Shown piece by piece: positions 1 through 64,000 of a DNA stretch of 64,000 bases. The notes below the pieces were generated by a model. That model had not been told where the DNA came from. It worked only from the letters and a program-made list of their open reading frames with translations, and made no database searches. Position 1 is the stretch's first letter; every line of letters begins with the position of its first letter. The stretch is from the NCBI GenBank assembly GCA_902547215.1, contig CACCNI010000001.1, forward strand, positions 1-64,000. The letters run 5' to 3'. Both the position numbers and the translations under genes were made by a program. This DNA is from an uncultured Pelagibacteraceae bacterium. Lineage in GTDB: Bacteria; Pseudomonadota; Alphaproteobacteria; Pelagibacterales; Pelagibacteraceae.

Positions 1-52
1 CGATTGCCATATCTTGGCTCCATATTTGTGTTAGCTTACCTAAAATCGACAT
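1..52 (-). CDS. mreB: Rod shape-determining protein MreB, N-terminal fragment (runs off the window)
   Basis: Reverse complement reads MSILGKLTQIWSQDMAI..., resembling the MreB N-terminus before DLGTANT; start codon at 50-52. Confidence 0.55.
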   Translation of the reverse strand, partial: MSILGKLTQIWSQDMAI

Positions 53-1627
53 TTAAATTCCTTTTACTTTTTGGTGTTTAATACTTTCGTTCATAGCTTT
101 TTTCTCTCGCTTTATTAACATTTTATTCAGAGCATTCAAGTAGGCATTTGCTGAAGCCACTAGTGTATCAGTATCTGCAGATTGTCCAACAGTAGATCTA
201 TCATTTTCCTCAATCTTGACACTTACTGTTGCCTGAGCGTCAGTCCCCTCTGTTACAGCATGGACTTGATACAATAAAAGTTTCATGTCATGAGGATATA
301 GCGCTTTGATACACTTAAATGTCGCATCAACAGGGCCATCTCCTGTCTGTGAAGTTTTTTTAATTTCGCCAAAGACATCCAGTGTCATCTCAGCTTTTTG
401 AGGTTCACCAGTACCTGCGAAAACCTTCAACGATTTTAAGTTGATCGCATTAATTTTATTGTCAATTATTAAGCTATCATCTACTAAAGCAATGATATCT
501 TCATCGTAAACATGCTTTTTCTTATCAGCTAAAACTTTAAATTTTCCAAATGCTGCTTGTACAACATCATCTGTTAAGTCTGAATACCCTAAATCACTTA
601 ACTTATCTTTAAATGCATGCCTACCAGAGTGCTTACCCATTACTAAAGATGTTTTTTTAACACCAACACTTTCTGGTGTCATAATTTCGTATGTTTCTCT
701 ATTTTTTAACATTCCATCTTGATGAATTCCTGACTCATGTGCAAAAGCATTTTTACCAACTATCGCTTTATTAAATTGAACTGGAAATCCAGTTGCGTTT
801 GAAACTATCTTTGAGGCTTTGCTTATAAGTTCTGTTTTAATTCCTGTTTCATAAGGCATTAAATCATTTCTTGTTTTGATAGCCATTACAATTTCTTCCA
901 AAGCAGCGTTACCTGCTCTTTCTCCAATTCCATTAATAGTACATTCAATTTGTCTAACGCCTGCAGATAAACCTGCTAAAGCGTTTGCAACTGCTAAACC
1001 TAAATCATTATGACAATGTGCTGATATAATTGCTTTGTCTATGTTTGGTACGTTGTTTTTTATATGTGTTATTGTTCGCGCAAATTCCTCAGGAATTGAA
1101 TATCCTACGGTATCAGGTATATTAATTGTAGTCGCACCACATTTAATTGCTAGCTCGATAGTTTTACACATAAAATCTAAATCTGTTCTAGTTCCATCTT
1201 CACAAGACCACTCTACATCGTTAGTAAACTTTCTTGCGTAAGTTACACTTTCTTTAATTGCGTCTAAAACTTGGTCGTTAGTCATATCAAGTTTGTGCTT
1301 CATGTGTACTGGACTAGTGGAGATAAATGTATGAATTCTAAATCTTTTTGCAAACTTAAGTGACTCATGACAAGCATCTATATCTTTCTTTAATGCTCTT
1401 GATAAACCACACGGTATGGAATTTTTCACACTTTTACTTATTTCTGAAACTGCTTCAAAATCGCCAGGAGATGAAATTGGAAATCCTGCCTCAATTATAT
1501 CAATTCCCATCTCATCAAATACTCTTGAAATTTGAATTTTTTCTTCAACACTCATTGAAGCCCCAGGTGATTGCTCACCGTCTCTCATTGTCGTGTCAAA
1601 TATAAAAACTTTTTCTTTGTTGCTCAT
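53..1627 (-). CDS. leuA: 2-isopropylmalate synthase
   Basis: ORF with FDTTMRDGEQSPGASM, HCHNDLGLAVANALAG and C-terminal LeuA regulatory domain. Confidence 0.95.
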   Translation of the reverse strand: MSNKEKVFIFDTTMRDGEQSPGASMSVEEKIQISRVFDEMGIDIIEAGFPISSPGDFEAVSEISKSVKNSIPCGLSRALKKDIDACHESLKFAKRFRIHTFISTSPVHMKHKLDMTNDQVLDAIKESVTYARKFTNDVEWSCEDGTRTDLDFMCKTIELAIKCGATTINIPDTVGYSIPEEFARTITHIKNNVPNIDKAIISAHCHNDLGLAVANALAGLSAGVRQIECTINGIGERAGNAALEEIVMAIKTRNDLMPYETGIKTELISKASKIVSNATGFPVQFNKAIVGKNAFAHESGIHQDGMLKNRETYEIMTPESVGVKKTSLVMGKHSGRHAFKDKLSDLGYSDLTDDVVQAAFGKFKVLADKKKHVYDEDIIALVDDSLIIDNKINAINLKSLKVFAGTGEPQKAEMTLDVFGEIKKTSQTGDGPVDATFKCIKALYPHDMKLLLYQVHAVTEGTDAQATVSVKIEENDRSTVGQSADTDTLVASANAYLNALNKMLIKREKKAMNESIKHQKVKGI

Positions 1628-1716
1628 AAAATAATAAATTTAATTATTTAGATAATACATTCTCTAGCACAGATTGCAAAATAAAAGAGTTAAACTTGTT
1701 ATTTATTAGTTCTAAA

Positions 1717-2754
<1,038 letters not shown>

Positions 2755-3303
2755 TTATTTAAAAATTTCAGCTCCTCTAGTCATTGCAACAGCACCGGTT
2801 CTTGAAACACTCACTAAACCAGTTTTTTTAAGATCAGTCATTATAGTATCTATCTCTCTTCTTAAAGCAGTTATTTGAATAACTACTGATTTATTTGTTT
2901 TATCTAATACAACAGGATTAAATTTTTTGCAAAACTTTATAGCTTTCTTTCTTTTAATATTATTGCCCACAATCTTTAGTAGAGCCATTTCTTTAAAAAT
3001 TATTTTCTTATCACCTCTCATAAAATCAGCGACTTTATGAACAGGTACTAATTTTCCTAATTGAAGTTTAATCTGTTCTATAACCTGTGGTGTACCTGTA
3101 GTAACTATTGTAATTCTTGAAATGTTTAATTTTGAGTCAACTTCAGCAACTGCTAAAGACTCGATGTTGTATCCTCTACCAGAAAATAAACCTACAACTC
3201 TTGCTAAAACACCTGCTTCATTATCAACCCAAACAACAATAACATGTGTATCACTTTTTTGTTTTTTCCCAGGAATGCTATAAGCTGATTTAGGTTTTGA
3301 CAT
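2755..3303 (-). CDS. ilvH: Acetolactate synthase small subunit
   Basis: ACT-domain start VWVDNEAGVLARVVGLFSGRGYNIESLAV; next to the large subunit. Confidence 0.94.
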   Translation of the reverse strand: MSKPKSAYSIPGKKQKSDTHVIVVWVDNEAGVLARVVGLFSGRGYNIESLAVAEVDSKLNISRITIVTTGTPQVIEQIKLQLGKLVPVHKVADFMRGDKKIIFKEMALLKIVGNNIKRKKAIKFCKKFNPVVLDKTNKSVVIQITALRREIDTIMTDLKKTGLVSVSRTGAVAMTRGAEIFK

Positions 3304-5069
3304 TAAACTAAAGTTTTTCCTTTTCCAGTAATCTTATTTTCTTTTTGATCATTTGGACCTAACAACATTTGGTTATGTGGTTTACCAGATGGTATCATTG
3401 GAAAACAATTTTCTTCTTTGTCAACTAGACAATCAAAAATAACAGGTTTGTTTACATTTATCATTTCTTTTATTTTTTCATCAAGTTCATCAGGAGTTTT
3501 GGCTCTTATACCAACACATCCATATGCTTCAGCTAGTTTTACAAAATCTGGGAGTGCTGCAGTATAACTTTCTGAATAATTTTTTTCGTGAAGAAGTTCC
3601 TGCCATTGTCTTACCATTCCCATATACTCATTGTTTAAAATAAAAATTTTAATAGGTAAATTATATTGAACTGCTGTAGACATCTCCTGTATTGTCATCA
3701 ATACTGAGGCCTCTCCTGCTATATCAACTACTAATTTATCAGGATGTGCAATTTGAACGCCAACTGCTGCAGGCAAACCGTATCCCATTGTTCCCAAGCC
3801 TCCAGATGTCATCCATCTGTTTGGTTTATTAAATTTGTAATGTTGAGCTGCCCACATTTGATGCTGACCTACTTCCGTGGTAATGTAAGTATCTTTATCT
3901 TTTGTGAGCTCATACAATCTTTGAATAGCGTGCTGTGGTTTTATTGTTTTATCACTGTTTATAAAATTAAGTGAGTTGACTGATCTCCATTCAGAAATTT
4001 TCTCCCACCATTTTGATGTTTTTTCTTTATTCGAACTTGCAAAATTTGAATGTTTTTTCTTTAGAGTCTTTATTACTGAAAGCATTACTTCAGAAACATC
4101 ACCAACAATTGGTAAATCAACTTTTACATTTTTATTTATAGATGATGGATCAATATCTATATGAACTTTTTTAGATTTTGGTGAAAATTCATCTATCTTT
4201 CCAGTTATCCTATCGTCAAATCTCGCGCCAATGTTAATCATCAAATCACAATCATGCATAGCATTGTTCGCTTCATAAGTTCCATGCATACCAAGCATTC
4301 CTAAAAATTGATTATCGTCCCCAGGATACGACCCTAAGCCTTGCAAAGTTGAAGTTATTGGAAAACCAGTAAGAGACACAAGCTCTCTTAATAGTTCGCT
4401 TGCTTTTGGTCCAGAATTAATTACACCACCACCTGTGTACAATATCGGCTTAGATGAATTAACCATCAACTTTACAAGTTGATCGATTTCGCCTTGACTA
4501 AATTTATTATGAATTTTGCCATTTAATTTTTTTCTTTTGATTAAATTAACATATTTTGTTTTTTGAAACTGAATATCTTTTGGTATATCAACAAGAACAG
4601 GTCCTGGTCTTCCAGTTGTAGCAACTTCAAAAGCTTTATGTATAATTTTAGATAAATCTTTTACATCCTTAACAAGCCAATTATGTTTTGTACATGGTCT
4701 TGTTATTCCTGTTGTATCGCATTCCTGAAATGCATCTGTTCCAATTAAATGTGTTGGAACTTGTCCAGATATACAAACTAACGGTATAGAGTCCATGTAT
4801 GCATCTGTCAAAGCGGTGACGGCATTTGTTGCTCCTGGTCCAGAAGTAACTAATACAACACCAGGCTTACCCGAGGATCTTGCATAACCTTCTGCTGCAT
4901 GTCCTGCACCTTGTTCATGTCTTGCTAAAATATGTTTTATACTATCATGATTTTTTAATTCATCATAAATTGGAAGAACTGCACCTCCAGGATATCCAAA
5001 TATATATTCTACATCTTGAGCCTCAAGACATTTAAAAACAATTTCTGCACCTGAATATAATTTAGACAT
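3303..5069 (-). CDS. ilvB: Acetolactate synthase large subunit
   Basis: ThDP enzyme: EYIFGYPGGAVLPIYDEL, RHEQGAGHAAEGYARSSGKPGVVLVTSGPGATN. Confidence 0.95.
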   Translation of the reverse strand: MSKLYSGAEIVFKCLEAQDVEYIFGYPGGAVLPIYDELKNHDSIKHILARHEQGAGHAAEGYARSSGKPGVVLVTSGPGATNAVTALTDAYMDSIPLVCISGQVPTHLIGTDAFQECDTTGITRPCTKHNWLVKDVKDLSKIIHKAFEVATTGRPGPVLVDIPKDIQFQKTKYVNLIKRKKLNGKIHNKFSQGEIDQLVKLMVNSSKPILYTGGGVINSGPKASELLRELVSLTGFPITSTLQGLGSYPGDDNQFLGMLGMHGTYEANNAMHDCDLMINIGARFDDRITGKIDEFSPKSKKVHIDIDPSSINKNVKVDLPIVGDVSEVMLSVIKTLKKKHSNFASSNKEKTSKWWEKISEWRSVNSLNFINSDKTIKPQHAIQRLYELTKDKDTYITTEVGQHQMWAAQHYKFNKPNRWMTSGGLGTMGYGLPAAVGVQIAHPDKLVVDIAGEASVLMTIQEMSTAVQYNLPIKIFILNNEYMGMVRQWQELLHEKNYSESYTAALPDFVKLAEAYGCVGIRAKTPDELDEKIKEMINVNKPVIFDCLVDKEENCFPMIPSGKPHNQMLLGPNDQKENKITGKGKTLV

Positions 5070-5118
5070 TTAACCAATCTAGCTGAAGTTGAGCTAATTG
5101 GTCAAGTTTTAGCAGAAA

Positions 5119-6030
5119 TTATTTTAAAATTTTTTTGAATGGATTTTTTGATTTTGGATCAATTTTGTGCCAATTAATCATATGACCTCGAGACCAAGTG
5201 CTCTGTCTTTTGGCGTATTGTCTAGTTTTTATTAATATCTGTTCTTTAATATCGTTCAATTCAGCTTTTTTACTTAAAAAAGAGTTTATCTCTTTAATAC
5301 CAATCACATGATTAACGCTATTCAGTTTGTCAATTTTAATGAGATTAAATTTCCTAACTTCATTTATGGCTCCTAAATCAAACATCCTATCTATTCTTTT
5401 TTTGATATTCTTTATTAATTTGTCTCTTGGATAATCCACATAAGTCATCACAAAATCATTCTTATCAAAAAAGGTCTTTGTTTCTTTGAACCATTTGTAT
5501 AATGATTTTTTTGTAAGCTTTTTAACTTCGTATGCTCTAATTGATCTATTAACATCATTTGAATTAATAAATTTTTTAGAGACAGGATCTAATTTGACTA
5601 ATCTTTTATAAAATTGCTTTTGGCCCAATTTTTTATGAAGCTTAAGTATCTTATTTTTTTCTGAAGGTTTGAATTTTGGAATGCTTACTAGACCATCAAC
5701 TAAAGCTTTAAAATAAAGGCCAGTTCCACCAACAATAATTGGAGTTTTATTCTTTTTTCTAATAAGTTTAATTATTTTAATACACTTTTTAAGCCATTGG
5801 CCAGTCGAAAATCTTTTCCGCACATCAATGATGCCAAATAAATGGTGTTTAATAGTTTTTTGATCTTTTTCTGAAGGTCTTGCTGTTAGAATTTTAAGTT
5901 GTTTATAAACTTGCATGCTATCAGCATTAACAATTTCCCCTTTTATCTTTTTTGCTAAATTTATGGCAATATTAGATTTTCCTGAAGCAGTTGGGCCAGC
6001 GATTAGAATGATTTTGGACTTCAAGTCCAT
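5119..6030 (-). CDS. miaA: tRNA dimethylallyltransferase
   Basis: IAGPTASGKSNIAINLA, NADSMQVYKQLKILTARPS, VGGTGLYFKAL. Confidence 0.93.
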   Translation of the reverse strand: MDLKSKIILIAGPTASGKSNIAINLAKKIKGEIVNADSMQVYKQLKILTARPSEKDQKTIKHHLFGIIDVRKRFSTGQWLKKCIKIIKLIRKKNKTPIIVGGTGLYFKALVDGLVSIPKFKPSEKNKILKLHKKLGQKQFYKRLVKLDPVSKKFINSNDVNRSIRAYEVKKLTKKSLYKWFKETKTFFDKNDFVMTYVDYPRDKLIKNIKKRIDRMFDLGAINEVRKFNLIKIDKLNSVNHVIGIKEINSFLSKKAELNDIKEQILIKTRQYAKRQSTWSRGHMINWHKIDPKSKNPFKKILK

Positions 6031-6031
6031 G

Positions 6032-7432
6032 TTATTTTAATTTGACACCTATATATCTTTTTTGATTTTGATCATTAATTACAGCTATCAAAATTGTTTT
6101 ACTTGAAGTCTTGAGAGCTGCATTTACTAAATTATTAAGTTCTGTTGCACTCTTAATATTTCTTTTTTGTGCCTCGACTATTAAATCACCAACTTTTAAA
6201 TAGTTTATAGGGCTTTCTGTATCTATCTTTGTGATCACAACTCCAGTCGTGTTTAATGGAATTTTTTTCTCAACTAAATCATCTTTGGTAATCTTTCTTG
6301 CTTCAATTTTTAACCCATTTATGAAAGTCGTTTTAGGTTTTGTTGGTTTTTCTGCTTTGAAGTCCTCAGAAGTTTCTAATCTTCCTAAAGTAATTTTTTT
6401 TGTAATTTCTTTTTTATTTCTCCAAATTTTTACATTAACCACTTTTCCAACTTTTGTTTGCGCAACAATCAAAGGAAGCTCTTGCATCTCATTTATTTTT
6501 TTACCATCAAACTCTAAAATTATGTCACCATCTTTTATCCCAGCTTTATCTGATGGACTGCCCGGTGCAACACTAGCAACTAATGCACCTCGTGCTTTTT
6601 TCAATTTTTCTACATCTGCTATTTCTTTTGTAACAGTTTGAATTCTTACCCCTAACCAACCTCTTTTTGTTTCGCCAAATTCTAAAAGTTGATCAATTAC
6701 TAGTTTGGCACTATTTGATGGTATAGCAAATCCAATACCAATAGATCCTGACTGACCTAATATAGCAGTATTAATTCCTACCACCTCTCCTTTCATGTTA
6801 AATAAAGGACCTCCAGAATTTCCGGAATTTATCGATGCGTCTGTTTGTATAAAATCTTCGTAACGTGCCATACCTATATTTCTATTTCTTGCTGAAACTA
6901 TTCCTGCGGTTACAGTTCCTCCTAATCCAAATGGATTTCCAATTGCTATAACCCAATCTCCGATTCTTGCAGTATCAGAGTTTCCAAACTTTACTGTTTC
7001 AAATTTATCATCAGTAATAATTTGTAAAACTGCAATATCAGATAAAGGGTCGGCTCCTAAAATTTTTGCCTTGTATTCTTTATCCCCATTTGCTCTTATA
7101 AATATATCTTCTGCACCTTTGATTACGTGATTATTAGTTATAACAATTCCTTTCTTGTCAATTATAAAGCCTGAGCCTAAGGCGCTAGATTTTCTTTTTT
7201 GAGGTGTTCCAAACTCTTTAAACATATCCTCAAAAGGTGATCCTGGTGGAAATTCAAAGTTAGGAAATGGGTTGGTTTTGGTCACAACAGTCGTAGATGT
7301 TGAAATATTCACAACAGCTGGCATCAACTTTTCAGTTAAATCAGCAAATGAAGCAGGTCTTTCTTGTGAAATTGCTGAGTGACTGAAAAATGTAAAAACT
7401 ATAATTAAAAATATTGATCTCAGAGCCCTCAT
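6032..7432 (-). CDS. degP: DegP/HtrA-family periplasmic serine protease with PDZ domains
   Basis: Signal peptide; GSGFIIDKKGIVITNNHVI, SGNSGGPLFNMKGEVVGINTA. Confidence 0.9.
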   Translation of the reverse strand: MRALRSIFLIIVFTFFSHSAISQERPASFADLTEKLMPAVVNISTSTTVVTKTNPFPNFEFPPGSPFEDMFKEFGTPQKRKSSALGSGFIIDKKGIVITNNHVIKGAEDIFIRANGDKEYKAKILGADPLSDIAVLQIITDDKFETVKFGNSDTARIGDWVIAIGNPFGLGGTVTAGIVSARNRNIGMARYEDFIQTDASINSGNSGGPLFNMKGEVVGINTAILGQSGSIGIGFAIPSNSAKLVIDQLLEFGETKRGWLGVRIQTVTKEIADVEKLKKARGALVASVAPGSPSDKAGIKDGDIILEFDGKKINEMQELPLIVAQTKVGKVVNVKIWRNKKEITKKITLGRLETSEDFKAEKPTKPKTTFINGLKIEARKITKDDLVEKKIPLNTTGVVITKIDTESPINYLKVGDLIVEAQKRNIKSATELNNLVNAALKTSSKTILIAVINDQNQKRYIGVKLK

Positions 7433-7437
7433 TATCG

Positions 7438-7623
7438 TTATCCTTTAATAAACCATATAATAAAGAAACCAATTAAAGCGAATATAATTCCACCTGATCT
7501 TAATTGTTTGTCATTAATCATTTTTAATTTCTCTAACATACTTTTCATTTTTGAAGGAAATAAGGCATAAAGAATTCCTTCTATAAAGAGAAATAAACCT
7601 AAAGCGACAATTAAGTCGTCCAT
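7438..7623 (-). CDS. DUF2065-like small membrane protein
   Basis: 61 aa, two hydrophobic segments, typical position between hflC and degP. Confidence 0.7.
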   Translation of the reverse strand: MDDLIVALGLFLFIEGILYALFPSKMKSMLEKLKMINDKQLRSGGIIFALIGFFIIWFIKG

Positions 7624-7627
7624 TTTA

Positions 7628-8494
7628 CTAATTTTTAATTTGTGCTTTTACGTTTCCAAAGAATTTGAAAAATTCACTGTCAGGTGACATTATAAGAGAA
7701 GTTTCACCACCTATTAATGCTCTCTCATAAGCTTGCATCGCTCTATAGAAAGCGAAGAATTCTGCATCTTTTCCAAAAGCATCAGCAAATATTTTATTAC
7801 GCTGACCATCACCTTCACCCTTCATGATCTCTGATTTTTTTTGTGCCTCTGCAAGAATAACCGTAACTTCTTTATCAGCTGTTGAAGTAATTGTTACAGC
7901 CATTTCTGCTCCTTTTGCTCTAAACTCTTTTGCTTCTCTCTCCCTTTCAGTTTGCATTCTTCTATAAATGGCATCACTGTTTGCCTGAGGTAAGTCTGCT
8001 CTTTTAATTCTTACATCAACTATTTTTATACCAAAGTTTTGTGCCTCATTATTAACTCCCTCTTGAATAAGAGTCATTTGTTTATTTCTATCTTCAGATA
8101 ATAAAGTTTGTAGTTCTTGAGTACCTAAAACACTTCTTATTCTTGAGTTAATAATTGTTGATAATCTTGATCTAGCAACCCTTTCATTTCCAACAGAGAT
8201 ATAAAATTTTAATGGATCAACAATTTGAAACCTTGCAAATGCATCAACAATTAATCTTTTTTGATCTGATGCAATAACTTCTTCTGGTGGAGCATCTAAG
8301 TTTAAAATTCTTTTATCGAGAAATACAACGTTTTGTATAAACGGTAATTTAAAGTTTAAACCTGGTTTCAGTAAAATTCTTTTAGGATCACCAAATTGAA
8401 GTACTATCGCTTGATTTACTTCTTTTACAATAAAAATTGAAAAGAATGCTGTCAAAGCTAGAACACCAATTATTGGAAGTATAATTTTTTTCAT
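7628..8494 (-). CDS. hflC: HflC, SPFH protease modulator
   Basis: EVNQAIVLQFGDPKRILLKPGLNFKLPFIQNV. Confidence 0.92.
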   Translation of the reverse strand: MKKIILPIIGVLALTAFFSIFIVKEVNQAIVLQFGDPKRILLKPGLNFKLPFIQNVVFLDKRILNLDAPPEEVIASDQKRLIVDAFARFQIVDPLKFYISVGNERVARSRLSTIINSRIRSVLGTQELQTLLSEDRNKQMTLIQEGVNNEAQNFGIKIVDVRIKRADLPQANSDAIYRRMQTEREREAKEFRAKGAEMAVTITSTADKEVTVILAEAQKKSEIMKGEGDGQRNKIFADAFGKDAEFFAFYRAMQAYERALIGGETSLIMSPDSEFFKFFGNVKAQIKN

Positions 8495-9595
8495 TTAATT
8501 TGTTTTCTTTTTTAATTCTGGAAGTGGCAAGTAAGGAACAACTCCTGATCCTGCATTCTTCTCTATTATTACTTTATCTATATCCGCTAAAACTTTTTCC
8601 ATCGTTTCAAGATACATACGTTCTTGTGTGACTTGTTTTGCATTTTTGTACTCATTAAAAATTGCGGTAAATCTGCTTGCTTCACCCTCTGCTTTAGCAA
8701 CAACCTCTTTTTTATATGCTTCAGCAGCTTGTAAGATTTTTTCAGCTTCACCCCGTGCTCTTGGGATTACGTCATTAGCATAAGCTTCAGCTTCGTTTTT
8801 AGATCTTTCCATGTCAGCTCTTGCAGCCTGTACATCTCTAAACGCATCGATTACTTGGTCTGGTGGGTCTGCTTTTTGTGTTTGAACTTGAGTTATTTGT
8901 ATTCCGCTCTGATACTCATCCAAAATTTTTTGAATAATTTCACTTGCATCAATTTCTATTTGTGATCTTCCTTCTGTCAAAATTGGCTGAATGTCACTTC
9001 TAGCAATTACTTCTCTCATTGCTGTTTCTGCTGCAGCTTTAACTGTTCCTTCAGGATCTTGAATTTTAAATAAAAAGTTTCCAGCATCTTTTATTACCCA
9101 GAAAACAGAAAAGTCTATGTTCACAATGTTTTCGTCTCCAGTTAGCATTAAACTCTCTTCGGGAACATCAGCAACTACACCTGATGAAAAACCTGTATCT
9201 CTCTCTGATCTGAAACCAATGTCAATTCTATTAACTTTTGTTACTTTTGGAGTTAAAACGCTCTCAACTGGAAAAGGAATGTGATAATTTAAGCCAGGTT
9301 GTGTTGTTGAAACAAATTTACCAAATCTTAAAACTACACCTTGTTCATCTGGTAAAACTCTGTAAAGTCCGCTCAGTGCCCATACAATTACTAAAATTGT
9401 AAGACCAAAAATAATTGGTTTTCCTCCGCCCGAAGCTCCACCAGGAAGAAATTTATTTATTTTATCTTGAAGATTTTTTATTAATTCATCTATATTCGGT
9501 GGAGTTGGACCTCTTCTGCCAGATCCATTTCCTGAACCTCCTCCAGGGGGTGATCCCCATGGACTTCCACCTCTACCTCTAAAATCATCGACCAT
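8495..9595 (-). CDS. hflK: HflK, SPFH protease modulator
   Basis: Gly-rich N-terminus, LPDEQGVVLRFGKFVSTTQPGLNYHIPFPVE. Confidence 0.92.
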   Translation of the reverse strand: MVDDFRGRGGSPWGSPPGGGSGNGSGRRGPTPPNIDELIKNLQDKINKFLPGGASGGGKPIIFGLTILVIVWALSGLYRVLPDEQGVVLRFGKFVSTTQPGLNYHIPFPVESVLTPKVTKVNRIDIGFRSERDTGFSSGVVADVPEESLMLTGDENIVNIDFSVFWVIKDAGNFLFKIQDPEGTVKAAAETAMREVIARSDIQPILTEGRSQIEIDASEIIQKILDEYQSGIQITQVQTQKADPPDQVIDAFRDVQAARADMERSKNEAEAYANDVIPRARGEAEKILQAAEAYKKEVVAKAEGEASRFTAIFNEYKNAKQVTQERMYLETMEKVLADIDKVIIEKNAGSGVVPYLPLPELKKKTN

Positions 9596-9677
9596 GACAA
9601 TGTATATAGTGTCTTTAATGTGAAAAACAAGTTAAGTATGCTAAAACATCCTTATAAATAGTGGACTTAATGAAGCA

Positions 9678-10475
9678 ATGATTGAAAAACCAAGAGCTAA
9701 AACCTTTACAAAAAACCCAATAATTGGGACCAAATTCACAATAGCTGTATCAAGTGCAAAAGGAGGAGTTGGCAAATCTACTTTTGCATCCAATATTGCT
9801 TTAGCTTTAAAAAAACAAGGATGTAGAGTTGGTTTACTAGACGCTGATATTTACGGTCCTTCATTACCAAAATTATTCGATATAGGAGATAAACCAGAAA
9901 GCGATGGTCAAAGATTAATTCCAATTTTAAAATATGATATTCAATGTATGTCTATCGGGTTTCTTACTGATGAACAAACCCCAATGATTTGGAGAGGTCC
10001 TATGGTTACGAGTGCGATTAAAACATTTACACAAAAGGTTGCTTGGAAAGATCTGGATTTTATTATTGTCGATATGCCACCTGGAACAGGGGATACCCAG
10101 CTTACATTTACACAAGAAGTGAAAATGGATGGAGTGATAATAATTTCAACACCGCAAGAGATAGCTTTGCAAGATGTTAAGAGAGGGATAAAAATGTTTG
10201 ACAAGCTCGGGACAAAAATAATCGGATTAATAGATAATATGAGTTTTTTTAAGGGGGATGATGGAAAAAAATACCATATATTTGGAGAAGGTGGAGTTAA
10301 AAAAACTGCTGAAGAATTCAGAAAAGATTTTTTGTGTGAAATACCTCTTGATCCTGAAGTAGGTAAACAAGGAGATAAAGGAATACCGATAGTTGAAAGC
10401 AATCCTGAAAATGAAGTATCTAAGATTTACTTGGAATTAGCATCCAAAATTAAATCCATTTATCTCAACTTATAG
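9678..10475 (+). CDS. mrp: Mrp/ApbC-family Fe-S cluster carrier ATPase without the N-terminal DUF59/MIP18 domain
   Basis: VSSAKGGVGKSTFASNIALAL deviant Walker A; IVDMPPGTGDTQLTF. Confidence 0.9.
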   Translation: MIEKPRAKTFTKNPIIGTKFTIAVSSAKGGVGKSTFASNIALALKKQGCRVGLLDADIYGPSLPKLFDIGDKPESDGQRLIPILKYDIQCMSIGFLTDEQTPMIWRGPMVTSAIKTFTQKVAWKDLDFIIVDMPPGTGDTQLTFTQEVKMDGVIIISTPQEIALQDVKRGIKMFDKLGTKIIGLIDNMSFFKGDDGKKYHIFGEGGVKKTAEEFRKDFLCEIPLDPEVGKQGDKGIPIVESNPENEVSKIYLELASKIKSIYLNL

Positions 10476-11129
10476 GTAATTAGAAATACCAAATAAATGT
10501 AAACCTCTTAAATATTTACTAAATCTTTTAGGATTAAAATTTGAATTTCGTATCAAATTTAATGCCAAATTCTTATTTTCTGGTTCAAACTTTATCTCGA
10601 TGACATTCATAAAATCCTTCATTATATTTTTTTTGAAAGATTTTTTATTTATCAATTTGTAGCTTATTTGACGATCATAGGTAATTCTAATTTTTTTCTG
10701 GTATACAAAATAAGATCTTAGATAACTGACATTCATTTTTGGTAGAAGATTGTTTAAACATAAATAGTTTAAAAAAAATTCATTCTCTTTCTTTTTAAGA
10801 AAATCATTTTTATTCGAAAATAAAAGATTTACATCTAACAAACTGTGATCAGATTTTAAAGAAAGTTTTTTACCTAAATTATCTTTTTTTATTTTAATTT
10901 CATAATTAAAATTTTTATCCTTATCATTGTACCACCTTATTCTGTATTTACGTCTATTTGAAATGCCAGCAAGATTATCTCTTGCTGTAGTAAAATTATC
11001 ATTATCATAATAAATACTGTTAATAAATCTATCCTTATATTGTTTTTGTATTTTACTTTTAAAATTAATCCAGTTGTCAAAATATAACTCAAAATTATTA
11101 TTTATTGGGATTTTAATTTCACTTCGCAT
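10470..11129 (-). CDS. VTC-domain (polyphosphate polymerase-like) protein
   Basis: RFINSIYYDNDNF, RRKYRIRWY, YEIKIKK, RITYDR, VIEIKFE, FSKY: alternating charged strands of the VTC/TTM fold. Confidence 0.7.
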   Translation of the reverse strand: MRSEIKIPINNNFELYFDNWINFKSKIQKQYKDRFINSIYYDNDNFTTARDNLAGISNRRKYRIRWYNDKDKNFNYEIKIKKDNLGKKLSLKSDHSLLDVNLLFSNKNDFLKKKENEFFLNYLCLNNLLPKMNVSYLRSYFVYQKKIRITYDRQISYKLINKKSFKKNIMKDFMNVIEIKFEPENKNLALNLIRNSNFNPKRFSKYLRGLHLFGISNYL

Positions 11130-11137
11130 GTTTAGAA

Positions 11138-13798
11138 TTAATTATAAAGTTTTTTTATATCAATAATTTTTCCTTTAACTTTATTATTGTCTAAAATTAA
11201 ATCACTTCCAATTTGTACTAAAGGTAAACCGCAAGATGAAAATTGATCAATTTCTAGGTAAGCGCTGTTAAAATAAGGTTTCTTTTGATAAACAGCAAAA
11301 TCATACAAGTTACATTTTGAAACTTTGATATTGCTTCCATAGACTTTACTTGAGTCCTTACTTGCAATACCTATACCTGATGATGAAATCTGTAAATTAT
11401 TTATCTTCAGATTTGATTGTTCTCCAGCTGATATTGCTTTATCAAAAACATTTTTTGCATTTATATCTTTAAGATAAACATCTGAACCAGAAAGATCTAT
11501 TGCATCTCCCCCAACTTTATCAAAAGTTGTGTTAGTTATCTCACCATTTCCAAAATCAATATCAATTGCATCAGAAATAGTGTTGTTAACTTTAGATGAT
11601 GAAACCTTAAATTCTGATTTTACAAAATTTATTGCATCCTCAGAAACCGAATTGCTTATAACGCTATTCGAAATTTTAACTTTAGATTTTATAAAATTTA
11701 ACCCACCTGTTAATTGTATCCTTCCATTATCGAAATAAGAAAAATTAGAAACTTTCACAAAATTTAAATTGGAATAGTTGTTATCCTTAGCATTAGAATT
11801 GACATAGATACCTTTCCAAACTTCTTCAGGATTAAATGATGTAATCGTAATTGGATAATTTTCAGTTCCATCCATTTTAATTGATCCGCCCTCTACCAAA
11901 ATATATGATTGCTTAGACATCCTTAAAGTTGAACCTTTTTTTATTAAAAAGTCATATCCACTTGGAATTATTATTGGATCATTAATTATGTGTGTTCCTT
12001 CATCTAAAACGTAATTTTTGCCCTTAATAGAAATTTTAAGATTTTTTATATCATTAACATTCTTGAAGAATTCGTTTTTTTTAAACATACGCTTTTCGAT
12101 TTTTTCCTCAACAGAGTTTATTCTATTTGATTGATCTAAATATTTAATCTCTAATGAATCATAATTCTTATTTTTTAGATCGACGTTTATTTTTTTAAAA
12201 TTTAAATTTTCGTAGGTACTAGGTTTTAAAATGGAACTTGACTGACTAATGTCAATTACCCTCTTGCAGTTTATCTTACATTGAGAAATATTTTCAAATA
12301 CCAGTTTATCTAAACGTAAAATTTCGCTTGTTAAATTATTCAAAAAAATTGTTCCATCATCAAAAACACGAAAATGTATCTTTTTAATATTAAGATTTTT
12401 TGTGTTCAGTGTATTGAATTCTCTCTTTGTTATTTTTAGATTATTATCTTGAAGATTTTGAAAAATATTACTTTTTTCCCTATAAATATATTCAATATTT
12501 TTTCTTATAAGATCGAGATCAACTAAATTTTGACAATTCTTTCCAAAATCTTGGCAGGCTAGAACAAATTTTTTTTCAATTTTTTCAAAATTATTTCTAT
12601 ATTCATTAATTATTTGAAAATACTTTTTTTGAAACTCTTTTGTTTGAAAGAAATTTTTATAAAGAATATTATAATTATTCATGAATTCTCTCATTTTTTT
12701 TTGACTGGCAATATTTGATCTAGTTGTGTCAGTAAGTATTGGTTCTATTTTAAGATTATAGGGGTTGATATAATATCTAGAATTTGTAGGCAATCTGCTA
12801 TGGTGGTCGCCAAACATAGATGTTATTGCAACTATTTTTGCAATTAAGTTTACATCAACATGATCTTTTATTTTTTCAAAATATCTATCATCCTGAAGTG
12901 CAACTGTTTCCTGAATATTCTTAAAAATACTTAATAAATTTAGATTCGTTTTTTGCCTAGGAATATTTGTCTTTTTAAAAATTCTTTTTTCATTATAAAC
13001 TTTTGTTTCTAATTTGCCTTGCCACCTGATTATATCATCTACATTTTCTAGAGTTCGATTGGCTATCGTTTTTATTGTAAAATCGTTTTCATTTGTCATT
13101 TTAAATATTGGTGCCTCTTTTAACTGATTGTGAGCATAAAAAGAGTCTGAAAACTGTTCTTCTAAAAGCATTATTCCCCAATTTTCTCCATTAAAATTAA
13201 CTTTAACTGTTTCATATCTTGGGGTTAAAATTTTATTTTCTCTAAAAATTTCTGAAATAACAAAATAATTAGGATAATCTCTTTCTCTGTGCACTGAAAT
13301 TGAAAATTCATTAAACCCTAAAATTGTTCTATTCTTATTTAGTTTAATTCTTAAACTCCACTGTTTGATATTACCCCAATGTTGTTTTAAATCACCTTTA
13401 AGTCTAGCTGTTGCTTTATATTCTTTACCTTGAAATAATAAATTTATTTTTACTTTTTGAGGATCTACCAATTTATTTAGATAAAGAGCTTTACTTCTGT
13501 CTTTTTTTAATTTCTCTAATTCTGAAAAATTGATATCAATTTTAATTTTTTCAAATTCTTTTTTTCTAAAAATTTTATTCTCAATTCCATAAAATAACTT
13601 AATTGAATAGTCAATTATTCTGTTTTCGTGAACAGGCTTTGATCTTAAAAGTATAGGCTGAGATAAAAAAATTCTCAAAGACTGTTCTAAATCTCCTTTC
13701 AAACCAGGTGTAATTTTAATTAAAAAAAATAGTAAAAAAATAAAAAGTGTTAGTAATAAAAAAAAAGTATTATTTTTTTTTTGTTTGAAAATTCTCAA
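11138..13798 (-). CDS. CotH-kinase-like protein with C-terminal right-handed parallel beta-helix
   Basis: N-terminal TM; ATARLKGDLKQHWG, NWGIMLLEEQFS, FGDHHSRLPTNSRYYINPYNLKIEPILTDTT resemble CotH motifs; C-terminal repetitive SNSVISNSVSEDAINF-type coils. Confidence 0.7.
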   Translation of the reverse strand: MRIFKQKKNNTFFLLLTLFIFLLFFLIKITPGLKGDLEQSLRIFLSQPILLRSKPVHENRIIDYSIKLFYGIENKIFRKKEFEKIKIDINFSELEKLKKDRSKALYLNKLVDPQKVKINLLFQGKEYKATARLKGDLKQHWGNIKQWSLRIKLNKNRTILGFNEFSISVHRERDYPNYFVISEIFRENKILTPRYETVKVNFNGENWGIMLLEEQFSDSFYAHNQLKEAPIFKMTNENDFTIKTIANRTLENVDDIIRWQGKLETKVYNEKRIFKKTNIPRQKTNLNLLSIFKNIQETVALQDDRYFEKIKDHVDVNLIAKIVAITSMFGDHHSRLPTNSRYYINPYNLKIEPILTDTTRSNIASQKKMREFMNNYNILYKNFFQTKEFQKKYFQIINEYRNNFEKIEKKFVLACQDFGKNCQNLVDLDLIRKNIEYIYREKSNIFQNLQDNNLKITKREFNTLNTKNLNIKKIHFRVFDDGTIFLNNLTSEILRLDKLVFENISQCKINCKRVIDISQSSSILKPSTYENLNFKKINVDLKNKNYDSLEIKYLDQSNRINSVEEKIEKRMFKKNEFFKNVNDIKNLKISIKGKNYVLDEGTHIINDPIIIPSGYDFLIKKGSTLRMSKQSYILVEGGSIKMDGTENYPITITSFNPEEVWKGIYVNSNAKDNNYSNLNFVKVSNFSYFDNGRIQLTGGLNFIKSKVKISNSVISNSVSEDAINFVKSEFKVSSSKVNNTISDAIDIDFGNGEITNTTFDKVGGDAIDLSGSDVYLKDINAKNVFDKAISAGEQSNLKINNLQISSSGIGIASKDSSKVYGSNIKVSKCNLYDFAVYQKKPYFNSAYLEIDQFSSCGLPLVQIGSDLILDNNKVKGKIIDIKKLYN

Positions 13799-13803
13799 TT
13801 TGT

Positions 13804-14487
13804 TTAATCTACAATTTTATTTTCATAAAAAGAATAATTTAAATTATCAAATTTTTTATTTAAATTATCCATTAAAAGTTTAATATTTTTCTCATTTCCA
13901 AATGAAACTTTATAATAAAGTGTAATATTATTTTTTTCTTTTTCAATTTTTGCTAGGTTTGCTTCAAGACAATTTTTTTTTAGGTGCTCTAAAATTTTAT
14001 CAAAATAGTCTTGATTTTTGTCTAAATCGCATTCTATTATTAAGTTAAATTCATTTGTAATTAGATTTTTTCTTGAAGATAAAAAAAACCAAATAATCAA
14101 AATTAAAATTAAAAAAATAATGCTTGTTGTATAAATTTGAAGTGCTCCATATCCAATACCAAGTGCTATTGCAAAAAATAAGAACGCTAAATCTTCTGGC
14201 TCTTTTACTGGAGTTCTAAATCTTATGACCGATAAAGCTCCAACCAAGCCAAGTGATAACGCTAACGATGATTTTACAATTAGAATCACTAAGAAAGTAA
14301 TGTTACTTAAAAGCGGAATTATTGCTGAGACTTGAACTTTTGAAGATAATGCATTTGATTTAGTTTTGTAAACATACATTAATATAAATGAAGAAATGAT
14401 ACAAAAAAATAAACTCAGTATAACTATTAGATAATCTGTTTCGCCTACAGTTTCTAAAGATCTTGACAGTTTATTTGTTATATCCAT
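13804..14487 (-). CDS. DUF4956-family membrane protein
   Basis: SSLALSLGLVGALSVIRFRTPVKEPEDLAFLFFAIALGIGYGA signature. Confidence 0.82.
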   Translation of the reverse strand: MDITNKLSRSLETVGETDYLIVILSLFFCIISSFILMYVYKTKSNALSSKVQVSAIIPLLSNITFLVILIVKSSLALSLGLVGALSVIRFRTPVKEPEDLAFLFFAIALGIGYGALQIYTTSIIFLILILIIWFFLSSRKNLITNEFNLIIECDLDKNQDYFDKILEHLKKNCLEANLAKIEKEKNNITLYYKVSFGNEKNIKLLMDNLNKKFDNLNYSFYENKIVD

Positions 14488-14580
14488 AGTGGCCTAATTC
14501 TTAAATTCTTAATGTTGAATTTTAAATTATTTTTTCTTTTAAATCAAATCCCCCGATGGATATCTCTAAACTCAAAAAAA

Positions 14581-15330
14581 TTATTTATATTTGTAAATTT
14601 TTTTTTTGTAAATTTTAGATTTTGCCAAAACATAATATAACATTTCAATAAAATTTGACATCAAATAAATAAAGCCATTATAATAATTACATGAATTTAC
14701 TTTATCACCATAATCAGCTGAAATACTTATTTCTCCATATTTTAAGTCAAAAAATTTAGTCATCAAAATTATTTGAAAAGAAAATAAATAATTGTTTGAA
14801 CAATCCTCAAATTGAACTTTGTTGTAAAAACTTCTGCCAAAAATTTTGAATCCTGTATGAAACTCAGTCAATTTTATAGAAAAAAGTTTACTTGTTAGGC
14901 TGCTCATGAACTTATTTGAAAGATATCTTAAAAAAGGCATTCCTTCTTCCTTATAAGGATTTTTGTTTACAAATCTTGATCCAATAATCAATGCATAATC
15001 TTGATCTAAAAAATCTTTTGCTTTCAAAATTAAATTTGGATCATATTGATTGTCAGCATGAATTTCTAAAACATAATCGGCACCATCCTCAAAAGCAGTT
15101 TTAATTGCTTTTTTTAAGTTTCCACCATGACCTAAATTAGTTTGATTCTTTGCTGCTTGCCAATCAAACTTTTTTGCAATTTCATATGAATTGTCTGTTG
15201 AGTTGTCATCAAAAAAATATATTTTATCAAATAGCTCTTTATCAATTCTCTCGTAAAGGTCTTTTATAGTTGATTCACTATTATAACAAATTACTACACC
15301 GTAAATTTTTTTATTAGAAATTTTGTTCAT
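14581..15330 (-). CDS. GT2-family glycosyltransferase (polyprenol-phosphate sugar transferase type)
   Basis: VVICYNSESTIKDLYERI, FFDDNSTDNSYEIAKKF, EIHADNQYDP. Confidence 0.82.
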   Translation of the reverse strand: MNKISNKKIYGVVICYNSESTIKDLYERIDKELFDKIYFFDDNSTDNSYEIAKKFDWQAAKNQTNLGHGGNLKKAIKTAFEDGADYVLEIHADNQYDPNLILKAKDFLDQDYALIIGSRFVNKNPYKEEGMPFLRYLSNKFMSSLTSKLFSIKLTEFHTGFKIFGRSFYNKVQFEDCSNNYLFSFQIILMTKFFDLKYGEISISADYGDKVNSCNYYNGFIYLMSNFIEMLYYVLAKSKIYKKKIYKYK

Positions 15331-15331
15331 C

Positions 15332-16471
15332 TTATAGATTAGTACACTCTGTCATATTTGGTAAAGGTGTAAAATATTTAAATTCAAAAATTCCAATAGT
15401 TAAAGAAATTAAAATAAAAAAACCAAATATAAATTTAAATAAATGGTTATTTTCTAATTGAAAAAGCCTTATAAACAAAGTTAATAATATAATTCCTGGT
15501 ATGACCGCATATCTTCCGCCTACAAAATTTGGATACAATGATCCAACTAAAACAAAACCCGAATGTAATATAAATGAGGCAATGATAAGTATAGTTATAT
15601 TGTCTTTTTTTTTTTGAAAAATTTTAAAAGCAAAAAACAAAGAAAAAATTAGTATTAAAATTAAAGCAATTAAAATTGTATCATTACCAGTTAGATTAAA
15701 TTTATTATAAAAAAATTTAGGGATAGAACTTCCAAAAAAAGGTCTAACTAAAATATTATAAGAAAAACTCTCAATTTTATTAATATTAAATGAAAATCTA
15801 TCTGCGTTGTTAGAGGAAAAAATGAAAATGAAAATATTGATTATTAGGGGAAACAAGGAGCATAGAAAATTAAGAAAATTATCTTTTTTTTTTTCTAGTA
15901 TAAACTTTAATAGAAATATTGGAGCAATCACACTTGCATAGATACTACTTAATCCACTAAAAATAATAATAGATCTGTACAGTTTCTTTTTAAAGTTTTC
16001 TAAAACAGTAAAATCTTGAAAAATTAACACGAAACTAAGTATTCCAAAATATGCTTTTATGTGGGCCGGTGTGAGCCATATTTCAGGTGTCATTGGAGGA
16101 GACAATAAAATAAAAAAAATTAATAAAATTTTATAACCTTTGTTATAAAAAAAAATCGATTTAGAAAAATAGATATAAGTAAAAATTAATAAATAAATAA
16201 TTGATGTAAGATAGGTGCTAATTTTTTGAGAAAAAGTTGGAAAATAAGTTGCTAATTTAGTAATTATATTTCGAGTAAATTCGAAATAACCTCCATAATC
16301 ATAAATATATAAAATTGATGTTAAAAAATTATTTTGCAAAGAATATTCATAAAAAGAATCTTGTTTTATTTGCCAATATCCTTGATCAATAAATATACAA
16401 GGTGCTCTAAAAAAAATTAAAAAAACCAATATTAAAAAAAAAGAAGGAAAAAAAAGTTTATTTTTCAACAT
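15332..16471 (-). CDS. Polytopic membrane protein, possibly GT-C-like
   Basis: 379 aa with about ten hydrophobic segments; abuts the GT2 gene. Confidence 0.5.
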   Translation of the reverse strand: MLKNKLFFPSFFLILVFLIFFRAPCIFIDQGYWQIKQDSFYEYSLQNNFLTSILYIYDYGGYFEFTRNIITKLATYFPTFSQKISTYLTSIIYLLIFTYIYFSKSIFFYNKGYKILLIFFILLSPPMTPEIWLTPAHIKAYFGILSFVLIFQDFTVLENFKKKLYRSIIIFSGLSSIYASVIAPIFLLKFILEKKKDNFLNFLCSLFPLIINIFIFIFSSNNADRFSFNINKIESFSYNILVRPFFGSSIPKFFYNKFNLTGNDTILIALILILIFSLFFAFKIFQKKKDNITILIIASFILHSGFVLVGSLYPNFVGGRYAVIPGIILLTLFIRLFQLENNHLFKFIFGFFILISLTIGIFEFKYFTPLPNMTECTNL

Positions 16472-16489
16472 AGAATTTTCTTTCTTTTA

Positions 16490-17437
16490 TTAAACTAATT
16501 TTTCGTGCATTTCGAAAGCTGACATTAGTTCATTCCACTCCCTTTTAGATAGCCCAGAATTTTCTATATCGACCTTTTCCCCTTTGATCAATTTTTGAAT
16601 TAAAATTTTACCTTTTGATGAAACTTCAGTTCCTCCAACTCTATAATCTAAAAAGGCATCATAAGTAATTGGTACCCAACTTTTTAAAGTATCAAGCATT
16701 GCGTCAGCATACGCTCTTATTTCATATTGTGCATGGCTATCTGCTCTCAATCTTAAAAAATTCATTAAATTTAAAAGATCAGTTTTCCAGTACCATTGAG
16801 TATAAGTATTAAGTGTTAAATTCATTCTAGCTAATTCTCTTGCAAGACCAGGTTCTTTCTCATCGACAACTGATCCATCATATCTTTCATTAAGCATTGT
16901 TTCATAATTATCATAAGTTCTTTCTGCATCATCCTTTAATAATGATAAAACTTTATTTGCCTGTTCTCCCTCAAGAACCTCTCCTCTGCCCTGTCTATTA
17001 TTTTTTGATTGAGCTGCTAAATGTTCTTTTTTTGGTAAATAAAATTCCTTATCCAAAATTGAGTATCTGGCTGAATACTCATTTACATTTGCAGTTCTGT
17101 GCCTAATCCATTGTCTAGCAATAAAAATTGGTAATTTAACATGATATTTTATTTCGCACATTTCAAATGGTGTGCTATGCCAGTGCCTCATTAAATATTT
17201 TATTAAACCACTGTCAGTAGAAACTTGTTTAGTTCCCTTACCATAAGATACTCGAGCGGCTTGAACAATAGATGTATCATTACCCATGTAATCTATTACT
17301 CTTATGAAACCGTGATCTAAGATTGGTATTGCTTCATATAAAATTTTTTCTAAATTAGGAGCTGTTACTCTTTTTGTTTCATTTTTTTGGGATTGAAGAT
17401 CACGGATTTCTTGAGTTTGTTCTTTAGTTAGTTTCAT
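16490..17437 (-). CDS. thyX: FAD-dependent thymidylate synthase
   Basis: ThyX motif [14 protein letters not shown]. Start placed at [12 protein letters not shown] (17437); the ORF-track start at 17560 lies antisense to the tmRNA acceptor piece. Confidence 0.92.
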
Positions 17438-17464
17438 GAATTTTATTGAATCTTTATATATAAC

Positions 17465-17740
17465 TTTTATATTAATCGTGTTGGTTTTCCAACTATGACG
17501 ATAAACGAATTTCGTAATAAACATTACGGACGTGGGGGCAGTACCCACCACCTCCACCATTTACAACTTACGGGGGTGAACTAGGATCGACGGATGTCTA
17601 AAGGCTATTTTTTCGTTCGGGATTGTTCCACCGTAACGGGCTATTTATAATTGCAAATGATAAATTTGCTCTTGCTGCTTAATTAATTTATTAATTAAGT
17701 AACGGGGTTTTGGGGCACCTGGCAACAGAACGCCCCTAAG
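17465..17740 (+). ncRNA. ssrA: Circularly permuted two-piece tmRNA (ssrA); outer ends approximate
   Basis: Acceptor piece ...GTGGGGGCAGTACCCACCACCTCCACCA ends at 17560; coding piece begins GGGGGTGAACTAGGATCGACGG at 17573; GGGGGTG pairs with CACCTCC. Tag ORF GCAAATGATAAATTTGCTCTTGCTGCTTAA (17653-17682) = ANDKFALAA*; ends in GGGGCACCTGGCAACAGAACGCCCC. Confidence 0.93.
17712..17737 (+). repeat. Direct repeat copy 1 (3' end of ssrA): GGGGCACCTGGCAACAGAACGCCCCT
   Basis: Exact 26-nt match to 19413-19438. Confidence 0.95.
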
Positions 17741-17863
17741 CAGATTCGAATTTCACACACTACGCAACACTTTTAGAAAAAAAAATAATAATGGGCGTCC
17801 TATGGGCGTCACAGTGGTGGTAAAAATCTTTACATTGTTGCCAAAATTTATTAATTTTTTTGT

Positions 17864-18064
17864 ATGGTAAAGAAAAAAAGTGGAAATCTTGGTAATAAAT
17901 TTGCAAGTATTGGCTTAATTGCTCTTGGGCTATTATTCTTCTTAGGGGGTTTATCTGTTGTCGGCTCAGGTTCTCAATCTGAAACAATTACATTTATTTT
18001 AATTGGTTTAATAATGGTTGTTTTAGGTGGTATATTATTCAAAAAATCTTTTTTGAATAAATAA
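17864..18064 (+). CDS. Small two-TM membrane protein
   Basis: 66 aa, two hydrophobic segments, basic ends. Confidence 0.5.
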   Translation: MVKKKSGNLGNKFASIGLIALGLLFFLGGLSVVGSGSQSETITFILIGLIMVVLGGILFKKSFLNK

Positions 18065-18081
18065 AAAATCTACTGACCTTG

Positions 18082-18882
18082 CTAAATTTTACAAATTGAG
18101 TTGCTGCTACCTGCTATATTTTTAGTTCTTATAAATTTTTTTTTATCCACATTAGACTTGTTCAAAAACTCAATTAATTCGTTTTGGTTTAGATTTTCAT
18201 CAAACCAATTAGCATAACATTTGCAATATTCTTTAACCTTCGGAGTTAAATTATTTTTACTTTGAGCACCTTGTAGACAGCCATCTTCCATTTGTTTTAT
18301 CATTATATTCTTCATATCAGATTTAGCATCTTTTTGATTTTCATTTTTTTCTTTTTCACAATTATACTCACTTGAACCAATGAACATTTGTGAAAATTTT
18401 TCTTTATTATTTTCACTTAGATCAAGAATATAATCTTTTGTAAAAAAATATCTTTGGACTTCATTTTCTAGTTCAGTATCAGATAAATTAAAGTTTTTGA
18501 AATTTTCAACACTATTAATAATTGAATTAAACTCTGATTTGAGACTTTTAATTTCGTTCGAATAAAAATTGTACCTACTTAATTGTCTGACATTGCCCTC
18601 TTCAACACTAATTTCGTCTACGGTTAAAGCTTGTTCATTTCTATTGTAACCAAAAATTCTTCCCTCGTAAATTTGTCCAAAATTGAGATATTCTTGTCCT
18701 AAAATAGTCACCGAATAAGTTACAAATTTACCATTGGCATAATCAAAAGAGTCATAAATTTTTAATTTTTCAGTCAAAAATCCGGGTTCTTTACAAGAAT
18801 AGGTTTTGTTAATTTCTTGTGACAAAACTGAATTTGAAAAAAAAATTGTAAAAACAAAGATTATTGAAAGATAATTTTTCAT
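18082..18882 (-). CDS. Hypothetical secreted protein
   Basis: Signal peptide MKNYLSIIFVFTIFFSNSVLSQ; no recognised domain. Confidence 0.6.
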   Translation of the reverse strand: MKNYLSIIFVFTIFFSNSVLSQEINKTYSCKEPGFLTEKLKIYDSFDYANGKFVTYSVTILGQEYLNFGQIYEGRIFGYNRNEQALTVDEISVEEGNVRQLSRYNFYSNEIKSLKSEFNSIINSVENFKNFNLSDTELENEVQRYFFTKDYILDLSENNKEKFSQMFIGSSEYNCEKEKNENQKDAKSDMKNIMIKQMEDGCLQGAQSKNNLTPKVKEYCKCYANWFDENLNQNELIEFLNKSNVDKKKFIRTKNIAGSSNSICKI

Positions 18883-18891
18883 AAAATTTTA

Positions 18892-19290
18892 CTACCTACA
18901 TTGCGTCTTATTGTTCTCAAAATTTACCGTTTTGTCATCAAAATTAATAATTATTTCAAATTTATAAGCATCTGCGGATATTAATTTTGCATAATTATCA
19001 TCGGAGTATATTACATCATACTCACGAATTCTTGTTTTTTTAAGTCTAAATGAATTTCCCTCAGATTTATATTTCTCATTAACTTTTTTTACATATTTGT
19101 CAGAGTAATCCAAAACCATACTTCCAACTTTTTTTTTTATATTAATTATGTAATACCATTTATCCATTTTATTTTTGTCGAATTTTTTATCTACAAAAGT
19201 ATTAAAACATTTTTCTAGTTTAATTATTTTTGATTGCGAGGGACTGGCAATAAACAAGCTAATAGTCAATATTGCGAATATTTTTTTCAT
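18892..19290 (-). CDS. Hypothetical secreted protein
   Basis: Signal peptide MKKIFAILTISLFIASPSQSK; no recognised domain. Confidence 0.6.
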   Translation of the reverse strand: MKKIFAILTISLFIASPSQSKIIKLEKCFNTFVDKKFDKNKMDKWYYIINIKKKVGSMVLDYSDKYVKKVNEKYKSEGNSFRLKKTRIREYDVIYSDDNYAKLISADAYKFEIIINFDDKTVNFENNKTQCR

Positions 19291-19412
19291 ATATGCAAGA
19301 TATCAAATCTGATAATATGTGACGAGTAGTTATTTGGCGTCGTGGTGGCGTTATTTAATTACTAAATCTTACTTTTAGGTTCAAATTATTAGCGTATAAT
19401 GGTACAAAGTTC

Positions 19413-19438
19413 GGGGCACCTGGCAACAGAACGCCCCT
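19413..19438 (+). repeat. Direct repeat copy 2 of ssrA 3' end
   Basis: Exact 26-nt copy followed by TTT; no tag ORF or tRNA-like part upstream. Confidence 0.95.
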
Positions 19439-19439
19439 T

Positions 19440-20516
19440 TTAATCTAAATATTTATCTAAAGTTTTTTTGTCAGAAACAACAATAAAATCATCATAATGA
19501 ATTGTTTGATCTGGGTATCCTTCTCTATTTGGATCAGAGTCTCTATAAGGTCCTATTCTTATATCTGTTCCCTTATATTGACCACCTTTCCAATCATAAC
19601 TAATTCCTGAATAATTCATAATTAATTCATCATTTTTATATACTTTCACGTAACCATCATTTTGTTTTGAATTTTTTATACCAATTTTAAAAGTTATCCA
19701 TTTTCCAAGTTCATTTACTTTAATTTGTTTTTTTATTTTTTGAATTTTTTTACAAAAACTTGGTTTTTCACCTGAGTTTAAATAACCTTTTTTTTTCCAA
19801 AGTGGTTTTCCATCAACTCCATAACAACAAATTTTCCGTGTTTCATAGTCTGAACAACCAGAACAATTATTTTTATTACTACAAAGTGACACATCCTCAT
19901 AATCAGATTCTCTTTCTTTTATTTTATTTAATATCCAACTATCATTATTTTTAAAATATTTTGATCTTATTGCATGTTTTTTGTGTTCTTTTTTGTTGTA
20001 CCATTTAGCAGGATTCCCACCTGTGTCCCCTCCAATATCTAAAATATTACCATTCTTATAAAATCGAATACCAAGAAGCGGACTTTTTTTCATAGGATCA
20101 AATTGATTTTTAAACTGAGTAATTAATAATCTATCATCAATATGAATAAAATCTTTTGGAAAACGTATTTTAAATCCATACCACACTTCTTTATTTTTTG
20201 TATTCCTGTAACCAGTCCCAAGTTCTGCACGCTCTGTCACGCCACCAGAACCCATATCTTTATTTGATTTATCTTTTACTGTAATTGCAAGAAAAGTGTT
20301 GCCATCTTTATCTTGTTCAAATTTAAAAGGTTTTTTTCCTGAACCTTTGTTATTAATTTTTAGTTTTTTGAAACTTTTGCTCTCAAAATTTTCATAAAAG
20401 TTCCAAGGTGACTTTGTTTTTTTATCTACATAATCTGGAACAGGAACTTTTTCCCAACTAAAAGCAGTAATTGGAAATGAGAAAATTAAAAAAACTAATA
20501 GTAAAACTATCCTCAT
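19440..20516 (-). CDS. Secreted heparin-lyase-I-like polysaccharide lyase
   Basis: Signal peptide MRIVLLLVFLIFSFPITAFS; GGVTERAELGTGYR, WYGFKIRFPKDFIHIDDRLLITQFKNQ, IRIGPYRDSDPNREGYPDQTIHYDDFIV. ORF track extends to 20558. Confidence 0.75.
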   Translation of the reverse strand: MRIVLLLVFLIFSFPITAFSWEKVPVPDYVDKKTKSPWNFYENFESKSFKKLKINNKGSGKKPFKFEQDKDGNTFLAITVKDKSNKDMGSGGVTERAELGTGYRNTKNKEVWYGFKIRFPKDFIHIDDRLLITQFKNQFDPMKKSPLLGIRFYKNGNILDIGGDTGGNPAKWYNKKEHKKHAIRSKYFKNNDSWILNKIKERESDYEDVSLCSNKNNCSGCSDYETRKICCYGVDGKPLWKKKGYLNSGEKPSFCKKIQKIKKQIKVNELGKWITFKIGIKNSKQNDGYVKVYKNDELIMNYSGISYDWKGGQYKGTDIRIGPYRDSDPNREGYPDQTIHYDDFIVVSDKKTLDKYLD

Positions 20517-20748
20517 AACTAAAGAATATAAGAATATTTTTAAAACAAATAAATACATTTATTTGTTTTAAAAAATTGAAAAATCAACTTTAAAGGTAAT
20601 TTCAGGTTCTAGGGTACGATAAGAGAATAATTGCCCCCGATTTCAATGAAGTTTCAAAACGAGGTTTAGGACAAAAGTTAAAACTCTCAATGAAGTTCTC
20701 AATGAAGTCATTCAAAAAAGTGTTATTTTCTGTTATAAACTGGTTTAA

Positions 20749-20775
20749 GGGGTAGAACAGAACGCCCCTTTTTAT
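20749..20775 (+). repeat. Partial/decayed copy 3 of ssrA 3' end (GGGGTAGAACAGAACGCCCCTTTTTAT)
   Basis: Shares AACAGAACGCCCCT (14 nt) and the flanking GGGG; followed by a T-run. Confidence 0.65.
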
Positions 20776-21453
20776 ATGATTTTAATTGAAAAAATATTTA
20801 ATCCCTTAATCTCTTTCCATCATAAAAGAATCTACAGATATTTGTGTGAACTAGATATTGAAAAGATTGTAGATATTGGTGCTCATAAAGGTGAATTTCT
20901 TGAAATCATGCTCAAAATAGAAAAGATAAATTCTTTTTATGCATTTGAACCTCAGAAGAAAATCTTTAATGATTTAAACGAAAAATTCTCAAATAATGAA
21001 AAAATTACATTATTTAATTTTGCAATGGATAAGGAGATTACAAATAAAAAATTAAAGATAAATAAGCTCAGTATGGCATCATCTTTAGCTGAAATTAACG
21101 AAAAATCATTATATCTCAAAATTAAAAATTTATTAACCTTTTCAAAATCAAATTTTGAAGATGAATATGAAATTCAAACTAACACAGTAGATAAAATTTT
21201 TAAGAATATAAGTTTAAAAAAAGCACTCCTAAAAATTGATGTAGAAGGTTTTGAAATGAATGTTATTGAGGGATCACAGATGAAACTAAAGGAAATTCCA
21301 TTTATTCTTCTTGAGAATCAATTTGGAAACCACTATAAAAACAATAACTTTGAGGATATAATTAAATTTCTTTTAAAACAAAATTTTAAAATTTGTAAAA
21401 AATTTATTTTTCCAACACTGCATTATCAAGACGTATTGTTTAAAAAAATTTAA
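20776..21453 (+). CDS. FkbM-family methyltransferase
   Basis: VDIGAHKGEFLEIML, FEPQKKIF, LLKIDVEGFEMNVIEG. Confidence 0.82.
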   Translation: MILIEKIFNPLISFHHKRIYRYLCELDIEKIVDIGAHKGEFLEIMLKIEKINSFYAFEPQKKIFNDLNEKFSNNEKITLFNFAMDKEITNKKLKINKLSMASSLAEINEKSLYLKIKNLLTFSKSNFEDEYEIQTNTVDKIFKNISLKKALLKIDVEGFEMNVIEGSQMKLKEIPFILLENQFGNHYKNNNFEDIIKFLLKQNFKICKKFIFPTLHYQDVLFKKI

Positions 21454-21454
21454 T

Positions 21455-21826
21455 TTATTTCAGAAATTGATTTAAATTTGGTTTAAAATAATTAGGTCCT
21501 TTCATTACTTTACCATTCTCGTTGTAAATAGGTTTGCCATCCTCACCTAATTTACTCATGTTTGAATTTTGAACTTCATCAAAACATTTATCTAAATTAA
21601 CTCCAAATGCATGTCCTGCGCCATACGTGACGTAAAGAATGTCAGTTAGAGCATCTATTGTTTCTCTCAGGTCTCTCTTGCTAATTGCGTCCTTAAGCTC
21701 TTCAAGTTCTTCCTCAATAAGATCAATTCTTAATTTGTTAATTTTGTCAGATGAAAAACTAGCATTTGATTTTACCTCTTGGCCAAACGTTTTCATAAAT
21801 AAACCTACTTTTTCAAAATTTGTCAT
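21455..21826 (-). CDS. MazG/PRA-PH-like all-alpha NTP pyrophosphohydrolase
   Basis: LIEEELEELKDAI...ETIDALTDILYVTYGAGHAFG. Confidence 0.75.
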   Translation of the reverse strand: MTNFEKVGLFMKTFGQEVKSNASFSSDKINKLRIDLIEEELEELKDAISKRDLRETIDALTDILYVTYGAGHAFGVNLDKCFDEVQNSNMSKLGEDGKPIYNENGKVMKGPNYFKPNLNQFLK

Positions 21827-21883
21827 AATGCTCCTATATGATTCTAATAGCTTTTAATGTATAATATTTAATATATTATCCAA

Positions 21884-23272
21884 ATGAAATTTAGAAAAGA
21901 GACTGATAGCATGGGCACCATCAATGTTGATGATGATAAATATTGGGGAGCCTCAACTGAAAGATCTAAAAAGTATTTTGATATAGGAAAAATATTAGTA
22001 AATAAAACTTTAATAAATGCAATTGCTATTATAAAGCTTGCTGCTGCAAAAGTTCACAAAAATGACAAACAAATTGACGCTAAAATTTGTAATGCAATTG
22101 TAACTGCATCTAAAGAAATAATTTCAGGCAAGCTTAATGGAAATTTTCCATTAAAAGTATGGCAAACTGGATCTGGAACCCAAACTAATATGAATGTTAA
22201 TGAAGTAATTGCTAATAGAGCAATTCAAATTTTGGGTGGAAAAAAGGGTTCAAAAAAACCAGTTCATCCAAATGATCATGTAAATAAGTCTCAATCAACA
22301 AATGATGTTTTTCCTACAGCAATGCATATTGCTATTGCTATGGAAACTAAAAAAAAATTACTTCCATCTTTAAAAAATCTAAATAAAGAATTAAAAAAAA
22401 AGATAAGCAAATTTAAGAATATTGTCAAAGTTGGTAGGACACATCTTCAAGACGCAACCCCACTTACTTTAGGTCAAGAATTTTCAGGATATTATTCTCA
22501 ATTAAGTGATTGTATTTTGAGAATTGAAACATCTTTGAAGGAAATTTTCTATCTTGCTCAGGGTGGAACAGCGGTTGGAACGGGAATTAACTCAAAAAAA
22601 AATTTTGATGTAAAAATTTGTAAAGAAATTAGCAAATTAACAAAAATAAAATTCTATCCCGCAAAAAATAAATTTGCAGCTCTCGCTGCACATGATGCAA
22701 TTGTAAATTTTTCAGGTACTTTAAATACAACGGCAGTTTGTCTAATGAAAATTGCAAATGATATTCGTTTTTTAGGTTCAGGTCCTAGAGCTGGTTACGG
22801 GGAGTTAATATTACCTGCAAATGAACCAGGTTCATCGATAATGCCAGGCAAAGTTAATCCAACACAGTGTGAGGCTGTAACAATGGTTTGTGTAAAAGTA
22901 ATTGGTAATCATACAGGTATCACTTTAGCGGGTTCTCAAGGACAGTTCGAATTAAATGTTTTTAAACCACTTATCGCTCACAATATTCTTCAGTCTATAG
23001 ATCTTTTGTCAGACAGTTCTAATAATTTTTCAAAATTTTGTATTAAGGGTATTAAGGCAGATGTAAATAAAATTAGTGAGGATTTAAATAATTCACTAAT
23101 GTTAGTCACAGCTTTAGCACCCAAAATAGGTTACGATAACGCTGCCAAAATTGCAAAGTCTGCACTTAAAAATAAAACAACATTGAAGGTTGAAGCTGTG
23201 AAGACCGGTCTTATCTCAGAAAAAGATTTTAATAAAATTGTTGATCCTAAAAAGATGACTTATCCTGGATAG
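21884..23272 (+). CDS. fumC: Class II fumarate hydratase
   Basis: GSGTQTNMNVNEVIANRA, GSSIMPGKVNPTQCEA. Confidence 0.95.
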   Translation: MKFRKETDSMGTINVDDDKYWGASTERSKKYFDIGKILVNKTLINAIAIIKLAAAKVHKNDKQIDAKICNAIVTASKEIISGKLNGNFPLKVWQTGSGTQTNMNVNEVIANRAIQILGGKKGSKKPVHPNDHVNKSQSTNDVFPTAMHIAIAMETKKKLLPSLKNLNKELKKKISKFKNIVKVGRTHLQDATPLTLGQEFSGYYSQLSDCILRIETSLKEIFYLAQGGTAVGTGINSKKNFDVKICKEISKLTKIKFYPAKNKFAALAAHDAIVNFSGTLNTTAVCLMKIANDIRFLGSGPRAGYGELILPANEPGSSIMPGKVNPTQCEAVTMVCVKVIGNHTGITLAGSQGQFELNVFKPLIAHNILQSIDLLSDSSNNFSKFCIKGIKADVNKISEDLNNSLMLVTALAPKIGYDNAAKIAKSALKNKTTLKVEAVKTGLISEKDFNKIVDPKKMTYPG

Positions 23273-24825
23273 CTTGATAAAATCTTATTGATAAAACTTT
23301 TTAAACTAATCCAATTATTCACTGTTATAGAATTGTTATTAAAACCATAAATTAGATTATCAAGATTATCACTCATTTCAGGTTTGTCATCGTTTAATGA
23401 TATAAAAAATATCTTTGCGTCAGATTTCGATAGATTGTAAATTAATCCAAAATTAACTTTTTCTAAATCTTTTTGATTTTTTTTTGGAACTAAAAATTTT
23501 CTATAAAACCTTTTTTTATCAAAAATTTCAAAACTGAATTTTCCTTTAAAAAAAATATCATTATCCTCTAAATAAATATTTCCATAATCTAGTTTTAAAC
23601 TTCCAACTTTTTTGTTGAAAAGTTTTGAGTTACTTAATTCAATTTTTTCTCCAACATAATTTGAATTTATTAAAATTTCATTAAAGAAACTCCCGTTATT
23701 TAAACTTTTACTTTTAATTGCTAACTTACCATTAAAATTTTCATTGAGAAGGAATTCCTGGGAAAAAATTTCGTCAAGTATATTTTTATTTATTATAATA
23801 TTTTTTAAATCAAATTTTTGAAGTTCTGACTCAATTTGAAAATCGAAAGGGTCTAGGTTTATTTTTCCACTATAATCAAATTTATTCGTACCAAGAAATG
23901 AACTTTTAGATTTAATAATTATCGAGTCTTTCTCACGAAAATAATCAGTATTAAGTTTCGATCTTTTAAAATTTATTTTCAAATTTTTGACTTTATCGCC
24001 TTTTTTGGATTTGTTTAAAAGACTTAACTTTAATGGGTTTAATCTAACTTTTGTGATTTTTTCATTTAAAGTTTCATCATATTTCCAGTCTAAAGTGAAA
24101 GGTATATTAAAAATTTTACCTTTAGAAATTATAGAATTTTCTTTGTTTAATTCATCATAAGAAATAAAAATGTTTTCAAGAGTAAAAAATGAAACAATTT
24201 GACCCTCATTACTTTTATAAAAAATTTTACTTTTTAAAATTTTTATAGAATTTTTTGAAAACCTGTTATCTAAAAAATTATTGATAAACTTGATATCAGA
24301 GTTTTCGATAAAAAAATTAGCATCTTTGATTTCAATTTTTTTTATTACATTATTCATTTTAAAAAAATTGTTTTGATTAATAAAAATTTTTAATTTTTTA
24401 ATTTGACTAAACTCTTTTTGATAACCCATTTTTTGAGTGAATATTACGACATCATTGATAATGTAATGTGGTTTAGGAAGAATCGAATAATTTATATCAG
24501 GGGTAAGTGCAAAGTCTAAGTTGTATTCTTTTTTTAGTTTTTCCTCTAATTCTTTTTGAATATTTTCACTTATGACTATCCCAGGTATTGATAGGTAAAG
24601 AAGATATAAAAAAAATACAATACTGAGCACAAACAGAGCATAATTAAGCTGAAATTTTTCAGATATATAATTTTCTATGTTTTTTTTCTTTAATTGATTA
24701 AAGCTTATATTCCATGTGCCTTTAGGCATATTGAAAAAAGTGAAAAATTTACTAAACAATTTACTTAGTATATTTTTCTTAAAAAAATTCTTTTGTATGA
24801 ATGATTGGATTTTAAATTTTTTCAT
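23260..24825 (-). CDS. AsmA-like protein
   Basis: N-terminal TM, YSILPKPHYIINDVVIF and repetitive beta pattern; start taken at MKKFKIQSF rather than 24969, which overlaps uvrD antisense. Confidence 0.6.
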   Translation of the reverse strand: MKKFKIQSFIQKNFFKKNILSKLFSKFFTFFNMPKGTWNISFNQLKKKNIENYISEKFQLNYALFVLSIVFFLYLLYLSIPGIVISENIQKELEEKLKKEYNLDFALTPDINYSILPKPHYIINDVVIFTQKMGYQKEFSQIKKLKIFINQNNFFKMNNVIKKIEIKDANFFIENSDIKFINNFLDNRFSKNSIKILKSKIFYKSNEGQIVSFFTLENIFISYDELNKENSIISKGKIFNIPFTLDWKYDETLNEKITKVRLNPLKLSLLNKSKKGDKVKNLKINFKRSKLNTDYFREKDSIIIKSKSSFLGTNKFDYSGKINLDPFDFQIESELQKFDLKNIIINKNILDEIFSQEFLLNENFNGKLAIKSKSLNNGSFFNEILINSNYVGEKIELSNSKLFNKKVGSLKLDYGNIYLEDNDIFFKGKFSFEIFDKKRFYRKFLVPKKNQKDLEKVNFGLIYNLSKSDAKIFFISLNDDKPEMSDNLDNLIYGFNNNSITVNNWISLKSFINKILSSYPG

Positions 24826-24860
24826 TATTATATAAAATGACTTATAGTGATTTAAAATAA

Positions 24861-26887
24861 ATGATAAACTCTGAATATCTAGAAAAATTAAATAAATTTC
24901 AAAAAGAGGCTGTTTTACATACATCGGGGCCACTATTAATTGTTGCTGGGGCTGGTTCAGGTAAAACAAAGGTTCTTACTTCAAGAATTGCAAATATTGT
25001 TGAAAAAAATTTAGCATTTCCAAACGAAATATTAGCTGTAACTTTTACTAATAAAGCAGCGAGGGAAATGCAAAATAGAATTAGTCTATTACTCAAAAAG
25101 AGAGCGGTAGGCCTGCCATGGCTTGGGACATTCCACTCCATATGTGCCAAGATATTAAGAAAACATGCCAAAGCTGTCAATTTAACACAAAATTTTACTA
25201 TAATAGATCAAGATGATCAGCAAAGATTAATTAAAAATATTTGTAAAAGTAAAAATATTGATGTCAAAAAAATTTCTCCAAATTTCATACTAGCTTTAAT
25301 TAATAAGTGGAAAAATTTTGGTTGGTATCCAAAAAATGTTAGGATTTCAAAAGGTCAGATTTTAGAAAAGAATATGTTAGAGGTTTATAAAGTATATCAA
25401 GAGAAGCTTATTAATCTAAATGCATGTGATTTTGGGGACCTAATTCTACATTGTGTTAAAATTTTTGAGGAGAATCAGGACATTAATAAGGTTTATGCAA
25501 AAAAGTTTAAATATATTCTAGTAGATGAATATCAAGACACAAATTATATCCAAAGTAAATGGCTAAAACATTTAACATTATTACATAATAATATTTGCTG
25601 CGTTGGTGATGATGATCAGTCAATTTATAGCTGGAGGGGTGCAGAGATCAAAAATTTTTTAGAGTTTGATAAAGTTTATGAAGATACAAAAATCATAAGA
25701 TTGGAGGATAATTATAGATCAACTCAAAACATTTTAAATGTTGCTTCACATTTGATCTCTAATAATGAAAATAGGCTTGGAAAAAGATTGAATTCAAATA
25801 AAACTGAAGGTGAGAAAATTAAATTGAATTGTTTTAGAAATGGTAAAGATGAAGCTGTAGGTGTATCAGATATTATTGAAAACGATCTTAAAAAAAAATA
25901 TTCATACAATAACATTGCCATTCTTGTTAGAGCAATATTTCAGACAAGGGAATTTGAAGAGAGATTTTTGAAAATAGGCCTACCATACAGAATACTAGGT
26001 GGGACTAAGTTTTACGAAAGAGCAGAAATTAAAAATTGTATCGCTTATTTACGCATTATTCAACATGAGAAAGATGATCTTGCTTTTGAAAGAATTGCAA
26101 ATGTTCCTAAAAGATCTATAGGTGAAAGTTCGTTCAAACAAATAAATGAATATGCGAGAAAAAATAATTTATCACTAGAGAGTGCTTCACAAAATTTAAT
26201 CGCTCAAAATTTGATTAAGCCTAAGACTAAATTGGGTCTTTTGTCATTTTTAAATATGGTTAAGAAATGGAGAAATGATCACTTAATAAAGAAATTAAAT
26301 CATGTCAAACTTTTGCAAATTATACTAGATGAGTCTGGATATTCTGCATCTTTAAAAGATAAAAAAGATTTAGAAAATGAAAATAGACTTGAAAACATTA
26401 AAGAACTTTTAAGTGCAATGAAAGAATTTGATAACTTAGAAAGTTTTCTTGAGCACGTTTCTTTAGCCACTTCAATTGACCAACAATGGGAAGGTGAAAA
26501 AATAAATTTAATGACAATGCATGCATCAAAGGGTTTGGAATTTGATGCCGTGTTTCTTCCTTGTTGGGAAGAGGGCATGTTTCCTCATCAGAAATCTATA
26601 GATGAAAAAGGTCAAAGTGGCCTGGAAGAAGAAAGACGTCTTGCTTATGTTGGTATAACACGAGCAAAAGATTTAAGCTTTATATCTTTTTCCTTAAATA
26701 GATTTTACCAAGGTGATTGGATTGATAGTTTGTCATCAAGATTCGTAGATGAGCTTCCAGAAAAATTTATTGAAAAAAATAACAATCTTGACAGAGATGA
26801 TCAAGATTTCGAATTTAATCAGGATATAGATGGTGATAATGATAATTTCAGAAGTCCAGGATGGATCAGATATCAAAAAAGATTAAA

Positions 26888-26891
<4 letters not shown>
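24861..26891 (+). CDS. uvrD: UvrD/PcrA-family DNA helicase
   Basis: VAGAGSGKTKVLTSRI, VDEYQDTN, VGDDDQSIYSWRGAE, TMHASKGLEFDAVF. Confidence 0.93.
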
Positions 26892-31433
<4,542 letters not shown>

Positions 31434-31471
31434 AAGTAATTAAACTTTTAAGATTATAAATAAAATAAATC

Positions 31472-32392
31472 TTAAGCGATAGATTTTAGAATATTCTTGT
31501 TCAAAAAGGAATGCGGAATATTTTTCTCTTTTAGCTCAATTATAGAGAAATTTTCATTTTTACTTAGTAATTTTCTTAAGCCTTGATTAGTGATGTGGTG
31601 ACCACCTTGACACGAAGTAATTTTACCAACCATTTTGAAACCCGACAAATATAGATCCCCGAGACAATCTAAAATCTTGTGATTTACGAATTCTTTTTCG
31701 TTTCTAAGTTTTTCTTTATTTAAAATTTTGTTTTGCTTAACAACAATCGCATTATCTAAAGAACCACCTTTTGCTAAATTTAAATTTTTGAGTTTTTCTA
31801 TATCCTCATATAAACAAAACGTTCTTGAATTATACATTTCAGATAAATCATCCATGTAAATGTTTATCTTATTTTTTTGAGTGTTGATTAGTTCATTTTT
31901 AAAATTTATCTCAAAATCAATTTCTAAACTTATTTTACTTGGCTTAAAAGAAATAGATTTTTCACCCTCTTTAAAAACTATTTCTTTATTTATAGTAATA
32001 ATTTTAATTGGTTGGTCGCTAATTTCAAAATCAGCTGAGTCAATTGCTTCTATAAAATTTTTAGAAGATCCATCTAATATTGGTACTTCTTCAGCATCTA
32101 TTTCTACTAATAAATTATCTACACCTTTTCCGTATAACGCAGCCATTAAATGCTCAATAGTTGAAACTGATACCCCATACTCATTTGAAATCTTTGTGCA
32201 ATATGAAGCATTTGAAACATTAAAAACACTTGGGTAAATTATATTATTTGAAGTTAAATCAGTTCTTTTAAAATATATTCCAACATTTGGTTTCTGGGGA
32301 ACTAACTTTATATTAACACTTTTCCCAGAGTGAAGACCAACACCAGACAAATTAATTTCTTTTTTTAGTGTCTTTTGTTTTAAAATTGACAT
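31472..32392 (-). CDS. lpxC: UDP-3-O-acyl-N-acetylglucosamine deacetylase
   Basis: LSGVGLHSGKSVNIKL, STIEHLMAAL, HKILDCLGDLYL. Confidence 0.95.
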   Translation of the reverse strand: MSILKQKTLKKEINLSGVGLHSGKSVNIKLVPQKPNVGIYFKRTDLTSNNIIYPSVFNVSNASYCTKISNEYGVSVSTIEHLMAALYGKGVDNLLVEIDAEEVPILDGSSKNFIEAIDSADFEISDQPIKIITINKEIVFKEGEKSISFKPSKISLEIDFEINFKNELINTQKNKINIYMDDLSEMYNSRTFCLYEDIEKLKNLNLAKGGSLDNAIVVKQNKILNKEKLRNEKEFVNHKILDCLGDLYLSGFKMVGKITSCQGGHHITNQGLRKLLSKNENFSIIELKEKNIPHSFLNKNILKSIA

Positions 32393-32459
32393 TAAAAAAA
32401 CTTATATTCATCTGTTAAATCAAAGAAAAAACAAGTTATGTTACGAAACAATACAAGAT

Positions 32460-33164
32460 TTAACTGAAGAAATTGAACATTTTTTCAAAGAAACCCTGCT
32501 TTTTAGAATAAAGATTATGCATTATTACCTCTGAAGGGTTAATGCCATCAACCACCTTTTTTCCAGCAATACAAGGACTTGTATCGGTTTTTTCTGCAAA
32601 TCTACTTGAATATTGATGGCTGATAATTTTTTTTACCTCAATATTACAATCTTTAAAGATTTTATTTAGTGTTTTTACAATTGTGTTTTGAATTGTGATA
32701 AAACTAACTTCAACAACAAATTCCTTATAACTTACGTTCTCAGGAAATTCTAAATATTCTTTGCCATCAACTATGTATTTATCAACTATCAAATGTAAAA
32801 TAGCTGAATCTTTATTGTTTCTTATAATTTGTTGCTTTGCATCACTAATTAGTCTAACAACATCGGTCTCTTTAATTTTATCAGTATCAAATTTATTTTT
32901 TAAACTAAATGAGTATTGATCTGACCTGGCATCAGTAATTATATTAATTTTTTCAATAAAACTTCCAACATTTTTTTCAAAATCTCTAATTTTTTCTGAA
33001 ATAAATTTCTTTACTATTATCAAATTTAAATTATTGCCTAAAGTATCAGGCATTAAGTATTTTTTTTGATAACTGGAATTATAATCTTTAGAGCTAAAAT
33101 AATTAATGTGAAGGTTTTGACCCACTATTGCAAAATAAAAGTTTTGGACATCTTTATTAATCAT
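32460..33164 (-). CDS. ftsA: Truncated FtsA-like protein (1A/1C region plus C-terminal amphipathic tail)
   Basis: ILHLIVDKYIVDGKEYLEFPENVSYKEFVVEVSFITIQNTIVKTLNKIFKDCNIEVKKIISHQYSS resembles the FtsA 1C segment; ends KKQGFFEKMFNFFS; lies between ftsQ and lpxC. Confidence 0.75.
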   Translation of the reverse strand: MINKDVQNFYFAIVGQNLHINYFSSKDYNSSYQKKYLMPDTLGNNLNLIIVKKFISEKIRDFEKNVGSFIEKINIITDARSDQYSFSLKNKFDTDKIKETDVVRLISDAKQQIIRNNKDSAILHLIVDKYIVDGKEYLEFPENVSYKEFVVEVSFITIQNTIVKTLNKIFKDCNIEVKKIISHQYSSRFAEKTDTSPCIAGKKVVDGINPSEVIMHNLYSKKQGFFEKMFNFFS

Positions 33165-33831
33165 AAGTTATAATCTTGCCTGGAATTCTCAAATCTATAA
33201 TTTTTGATTTATTAAATTCTTCCTTTTCAATTAGTCTCTTGCTTAAATTCAAACTTCTAATTGTTAAATCAATTGGAAATTTGATCTTTTTATCATTTTC
33301 TAATTCAATATCTATCCTTTCACTTTGGAAAAAATTAATTTTTTTTATATTTTTAATATTAAAATTAGATTTGTTAAAAATTTTTATAGTTTGAAAAACT
33401 TTTTTTATATCATTGGTTCCAGTAACCTCAGGAACGTTTTTTGGTAAGTTTTTTAAGTAAATTATTTTTCCATTATTTCCTAAAATAACTTTTTCATTAA
33501 AATATTTGACAACACTGATAGCCACAGCTGGCTCAAGATTAACTTTTACCTGATTCGGGTATATTTTTTTTACATCATAACTTTTTATTAAATTTACAGT
33601 GTTTATTAATTTAAAAGACTCTTTATTAAGTGAAAAAATATTCGATCCAATCAAATCTGTCAATTTATTTTCTAAAAGTAAATTATCAGTTTCATTTAAA
33701 CCAACCACCTCAATTTTATTAATAGTAAAAAAATTATAATTTTTAAAGTTAGAATTGTGAATTGAGGATAAAATTATAAAAATTATCAAATAAAAAAAAA
33801 TATATTTTTTATTATCTATTTTTTGAAGCAT
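33157..33831 (-). CDS. ftsQ: Cell division protein FtsQ (POTRA)
   Basis: Single TM then INKIEVVGLNETDNLLLENKL; position after ddl. Confidence 0.82.
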   Translation of the reverse strand: MLQKIDNKKYIFFYLIIFIILSSIHNSNFKNYNFFTINKIEVVGLNETDNLLLENKLTDLIGSNIFSLNKESFKLINTVNLIKSYDVKKIYPNQVKVNLEPAVAISVVKYFNEKVILGNNGKIIYLKNLPKNVPEVTGTNDIKKVFQTIKIFNKSNFNIKNIKKINFFQSERIDIELENDKKIKFPIDLTIRSLNLSKRLIEKEEFNKSKIIDLRIPGKIITYD

Positions 33832-34723
33832 CTTTAATAATCCAGTCTATCAACGAAAAGAAACTCATGCCATGATACAATGCTATTTCTGGAACTAATG
33901 AAAGATTAGTCATTCCCGGCTGAGTATTAGTTTCCAAAAGATAAAACTTTCCATTGTAAAATTTAAAATCAGATCTAGTTACCCCCCTACACTTTAAAAC
34001 TCTATGTGCTTTTAAGGCTATATTCATCACATTTTGATAATCTTTTGTTTTAATATTTACAGGTATAATATGTTTCGTTTTCGCCTTAGAGCTGTACTTC
34101 GCTTTATAATCATAAAACTTTCTTTTAGGTCTTAACTCTATGGCACCTAGTTTTTTTTTACCAAGCATTGCTACTTGAATTTCTCTTCCTGGTATAAATT
34201 CTTCCACTAGAATCTCATCATAAGCTTTAAGCTTCTTTAAATTTTTAATAATATTTTTTTCATTACAAATATAAACACCTAAACTTGACCCCTCGTTTAT
34301 TGGTTTAATAACTACAGGAAACTTAATTTTTTTTTTTAATAATTTTATAACTTCTTTTTTATTTAAATTTGTTCTTATTTTTTTAAATTTTGGTGTTAAA
34401 ATTTTATTTTTAATAAATAATTTTTTTGAAATTTCTTTATCCATTGCCATCATAGAAGATAAAACACCCGAATGAGTGTACCTAACCCCTTTACTTTCTA
34501 AGTAGGTTTGAATGAAACCATCTTCACCAAATCTCCCGTGTAAAGCGTTGAAAACAACATGGGGAGAAAATCTATCAATATTTTTTGTTAAATTCTCATC
34601 AGGTTCAACTATTTTGCAATTATATTTTTTTTTTATACAGCTCTGCACTGCTTTTGCAGTTTTGAGACTAATAGATCTTTCTCCTGAAATACCACCTCCA
34701 AGAATAAGAATCCTTTTTTTCAT
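33812..34723 (-). CDS. ddl: D-alanine--D-alanine ligase
   Basis: GGGISGERSISLKTA, ALHGRFGEDGFIQ, LLETNTQPGMTNLSLVPE. Confidence 0.94.
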   Translation of the reverse strand: MKKRILILGGGISGERSISLKTAKAVQSCIKKKYNCKIVEPDENLTKNIDRFSPHVVFNALHGRFGEDGFIQTYLESKGVRYTHSGVLSSMMAMDKEISKKLFIKNKILTPKFKKIRTNLNKKEVIKLLKKKIKFPVVIKPINEGSSLGVYICNEKNIIKNLKKLKAYDEILVEEFIPGREIQVAMLGKKKLGAIELRPKRKFYDYKAKYSSKAKTKHIIPVNIKTKDYQNVMNIALKAHRVLKCRGVTRSDFKFYNGKFYLLETNTQPGMTNLSLVPEIALYHGMSFFSLIDWIIKDASKNR

Positions 34724-35629
34724 CTATTTTATTATTTCTATCTCAAGATCTAGAGATATACCTGTTTTTTTTTTAACCTCGTCTCTTACAAAATTTATTA
34801 ACTTGTTCATTTCAGAAAAAGAGGCATTTTTTGAATTAACAAAGAAATTGCTATGTTTAGATGAAATTTTAGCATCACCAAAACTAATATCTTCAGGCAC
34901 ACTTTCACGTATAAGTTCCCAAACTTTCCTTTCAGTGCTTTTGACTGGATTTTTAAAAGTACTCCCCCCAGTTTTGACTCTTAATGGTTGAGATGATTCT
35001 TTAAGTTTTTTTAATCTCTCAATTTCTTTTCTTATTAATTCCTTGCTACTTTTTTTGCATTCAAATGTTGCACTTAAGAAGATTAAGTCATTAGGCAAAT
35101 TGCACTCTCTATAACCAAAAATAATATCCTTTGTTCTAATCGAACTTACTTTTCCTTCAAAATCTACTACCTGAATTGAAACTAAAAAGTCTTTAAATTC
35201 TGACCCGAAACATCCAGAGTTCATTCTAATCCCACCTCCTACGGAGCCTGGTATACAGGATAAAAATTCTAAACCAGATAAACCATTTTCACAAGCAAAG
35301 TCAGAAACATTTTTATCTAAAGAAGAACAGCCAGCAATCAATTTATTATCATCAATTAATGATATATTGCTAAAATTTTTACCTAACTTAATAAAAATTT
35401 TTTCCCCCAACTTTTCACTTATTAAAAGATTAGATCCTGCTCCTAAAACATGTTTTTTATATTTTGGTACTATTTTTAAAAAACTTATTAGCTCTTTTAA
35501 ATTTTCTGGTTTAAAAAAAACCTTTGCTGGTCCACCAATATTCATCCAATTCAAATTTTTAAGAGAGAAATCAAATTTTAGATTAGAATTGTTTTGATCT
35601 TTAAAGATTTTAAATTCTTGCATGTTCAT
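34724..35629 (-). CDS. murB: UDP-N-acetylenolpyruvoylglucosamine reductase
   Basis: LGAGSNLLISE, GLEFLSCIPGSVGGGIRMNSGCFGSE. Confidence 0.94.
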   Translation of the reverse strand: MNMQEFKIFKDQNNSNLKFDFSLKNLNWMNIGGPAKVFFKPENLKELISFLKIVPKYKKHVLGAGSNLLISEKLGEKIFIKLGKNFSNISLIDDNKLIAGCSSLDKNVSDFACENGLSGLEFLSCIPGSVGGGIRMNSGCFGSEFKDFLVSIQVVDFEGKVSSIRTKDIIFGYRECNLPNDLIFLSATFECKKSSKELIRKEIERLKKLKESSQPLRVKTGGSTFKNPVKSTERKVWELIRESVPEDISFGDAKISSKHSNFFVNSKNASFSEMNKLINFVRDEVKKKTGISLDLEIEIIK

Positions 35630-37026
35630 TGTTTAAGAAAATTTTTAAGCTCTTTTAACCATCCAGATATTGATCCAGCACCCATTCCAATTACAATTTC
35701 ATTTCCTTTTAAATTGTTTTTGAAGAAATTTACAAGGTCTTGTTTTTGATTAACCATAATTACTAACGCTTTTGAATTTTTTGATATATCTCTAGCAAAT
35801 TTTTCATATTTAAATTTCAATTTAATTTTTTCACCTGCCTTATAAACAGGGCATAACAATACTTGATCTGAATTTTTAAATGATTTGCTAAAATCATTAC
35901 TTAAATCATTTAGTCTTGAAATTCTGTGTGGTTGAAAAATAGATATGACTTTTTTGTTTAAAAAGCTTTTTTTAACACCATTTAAAACTTCTTTAATTTC
36001 AGTTGGGTGATGGGCATAATCATCAAAAAAAGTTACACCATTAAAATCGAAAATTTTATTAAACCTTCTTTCTACGCCTTGAAAATCTTTGAGGCTTTTT
36101 TTTATTAAGCTTGTAGATATTCCTATATGAGAAGTTAATGCAAATGTTGCAGCCGCATTACTTATATTGTGAAATCCAATTAAAGGGATTTCTATATTGT
36201 TGACACTTATCTTTTTTTTATTGGGTATTTTTATAATTAAATCAAAAATTGATCTATTTAATTTGTACTTTATATTCGTAATTCGAAAATTAGAATCTTT
36301 ATTAACACCATAAGTAAAATAGTTTTTAACAAGATTTTTTTTAAGTAAACTTCTATTATTAACGTCATCAATACACAAAAATGCTTTGCCAAAAGAGGGA
36401 ACGTTTGAAATAAATTTTTCAAAATGCTTTTTTAAATTATCCTCAGATTTATAAAAATCCATATGCTCTCTATCGATATTAGTAATAATTGAATAAGTGA
36501 ATGGGACTTTAATAAAACTACCATCAGACTCATCAGACTCAAGTACACACCATTCGCTTTTACCTAATTTAGCTGAGTTATTAATTGAATTTATCACACC
36601 TCCATTTATTATTGTAGGATCTAATTTGGCTTTTGAAAAAACATTTGCAATTAATGAGGTTGTAGTAGTTTTTCCATGTGAACCTGCAACAACAATATTT
36701 TTTTTTAATGAGGTCATGTGTGCAAGCATGTCTCCTCTTTTGTAAATTGGTAAATCTTTTTTCTTAGCTGTGTTTAACTCAATATTATTGTTTTTAATTG
36801 CTGAGGATATGACAATAATATTAGCCTTGTTTAGATTTGAAATTTTGTGTTTTGTAAAAATTTTAATATTACTTTTTTTTAGTCTTTCAATGTTTTTATT
36901 TACTGAAATATCACTTCCTTGTATTTTAAAACCAAGTTGTTTCATTATTAATGCCAATCCACTCATACCAATGCCTCCTATGCCAATGAAATGGATTATT
37001 TCTTTTTTTCCTAGATTAATTTTCAT
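35626..37026 (-). CDS. murC: UDP-N-acetylmuramate--L-alanine ligase
   Basis: IHFIGIGGIGMSGLALIM, AGSHGKTTTTSLIA. Confidence 0.95.
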   Translation of the reverse strand: MKINLGKKEIIHFIGIGGIGMSGLALIMKQLGFKIQGSDISVNKNIERLKKSNIKIFTKHKISNLNKANIIVISSAIKNNNIELNTAKKKDLPIYKRGDMLAHMTSLKKNIVVAGSHGKTTTTSLIANVFSKAKLDPTIINGGVINSINNSAKLGKSEWCVLESDESDGSFIKVPFTYSIITNIDREHMDFYKSEDNLKKHFEKFISNVPSFGKAFLCIDDVNNRSLLKKNLVKNYFTYGVNKDSNFRITNIKYKLNRSIFDLIIKIPNKKKISVNNIEIPLIGFHNISNAAATFALTSHIGISTSLIKKSLKDFQGVERRFNKIFDFNGVTFFDDYAHHPTEIKEVLNGVKKSFLNKKVISIFQPHRISRLNDLSNDFSKSFKNSDQVLLCPVYKAGEKIKLKFKYEKFARDISKNSKALVIMVNQKQDLVNFFKNNLKGNEIVIGMGAGSISGWLKELKNFLKQ

Positions 37027-38080
37027 AAAAAGTTTGTTCTACCATATTAAGGTTTTCAGACCATGATCCCTCAAAAATAAAATTACTCATATTTTCTACT
37101 TTGTTATCTAACATTTGTTTGTTATGAATATTTTTTTCATAAAATTGATAGAAATAGTTTTCAAAAATCTCATGTTCATTAATAAGCCAACCAAAATTTT
37201 TATCCACATAAAATTTTGCATTAAAATATTGATGATCATCTTTTGAAAAGGGGAAAGGAATTGCTAGAAATGGGATCTTTAAAGAGACTAATTCTGATAA
37301 AGTAGATGCTCCAGCACGTGTGATTGCAAAATCACACAACGACATAATTTCACTTAATTTATTTTCAAAAGTAAAAACTTTATTTGAAATACTATTTTGT
37401 TCATAAAAATTTTTTAGATATTCTTGGTTAGATTCACTAGTTTGGTGATATATGGTTAGGTCTATCATCTTTGAGATTCTTAAAAAATCTTTAAGAAAAA
37501 TAGTGTCTAACTTTTTTGCTGTTTGACTTCCTCCAATTATTAAAACTTTTAATTCTTTATCAGATGTTGAGGTTTTTTTTTGTTTCAAAAATTCTTTTCT
37601 AACTATGGGTTTGATTACTTTAAGTTTATACAAAAATTTTGAGGGTAAATTTTTTAAATTAGTTTCATAAGCAAATATTTTTTTACAAAATCTTAATAAT
37701 AATAAATTAGATCTCCCAATTACTAAATTGGGTTCAAAAAGGAATATTTTAATATTTAAAATTCTTGCTGCTAAGCAGTGTGGAATACTCATATATCCGC
37801 CTGTAGATAAAAGCAATTTTGGATTTTCTTTTTTAAGGAAAAATAAGGATTTTAAAAATGAAGTAATTAAAAAAAAAGGAAATATTAAAATACTTAAATT
37901 TTTTCTAAATTGCGGGATATGAATTTCGTTCACATTATAATTTTCTTTTTCAATGAAATTTAGACCTCTTTTATCTGAAATTATTTTTACATTAAATTTT
38001 TCCTTAAAATAATCATAAAATACCTTAGCTGGTATAACGTGCCCTCCTGTCCCGCCAGTGCTTATTATCATGGAGCTCAT
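37016..38080 (-). CDS. murG: Lipid II GlcNAc transferase MurG
   Basis: STGGTGGHVIPA, RAGASTLSELVSLKIPFLAIPFP. Confidence 0.94.
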   Translation of the reverse strand: MSSMIISTGGTGGHVIPAKVFYDYFKEKFNVKIISDKRGLNFIEKENYNVNEIHIPQFRKNLSILIFPFFLITSFLKSLFFLKKENPKLLLSTGGYMSIPHCLAARILNIKIFLFEPNLVIGRSNLLLLRFCKKIFAYETNLKNLPSKFLYKLKVIKPIVRKEFLKQKKTSTSDKELKVLIIGGSQTAKKLDTIFLKDFLRISKMIDLTIYHQTSESNQEYLKNFYEQNSISNKVFTFENKLSEIMSLCDFAITRAGASTLSELVSLKIPFLAIPFPFSKDDHQYFNAKFYVDKNFGWLINEHEIFENYFYQFYEKNIHNKQMLDNKVENMSNFIFEGSWSENLNMVEQTFYEN

Positions 38081-39183
38081 TTATTTATTTTTCTCTTTGT
38101 TAAATTTAAAATTACTCCTATTAATATTGAGGAACCAATTATAGAGGAACCTCCATAACTAAGAAATGGCAAAGTCATTCCTGTTGTAGGTAAAAATCTA
38201 ATATTTACTCCAATATGAACTAAAACTTGAAAAAGAATTAACATTACAGAGCCAACAAGTATCATTTTGAAACATTCATCTTCTATAGTTGATACTTTTT
38301 TGAAAACTCTGAAAATAAGACATAGAAATACTAAAATAATTCCTATTATTGATATTATTCCAAATTCTTCAGCTATTACGGCAATAACATAATCTGTATG
38401 GGCCTCTGGCACTCTAACATTCAAAGTGCCTTCTCCGATACCTTTTCCAAAAAAACCTCCATTCATAATTGCTTCTGATGCTCTCTCAGACTGATAATTT
38501 CCTTTTGCAGTTAAATCAAAAAATGAATCAATCCTAAATTTTATGTAACTCAATTTCGGGATAAAGTTAATCATCAGAAACAAAGTGCATAAACCAATTA
38601 ATATAAAAAGAATTAAAAATATAAGATTTATACCTGAAACAAATATGAGACTTAACCAAAGAGATAATACTAATAATGTTTGACCAATATCTGGCTGCAA
38701 GAATAATAAAAGGATAATTGGAATGATTGTAATCAAACTTAAAAGATATCTTGCATACTTATTAGGATATTTTTCAGATGTAAGTATCATTGATAGTATG
38801 ATTATTAAAAATGGTTTAAGTATTTCGATTGGTTGGAACCTTGGAAAAAAAAATATATCTAACCATCTTTTAGAGCCTTTAACCTCCACACCAATAATTG
38901 GGACTAAAATTAAGGCACAAAATATTATCAAAAAAGAAACTAGCGACAATTTATAAAAAGTTTTTTCTTCAAGTAAGGAAAAAAAGAAAATTGTGAAAAT
39001 TCCTAACAGAGTATAAACAAATTGCTTAAAAAAAAAGTAATAACTTGTTGTCTCAAGTTTGGTAGAGGCAATTAGAGAGGTTGAAACAAGTGAAAAAAAA
39101 ATACCTAAAGAAATTAACAAGATTATTAAAAAAAATAAAAATTTATCAATATCTTTCCACCAATTATATAAAGAAAAATTCAT
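38077..39183 (-). CDS. ftsW: Lipid II polymerase FtsW
   Basis: SEDS protein: polytopic, ARYLLSL, AHTDYVIAVIAEEFG, LPFLSYGGSS. Confidence 0.93.
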   Translation of the reverse strand: MNFSLYNWWKDIDKFLFFLIILLISLGIFFSLVSTSLIASTKLETTSYYFFFKQFVYTLLGIFTIFFFSLLEEKTFYKLSLVSFLIIFCALILVPIIGVEVKGSKRWLDIFFFPRFQPIEILKPFLIIILSMILTSEKYPNKYARYLLSLITIIPIILLLFLQPDIGQTLLVLSLWLSLIFVSGINLIFLILFILIGLCTLFLMINFIPKLSYIKFRIDSFFDLTAKGNYQSERASEAIMNGGFFGKGIGEGTLNVRVPEAHTDYVIAVIAEEFGIISIIGIILVFLCLIFRVFKKVSTIEDECFKMILVGSVMLILFQVLVHIGVNIRFLPTTGMTLPFLSYGGSSIIGSSILIGVILNLTKRKINK

Positions 39184-39186
39184 ATC

Positions 39187-40548
39187 TTATTTTTTTCCAT
39201 TAATGCCAATTTTTCTTAACTGATAATTGAAATATTTTCCTCTATCCTCGAAATTTTTGAAATCATCAAAAGAAGCTGAAGCAGGACTAAAAAGGATAAT
39301 TTTTTCATTCGACATCTGTTCTTTTTTAAAGTCAATTTTAATTTTCTTTATTGCAGAAATCATATTGTTAAACTTTTGATAATGAACTTTATCCTTGAGT
39401 CTTTTTACAAAAAATTCAGCATTTTTCCCAAATATATAGGCTCTTAAATTAAAACAATCTTTTTTACTTAATGTAAATTTATCCCCTTTTTTTGGTAATC
39501 CTCCTAAAATCCAGAAAGTTTTCTTCTTTGTGTCTATAAGCTCTTGAGTGGAAGAAAATGATGTCGATTTTGAGTCATTAATTACTTTAATTTTTTTACC
39601 ATTTATCACAATTTCATTTCTAAATCTTAAACCCTTAAATTTATTTAAAGTAGGTATAATCTTTTTCAAATTAATTTTTAAAAAATTACAAATATTGAAA
39701 ATAAAGATAAGATTTTTTTGATTAACATTATTATTTAGGTAGTTATTTTTAATTAATTTTTGAAATTTCAAATAAATTTTCTCATCAACTCTTAAAACTT
39801 TTGAATAAATCTTTTTTTTATTTAATATTTTATCAATAATCTTATTTTTATTTTCTATAAAAGCGTAGGAACTTTTATTTTGCATTAAAATAAGTTTAAT
39901 TTTACTTTTGACGTAATTTTTAAAATTGCCGTGTCTTTCTAGATGATCGACTGAGACATTTAAAATCGCTGCGAAATTAGTTTTATAGTATTTGCTATAT
40001 TCGATTTGATAAGAAGAAGCTTCAACAACAAATAATGTTTTTTTGGTAAAATGATAATTTGATAAAATAGATTTTCCGATATTGCCGACTAATTTTGTAT
40101 GAATTCCTTGAGACTTAAGAACTTGATATAGAAGTTTGCAAGTTGTTGATTTTCCATTTGTTCCCGTGATTGTGATAAAAAAATTTTCTGGAAAACTTTT
40201 ATAAAACACATCCAAATCAGAGATGATCTTTTCTTTATTTTTTATTATTTCATTCGATAATAAACATTTTCTGTAATTTATCCCAGGGCTTAATAAAACG
40301 TAGTCAAAATTCCTTACTCTATCACTTCCTCTGGTAAACTTTTTGTTATAAGGAAGATTTGTTAAAGGTAAATTATCATCAAAAACTTTTAAATTATTTT
40401 TTGTTTTCAAAAAGTTAAAGGCGGACTTGCCAGTTTTGCCATATCCATAAATTAGAATTTTTTTATTCTGGAAGAATTCCTTTGTTGATTTCATCTTAGT
40501 TTTAAAGTGGCTAAACCAATCATTGCCAAAATAAGAGATATAATCCAA
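39187..40548 (-). CDS. murD: UDP-N-acetylmuramoylalanine--D-glutamate ligase
   Basis: GYGKTGKSAFNFL, TGTNGKSTTCKLLYQVL; between mraY and ftsW. Confidence 0.92.
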   Translation of the reverse strand: MDYISYFGNDWFSHFKTKMKSTKEFFQNKKILIYGYGKTGKSAFNFLKTKNNLKVFDDNLPLTNLPYNKKFTRGSDRVRNFDYVLLSPGINYRKCLLSNEIIKNKEKIISDLDVFYKSFPENFFITITGTNGKSTTCKLLYQVLKSQGIHTKLVGNIGKSILSNYHFTKKTLFVVEASSYQIEYSKYYKTNFAAILNVSVDHLERHGNFKNYVKSKIKLILMQNKSSYAFIENKNKIIDKILNKKKIYSKVLRVDEKIYLKFQKLIKNNYLNNNVNQKNLIFIFNICNFLKINLKKIIPTLNKFKGLRFRNEIVINGKKIKVINDSKSTSFSSTQELIDTKKKTFWILGGLPKKGDKFTLSKKDCFNLRAYIFGKNAEFFVKRLKDKVHYQKFNNMISAIKKIKIDFKKEQMSNEKIILFSPASASFDDFKNFEDRGKYFNYQLRKIGINGKK

Positions 40549-41576
40549 AATCTTATGACTATTGTAGACTCAGCCCAACCTTTTTTTTCAAAGTGATGAT
40601 GAATTGGTGCCATCATAAAAATTCTTTTACCTGTTAGTTTGAATGAAACAACTTGTACAATTACAGAAATTGCTTCTAATACAAATAGTCCACCGGTAAT
40701 AGCTAACACTATCTCGTGTTTTGTTGTTATTCCAATTGCACCTAAAGAACCGCCCAAAGCCAATGAACCTGTGTCCCCCATAAATATTTTAGCAGGTGGC
40801 GCGTTAAACCATAAAAAACCAATTGATGCTCCGATGATTGCTCCACAAAAAACTGCAACTTCTCCAACACCCTCTATATAAGGAATTAATAAATAGTCTG
40901 CAAAAATTACGTTTCCTGACACATAACTTATAAAACCAAAACACCCAGCAACAAGTATAACAGGAACGGTGGCTAATCCATCCAAACCATCTGTTAGATT
41001 TACTGCATTAGAGGATCCAACAATAACAAACAAATAAAAAGGTATAAAAAACCATCCTAAGTTAATTACTAAATTTTTAAAAAATGGAAAATACAAATTA
41101 GTTTTAATATCAGAGTCTATAAATTTATAAAAAATAATTAACGAAATTAGACAAAGAAAAATTTGAATTAATATTTTTAGTTTTGAAGAAATCCCATTTG
41201 AGTTATTATTTTTAATTTTTTTATAATCATCAAATGCTCCTAAAATTCCAAAGGATAAAGTAATGAATATTAACAACCAATTATATGGATTTAATAAATC
41301 AGCCCACAAAAAAACACCTGTGAATAAACCTATTAATATTAAAACTCCACCCATAGTGGGTGTTCCAATTTTTTTGATCAAATGATCTTCTGGCCCGTCA
41401 GAGCGAATAGGATTTGTAATTTGTTTTGATGAAAAAAAATTTATAAACCTATCTCCTATCAAGAAAACTATGATCATTGCGGTAATCACAGCCAAACCTG
41501 TTCTCACAGTTAAAAAATTAAAAAAATTAAGGAAAGAATAAGTATCCGAATAGCTTGTAAGTATATTATATAACAT
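40491..41576 (-). CDS. mraY: Phospho-MurNAc-pentapeptide transferase
   Basis: GTPTMGGVLIL, NLTDGLDGLA, MAPIHHHFEKKGW. Confidence 0.95.
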   Translation of the reverse strand: MLYNILTSYSDTYSFLNFFNFLTVRTGLAVITAMIIVFLIGDRFINFFSSKQITNPIRSDGPEDHLIKKIGTPTMGGVLILIGLFTGVFLWADLLNPYNWLLIFITLSFGILGAFDDYKKIKNNNSNGISSKLKILIQIFLCLISLIIFYKFIDSDIKTNLYFPFFKNLVINLGWFFIPFYLFVIVGSSNAVNLTDGLDGLATVPVILVAGCFGFISYVSGNVIFADYLLIPYIEGVGEVAVFCGAIIGASIGFLWFNAPPAKIFMGDTGSLALGGSLGAIGITTKHEIVLAITGGLFVLEAISVIVQVVSFKLTGKRIFMMAPIHHHFEKKGWAESTIVIRFWIISLILAMIGLATLKLR

Positions 41577-41578
41577 TT

Positions 41579-44401
41579 TTACAAATTTTTTATTATCTTA
41601 TTTAATCCAGTTGAGTTAGATCCTTTTATCATTAAAAAACTGTTATTAGGTAATTGTTTCCTTATCAAATTCAAAATCTCTAATTTATTGTTTAATATTT
41701 TGCCTCTCATTTGTGGTTTTAGTTTGTTAAATGTATGTTTTGTATAGTTGCCATAAACATGAGCTTTATTTATTTTAGATTTATTAATATATTTCGCAAT
41801 TTTAATATGAAGTTTTTTTGAAAATTTTCCTAATTCAAGCATATTTCCAATCAAAATAAATTTTTTCTTACTATCCTTATAGTTTTTGTCAAATCTATCT
41901 AATGCAAATTTAAATGAAAGAGGATTTGAATTATAACTTTCATCAATAATAGTTATGTTTTTTTTTCCACTTTTATACCTTATTATAGTGCCTCTGCTCT
42001 GGGAAATTTCGAAATTTAAAAATAAATTTGTAGGTAATGCATCAATATTAAAATAATTAACAATAATACTCAGTGTAGATAAAATATTTTCTTTAAAATC
42101 TATTAAATAATCGGGAATTAGAAAAAATTTTATTTTTCCATTTATTAAAAATTTACATAAAAATTTATTTCTATTTTTTCTTTCCCCTAGGTAAACGACA
42201 TCAGCTAATTTATTTTTTTTACTGAAAGTAATAATATTTAAATTTCTCATTTTTGCTTTTGAAATAAAATAGTTACAGTATTTATCGTCCTTATTTACAA
42301 TCATTGCTCCAGAGGGAGAAATATTATTTATTATTTCACCCTTAGCTTTTGCAATCTCATCTAGATTCTTAAAATTCTTAATATGAGCATATGAAATATT
42401 TGTAATTAAACCAAGATTAGGTCTTATTAGTTTTGTTAAAGTGTTTATTTCTCCTTTTTTATCCATTCCAACTTCTAATACTGAGAACTTTGTCGATTGA
42501 GGTGAATTTATAATACTTAAAGGTACACCGTATTTATTATTAAAGGAATTTTTTGAATAATATGTTTTGTCTAATTTATCTAAACAAAATCCAGTTAAGT
42601 CTTTAACTGACGTTTTTCCAGCAGATCCGGTTATTGCAATATAATTACTGTCTAAAGACTTTCTATAAATTGAGCTAAATTTATTTAGTTTCTCGAAAGG
42701 ATTTTTACTAAATATATTTCTGGAATTTTTAGATTTTTTGTTTGTGATTGCTAAAATTGCATTATTTTTTATCGCCTCAACTCCAAATTTATTTCCATCA
42801 AATTTTTGACCCTTCACTCCAAAAAATACTGAATTTTTTTTAACATCTTTAGAGTTTAAAGACACTGAGTTTATTAGAGTTCTTTTATTTAAAATTTTAT
42901 TACTGAAAGTTTCAGTTAAGATATTTGTTTTAAGAGAATTCGATAATAAGTTATTCTTCTTTCTTATAGCTTTAATAATCTCTAATTTATCCGAGAAAAA
43001 AAATCTTTTTTTATATTCTTGATAATTTTCGTGTCCCTTTCCAGCAACAATTAAAATATCACCTGAATTTAATTCACTAACAGCTTTTGAAATAGCGTCA
43101 GACCGTGAGGAAATTTCAATATATTTTTTTTTCTTAATTTTCCTCTTTATCTGGTCTCTTATTACCTTAGGGTTTTCAAACCTTGGATTGTCGTCAGTTA
43201 GATATATTCTATCACAATACTTGTTTGCAATATCTCCCATTAAAGGTCTTTTACTTTTATCCCTATCCCCTCCACATCCAAATACTAATGAGATTTTACT
43301 TAAAGGGTAATCTTCTTTTATATTTGATATTACTGTTTTTAAAGCATCTGGGGTATGTGCATAATCAAGTATTACTCGTGATTTATTTTTTAGTTTACCA
43401 ATTTGCTCTAGTCTTCCATTGACAGGTCTAACCTTACTTATATTACTTAGAATGGTATCAATTTTAATGCCTGATAAATATGCAGCCAAAACTGCAAAAA
43501 GTAAATTTTTTACCTGAATACTACCAATCAGATAAGAATTGAAAGAATAATCTTTTTTTAAAAGACTAAAATGAATTCTCTTTTTATCATTGATTTTTTG
43601 AATTTTTTTTAAATTAATGAAAGAATTTTCGTTACCTATCTTATAAATCTTCAATTTCTTTTTTTTTGAAATTTTATTAAGCTCTTTTTCTTGAGATATT
43701 CCATTTTCAAAAATTATATTTCCTTTATTAAGCAACAATTTATTAAAAAGAATAAGTTTAGAATTCAAATAATCTTTAAATGTTTTATGATAATCTAAAT
43801 GATCCCTCGTCAAGTTTGTAAACAAAGCGGTTTTTAAATTCAATCCATCCAATCTATGTTGTTTTAAACCATGACTTGATGCTTCTATAATTACGTTATC
43901 AATATTTGAATTTTTCAACTTCTGTAAAATTTTATGCATTTTAATAGGATCTATTGTTGTATTATTTGTCTTTAAATTAACTTTTTTTGATAAAACTCCC
44001 AACGTTCCAACAGCAGCAGCTTTTTTTTTGCTCAGGGATAATATTTGATAGAAAAAATTCGCTATTGAAGTTTTGCCATTTGTACCAGTTATAGCAATGA
44101 TATTTTTAGGTTTTTTTTTATAAAAATTGCTTGCAGCGTCTGCTAATGCTTTTCTTGGATTTTTATTTTTAATAAATAAAATTTTTTCTTTATTAAACCC
44201 CTCAAAATTCAGATTTGAAATAATAATTTTTGAGCCGTTTTTTATAGCGTCTTTAATATAATTATTTCCGTTTAATTTATTTCCCTGAATAGAAAAAAAA
44301 ATATCGTTAGTTTTGCAATCTCTGCTGTTAAATCTAATATTATTAAATCTAATGGATTTATAGGCTGGCTTTATATTTTTAATTAATTTACCCAATAACA
44401 T
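41579..44401 (-). CDS. murE-murF: MurE-MurF fusion ligase
   Basis: 940 aa with two Mur-ligase P-loops (ITGTNGKTSIANF and ITGSAGKTSVKDL); MurE-type then MurF-type signatures in one uninterrupted frame. Confidence 0.92.
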   Translation of the reverse strand: MLLGKLIKNIKPAYKSIRFNNIRFNSRDCKTNDIFFSIQGNKLNGNNYIKDAIKNGSKIIISNLNFEGFNKEKILFIKNKNPRKALADAASNFYKKKPKNIIAITGTNGKTSIANFFYQILSLSKKKAAAVGTLGVLSKKVNLKTNNTTIDPIKMHKILQKLKNSNIDNVIIEASSHGLKQHRLDGLNLKTALFTNLTRDHLDYHKTFKDYLNSKLILFNKLLLNKGNIIFENGISQEKELNKISKKKKLKIYKIGNENSFINLKKIQKINDKKRIHFSLLKKDYSFNSYLIGSIQVKNLLFAVLAAYLSGIKIDTILSNISKVRPVNGRLEQIGKLKNKSRVILDYAHTPDALKTVISNIKEDYPLSKISLVFGCGGDRDKSKRPLMGDIANKYCDRIYLTDDNPRFENPKVIRDQIKRKIKKKKYIEISSRSDAISKAVSELNSGDILIVAGKGHENYQEYKKRFFFSDKLEIIKAIRKKNNLLSNSLKTNILTETFSNKILNKRTLINSVSLNSKDVKKNSVFFGVKGQKFDGNKFGVEAIKNNAILAITNKKSKNSRNIFSKNPFEKLNKFSSIYRKSLDSNYIAITGSAGKTSVKDLTGFCLDKLDKTYYSKNSFNNKYGVPLSIINSPQSTKFSVLEVGMDKKGEINTLTKLIRPNLGLITNISYAHIKNFKNLDEIAKAKGEIINNISPSGAMIVNKDDKYCNYFISKAKMRNLNIITFSKKNKLADVVYLGERKNRNKFLCKFLINGKIKFFLIPDYLIDFKENILSTLSIIVNYFNIDALPTNLFLNFEISQSRGTIIRYKSGKKNITIIDESYNSNPLSFKFALDRFDKNYKDSKKKFILIGNMLELGKFSKKLHIKIAKYINKSKINKAHVYGNYTKHTFNKLKPQMRGKILNNKLEILNLIRKQLPNNSFLMIKGSNSTGLNKIIKNL

Positions 44402-44414
44402 TTTTTTTAAATTC

Positions 44415-46067
44415 TTAGTATTTTGTGGCTAAAATAGGTCCTATTCTTTCTATTATTTTTGCTGCTACTTCTACTGAAGTCCACCCAGCAGTATTGAAAG
44501 GTGTGCCTACAAATGAACCTGGCTTGTTTCGATATTTGTAAACATAATCCTTGGATAATTTTGTATCTTCCAACATAACAATTAAAACATACTTTGGCTC
44601 ATTTGTTGGAAAAATTGATGCAAAGGTATTGATTTTTTTTTTAGTATATTTTCCGTTTTCTACGATGAGTGCAGTACCTGTTTTTCCCCCAACTTCATAT
44701 CCTTTTACATCTGCTAAACTTGCAGTTCCCTCAGTAACAACTCTTCTCAAAATTTGATTTATTTTAAAACTTACATCTCTGCTTAAAACTCTTTTTCTTT
44801 TTTCGAAGCTAATATTTTTTACCAATGTCGGTGTAATATTAAAACCACCATTTGATATAATTGCGTAACCTTTGGCAAGTTGTAGAAGTGTAGTTGTAAT
44901 ACCATGACCAAACGAGACAGTTAAAAGTTTACACTTTCCCCAATTAAAAGGAATTGGTGTCCCAATCTCTGTAATATCGAATTTAATGTCACCAAGTATA
45001 CCAATTTGATTTAAAAAATTTCTAATCTTATCAATACCTAGCTTTTGACCTATCTTAACAGATCCTATATTTCCTGAATTAATTAAAATTTCTTCAACTG
45101 ATAAATTTTGTGATAAATTCTCATCATACTCTGAGATTGTTCTGCCTCCACACTTAATTTTTTTTTCAAGATTATTGAACATGTCATTTGGTTCAATTAA
45201 TTTTTCATTAAATCCGGCTGCTATTGTAAATGTTTTAAAAACTGACCCAAACTCGTAAACCCCTTTAGTCACTCTATTGATATACTTTTTATCAGAAATA
45301 TTATTACGTTTATTAATGTCAAAGTCAGGCAAAGATACTAATGATAATATCTCGCCACTATTAATATTCATTAAGATACTTGCGCTTCCAATATTTTTGA
45401 AAATTTTTTCTGAATTGAGAAGTTCTTGTCTCACAAGAAATTGAATTTCTTTATCTAACGTCAAAGAAAGTGGTTCGGTGTTTGTTTTGAGATAATTATC
45501 GAAGCTTTTTTCAATACCTGACACCCCAAAATTTTCGTCATCAATCTGGCCCATCGTATGAGAAAATAAATTGTTATCAGGATAAATCCTTGTTATTTTT
45601 GGTTCAAGAATTAAAGACTTTTCGCCTAATAATTTTATTTCTTCTGACTTTTGAGGTGTAAGTTTTTTTTTTAAATAGAAAAATTTTTTCTTCTCAATAT
45701 TATTTTCAATTTTTTTAAAGTCTAATTCAGGAAATGAATATTTTAATTTTAATAAAAATTTTTTTTTGTCATTAATTAAGTTTGGTTTAATTCCAACGTT
45801 ATAAGTAATAACTGATTTGGCAATAAAACTACCATCGATATCAACAATATCAGCACGATAGTTTTCAGTTTTTTTTGTCATTTGATATGTTTGATTTGGA
45901 CTGCTTGATCCCAAATATATTATCTTAGTTGAATAGAGTAAAAATATGAAAAGAATGAAAAAAAAAAGAAATGCAACTCTATTAAAGGAAACAATCTTTT
46001 TTTTTTCTGAGAATTCAAAACCATCTTCGTTTTCAATTATATATATTCTTTTTTTATTATTATTCAT
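44415..46067 (-). CDS. ftsI: Division transpeptidase FtsI/PBP3
   Basis: N-terminal TM; SSKK-region YEFGSVFKTFT, SGN, KTGTA. Confidence 0.9.
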   Translation of the reverse strand: MNNNKKRIYIIENEDGFEFSEKKKIVSFNRVAFLFFFILFIFLLYSTKIIYLGSSSPNQTYQMTKKTENYRADIVDIDGSFIAKSVITYNVGIKPNLINDKKKFLLKLKYSFPELDFKKIENNIEKKKFFYLKKKLTPQKSEEIKLLGEKSLILEPKITRIYPDNNLFSHTMGQIDDENFGVSGIEKSFDNYLKTNTEPLSLTLDKEIQFLVRQELLNSEKIFKNIGSASILMNINSGEILSLVSLPDFDINKRNNISDKKYINRVTKGVYEFGSVFKTFTIAAGFNEKLIEPNDMFNNLEKKIKCGGRTISEYDENLSQNLSVEEILINSGNIGSVKIGQKLGIDKIRNFLNQIGILGDIKFDITEIGTPIPFNWGKCKLLTVSFGHGITTTLLQLAKGYAIISNGGFNITPTLVKNISFEKRKRVLSRDVSFKINQILRRVVTEGTASLADVKGYEVGGKTGTALIVENGKYTKKKINTFASIFPTNEPKYVLIVMLEDTKLSKDYVYKYRNKPGSFVGTPFNTAGWTSVEVAAKIIERIGPILATKY

Positions 46068-46326
46068 TAGTATCTAGCTTTTTTATATCCTTTGGATCTA
46101 TTGGAATAAATTTGTCTTTAAACATTTTTTCTTTTAACCCAATTAATCTTTCAGGTGTGGTTAAATAATCATTTTCCAAAAGTAAAAAATCAAATTTCTC
46201 TTCTAAAATTTTCACCTCCTCCTCAAGTATAAAAATGTTTTTTTCTAATTGCCTTGTGGATGATTTGACAATCGATGTTGTAACAATAAGGGAAACAATA
46301 GAGAAAAAAATTATATATTTTTTCAT
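46060..46326 (-). CDS. ftsL: FtsL-like protein
   Basis: 88 aa, N-terminal TM + coiled coil, position between rsmH and ftsI. Confidence 0.65.
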   Translation of the reverse strand: MKKYIIFFSIVSLIVTTSIVKSSTRQLEKNIFILEEEVKILEEKFDFLLLENDYLTTPERLIGLKEKMFKDKFIPIDPKDIKKLDTNE

Positions 46327-47327
46327 AGTTTTTCTGAAAATTTTTCAATGTTTAATAAATTTTCGTATTTCAAAAATACATTCATATTATTTTCATATGC
46401 ACCAATTTTTTTAATTGCTCTTAATTTTGCAGATCTAGAAGGTGGATTTGATTTCAATTCTTGAGCATTAGGTGTGACAGGTTTTTTAGTTACGAGGCTG
46501 AATGATTTTTTTGTAGTTTTTTTTTCTGGTAAATATCTAGAAACTTTGTCTTGTTTTGAAAGATAATTAAAAAAAAATTTACAAATCTTGTCCTCTAACG
46601 AATGAAACGATACTGTTAATATAATTCCATTTTGACTGACAATACTTGCAGATGCTTCTAAACTTTTTGTGAGTTCACTTATTTCTTTGTTTACAAAAAT
46701 CCTTAAAGCTTGGAAAACTTTTGTTGCTGGATTAGTTTTTGTATAATGCTTTTTTTTTGCTCTTTTTACTATATTGACCAAATCCTGAGTATTTAAATTT
46801 TTTTTTTGCCGCTCAAGTGCAATTTTTTTAGATATAATTTTTGAATTTTTTTCTTCACCGAAATACTTAAAGGTTTGCTCTAATTCTTTTTGATCTAACT
46901 TGTTTATTACATCTTTAGCAGAAAAATCATTTAGCCCCATCTTCATATTTAGCTCGCCTTTGCTATCAAATGATAAGCCTGTTGAGAGATCTTTGATTTG
47001 ATTTATAGAATAACCTAAATCAAAAATTATACCTTTAACCTCATCATTAATTTTCAAGTCTTTTATTTGGCTAAACTTTATATTGTGAAAGGAAAATCTG
47101 TCTTCAAACTTTTTTTTTAAATCTGATGCAATTTGTTGGGAGTTTTTATCTCTATCAATAGCTATTACTTTAGTGTTTGGATATTCTAATATTTTTTTTG
47201 AGTAACCACCTTGACCAAATGTACAATCTATAAAAGTGCCACCATTTTGAGGGGTTATAATATTTATTACTTCATTTAGAAGAACCGGATAATGCAAGTT
47301 TTTTTCCGGTAAAATAGTGGCACTCAT
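46323..47327 (-). CDS. rsmH: 16S rRNA m4C1402 methyltransferase
   Basis: HYPVLLNEVI, GTFIDCTFGQGGYSKKIL, NPATKVFQALRIFVNKEI. Confidence 0.94.
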   Translation of the reverse strand: MSATILPEKNLHYPVLLNEVINIITPQNGGTFIDCTFGQGGYSKKILEYPNTKVIAIDRDKNSQQIASDLKKKFEDRFSFHNIKFSQIKDLKINDEVKGIIFDLGYSINQIKDLSTGLSFDSKGELNMKMGLNDFSAKDVINKLDQKELEQTFKYFGEEKNSKIISKKIALERQKKNLNTQDLVNIVKRAKKKHYTKTNPATKVFQALRIFVNKEISELTKSLEASASIVSQNGIILTVSFHSLEDKICKFFFNYLSKQDKVSRYLPEKKTTKKSFSLVTKKPVTPNAQELKSNPPSRSAKLRAIKKIGAYENNMNVFLKYENLLNIEKFSEKL

Positions 47328-47345
47328 TTATTTTTTCGAAGACCA

Positions 47346-48785
47346 TTAATTTTTTTGTCTTCTTAAAAATGCTGGTATTTCTAGTTCATCTTCTTCATCT
47401 GTATCACTCTCCTCATTTATATTTGTTTCGTGATCAGGGTTTATATTTTGTCTCTCGTCAAATAATTGAGGATCCTGTGCATCTAAATTAAAGTTTTCAA
47501 GTCCATTAGATTCGTCATCTGTGGTATCTGCAGCATTATCGCTAAGTATCAGTTTTTCCTCAAGAGAACTTTCATCATTATCACCTTCACTTGTTATAGG
47601 ATTTTCAACTGCCATTTTTTCGTCTACCATAGATGAGATCAAATCATTTTCTGAAACTTTGATATCGTTAGTTTCTATTTTTAATGCATTGGCACCGCTT
47701 GTGGATAATCCTTTATTCATTTCATAAGAGTAATTTGGTCTCAAATTTGAAAAATCTGAATAGCCTGGATTACGGTTTTGTATTCTGTGCACCATATTAA
47801 TAACTGATTTTGATTCAGGTTGTTGTCCATCTAACGAAGTTGCAACAATAGATACTCTAAATTTTTCCTCTAATGATGGATCAATTATACAGCCCTTAAT
47901 AAATTCGACTTCTGCATCAACCTCAGAAGTAATTTTTTTAACAACCTCATCAACTTCAAAAAGTGTAGGTTTTTTTGCCGTTATATTGATAAGTAAACCT
48001 TTTGCACTTTTCAAAGAATAGTCATCGATAAGAGGATTGGTCATAGCTTGCTCTGCGGCTTTTAAAGCTCTGCCCTCACCCTCTGCTTCTCCTGTGCCCA
48101 TCATTGCCTTACCCATTGAGCTCATGATAGTTTCAACATCAGCATAATCTAAATTTACTAGACCGGGACGTACCATTAAATCTGTAACACTTTGAACACC
48201 TTGTAAAAGAACATCATTTGAGAGTTCAAATGCTTCTTCAAAACCTGTGTGCTCATTTGCAATTTTAAATAAGTTTTGATTGGGAACTACTATAATAGTA
48301 TCTACATGTTTTCTTAATTCCTCAAGACCTTGTTGAGCTCTTCTCATTTTAGATGACCCCTCATATAAGAAAGGCAAAGTTACAACGCCTACTGTTAGGA
48401 TATTAAGTTCCTTTGCAGCTCGTGCAATTACATGAGCAGAACCAGTTCCTGTTCCACCACCCATTCCTGCAGTTATGAAAACCATGTTTGCTCCTTGCAA
48501 ACAATTTACTATTTCATTTAATGACTCGTCTGCAGCAGCTTGACCAATATCAATTTTTGCCCCAGCTCCAAGACCCTTTGTTAAATTTAAACCAATTTGT
48601 ATTTTTGCTTTTGCTTTACTATGGATTAAATCTTGTGCATCAGTATTTACTGCAACAAATTCAACGCCTTGTAATCCACTTTCGATCATTTTGTTTATCG
48701 CATTTCCTCCAGCGCCACCTACACCTAAAACCAGTATTCTAGGTTTTAGCTCCTTTATCTCTGGTGTTTTAAAATTAATTGTCAT
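47346..48785 (-). CDS. ftsZ: Cell division protein FtsZ
   Basis: GVGGAGGNAINKMI, AGMGGGTGTGSAHVIA, C-terminal DELEIPAFLRRQKN. Confidence 0.96.
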   Translation of the reverse strand: MTINFKTPEIKELKPRILVLGVGGAGGNAINKMIESGLQGVEFVAVNTDAQDLIHSKAKAKIQIGLNLTKGLGAGAKIDIGQAAADESLNEIVNCLQGANMVFITAGMGGGTGTGSAHVIARAAKELNILTVGVVTLPFLYEGSSKMRRAQQGLEELRKHVDTIIVVPNQNLFKIANEHTGFEEAFELSNDVLLQGVQSVTDLMVRPGLVNLDYADVETIMSSMGKAMMGTGEAEGEGRALKAAEQAMTNPLIDDYSLKSAKGLLINITAKKPTLFEVDEVVKKITSEVDAEVEFIKGCIIDPSLEEKFRVSIVATSLDGQQPESKSVINMVHRIQNRNPGYSDFSNLRPNYSYEMNKGLSTSGANALKIETNDIKVSENDLISSMVDEKMAVENPITSEGDNDESSLEEKLILSDNAADTTDDESNGLENFNLDAQDPQLFDERQNINPDHETNINEESDTDEEDELEIPAFLRRQKN

Positions 48786-48803
48786 TTTTCCCCCTCTATA
48801 TTA

Positions 48804-49256
48804 TTAGTTTATCTTTTTTTCCCATTTAAGACTTGATCTGTTTAGATTTGATTTTTTAATAGCTTTTGCCTTAAATTTTTCAAATAATGTTGGTTCCCAA
48901 ATTTGGAAGGTCTTGCCTAAGCCAACAAATAAAATTCTTGTTTTAATTTTTGAATGTTGAAGAAGTTTTTTTGTTAAAGATATCCTGCCCTCTGTATCAA
49001 AAATTAAATTCACACTTTCAGATAAAATTGAAGTAGCGAAATAATCCTTTTTTTCTTCGAATGGATTTAAGTTATCAATTGCATCTGATATTTTTTCAAT
49101 TCGGTCTTGAGGCCAAGCTTCTAAGCATTGTTGATTAAATGAAGGAAAACAAATTATACTATTAAATCCCAAACTGGACAAATGTGATCTAAATTGTGCA
49201 GGCACAGATACCCTTCCTTTTTTGTCTATATTGTTTTCGTACGTCGATAAAAACAT
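48804..49256 (-). CDS. mraZ: Transcriptional regulator MraZ
   Basis: MFLSTYENNIDKKGRVSVPAQFRSHL double AbrB-like fold. Confidence 0.92.
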   Translation of the reverse strand: MFLSTYENNIDKKGRVSVPAQFRSHLSSLGFNSIICFPSFNQQCLEAWPQDRIEKISDAIDNLNPFEEKKDYFATSILSESVNLIFDTEGRISLTKKLLQHSKIKTRILFVGLGKTFQIWEPTLFEKFKAKAIKKSNLNRSSLKWEKKIN

Positions 49257-49275
49257 AATCCATAATTAACCCATT

Positions 49276-49301
49276 TGGGTATTTATGGGAATATATGGGT
49301 T
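49276..49301 (-). promoter_or_regulatory. Candidate MraZ operator boxes
   Basis: Three TGGG repeats at 49276, 49286, 49296, exact 10-bp period, 20-45 bp upstream of mraZ start. Confidence 0.7.
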
Positions 49302-49380
49302 TTTGATGCAACCGTCAATACTTATAATTTAAGCCCAATATCAAGATGGAACATTTGAGAAACAAAATTTTTAATGATTT

Positions 49381-49730
49381 GCTAGATAAGCTATAAGCCG
49401 GGTTCTGTCATTTAAACTTATCATTTATCTAGGCCTTAAGTTGCCTTAAGGCTCAAGCAACTAACCCAGATGACTAGCCAAAGACTGCTTTTAGTTTTTC
49501 ACAATGTCATCTCTACTCAGTCTTGCTCTCAGTGGGGTTTTCCATGCGTTATCTGTTACCAAACAACCGGTGTGCTCTTACCACACCTTTTCACCCTTGC
49601 CTTGATGAGGCGGTTTATTTTCTGTGGCACTATCCCTAGGGTTTCCCCCGCCAGTCGTTAACTGGCACTGTGTCTTTGTAGAGCCCGGACTTTCCTCTTT
49701 AAAATTAAAGCGATAAGTCACTTATCTAGC
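49381..49730 (-). ncRNA. rnpB: RNase P RNA
   Basis: Minus strand contains GAGGAAAGTCCGGGCTC near 5' end and ACAGAACCCGGCTTAT near 3' end; closing helix GCTAGATAAG/CTTATCTAGC. Confidence 0.95.
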
Positions 49731-49766
49731 AGTTTTTTTTTATAGAAATTTAAAGTTTTTACAATA

Positions 49767-50489
49767 TTAATTTAATCCCCGTTTTACGAGGTTTTTTGCT
49801 ATCTCTAAACACTCTTTGTCGATTTTTCCGTTAATTATTTTTGATCTATATCTTCTTTGAAAAGCTCTAACAACAGACTTTGAAGGTTTGGATTTTTTTT
49901 GGATGCAGTAACCAATTTTTTTAAGATAAAAATAAAAGATCTTCTTTTCTTTTGTTAAAACCTCAGTATCTCTAAATTTAAGATTTTTTGGTAAATTATA
50001 CCAAATACCAATTTTTTGTTTAGCCAGGTATTTCCAAGGAAACTTTTCTCCAGGATCTTTTTTTCTATCTGGCGAAATATCAGAATGTCCTAAAACGTTT
50101 TTGCTTTTTATGAGATATTTTCTTTTTAAAATTTTCGATAAAAATAGTAAACTCTTTATCTGTTTATTTGGAAATCTCTCATATTTACCAGAATGACCAG
50201 AATTTTGGATTTCAATACCGATTGATTTATCATTTAAATTTTTATGATTTTTCCAATTTGATATGCCTGCATGCCAAGCTATAAATTTATCAGGTACCAT
50301 ATTGATAATTTCACCGTTTTTTTTGATAAAGTAATGACAACTTACTTTTGAACTTTTGCTGGTAAGTCTCTCTATCGCCTTTTTTTCAGATGCCATTCCA
50401 GTATAGTGAAAAATTAGATAAATAATTTTTTTAGGAGATCTAGGTATTTTATCAAAATTTATTGAATAAATGGCTCTAAATTTTTTCAT
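49767..50489 (-). CDS. ampD: N-acetylmuramoyl-L-alanine amidase (AmpD family)
   Basis: IIYLIFHYTGM, VSCHYFIKKNGEI, GIEIQNSGH, GHSDISPDRKKDPGEKFPW. Confidence 0.9.
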   Translation of the reverse strand: MKKFRAIYSINFDKIPRSPKKIIYLIFHYTGMASEKKAIERLTSKSSKVSCHYFIKKNGEIINMVPDKFIAWHAGISNWKNHKNLNDKSIGIEIQNSGHSGKYERFPNKQIKSLLFLSKILKRKYLIKSKNVLGHSDISPDRKKDPGEKFPWKYLAKQKIGIWYNLPKNLKFRDTEVLTKEKKIFYFYLKKIGYCIQKKSKPSKSVVRAFQRRYRSKIINGKIDKECLEIAKNLVKRGLN

Positions 50490-50564
50490 TTTTAGGTATT
50501 TCTTAGGGTTTTATTCACAAATTTCTGATTTACTTTGTGATAAGATATAATATACAGAATTTAA

Positions 50565-51338
50565 ATGAACAGAATAATTGCAACATTGCTATCAATGTTT
50601 TTAATACAATTAATAGTTGTAAAAAAGACATACAGTAATGAAGATGAAGTTAAAGATTGTTTTGAAAAGCTCAATAGAGCTACGTTTGCTCTAAACATGG
50701 GGTTGGATAAAGTAATTTTTAAACCTATATCAAAAGGATATAGAAAATTACCTTCTCCTATTAGAAATGGGACTAGCAATGCTTTAAGCAATTTATCGAA
50801 TTTAATTACAATTCCAAATAATATACTCCAAGGTGATTTTGGGTCAGCAGCTAATAACAGTGCAAGACTTATAATAAATACTACAATTGGTATCGCGGGT
50901 ATTTTTGATCCAGCTAATTCATTTGGATTTGAAAAAAGAGAAAAAGAGGATTTTGGACAATCGCTTGGAGTGATGGGAGTTGGGGAAGGTTGTTATTTAG
51001 TTTTGCCAGTACTAGGTCCATCTACAGTTAGGGATACGTTAGGATCTTTAGTTGCAATGAATGGTGGAGATGTATGGCACAATATTACAGTTAGAGATGA
51101 CGAGGAATATGTTAAAGAGTTTAAGGAGTCAGACTATTGGGTTTCAAGAGTTACATCAGGCGTAGATTTTAGAGCTAAAAATATAGAAGCTTTTGATGCA
51201 ATGGAAAAAAATTCAGTGGATCTATACGCTACAGTAAGAAGTTTATACTTACAAGATAGAGAGAAAAAAATAAAAAATTCTAAAAATAAAACAGAAGCCA
51301 TGGATGATGGCGACTGGGATACTCTTGAAAATCAATAA
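50565..51338 (+). CDS. mlaA: MlaA/VacJ lipoprotein-like protein
   Basis: FEKLNRATFALNMGLDKVIFKPISKGYR; FGFEKREKEDFGQSLGVMGVGEGCYLVLPVLGPSTVRDTLG. Confidence 0.87.
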   Translation: MNRIIATLLSMFLIQLIVVKKTYSNEDEVKDCFEKLNRATFALNMGLDKVIFKPISKGYRKLPSPIRNGTSNALSNLSNLITIPNNILQGDFGSAANNSARLIINTTIGIAGIFDPANSFGFEKREKEDFGQSLGVMGVGEGCYLVLPVLGPSTVRDTLGSLVAMNGGDVWHNITVRDDEEYVKEFKESDYWVSRVTSGVDFRAKNIEAFDAMEKNSVDLYATVRSLYLQDREKKIKNSKNKTEAMDDGDWDTLENQ

Positions 51339-51349
51339 GAATTTTAGTT

Positions 51350-51943
51350 ATGAAGATTTTAAAGAAATTTTTTTTTTCTATAATAATTCTATTAATTTTT
51401 TCAAATAATTCTTGGGCAAAAAGTGCTTCGGAATTTATAAGTTCATTGACTAATGAGGCTTCTATTATTTTGTCGAGTAAGCTTTCGGATGATGAAAAAA
51501 TCATAAGGCTTAAAGAAATTGGAGATAAATCAGTTGATATCGTCGGCGTTGGTTTCTACACATTAGGTAAACATAGAAAAAACCTCACAGATAGTCAAAA
51601 AGAACAATACAAAGAACTTTTTAGAAATTATTTTTTAAAAAGTTTTTCAGGTCGTTTAGTTGGATATACTGATGCTAAAATAACTGTCTTATCTGAAGAG
51701 ATTAAAAATGAAAAATATACAATTGTGTACTCAAAATTAATTGGTACTTCTGATAGACCAGAGGTCAAAATAGATTGGAGAGTTTATACAAAAGATCCTG
51801 AAAATCCTTTAATAAGAGATTTGGTAATTGAAGGATTGAGTTTAGCTAGAACTCAAAAAGAAGAATTTAATTCTATAATTGTTAATAATGATAATGATAT
51901 TGAAGCCTTATTTCAAAATTTAAATAAATTCCTAGATAATTAA
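51350..51943 (+). CDS. mlaC: MlaC-family phospholipid-binding protein
   Basis: Signal peptide; VDIVGVGFYTLGKHRKNLTDSQKEQYKELFRNYFLKSF; VIEGLSLARTQKEEF. Confidence 0.87.
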   Translation: MKILKKFFFSIIILLIFSNNSWAKSASEFISSLTNEASIILSSKLSDDEKIIRLKEIGDKSVDIVGVGFYTLGKHRKNLTDSQKEQYKELFRNYFLKSFSGRLVGYTDAKITVLSEEIKNEKYTIVYSKLIGTSDRPEVKIDWRVYTKDPENPLIRDLVIEGLSLARTQKEEFNSIIVNNDNDIEALFQNLNKFLDN

Positions 51944-52019
51944 CAATTCCATTATTTTTTAGATTTTATCGATTTGATTTTATTAAAACATATTATTGTT
52001 TATTATAAGATTTTAAAAT

Positions 52020-52721
52020 ATGAATAATTTTACAATAGTAATTCCAGTTTATAATGAAGCAAAAAATTTAAAAATTCTTATTCCAAAGATTTACAAAGAA
52101 CTAAAGAATAAAAAATTTGAACTCATAATCGTAGATGATAATTCAAACGATATGACTTGCGAAATTTTGAAAAAATTTAAAAAAAAAAATTTTAGGCACA
52201 TAATTAGAAAAAAAGGAAGGGATTTATCCAAATCCTGCATAGAAGGTTTTAAAAAAGCAAGATTTAAAAGTATAATTGTAATGGACGGTGATTTACAACA
52301 TAAACCTAGTGATATAAAAAAAATTTTGTATAAATTTTTTAGAGGTAATCCAGATTTCGTTATTGGTACGCGCGATTTATTTAAGAAAAAAAAACATAAC
52401 CTTAATTTTTTAAGGCTTTTCGCATCAAGGATGCTAATACTGCTGGTAAATTTTTTATTAGGTAAAAAAACCTCAGACCCAATGAGTGGTTTTTTTATGT
52501 TCAAAAAAGAGGTTTTTATCAAATCTCAAAAAAAATTGATCAAAAAAGGCTATAAAATATTGTTAGATCTAATTTACATTAAAAATCAAAGAGTTAAGGT
52601 AATTGATGTTAATATAAATTTTGACAGCAGAATTAAAGGTAAAAGTAAAATGAGTTTAAAAATTTTAATAGATCTAGTATCAATGATTTTAAAAAAATTT
52701 TTTTCAAAAATTTTATTGTAA
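52020..52721 (+). CDS. Dolichol-phosphate mannosyltransferase-like GT2
   Basis: IVIPVYNEAKNLKILIP, IIVDDNSNDMTCEIL, VMDGDLQHKPSDI. Confidence 0.87.
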   Translation: MNNFTIVIPVYNEAKNLKILIPKIYKELKNKKFELIIVDDNSNDMTCEILKKFKKKNFRHIIRKKGRDLSKSCIEGFKKARFKSIIVMDGDLQHKPSDIKKILYKFFRGNPDFVIGTRDLFKKKKHNLNFLRLFASRMLILLVNFLLGKKTSDPMSGFFMFKKEVFIKSQKKLIKKGYKILLDLIYIKNQRVKVIDVNINFDSRIKGKSKMSLKILIDLVSMILKKFFSKILL

Positions 52722-52722
52722 T

Positions 52723-52799
52723 TGGTGGGCCCGCCAGGACTCGAACCTGGGACCAATACATTATGAGTGTACTGCTCTAACCAACTGAGCTACAGGCCC
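52723..52799 (-). tRNA. tRNA with CAT anticodon (elongator Met or Ile2 not resolved)
   Basis: GGGCCTGTAGCTCAGTTGGTTAGAGCAGTACACTCATAATGTATTGGTCCCAGGTTCGAGTCCTGGCGGGCCCACCA folds canonically; encoded CCA. Confidence 0.93.
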
Positions 52800-52863
52800 T
52801 AATAAGGCTTTTATTTATTTATATTAATAAGCTTACTCTTACAAGTATAAAAAAAAAGTTGAC

Positions 52864-53769
52864 TTAATTTTTAATAATAAATTTATTAGCAACCTGTGGG
52901 TAGAATGTTATATCTATAAAGTCTCTGTTAATTAAGTAAGGCAAAATATATAACTCACAATTTTGATCAATAAATCCGAAATTGAAATTTACATGCTCGC
53001 ATTTTTGAAATTTTACCTTGGTTGTAGTGTTATCTTTAAATTTTAGATCAATTGTTTGTGTCCCCTCATAAAGTCTTTTGTTTTTAAGTACATTTTCCAT
53101 CTTGTAAATACCAAATCCACCAAAAGCAGAATAAACATTAATTGGGTCTTGATTAATGTTAAATGAGTAAGTTTTTTTTTTTATGTAATTATCATTTACT
53201 TCCTCTAAAATTTTAGGACTAGTTTGATCAATAGGGTAGAGTTTGGTGCAAATATTCTGAAGAATTTCTGCCCAAAAGTCATTTTTACAATATTTTTCAT
53301 CTCTTAAGGCCCACATATCGTAATAAGTGCCTAATTGATTTGCAAAAATACCTGCAATATTTTTTTTTGAAAATAAAAACTTTAAAGATTTTGAAATATT
53401 TTCGTTATTTATTCTATATTCTCCTATATCATCACAATCTAAGATTACCAATAAGTCACAATCACGAAGGTCGGGCTCACTTTTAATTTTTTCAATTATT
53501 TTATTTCTAGCTCTTTCTAACCTTTCACCCCTTGTTTTATATTGATCTAAATTATCATCAAACAAGTAATAACAATTTGGATTTTTTTTTGATTTTAGTA
53601 TTTCTCTAGTTCTATCTTTTGAACCATTTTCAACAATTATTTGATAACTCTTTTCAAAAAGTGAAGTATAATAATTTATATTACTTAGTATTTTTTCTAA
53701 GTATTTTTCACAATCTCTTGCACATCCTGCAAAAACTACTTTTTTATTTTTAAAATCGTTGTTAAGCAT
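52864..53769 (-). CDS. Putative glycosyltransferase
   Basis: VVFAGCARDCEKYLEKIL, IVENGSKDRTREIL, LVILDCDDIG: nucleotide-sugar binding-like. Confidence 0.6.
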   Translation of the reverse strand: MLNNDFKNKKVVFAGCARDCEKYLEKILSNINYYTSLFEKSYQIIVENGSKDRTREILKSKKNPNCYYLFDDNLDQYKTRGERLERARNKIIEKIKSEPDLRDCDLLVILDCDDIGEYRINNENISKSLKFLFSKKNIAGIFANQLGTYYDMWALRDEKYCKNDFWAEILQNICTKLYPIDQTSPKILEEVNDNYIKKKTYSFNINQDPINVYSAFGGFGIYKMENVLKNKRLYEGTQTIDLKFKDNTTTKVKFQKCEHVNFNFGFIDQNCELYILPYLINRDFIDITFYPQVANKFIIKN

Positions 53770-53815
53770 ATTAATGTTTAATTTATTTACCCAATTATTA
53801 AGTTGATTTTAAAAT

Positions 53816-53890
53816 TGGTGGGCCGTGTTGGTTACGCTCCAACTACCCCTGCAATGTCAATGCAGTACTCTACTATTGAGCTAACGGCCC
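53816..53890 (-). tRNA. tRNA-Val(GAC) with non-canonical D- and T-loops
   Basis: GGGCCGTTAGCTCAATAGTAGAGTACTGCATTGACATTGCAGGGGTAGTTGGAGCGTAACCAACACGGCCCACCA; all four stems pair, anticodon GAC, encoded CCA. Confidence 0.8.
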
Positions 53891-53913
53891 GAAATTAAAC
53901 CTAAATATTTATT

Positions 53914-55182
53914 TCATTTTTTTGAAAAAATATTAGTTTGTTTATTTACTGCATACATTAACGAAAAATTTATCATAAATAAAGTTATATTGAAATTATT
54001 AAAAAAAGCACCACTCGGCAATAATGGAACAAAGTTAATTAATAAAAAAACCAGACAACCAGCTTGGACATAGTTTCTGCTTTCAACTATTTTTCTGATT
54101 ATTCGAAACATTAGGTAGAAAATTATTGAAATTATTATTGTTGTTCCAATGATTCCATGTTCAGATAACATTTCTATATAAACTTGATGAGGATGAGTTA
54201 AGCACCAATATTCTTTATACATGGAAATTTTTTTAGCATTGCATGTCTCGACTCTATAATTCTTATTTCCTACACCAAGCCAAGGATTATTTTTAAAGAC
54301 ATGTATTCCTGACTTATAAAGTTTAATATATGAACTATTTTCAAAAAAATTTTCTCTTTTATCTTTTGTCTTTATTAAGTTATAAAATTGGTCAACATAT
54401 CTAAATTTGACGTAATCCGAAAAACTTATTGTGAGAAAGAAAATTACAAAGATGGATAGAAAAATTAGAATTTTATTTTTTAATTCTACATAATCTATTA
54501 TGGAAATAAAAATTAAAAATCCTATTAAAACTTTCAAAGCATTTGATCTTTCACCAGTCAATATTATTCCAACTAAACTAATAAAGACAATAAAAAAACC
54601 GAATATTTTTAAAATCTTTTTTGGTTTAAAGTAATTTAAAATGTAGCCTGACACTATAAAACAAAACCCAGATAAATATGCACCAACTATAGGTTCAGTT
54701 CTAAAAAAACTTATAACTCTATCAGGATTAAGTTGGGGAATTCCATCAATTTCTGATCTTCCAAATCCAAGTATGTTACTACCTGTAAATCTCTCAATGT
54801 ATACATCTATTAAAACTACAAAAAAAATTGTTGTCCAAATTTTTAAGATATTAAAGTTTTTTTCATTAATAAAAAAAATATAATTCACTATTAAAAAAAA
54901 AAGAATAAATCTTACGAATCCAAAGTTTCTATAAATTCCCGATGTTATATCAACTGAAATTAATGAATTAAATATTAGATAGAAGTATAGAATTACTAAA
55001 AAGAATATCGGTTTAAAATCATTTATCTCAATATTACTTTTGGAGAAATAAATTAATACAAAGCACAAGCCAAGTAAAACAGTATTTATCAATGAAAAAC
55101 TTGAGCCAATAATTATTGAAATAGGTAAAATAGAAAATAATATTATCGGTAAATTAATTTTTATGTTGTCCACAAATTTCAT
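53914..55182 (-). CDS. O-antigen ligase/polymerase-like membrane protein
   Basis: Polytopic; NPWLGVGNKNYR...THPHQVYIEMLSEHGIIG typical of Wzy/WaaL family. Confidence 0.8.
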   Translation of the reverse strand: MKFVDNIKINLPIILFSILPISIIIGSSFSLINTVLLGLCFVLIYFSKSNIEINDFKPIFFLVILYFYLIFNSLISVDITSGIYRNFGFVRFILFFLIVNYIFFINEKNFNILKIWTTIFFVVLIDVYIERFTGSNILGFGRSEIDGIPQLNPDRVISFFRTEPIVGAYLSGFCFIVSGYILNYFKPKKILKIFGFFIVFISLVGIILTGERSNALKVLIGFLIFISIIDYVELKNKILIFLSIFVIFFLTISFSDYVKFRYVDQFYNLIKTKDKRENFFENSSYIKLYKSGIHVFKNNPWLGVGNKNYRVETCNAKKISMYKEYWCLTHPHQVYIEMLSEHGIIGTTIIISIIFYLMFRIIRKIVESRNYVQAGCLVFLLINFVPLLPSGAFFNNFNITLFMINFSLMYAVNKQTNIFSKK

Positions 55183-55871
55183 TTAAATCCTGTACATGCT
55201 ATTCTTTTTGATTTATGAACTGTATTCAAGTCTTCCTTAATTATTTTAATACTTTCAAAAATATTTTCAAAAAACTTAGGTCTTATGGTATCAAATATCA
55301 ATATGGACTCTTTTTTCATCACTTTTTTAAGATAATCTGAATATATTTGAAAATCATAATGATAATCTAATGAATAGATGGAAAATATTACATCAAACTT
55401 ATTTGTTGGAAAATTATTTTTATCAGAGTCGAATATTTTATATCGTTCTTTTGATATTTCATTACTTTCGAGAAAAAAATTTAGTTGATTTAAGTTATTG
55501 TATGCCTCTTTATTTAAATTATCCCAACCATATTTTACCTTATTAGATACATAATCTTTTTCTATAAAAGAAACATGTGAATTAGTTATAGATCTTAGAA
55601 TTAAAAGCTCTAAACCACCAATACCACCACCGATACTTAAAAAAAATTTTTTTCCTACAATAAACTTATTAATGGTGTTTAATTCTTTTATCATCACATC
55701 CAAATAATTTTCTGAAATCTTTTGGACATCAATTAAATATTTTGAAAAAATTTTTGAAAATAAGTATCTTCCAAATATTTTTCTTACTTTTTTTAATTTA
55801 TCATCAGCGAGTTCTATTCTTTGTAACAATGCAAGTTGTGCTAAATTCCTGTTTAAATTAAAAGGTTTCAT
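55179..55871 (-). CDS. Putative SAM-dependent methyltransferase
   Basis: FFLSIGGGIGGLELLIL glycine-rich motif and DVIFSIYSLDYHYDF. Confidence 0.6.
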   Translation of the reverse strand: MKPFNLNRNLAQLALLQRIELADDKLKKVRKIFGRYLFSKIFSKYLIDVQKISENYLDVMIKELNTINKFIVGKKFFLSIGGGIGGLELLILRSITNSHVSFIEKDYVSNKVKYGWDNLNKEAYNNLNQLNFFLESNEISKERYKIFDSDKNNFPTNKFDVIFSIYSLDYHYDFQIYSDYLKKVMKKESILIFDTIRPKFFENIFESIKIIKEDLNTVHKSKRIACTGFK

Positions 55872-57026
55872 CTATTTATTATTTAAAATATAATTTAGCT
55901 TTTTATAATGATTGAACATTGTAAAATTCGAACATTTTTTTTTTGCTAATATTTTTTTTTCTAAAATAGTTGCATCATTCAATTTTTTAAACTCTATGAG
56001 TTTTTTACATAATCCATTTTTTTCATTATTGTTGAAAATTAAACCTCCTAAACCATTATCTAAAAACTCTTCAGGCCCATTTTTACAATTACTTGAAATA
56101 ATAAAATTATTACAAAAAGAGGCCTCAACCATTACAAATCCTACCTCTTCCCAAAGTGAGGAGAGAATAAAGCACTTAGAATTTTTCATAATATGATAAA
56201 TATTTTCTGTAAAATTTTGTAATTTAATATGGTTGGATAAATTTAATTTTATTATCTCTTCTTGCATTTTTTTTTTAAGTTCACCTTTTCCAACAATAAA
56301 TAACTTTTCGTCTGGGTGCAATTTCGAAAATTTTCCAAATTCTCTTATCAAATAAATAAAGTTTTTTTGTCTAGTAAATCTCCCTGCTGATAAAAAAAAA
56401 TTTTTTTGTACCTTTCCAGAATCTTTAAAATCGATTTTATTTTTTTTTTGAATTAAATCTTTTATATTTATTATTGCATCAAATAAGGTCTCAACTTTTT
56501 CATCTTTAAATATATTTTTAGTTATCAAATCGTTTTTTAATTGTTCGGTTGGACAAGTAATTTTGAAAATTTTATTTTGCGATTTTATCCACAGTTTTTT
56601 TCTAAATAAATTCATTTTTGGAAATCCAGAGATTCTTAAAATGAATTGAGTTTTAAATTTGAAAAAGTTCAACAGAAATAAAGGTAAAGATGTGATTAAA
56701 TGAATAATTAAATAATCAGGTTTTTTTTTTTTTATAAAAAATAATAAAGGAAAAGAGGAAATTAAAAAAATGATGATATAGGAAAGTCTGCTTTTTAAAA
56801 AACCTTTTTTTGGTAATAAATTATAATAATCAAAAGTGAGATTTTGTAATTTTACATTATTTTGTTCTAAATACTTATAGTGACTACTCCATTCACCAAA
56901 TACATTGATAATTGTTACCTCGTAGTCTTTTGAATATTTTGCAAGTGATATTGCTGAATTCAATGTTGATTTTACAGTTCCAACTTTATCAAGACATGGA
57001 GACCAATAGACAACACTTTTTTTCAT
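55872..57026 (-). CDS. GT4-family glycosyltransferase
   Basis: SAGRFTRQKNFIYLIREF, LSSLWEEVGFVMVEASFCNNFIISS. Confidence 0.82.
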   Translation of the reverse strand: MKKSVVYWSPCLDKVGTVKSTLNSAISLAKYSKDYEVTIINVFGEWSSHYKYLEQNNVKLQNLTFDYYNLLPKKGFLKSRLSYIIIFLISSFPLLFFIKKKKPDYLIIHLITSLPLFLLNFFKFKTQFILRISGFPKMNLFRKKLWIKSQNKIFKITCPTEQLKNDLITKNIFKDEKVETLFDAIINIKDLIQKKNKIDFKDSGKVQKNFFLSAGRFTRQKNFIYLIREFGKFSKLHPDEKLFIVGKGELKKKMQEEIIKLNLSNHIKLQNFTENIYHIMKNSKCFILSSLWEEVGFVMVEASFCNNFIISSNCKNGPEEFLDNGLGGLIFNNNEKNGLCKKLIEFKKLNDATILEKKILAKKKCSNFTMFNHYKKLNYILNNK

Positions 57027-57107
57027 TTCACTATTGTATTTCTATAAGAAATAAATATCTTGTCTAGCATCTAATAACAAAATGGATGTTTTTTTGCCAA
57101 TTTAATA

Positions 57108-58199
57108 ATGAATAATGATTTAATTGTTTTTATGCCTTCGATCGAAGGTGGGGGTGTTGAAAAAAATTTATTTTTAGTATGTAATCATTTGGTCAGACAT
57201 GTTGGTAGCTTAAAAGTCGTTACCATCTCTAAAAAATATTCTAATAGATTTGATAAATCTATTAAAATAGTAACTTTTAAGTCCAAAAAATGGGATAACC
57301 TTGGTAGACGAATAAAGTACTTTCTTGCTTTACTACTGCTTGTAAAAGAAATCGTCAAAAATAAAAGATCTATAGTATTTTCCTTTCAAGCTAACGTCTA
57401 TTGTATTTTATTGTGTAAATTATTGTTAGTAAAAGTCATTGCAAGATCTAATACTGCACCAGTTGGATGGTCGAGAAATATATTTAAAAGAATAATTTTT
57501 AAATTAGTTTTAAAGTTATCAGACAAAATTATGGTAAATAGTTTGGAATTTAAAAAAGATTTAAAAAAGGAATTAAATATAAATGCTTCATGCATTTACA
57601 ATCCACTAAATACGGAACAAATTAAGAAGAAATCTAAAAAAAAATCAATTAATATATTTAGTTCATCTAAAAAACTTAAGATATTAAACATTGGAAGGTT
57701 TACTGAACAAAAAGATCAGCTTACGTTTTTAAAATCATTAAACTTTATCAAAAAAAAAATAAAATTTGAGGCCTGTATAGTTGGGAAAGGTATTTTAAAA
57801 GAGAAGCTAAAAAATTATATTGAAGAAAATAATTTAAAAAAATCTGTAAAAATTATAAATTTTACAAATAATCCTTATCCATTTATTAAACAGGCTAACC
57901 TTTTTATATTAAGTTCTAAGTATGAAGGTTTACCAAATGTAATTTTAGAGAGTTTGGTTTTAAAAAAATTTGTAATTTCAAGTAATTGTCGAACTGGTCC
58001 AAAAGAAATTTTATTAAATGGTAAAGGAGGATTGTTGTTCAATGTGGGTGATTACAAAAGCCTTGGTCTAAAAATTATTTATTTTAATGATAATAAAAAA
58101 AAAGCAAAGGCAATGCTCAAAAAGGCACATAAAGCCTTAAATAGATTTGATTTTAAATTAAATTTAGAAAAATATTCTAAATTAGTTGATTTAAAATAA
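57108..58199 (+). CDS. GT4-family glycosyltransferase
   Basis: GGGVEKNLF, NIGRFTEQKDQLTFLKSL, LSSKYEGLPNVILESL. Confidence 0.85.
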   Translation: MNNDLIVFMPSIEGGGVEKNLFLVCNHLVRHVGSLKVVTISKKYSNRFDKSIKIVTFKSKKWDNLGRRIKYFLALLLLVKEIVKNKRSIVFSFQANVYCILLCKLLLVKVIARSNTAPVGWSRNIFKRIIFKLVLKLSDKIMVNSLEFKKDLKKELNINASCIYNPLNTEQIKKKSKKKSINIFSSSKKLKILNIGRFTEQKDQLTFLKSLNFIKKKIKFEACIVGKGILKEKLKNYIEENNLKKSVKIINFTNNPYPFIKQANLFILSSKYEGLPNVILESLVLKKFVISSNCRTGPKEILLNGKGGLLFNVGDYKSLGLKIIYFNDNKKKAKAMLKKAHKALNRFDFKLNLEKYSKLVDLK

Positions 58200-58254
58200 T
58201 ACTATAATTTTTTTTTATTATGTCGAAATTTATACTTAAAAATTACTTAAAAAA

Positions 58255-59217
58255 TTAATAATTTTGAATATTTTTCTTATTTTTGGCCCAATCTACCAAA
58301 TTCTTTAAACCATCATCAATATTTGTATAATTATAATATTTAGTTTTTTTCTTTAGTTTTTTATTGCATCCATGGGTTTTTAAAACATCAGCATTTAATT
58401 TTTTTCTTTTTTTTATAATAGGATTTCCGAACTGTTTTGTTAATGTACGAAGTATATACTTTATATCTACAGGTTTTCCCGAACAAACATTATATATTTC
58501 ATGTTTTTTTTTTAAATTCATAAATAAGAGAATTTTTAAATTTTTAATCACGTCATTTATATAAGTAAAATCTCTAAAATGATTTCCAAAGTTATTTAAA
58601 AAAAAAGTTTTTTTCTTTCTTATTGAAGATATGAATTTCAATATCAACATATCTGGTCTTCCCCATTCACCATAGATTGTAAAAAACCTTAAACCTACAA
58701 ATTTAATTTTATAATAATTGCTATATATTTCTGCAATTTCCTCATTATTTTTTTTGCTTAAAGAATAAGTATTTGTTGGGTGTATAGCTTGATTCTCTTT
58801 TAATGGAAAAGTTCTTTTTTCACCATAAACAGAACTTGAAGATGCATAAAAAAATTTTTTCACATCGTATAATCTTGCCAGCTCGATTAAATTACAAAAA
58901 CCAAGAATATTTGATTTTATGTACTCTCTTGGATTTTCTATTGAATATCTTACACCTGCTTGGGCTGCTAAGTTAAAAATTATATCAAATTTATTTTTTG
59001 CGAATATTTTTTCAATTGCTTTATAATTTGAAATATCTTTTTTGTAGAATCTAAAATTTTTATTTTTTTTTAAGATAGACAAACGCGATTTTTTTATAGA
59101 AGGTGAGTAATAATCATTTAAATTGTCGACTCCAAATATCCTAATATGCTTATTGACTAGATTATTACATAAATGAAATCCTATAAAACCTGCGCAACCT
59201 GTAACTAAAATCTTCAT
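58255..59217 (-). CDS. NAD-dependent sugar epimerase (UDP-glucuronate 4-epimerase-like)
   Basis: VTGCAGFIGFHLCNNL, AAQAGVRYSIENP, YSLSK. Confidence 0.85.
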   Translation of the reverse strand: MKILVTGCAGFIGFHLCNNLVNKHIRIFGVDNLNDYYSPSIKKSRLSILKKNKNFRFYKKDISNYKAIEKIFAKNKFDIIFNLAAQAGVRYSIENPREYIKSNILGFCNLIELARLYDVKKFFYASSSSVYGEKRTFPLKENQAIHPTNTYSLSKKNNEEIAEIYSNYYKIKFVGLRFFTIYGEWGRPDMLILKFISSIRKKKTFFLNNFGNHFRDFTYINDVIKNLKILLFMNLKKKHEIYNVCSGKPVDIKYILRTLTKQFGNPIIKKRKKLNADVLKTHGCNKKLKKKTKYYNYTNIDDGLKNLVDWAKNKKNIQNY

Positions 59218-60026
59218 TTAATTATTTTTCTAAAATGTTTAAAAAACTTAAATACAGCTATTATAATTATTATTAAAACGTTTTGTTTATTATTATATCT
59301 AATTTTAAGTTCTTCAAAGAATAATTTTCTATAACTAATTTTACTTGAAAATCCCCCTCTTCTAAATATTCCGACTATTTCTTTTTTTTTTGTAGCAACA
59401 CCATCCATTTTTTTAAGCACAATCATTCTGTAAAAGTAGTCATAATCTGCATGGTATTTATATTTAATATTATATAATCCCACTTTTTTAGCTGATGATC
59501 TTTTGATGAAAAATCCAGTCGAATGACTAGTATAAAAACCCCATGAGTAAGTTATTTTTTTTGGATTATATCCATGTAATACACCCCAATGCTTTTTAAC
59601 ACTGCCAAATATAAAATCTTTTTTTGGAAATTTAATTATATATTTTTTGATTATTTCCAATGCTCTTTTAGTGTACTTGTCATCAGAATTTAAAATTCCG
59701 ATGTATTTACCTTTGGCCAGTAACATTCCCTTATTAAATGCATCATAAATACCTTTGTCTTTTTGGCTAACCCAGTAAGAAATTTTGTTATTGTATTTTT
59801 TGATAATCTTTAATGAATTATCTGTTGATCCCCCATCAATAAGAATATACTCGTAATTGTTTATTTTTTGTTTGAGGAGACTTTGTATTGCAGTTTCTAA
59901 ATATTTTTCTTGATTTAAAACAACTGTAATAATAGTAAAAAGGGGTTGATTTTTGGTTTTCCTTACTAGATTTTTTCCACCTTCTAAATCATCATTTTTT
60001 AATCTAATTTTGTATAAATTTTTCAT
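59214..60026 (-). CDS. GT2-family glycosyltransferase
   Basis: FTIITVVLNQEKYLETAIQSLLKQ, LIDGGSTDNSLKII, KGIYDAFNKGM. Confidence 0.87.
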   Translation of the reverse strand: MKNLYKIRLKNDDLEGGKNLVRKTKNQPLFTIITVVLNQEKYLETAIQSLLKQKINNYEYILIDGGSTDNSLKIIKKYNNKISYWVSQKDKGIYDAFNKGMLLAKGKYIGILNSDDKYTKRALEIIKKYIIKFPKKDFIFGSVKKHWGVLHGYNPKKITYSWGFYTSHSTGFFIKRSSAKKVGLYNIKYKYHADYDYFYRMIVLKKMDGVATKKKEIVGIFRRGGFSSKISYRKLFFEELKIRYNNKQNVLIIIIIAVFKFFKHFRKIIK

Positions 60027-60183
60027 TTTTCATATAAATCTAATTTTAATTCTATCTTAATAACAGTATAAAATACTTAATTTGATATCCAATAATTGAA
60101 AATATTTAAATTTAGATAAGTTTAATGTTTTTAATCATTTAATATATGTATATATTTATAAGTTATAAATTACAAAAATTAAA

Positions 60184-61086
60184 TTGAGTATTTCCAAAAA
60201 AATTTCTGAACACGATATTTTTAAAAAAAGACCTATGTTATTTATGCATTTAGGATCTGCGGGATCAAATTTTAAAGTTTGGTCTGATGTATCTCATAAT
60301 TCTATTTTGGTTTCAGTTGATGGGAACAAATCAAGTTCGGTTAATAAAAAAGTTTTTAAAAAACATATTTCTGATAGTTCAATTATTTCTCATAAAAATA
60401 GTAAAAGTATTTTCTACGAAACAAATGACCCTGACTGCTCAAGTCTTCTTGAGCCAGATGAAACATATTTTAAAAATTGGTATTTTTCTCATAGATTTAA
60501 GGTAAAAAATAAAAGATTAGTTAAAACAATATCCATTAACGATTTTTTAAAAAAAAGAAAAATTGGATATATAGATTGGCTAGTAATTGATGTTCAAGGA
60601 CTTGACTTAAAAATAATAAAAAGCTTAACGAATAAAATAAGAAATAATATATCGATTATTGATATTGAGCCTGGTTTTTTCAGTTTTTATAAAAAAGCTG
60701 ATAAAATTTCAGATGTATTTAAATATCTATCCAAGACATTTGAGTTTGATGATATGAAATTTGGATATAATTTTAAAGTGAATAATAAAAATATTTCAAA
60801 TTATGAAAAAAAAATTTTATTTAATTTAAATAATCCAACAAAAGTTTATTCAAATGTAATATTTTTAAATAGAAGTTCAGATTTAAGATCTGTTTTGTTG
60901 AAAGTTTTTTACTTAGTTAAAAATGATAAACTTTTTGAGGCAAGAGAAATATTAAAAAAATGTTATAAAAAAGATAAGCATCTTGGTGAAATTTATGATG
61001 AAGTAGACTCAAAAATAAAATACAAAAAAATTAAATTTTTACTTTATACTCCTGTTATTTTATTGAAAAAAGTATTTAAAATATAA
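60184..61086 (+). CDS. FkbM-like methyltransferase domain protein (TTG start)
   Basis: FMHLGSAGSNFKVW, IDWLVIDVQGLDLKIIKSL. Confidence 0.6.
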   Translation: MSISKKISEHDIFKKRPMLFMHLGSAGSNFKVWSDVSHNSILVSVDGNKSSSVNKKVFKKHISDSSIISHKNSKSIFYETNDPDCSSLLEPDETYFKNWYFSHRFKVKNKRLVKTISINDFLKKRKIGYIDWLVIDVQGLDLKIIKSLTNKIRNNISIIDIEPGFFSFYKKADKISDVFKYLSKTFEFDDMKFGYNFKVNNKNISNYEKKILFNLNNPTKVYSNVIFLNRSSDLRSVLLKVFYLVKNDKLFEAREILKKCYKKDKHLGEIYDEVDSKIKYKKIKFLLYTPVILLKKVFKI

Positions 61087-62309
61087 TGTCAATTAAAGTT
61101 CTCCACATAAACTACTCAGATATTAAGGGGGGAGCGGCGATTGCTGTAAAAAGGATTCATGATGCGCAAAAAAAAATAGATATGGATTCTAAAATAGCTG
61201 TAGCAGAAAAATATTTAGATCATAAAGATGTTATTGGTCCAAAATCTACTTTTGAAGAAGTAAAATGGAAGATATTAAACTCTATAAATCGGAAAATTGG
61301 AAATTTAGAGAAAAAAGAAAGATATGACTCTAACTCCTATAATTTAGTACCAAATAATTTTGTCAAAAAAATAAATAAAATTAGTTGCGATATCATTAAT
61401 TTTCATTGGATAGGTAATAACTTAATTCCAATTAAGGATCTTAAGAAAATTAATAAACCAATAGTATGGACTTTGCATGATATGTGGGCCTATACTGGAT
61501 CGGAGCATTACACAAAGAGTTTAAGATTTATTGAGGGGTATAATAAATATAATAAACCAAAAGAATTAAGTGGATATGATTTTGAGAAATATTGCTGGAA
61601 TTTAAAAAAAAAAAACTATCCAGAAAACCTTAGCATCATAGCCACAAGTAATTGGCAGCTTAACAACGCAAAAAAAAGTTTTTTACTTAAAAATAAAAAA
61701 ATACTTAAAATTCCGCTTCCTATTGATTTTAATTTTTGGAAACCAATGAAAAAAAATATTGCAAGAAATATTTTAAATATATCCGAAAATAAAAAAGTAA
61801 TTTTAATAGGTTCAGAAAAAATTGATCTTAAGAGAAAAGGTTACAATCTTATTGAAAATATTCTTAATATTGTTGATGATAGTAATAGTTTATTAATTGT
61901 ATTTGGTAGGAATTGCAAAAAATTAGGAAAAATAAATAAATTTGATAAAATTTATTTTGAAGAGATTAGCCCTAACTCTCAAGATTTAAAAATTTTATAT
62001 TCTGCGTGTGATTTATTTTTAGCTCCCAGCATTCAAGAATCTTTTGGACAAACTGTTCTTGAGGCTGCTAGTTGTTGCTTACCATCCATATGTTTTGAAA
62101 ATAATGGTATATCCGAAATAATCGATCATAAGACTAATGGATATATAGCTAAAGAGGGAAATGTTGAGGATTTTGCTAAAGGTATTGACTGGTGTTTACA
62201 AAATTTAAAACAAAACGATATGGAGAAAAATTTAAAAAATCTTAAGGAAAAATTTTCTTCTGAAGTAATAGCAGAAGAATACAAAAAATTATATAAAAGT
62301 ATTATATAG
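61086..62309 (+). CDS. GT4-family glycosyltransferase
   Basis: VLHINYSDIKGGAAIAVKRI, VWTLHDMWAYTGSEHY, SIQESFGQTVLEAASC. Confidence 0.86.
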   Translation: MSIKVLHINYSDIKGGAAIAVKRIHDAQKKIDMDSKIAVAEKYLDHKDVIGPKSTFEEVKWKILNSINRKIGNLEKKERYDSNSYNLVPNNFVKKINKISCDIINFHWIGNNLIPIKDLKKINKPIVWTLHDMWAYTGSEHYTKSLRFIEGYNKYNKPKELSGYDFEKYCWNLKKKNYPENLSIIATSNWQLNNAKKSFLLKNKKILKIPLPIDFNFWKPMKKNIARNILNISENKKVILIGSEKIDLKRKGYNLIENILNIVDDSNSLLIVFGRNCKKLGKINKFDKIYFEEISPNSQDLKILYSACDLFLAPSIQESFGQTVLEAASCCLPSICFENNGISEIIDHKTNGYIAKEGNVEDFAKGIDWCLQNLKQNDMEKNLKNLKEKFSSEVIAEEYKKLYKSII

Positions 62310-63504
62310 TCTTTTCTTTAAAAAATTTTGAATACAAATTAACGTATTCTTTAGCTATAATTTTTGAATCAAGATTAACTATTTTTTCTCTAACTTTTAT
62401 ATCATTTTTTTCTTTGTTTATTTTACTTGCTGCCCAATCTATTCCATCTATTAAATTTTCTGGACTCAAGTCTTGAACTATATATCCATTAGTCTTATGA
62501 TCGATTATCTCAGCACATGCAGTATTTTTGAAACAAACTACAGGTGTATTACATGCCATCGACTCCACCCAGGTTTTTCCAAATGCTTCTTGAATAGAAG
62601 AAAAAACAAATAAATCTGCACAAGAGTAAATAAAATTAAGACTTCTTTTATCCTTAACAAATCCTAATAATTTGTACTCTATACCTGTGGTTTTTAAGAC
62701 ATCTTCTGACCAAAAGTTACCAAAAATAAGCAATAAATATTTTGATTTATCAATTTTCCTTATTGCCTCTAAAAATATTTCCCAACCTTTTCTTTTGCTT
62801 TGAGGATTTATTGCCCCATACAAAATTATTTTTTTTTTAGTCTTAATATTTAGTTTAGAAAGCGCAACATTTTTTTCTATTACTTTAAAGTCATCAATAC
62901 TAATATTATTATATATTTTTAAAACTTTTTGATCTTTTAATACATCGCTTTCAGCCGCTTTTGACTTTAGCCAACTACTTATTGCAACAAATTGTATTTT
63001 ATTTTTGAAAACTTTCTTTTTATAATTCCTAATTATTTTTGATATAAAGCCTTTTTCATAATTTTTAAAATCTACAGTATAATGAGATCCTCCAGTAAAT
63101 GGCCACATATCCCGCATGGTCCATATAACTGGTTTTTTAATTTTAGAAATAGATTTTAAACTAACAAAACCTTCTCCTAACCAATGGATATGAATAATAT
63201 CTGCGTTTTTATAAGCATCAAATTTTGTAATGTCATTTCCAAAAAGACCAAATGAAAAAGTAGATCGAGGAGTATGAAGAAAAAGTGTTTTTAAAATTTT
63301 TTCTAAAATTATAAAAAAAGTATTTAAAATTTTACGAAAAAAATTAATTTTTAAAAAAATAACTTTTTTATTATTTATATTTAGTGGATTATTGTTTAAA
63401 ATTTTTGAATCAATATTTAATTTGAGTAAAGCATTATGCAAAATTTCTGTACCTTTGTAAGCTCCACTTTTTGGGGAACCTCCGACTATATGTAAAATTT
63501 TCAT
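62302..63504 (-). CDS. GT4-family glycosyltransferase, paralog of 61086-62309
   Basis: VIWTMRDMWPFTGGSHYT, SIQEAFGKTWVESMACNTPVVCF, AEIIDHKTNGYIV. Confidence 0.86.
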   Translation of the reverse strand: MKILHIVGGSPKSGAYKGTEILHNALLKLNIDSKILNNNPLNINNKKVIFLKINFFRKILNTFFIILEKILKTLFLHTPRSTFSFGLFGNDITKFDAYKNADIIHIHWLGEGFVSLKSISKIKKPVIWTMRDMWPFTGGSHYTVDFKNYEKGFISKIIRNYKKKVFKNKIQFVAISSWLKSKAAESDVLKDQKVLKIYNNISIDDFKVIEKNVALSKLNIKTKKKIILYGAINPQSKRKGWEIFLEAIRKIDKSKYLLLIFGNFWSEDVLKTTGIEYKLLGFVKDKRSLNFIYSCADLFVFSSIQEAFGKTWVESMACNTPVVCFKNTACAEIIDHKTNGYIVQDLSPENLIDGIDWAASKINKEKNDIKVREKIVNLDSKIIAKEYVNLYSKFFKEKTI

Positions 63505-63548
63505 TATAAAAATATATGGGTTATGATAATGAACTATTAAAATAATTT

Positions 63549-64000
63549 TTATAAATTTTTCTCAAGTTTTAACAAAAAATAAGTATTTTTTAATTTAATA
63601 AAAAATTCAAATAAAAAAGAAAATACTAGAGTTGAAAGTATTGTGCTGACAAAAAATGGTAATGCCATAGTGTAGCTTAATAATAAGCCACTAAAAGTGT
63701 AACCATAACCACCTAAAAGCCATACACCAAAATTTGTAGTGATAAAAAACAAACAAACACCTAAAAAGGAGCCTGATAATCTTTTAATTAGACTTGATGA
63801 TAAATATTTTGAATAAAGACCAACTAAAATTACAGAACCCCATGTAAAGAGAGTTGTTCCATGAAAGCCAAAATAAAGATCTGTTAATACAAAACTTAAA
63901 ACTACTGCGGGTATAAATCTTACTCCAAAAAGAGCTGGAGCATAAAAACTTAAAGCAATTAAACTAGTAAAGTTTGGTGGATGCGGAATAAACCTTGTAA
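63549..64000 (-). CDS. DUF6580-like membrane protein, partial (runs off the window)
   Basis: Frame stays open upstream of the listed 63752 start: PHPPNFTSLIALSFYAPALFGVRFIPAVVLSFVLTDLYFGFHGTTLFTWGSVILVGLYSKYL... Confidence 0.7.
   Translation of the reverse strand, partial: TRFIPHPPNFTSLIALSFYAPALFGVRFIPAVVLSFVLTDLYFGFHGTTLFTWGSVILVGLYSKYLSSSLIKRLSGSFLGVCLFFITTNFGVWLLGGYGYTFSGLLLSYTMALPFFVSTILSTLVFSFLFEFFIKLKNTYFLLKLEKNL

Follow-up and report, generated by a model that had tools for sequence, protein, structure and literature searches.

The window, by which we mean the whole 64,000-nucleotide stretch of DNA analysed here, comes from a marine SAR11 bacterium. It very probably contains a tandem pair of mobile cassettes, 1.70 and 1.33 kb long and lacking an integrase, in the terminal hairpin of a permuted ssrA gene, with the integrase supplied in trans by elements specific for ssrA. 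This ssrA gene, which also matches a second Rfam model (RF04321), is the primary integration target. The array is flanked by thyX–ssrA on one side and by fkbM–fumC on the other, and contains three copies of the ssrA 3' end:

17442–17739, + strand: permuted ssrA (two-piece alpha-type tmRNA) with tag ANDKFALAA (Rfam RF01849, 240.5 bits; ARAGORN)
17712–17737, + strand: copy 1, the ssrA 3'-terminal hairpin, at the junction of ssrA and element 1 (attL)
19413–19438, + strand: copy 2, an exact 26-mer, the right end of element 1 and its junction with element 2
20749–20769, + strand: copy 3, GGGGTAGAACAGAACGCCCCT, the right end of element 2 and its junction with the chromosome (attR)
20776–21453, + strand: FkbM methyltransferase, the first chromosomal gene past the insertions; in genome G205, whose site is empty, it immediately follows ssrA

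A first-pass annotation of this DNA had proposed two successive small integrase-less elements, inserted at the non-tRNA-like 3' end of the permuted ssrA. The exact 26-mer on which it drew was found by a window scan just where it had been placed (copies 1 and 2), with no further match at up to 3 mismatches in the window or the 795-kb MAG (shuffled sequences give an expectation of 0), and copy 1 is indeed the terminal hairpin of the RF01849 match. The common core AACAGAACGCCCCT occupies 17724–17737 within copy 1, and the same 14 bases end copies 2 and 3; beyond these, the MAG has a single match, with 2 mismatches. As the annotation had noted, the in-gene copy is followed by AAGCAG and the other two by T-runs, which can be read directly (TTTTAAT after copy 2, TTTTTAT after copy 3). 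Its description of copy 3 as decayed did not survive: GGGGTAGAACAGAACGCCCCT recurs almost letter for letter in AG-325-C10 (locus L207), and is instead an intact right end, belonging to a different class of element.

The repeats mark two tandem site-specific insertions. In a close relative, G205, the site is empty: what lies beyond copy 3 in the window there adjoins the ssrA hairpin directly. Window positions 17453–17737 align to G205 9010–9295 (96.5% identity), and the window from 20756 onward aligns to G205 9282–16001 (94.75% identity). The two matching blocks overlap in G205 by 14 nt, which are exactly AACAGAACGCCCCT, so the insertion is precise; what G205 lacks is the 3032-bp stretch made up of elements 1 and 2. 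This empty site, one of the checks suggested by the first-pass annotation, supports its two-element proposal. The gene content between ssrA and fumC varies among relatives rather than being identical in all of them, and across Pelagibacter different genes lie between near-identical sites. At another locus, rnhA–prx, AACAGAAC on the chromosomal side continues with TGCCC or GGCCC, not GCCCC, which bears on the crossover position. In the terms that Islander applies to islands in tRNA genes (PMC4383910), the window has an intact target gene at one end and, at the other, a displaced fragment of it in the same orientation; the integrase gene that Islander also expects within the island (PMC4383910) is absent from the window elements and from 132 cassettes delimited elsewhere.

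Element 1 holds the three small ORFs (66, 266 and 132 amino acids) that had been reported between copies 1 and 2:

17738–19438, + strand: element 1, 1701 bp, class 1, without integrase, bounded by the exact 26-mers and inside the stretch missing from G205
17792–17810, + strand: left arm pair TGGGCGTC-CTA-TGGGCGTC, 55 nt from the core; repeat type and distance match those of the G242 integrase (56 nt)
17864–18064, + strand: cargo ORF, 66-aa membrane protein with a weak resemblance to SdpI, below cut-off
18082–18882, − strand: cargo ORF, 266 aa, secretion-signal-like start, no Pfam match
18892–19290, − strand: cargo ORF, 132 aa, secretion-signal-like start, no Pfam match
19335–19351, + strand: right arm pair TGGCGTCGTGGTGGCGT, 90 nt from the core
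19377–19412, + strand: conserved class-1 right end, ...TTCAAATTATTAGCGTATAATGGTACAAAGTTC; 75 right ends cluster with the window's

Homologs of the 66-aa protein lie inside cassettes at two other loci (L100 and L189), and the right end matches right ends at many other loci over 55–139 nt (80–97% identity). Element 2 carries a polysaccharide lyase, again as annotated:

19439–20769, + strand: element 2, 1331 bp, class 3, without integrase, bounded by copies 2 and 3 and inside the stretch missing from G205
19440–20558, − strand: polysaccharide lyase (PF14099, E = 1.8e-21), its stop codon abutting the core
20686–20708, + strand: right arm pair CTCAATGAAGTT-CTCAATGAAGT, 70 nt from the core
20709–20755, + strand: conserved class-3 right end (TTATTTTCTGTTATAAACTGGTTTAAGGGGTAG), near-identical in L207 at 3669 and clustered with other right ends

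We looked for left arms in element 2 and found none. A homolog of its lyase (52% identity) adjoins the core after rnhA in another genome, G080.

The two window elements are members of a far larger system of cassettes, which has secondary target sites and matched arm repeats. A scan of GTDB genomes found the class-1 right end at 95 loci; many of the genomes are from single cells, and every record is titled Pelagibacteraceae or Pelagibacterales. Between neighbouring sites we could mark off 132 cassettes, with a median length of 803 bp and in most cases a single ORF. Up to 8 sites follow one another, and the right ends of the cassettes fall into conserved classes. Besides ssrA, the cassettes sit at rnhA–prx and at pnp. 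The orientation of their ORFs is biased, 163 of 202 being antisense to ssrA (p = 3e-19). Cassettes occur in divergent genomes: one element of about 710 bp is 94.1–97.6% identical across genomes whose thyX genes are 81.6–83.4% identical, which points to horizontal spread. No integrase is among the leading Pfam families of cassette cargo, and searches of the 132 elements with four integrases, two primases and the resident recombinase described below gave no match, leaving no trace of integrase or primase. A literature search, with subscription journals and preprints outside its scope, found no report of ssrA cassettes in SAR11.

Many cassettes have paired direct repeats at a fixed distance from the core, the same at both ends of an element and different between elements, as expected of the arm sites of a lambda integrase. 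By the criteria we used, 48 of the 123 elements of at least 300 bp have a clear pair at both ends; elements of classes 2 and 3, such as element 2, often lack a clear left pair. Among these 48, the longest substring common to the left and right arms averages 8.4 within elements, compared to 4.0 when shuffled (maximum 5.25), and 0 of 2000 permutations reach the observed value. The arms lie mostly 45–47 or 56–60 nt from the core on the left, and 87–93, 98–102 or 68–69 nt on the right. When an arm 20-mer was scanned against 300 genomes, the 5 matches, in 3 genomes, were each beside a cassette end. A core with matched arm-type repeats on both sides is the layout of a lambda-type att site, and we regard the arm pairs as putative arm sites of a lambda-type tyrosine integrase.

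The search for integrases with the same core in related strains, also suggested by the first-pass annotation, was productive. In two Pelagibacter genomes, G242 and G161, the gene of a lambda-type integrase begins just past the ssrA core; the accompanying arm pairs lie at 56 nt, a distance also seen in cassettes. The two integrases (PF00589) are 52% identical. The G242 arm pair, TGGCGTC, is the repeat of element 1 in the window, and that of G161 is TGGTCGG/TGGTTGT. The G161 element is complete (6.2 kb) and has a class-1 right end. It consists of an integrase (PF00589, phrog_1), small ORFs without significant matches, and a DNA primase (phrog_1156); with integrase and replication primase and no capsid or tail genes, it has the gene content of a phage satellite. 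It has sister elements in tRNA-Gly (G180) and tRNA-Asn (G253). The right end of the G242 element was found on a separate contig. Such autonomous elements at ssrA are rare, these 2 being the confirmed ones: any relative of the G242 integrase is present in 20 of 399 genomes of the genus, mostly not beside the core, and we found no helper element for classes 2 and 3. The cassettes resemble the G161 and G242 elements in their ends and arm type; these elements are not ICEs.

Searches for an attP in IMG/VR and in phage records found none. An exact 17-mer scan of IMG/VR returned 57 contigs, which we rejected as phage attP sites because nearly all are ends of phage-borne permuted ssrA genes. Further IMG/VR scans, using the class-1 and class-2 right ends, a 15-mer core, an arm 21-mer and a class-A right end, returned either no match or matches attributable to chance. 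The class-1 right end has no match in IMG/VR and matches only SAR11 in GTDB; phage records contain no match to the right end from the window.

It is unlikely that the cassettes are instead moved, as a decentralised integron, by the resident Xer/Cre-like tyrosine recombinase of 317 amino acids that nearly all Pelagibacter have, and which is probably SAR11_0551 of hypervariable region 2. This protein has intact catalytic residues, is usually the sole PF00589 protein per genome, and is present in 181 of 218 genomes of the genus (100 of the 113 near-complete ones); because it is nearly universal, its co-occurrence with cassettes is uninformative. However, it is a core gene that evolves slowly, Pfam shows no arm-binding domain in it, and it would therefore leave unexplained why arm pairs differ from one element to another. 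Its gene has no core site nearby, and lambda-type integrases specific for ssrA exist. We consider it quite improbable that the repeats are mere crossover points, at which RecA-dependent homologous recombination exchanges genes between common ends with no current site-specific recombinase. Recombination rates in SAR11 are high (PMC2217521), and element ends have 55–139 nt of homology in common, but integration at the empty site involves merely 14 nt of identity, unrelated loci (rnhA–prx and pnp) carry insertions with the same core, and a specific binder is required to account for arm pairs that match and keep a fixed spacing. Barely tenable is the idea of a conserved structured RNA or terminator selected behind genes, with ordinary variable intergenic regions between copies: the copies do fold into stable hairpins followed by T-runs, and permuted tmRNAs, phage-borne ones included, have this motif as their conserved end, but the precise empty site in G205 contradicts it, as do class-2/3 copies that lack the left half of the ssrA hairpin yet keep AACAGAACGCCCC, ends that go together with arm pairs and elements, and right ends that sit at element boundaries, so that the dispersed structural RNA which the first-pass annotation named as its refutation falls away.

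Under the preferred reading, of cassettes served by an integrase in trans, insertion would occur by site-specific recombination inside AACAGAAC of the terminal hairpin of the permuted ssrA. A cassette would be one or more cargo genes between two att half-sites, each with the common core and, if well preserved, one direct-repeat pair. Insertion would remake the ssrA end (copy 1) and add a core at the right end, which could accept a further element, so that arrays grow. The integrase would come from autonomous ssrA-specific elements, of which the satellite-like G161 element is the complete example; integrases of the G242 and G161 type may act on the cassettes and may also excise them. Passage between cells could involve accretion with a satellite and phage transfer, or DNA uptake. 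Mobility is a presumption from genome comparison; neither excised circles nor junctions at the level of reads were seen.

The genomes of SAR11 are streamlined, and the usual view is that they are poor in mobile elements. We see an even balance for and against the broader possibility of a cassette platform across Pelagibacter, integron-like with an outsourced recombinase, in which one-gene cassettes stack up at ssrA, rnhA–prx and pnp and the arm-site code of each picks the satellite integrase that may move it. If true, it would be a main route of single-gene exchange for the most abundant bacteria in the ocean, despite their having hardly any recognised mobile elements. The cassettes would offer a concrete site-specific route for the turnover of small secreted, surface and restriction-modification genes in SAR11, and would explain a hotspot behind ssrA, missed by tools that require an integrase, and link this hotspot with satellites that can be identified. 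From the proposed arm-pair code one can predict the integrase that moves a given cassette, which makes the mechanism testable.

Several known systems resemble this one in part. Tycheposons are cargo elements of streamlined marine bacteria, located at tRNA genes and with tyrosine recombinases; in the description quoted in PMC10872708 they are 4–200 kb, whereas the window cassettes are 1.3–1.7 kb, integrase-less and at ssrA. The G161 element is like P4/PICI-type satellites in having int, small ORFs and a primase without structural genes, but the window cassettes have neither integrase nor primase. Integrons likewise have arrays of small, mostly one-ORF cassettes with a common end recombination site and biased ORF orientation. 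We keep the integron as an analogy and reject it as an identity: no intI lies beside the array (the partial MAG has no PF00589 protein, and the resident recombinase scores far below the IntI cut-off), and the site, read directly as GTTCGGGGC...AACAGAACGCCCC, lacks the attC core GTTRRRY / RYYYAAC, being instead anchored in an RNA gene and flanked left and right by arm sites. In an earlier survey, the hypervariable regions of SAR11 yielded no attC sites (PMC2217521). Like CIMEs (cis-mobilizable elements, defined in PMC5704250), the cassettes retain attL and attR without genes for integration or transfer and accrete in tandem at one target. However, CIMEs are described as decayed ICEs or IMEs (PMC5704250), whereas the SAR11 elements are minimal cassettes that recur throughout the genus with diverse cargo and conserved ends, and their one complete autonomous relative is an integrase-plus-primase element. 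The closest precedent is the ssrA islands of Dehalococcoides (McMurdie et al. 2011, PMC3146451), which are also arranged in tandem behind ssrA and bounded by short direct repeats of its 3' end; some have an integration module and 15 do not, the latter being read as possible cis-mobilizable elements (PMC3146451). Dehalococcoides uses a serine recombinase and the T-loop of the tRNA-like domain (PMC3146451), whereas SAR11 has lambda-type tyrosine integrases and the terminal hairpin of the permuted ssrA, and its units are mostly shorter than 2 kb with one ORF, many of them with matched arm pairs.

The first-pass annotation had reported a 26-mer from the ssrA end at 17712 and 19413, with a shorter third site at 20749, and all three are just as described and far above chance. 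A permuted alpha-type tmRNA gene, tag ANDKFALAA, has copy 1 as its 3'-terminal hairpin, which folds as GGGGC-AC-CUG-GCAA-CAG-AAC-GCCCC. We found no further copies of the repeat in the window's own MAG (795 kb, 67% complete). The same annotation had taken the sequence between the copies to be inserted, and pointed to an empty site in relatives as the place to look. G205, a relative (92% complete), has one: its ssrA runs straight into the sequence that follows copy 3 in the window, so that the FkbM methyltransferase gene found after copy 3 lies directly after ssrA. The two matching blocks, window 17453-17737 (96.5% identity) and window 20756 onward (94.75% identity), share exactly 14 nt in G205 (AACAGAACGCCCCT), and this overlap identifies a clean insertion of 3032 bp, which is split by copy 2:

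17712-17737, copy 1, the ssrA terminal hairpin
17738-20769, the whole insertion
17738-19438, element 1 (1701 bp), ending in copy 2 (19413-19438) with a class-1 right end
19439-20769, element 2 (1331 bp), ending in copy 3 (20749-20769) with a class-3 right end, nearly letter-identical in AG-325-C10 (L207)

The ssrA cassette phenomenon is genus-wide. A conserved 17-mer, CACCTGGCAACAGAACG, is present in 246 of 300 genomes of the same genus, often in 2-5 copies each, with many of the copies arranged head to tail at 0.3-6 kb spacing. In loci that we read individually, the extra copies have recurrent element right ends immediately before them. These are class 1 (...ACAAAGTTC then GGGGCACCTGGC, with sub-types), class 2 (...CAATGAAGT..TATTTTCTAATCTAATGCCGGGC) and class 3 (...TTATTTTCTGTTAT....GGGG), all running on into AACAGAACGCCCC. 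In GTDB r220 we located the class-1 right end at 95 places. Every record concerned has Pelagibacteraceae, Pelagibacterales or Pelagibacter in its title, and many are single-amplified genomes, which speaks against assembly chimeras. Of 152 near-complete Pelagibacterales genomes, 28 have this right end when up to 2 mismatches are allowed (2 of 11 genera), a lower bound because the count covers class 1 alone. Sites were called with our own mismatch thresholds, and many of the assemblies are partial.

The intervals between sites (n = 132) have a median length of 803 bp (range 121-5810), and 85 of the 132 cassettes contain just one ORF of 50 aa or longer. The 202 ORFs of the whole set group into 130 families; 163 of these ORFs are antisense to ssrA (binomial P = 3 x 10−19). 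The cargo includes small secreted and membrane proteins, DUF805, GIY-YIG nucleases, a trypsin-like protease, polysaccharide lyases and restriction-modification proteins of types I to III. None of the 132 elements has a match to four integrases, two primases or the resident recombinase. One locus, in G157, has eight sites in 3.3 kb. In another genome (G009, L108 5218-11028), a 5.8-kb insertion extends from ssrA to a class-3-like right end, with CACGAAGT arm pairs at either end and proteins of 789 and 826 aa, apparently for restriction-modification.

Many elements have at each end a pair of direct repeats (period 10-12) whose spacing from the core is fixed, mostly at 45-47 or 56-60 nt on the left and mostly at 87-93 or 98-102 nt on the right (68-69 nt in classes 2 and 3). 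The repeats differ among elements (TGGCACA, TGTACGGGAT, ACTCGTCCT, TGGTCGG, TGGCGTC, CATTGAAGT and others). Left and right arms of the same element agree, with a mean longest common substring of 8.4 versus 4.0 when right ends were shuffled (48 elements, 2000 shuffles; shuffled maximum 5.25). Matched repeat pairs at fixed distances are the anatomy expected of the arm sites of a lambda-type integrase, and the pairs seen here are putative sites of this kind. Those in the window are as follows; the left end of element 2 has no clear arm pair.

Element 1, left arm pair, TGGGCGTC-CTA-TGGGCGTC, 55 nt from the core
Element 1, right arm, TGGCGTCGTGGTGGCGT, 90 nt from the core
Element 2, right arm pair, CTCAATGAAGT, 70 nt from the core

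Cassettes also occupy two other chromosomal regions, the rnhA-prx intergenic region (at least 10 loci with rnhA and a site, most also with prx) and the 3' side of pnp (nine loci):

rnhA-prx hotspot, same core: L104, L135, L139, L145, L173, L175, L176, L181, L203
pnp 3' side hotspot, same core: L072, L087, L089, L092, L093, L113, L143, L167, L188

On the chromosomal side of the rnhA-prx site, AACAGAAC continues into TGCCC or GGCCC, from which we infer that the crossover would fall inside AACAGAAC. Related cargo is found with the same boundary at a different locus, since G080 has a homolog of the window lyase (52% identity) beside a core after rnhA.

A search of 216 genomes with a profile built from two prophage-type integrases found one integrase gene directly behind ssrA, in G242, in the order core, 56 nt, TTGGCGTCATGGTGGCGTC, integrase ATG; its right end, with related arms, is on a separate contig. 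Window element 1 therefore shares its TGGCGTC arm type with the G242 integrase, although only two ssrA integrases were found and the pairing of arms with integrases rests on few cases. The other, in G161, is a relative (52% identity) behind ssrA with TGGTCGGGCTGTGGTTGTG at 56 nt, and its element is complete at ~6.2 kb: ssrA core, integrase, five small proteins, a 733-aa primase (phrog_1156) and a second core carrying a class-1 right end. From there it is another 2.4 kb to the next core, so that satellite and cassette stand in tandem. Sister elements in Pelagibacter genomes with the same gene order, arm-like pairs before the integrase and a satellite-like integrase-primase content of ~6 kb are at tRNA-Gly(GCC) in G180 (L299 3260-9366; 41-bp repeats) and tRNA-Asn(GTT) in G253 (L300 reverse complement 4215-10704; 55-bp repeats). 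As for resident enzymes, most Pelagibacter genomes tested (L114-L121, L123-L125) have one PF00589 protein, a 317-aa Xer/Cre-like recombinase that scores far under XerC/XerD cut-offs. These genomes showed no canonical XerC/XerD pair, so this protein may be the sole chromosome-dimer recombinase.

An element of ~710 bp is 94.1-97.6% identical between genomes whose adjacent thyX genes are only 81.6-83.4% identical, and a second such comparison, of one pair, gave 93.9% versus 77.1%. Cassette identity so far above that of thyX supports fairly recent horizontal transfer. We infer that cassettes are excised, acted on by an integrase in trans, and transferred. Neither IMG/VR nor the phage records that we searched yielded an attP. 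Separately, 57 viral contigs from IMG/VR (L007-L063) hold CACCTGGCAACAGAACG, and most appear to have their own permuted-type ssrA. ARAGORN calls many of these genes, with tags such as ADENLALAA, ANDDMVFALAA and ANKKALGFADLTVGMSEMRLAA, and permuted tmRNA genes seem to be widespread in phages.

The arrays are similar in architecture to integrons but are not members of that class, having no IntI at the array and no attC core. The closest precedent is in Dehalococcoides, where ssrA holds stacked serine-recombinase islands and integrase-less neighbors (PMC3146451), and CIMEs are the general category of att-flanked elements without an integrase (PMC5704250). Unlike either, the SAR11 units target the terminal hairpin that sets permuted ssrA apart, and most consist of one gene and measure anywhere from less than a kilobase to 2 kb. 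Their arm pairs are matched within one element but variable across elements, and their complete autonomous partner is an integrase-primase element.

Follow-up and report, generated by a model that had tools for sequence, protein, structure and literature searches.

A half-length FtsA of Pelagibacter lacks actin subdomains 2A and 2B and is probably retained as a membrane-bound adaptor

The ftsQ-lpxC locus and the identity of its short FtsA

The window, a 64,000-nt stretch of a contig from an uncultured Pelagibacteraceae bacterium, carries an intact ORF with an ATG start that encodes 234 residues (positions 32460–33164, minus strand) between ftsQ and lpxC. The ORF list, matches to PF02491 and TIGR01174, and an orthologous position in >100 relatives identify this ORF as a short ftsA, which is referred to as mini-ftsA. 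The upstream neighbour ftsQ (33157–33831, minus strand; 224 aa) contains the Pfam domains POTRA_1 and FtsQ_DivIB_C, both above cut-off, and overlaps mini-ftsA by 8 bp. The downstream neighbour lpxC (31472–32392, minus strand; PF03331, E = 6e-92), which served as the anchor of our census, is separated from mini-ftsA by 67 bp without any FtsA remainder. The gene order murB-ddl-ftsQ-ftsA-lpxC is kept at the lpxC-anchored loci of genomes with the mini form and of those with a full-length ftsA. The only copy of ftsZ found (47346–48785, minus strand; PF00091 and ORF; 479 aa) ends with LEIPAFLRRQKN, an intact C-terminal peptide; it sits between mraZ and rsmH and not after ftsA. A 940-aa ORF (41579–44401, minus strand) carries two complete Mur ligase domain sets and is apparently a MurE-MurF fusion.

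Residues 93–157 of mini-FtsA match PF02491 (SHS2_FTSA; E = 3.9e-7, 30.8 bits against a cut-off of 25.4), and residues 47–189 match positions 45–186 of the 371 positions of TIGR01174 (ftsA; E = 3.4e-14). The TIGR01174 equivalog score is not reached (52.7 against 175.85 bits); the full-length FtsAs of Pelagibacter likewise remain under this cut-off, and some minis fall short of the Pfam thresholds. A profile built from nine minis matches PDB entries of FtsA (7q6d, E = 3.7e-4). The AlphaFold model of mini-FtsA, computed from a mini-only alignment of nine sequences, has a pLDDT of 80.5 and a pTM of 0.77; one default MAFFT alignment, which set the C-terminal helix of the minis on the DIG strand, was kept out of this run. 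The 19 best PDB matches of the model are all FtsA, with TMq values up to 0.69 over ~190 columns. The best superposition is on 7q6i_B, from an FtsA:FtsN complex entry, with a TMq of 0.69 and an rmsd of 2.8 Å. The original prediction of an FtsA-type protein at this locus is thus confirmed by Pfam, by the PDB profile search and by the model, which matches FtsA first and best. The 234-aa ORF is an FtsA descendant with the 1A-1C fold. It is FtsA by descent and not by the defining functional features, since 2A, 2B and the ATP motifs are absent. We call it the FtsA-derived 1A-1C adaptor (mini-FtsA).

Anatomy, distribution and history of the deletion

Residues 1–92 (32889–33164, minus strand) form the N-terminal part of subdomain 1A, in which the motif columns reveal the loss of the phosphate-1 Asp. 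The model places strands at residues 8–14, 17–23, 30–37 and 72–77 and a helix at residues 48–66. Residues 93–157 (32694–32888, minus strand) are subdomain 1C, the SHS2 domain, as originally predicted. The mini/full alignment puts the deletion junction after residue 190/191 (32594–32595, minus strand). It is followed by a helix at residues 197–205 (32550–32576, minus strand), which aligns with helix 329–342 of the full form and represents the retained C-terminal helix of 1A. Residues 221–234, KKQGFFEKMFNFFS (32463–32504, minus strand), are predicted to be an amphipathic membrane-targeting helix; the model forms a helix at residues 225–232 with low local confidence, and the tail motif GFFEKxFxxF is conserved in both mini and full forms. 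The proposal that the 1C region and a membrane tail are kept therefore holds, while the last helix of 1A had been overlooked, and only 2A and 2B are missing.

Subdomains 2A and 2B are absent from both the sequence and the model; what the mini form retains is 1A as far as the strand that precedes DxGGGT, 1C, the last 1A helix and the amphipathic tail. A full-length comparator model also folds as FtsA, and the strands and helices missing from the mini form lie between its helix 177–189 and helix 329–342. The absent part is a single block of ~141 residues, which corresponds to residues 185/186–325 of a 369-aa full form (L078). In L078 numbering the junction runs from 184/185 to 326 and is the same within one residue in all four mini clades. 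The two conserved residues that flank it, Tyr185 and Glu212, stand 27 or 28 residues apart in each of these clades, with the caveat that alignment programs tend to put such gaps in consistent places. A single precise excision has taken just 2A and 2B out of the actin fold of mini-FtsA.

The original prediction allowed for a deletion peculiar to this assembly; the deletion is instead common to 69 of the 106 members of the genus whose locus could be read, at the same place, and the full form occurs in the other 37, which makes the mini form the commoner type in the sampled genus. The length of ftsA is bimodal (nearly always 220–244 aa for the mini form, 368–399 aa for the full form), and the spacing between ftsQ and lpxC is ~750 bp in mini genomes and ~1,200 bp in full genomes. 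Strain HTCC9565 (L165) has a full-length FtsA. In 15 other family members FtsA is 403–411 aa long, and no complete mini-length frame was found outside the genus in a second search over the order. Several loci deviate from the two types. In one complete genome (L082, G078) the reading frame of the mini ftsA changes close to an A8 run, so that an ORF of 174 aa remains, and another locus (L118, G282) has a broken mini copy. Two loci (L140, G156; L160, AG-910-M23) carry a full-type ftsA with an in-frame TAA, inside a long A run, just before 2A; the resulting first ORF of 183 aa may reflect an intermediate or a sequencing error. At L045 (G170), the best ftsQ match is a 79-aa ORF only, upstream of a full-type ftsA.

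The flanking genes (LpxC, MurB and Ddl) put the minis in four groups. They reject a single mini clade (delta lnL 61, p_AU 0.0096), and on this evidence a single origin is rejected. On the FtsA columns common to both forms, a single clade is not rejected (p 0.364), and FtsA and the flanking genes each reject the other's tree. That the junctions are identical speaks for a small number of deletions combined with recombination, whereas the flanking-gene tree favours several losses; either parallel loss or recombination may explain the pattern. Convergent change in the minis could also create the conflict between the trees.

The ATP site changed beyond the minis. Among 34 other FtsAs from Alphaproteobacteria, every sequence has the phosphate-1 Asp and Gly and the adenosine Gly pair, and nearly all have G(G/A/S)G as the phosphate-2 loop. 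This loop, GGGT, has given way to bulky and charged residues in 15 family members and 38 full Pelagibacter forms, and the adenosine GG is eroded in the full forms. Among the 68 aligned minis, the phosphate-1 Asp is replaced in most, and the phosphate-2 and adenosine motifs are deleted in all 68. Because the full-length FtsAs of the family already lack the GGGT loop, the ATP function seems to have decayed first, after which domain 2 would have been dispensable. ATP binding by these full-length proteins (L015-L031, L045-L154) is itself doubtful on account of the lost GGGT.

Function of mini-FtsA and the anchoring of FtsZ

We consider it probable that mini-FtsA, having lost 2A and 2B, survives as a functional membrane-bound adaptor. 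In the family ancestor, decay of the phosphate-2 loop would have left ATP-driven polymerisation weak or absent, after which the ATP-binding half may have been dispensable and was excised within Pelagibacter. In FtsA, IIA and IIB make the longitudinal filament contacts and IC makes the lateral contacts (PMC7613929). As the ATP site and the IIA/IIB contacts are absent, mini-FtsA is presumably unable to bind ATP or to polymerise longitudinally. It would sit on the membrane through its tail and work through 1A-1C, the part that engages late divisome partners and forms lateral contacts in FtsA of the E. coli type. The link to FtsZ would be either a new contact on mini-FtsA or a different protein that recognises the unchanged C-terminal peptide. 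The observations are consistent with the initial proposal of partner recruitment through 1C and membrane anchoring without ATP-dependent polymerisation. The whole reading is on balance favoured: in a dominant group of marine bacteria, a half-actin FtsA without nucleotide and without polymerisation still supports division as a 1A-1C membrane adaptor, and the FtsZ peptide is read at a new site on it or by another anchor.

In support of a role for 1A-1C, the FtsN tail binds the IA-IC cleft of FtsA (PMC7613929), and FtsN binding through 1C has also been described (PMC11323482). Three observations count against the adaptor reading. A SPOR-domain FtsN was not found, which leaves the known ligand of 1C missing; SPOR matches occur in six genomes, and both of those inspected are RlpA-like lipoproteins whose genes lie between an mltB-like and a dacA-like gene. 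A few genomes carry a mini gene with a frameshift or a further shortening. The unchanged FtsZ peptide indicates that it still has a reader; if this is another anchor, mini-FtsA may be an accessory protein and not the tether.

FtsA is a direct binding partner of the FtsZ peptide (PMC5832921). FtsZ ends with an almost invariant (L/F)EIPAFLRRQKN in the mini and full Pelagibacter genomes examined. The known docking site, in the T. maritima complex (4a2a), is at 2B. If 2B were the sole reader, the peptide should be relaxed in mini genomes, which is not seen. The unchanged peptide in the face of the loss of 2B points to a new site on mini-FtsA or to another reader protein. A second, short motif in the FtsZ linker, ~N(G/D)L(E/K)(N/E)F...P(D/E)LF, lies ~25–45 residues before the C-terminal peptide genus-wide (L236-L252, L156-L181) and may be where a further partner docks. 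Among 15 genomes, of which 14 are near-complete, ZipA has no match and SepF has only sub-threshold matches (13.7–13.9 bits against a cut-off of 27), and both were rejected as the replacement anchor.

The anchoring of FtsZ may have passed to some other, unrecognised protein, leaving mini-FtsA only to regulate or recruit late divisome proteins through 1C. The loss of the FtsZ-docking half beside an unchanged FtsZ peptide, and an evolution of mini-FtsA that is fast but constrained, like that of ftsQ, speak for this arrangement. However, neither the SepF nor the ZipA family rises above cut-off and no candidate was found, and we regard it as a reasonable possibility of somewhat less than even chance. 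It is an alternative to direct tethering and fits the adaptor reading. In direct tethering, the FtsZ peptide would have moved to a new 1A-1C site, and mini-FtsA would stay the main membrane anchor of the Z-ring. The near-invariance of LEIPAFLRRQKN across the mini and full genomes examined, the lack of an above-threshold ZipA or SepF in the 15 genomes and the retained amphipathic tail all fit this arrangement, whereas the known docking subdomain is missing and other proteins, MinC- or ClpX-like ones among them, could read the peptide. We put direct tethering forward only tentatively.

Mini-ftsA could also be a decaying remnant on its way to loss, as the frameshifted or N-terminally shortened copies in a few genomes (G078, G282, G399) and the poor conservation of 1A might indicate. 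In 19 close mini pairs, however, dN/dS is 0.12–0.34, a range similar to those of ftsQ and full ftsA and above those of lpxC and murB. Mini-FtsA is under purifying selection, which makes a pseudogene unlikely. The length varies by only a few residues in nearly all of the 68 intact copies, the motif spacing is constant within one residue, and the fold is still predicted. We therefore consider a decaying remnant very improbable.

The host assembly comprises 794,920 bases and is 67% complete, and the check for a second FtsA was therefore repeated in near-complete relatives. Searches of the host genome with PF14450 and TIGR01174 found no second FtsA or split domain 2, and no FtsA remainder lies elsewhere in it. 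The PF14450 and TIGR01174 matches on contig C22 are MreB, and a match in a 646-aa frame on contig C19 was judged to be DnaK. The original prediction hinged in part on there being no full-length ftsA elsewhere, and no second FtsA was found in 13 near-complete mini genomes, five of which are single-contig and 99–100% complete; their other matches are one ~350-aa and one ~645-aa frame, which their length and the region matched mark as MreB and DnaK. An assembly or binning deletion, or a full-length ftsA elsewhere, which the incompleteness of the window's own genome would allow, is virtually excluded by the presence of the mini form in single-contig genomes of 99–100% completeness with only MreB- and DnaK-type matches besides.

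Comparison with known systems

The core job of FtsA is widely held to be the formation of ATP-dependent polymers together with a grip on FtsZ. In mini-FtsA the half that does both is removed, the rest is under selection, and the FtsZ peptide is untouched, so that it becomes testable which activities of FtsA division needs. Cultured mini and full strains probably exist (HTCC9565 for the full-length form), which would provide a natural comparison within one genus. Minis often escape Pfam, and annotation may miss them. No paper on the structure of FtsA in SAR11 was found in the open-access literature searched, a source that can miss prior work.

Compared with canonical FtsA (E. coli, T. maritima and V. 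maritimus; 7q6d, 1e4f/4a2a and 7q6f/7q6i), which gives the best fold matches, mini-FtsA has the same place in the dcw cluster, after ftsQ, and shares 1A, 1C and the C-terminal amphipathic motif. In contrast to the ~400–440 aa of canonical FtsA, it has 234 aa and lacks 2A and 2B, the ATP motifs, the longitudinal filament contacts and the known site for the FtsZ peptide. The full-length FtsA of Pelagibacter (368–399 aa; HTCC9565) is its direct homologue at the same locus, with a shared 1C and GFFEKxF tail, and the mini form differs from it by one internal excision; the full-length protein keeps 2A and 2B with an already degenerate phosphate-2 loop. SepF and ZipA are alternative membrane anchors of FtsZ that could fill the tethering role, with neither above cut-off in the 15 genomes. 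PilM and the cytoplasmic part of GspL/EpsL, which are actin-like adaptors of pilus and type II secretion machines, are weaker fold matches to the mini-FtsA model; they serve other machines, have not undergone the excision of a whole half, and are related to mini-FtsA through the actin fold only. GspL is an actin-like inner-membrane adaptor without ATPase and provides a precedent for such a loss.
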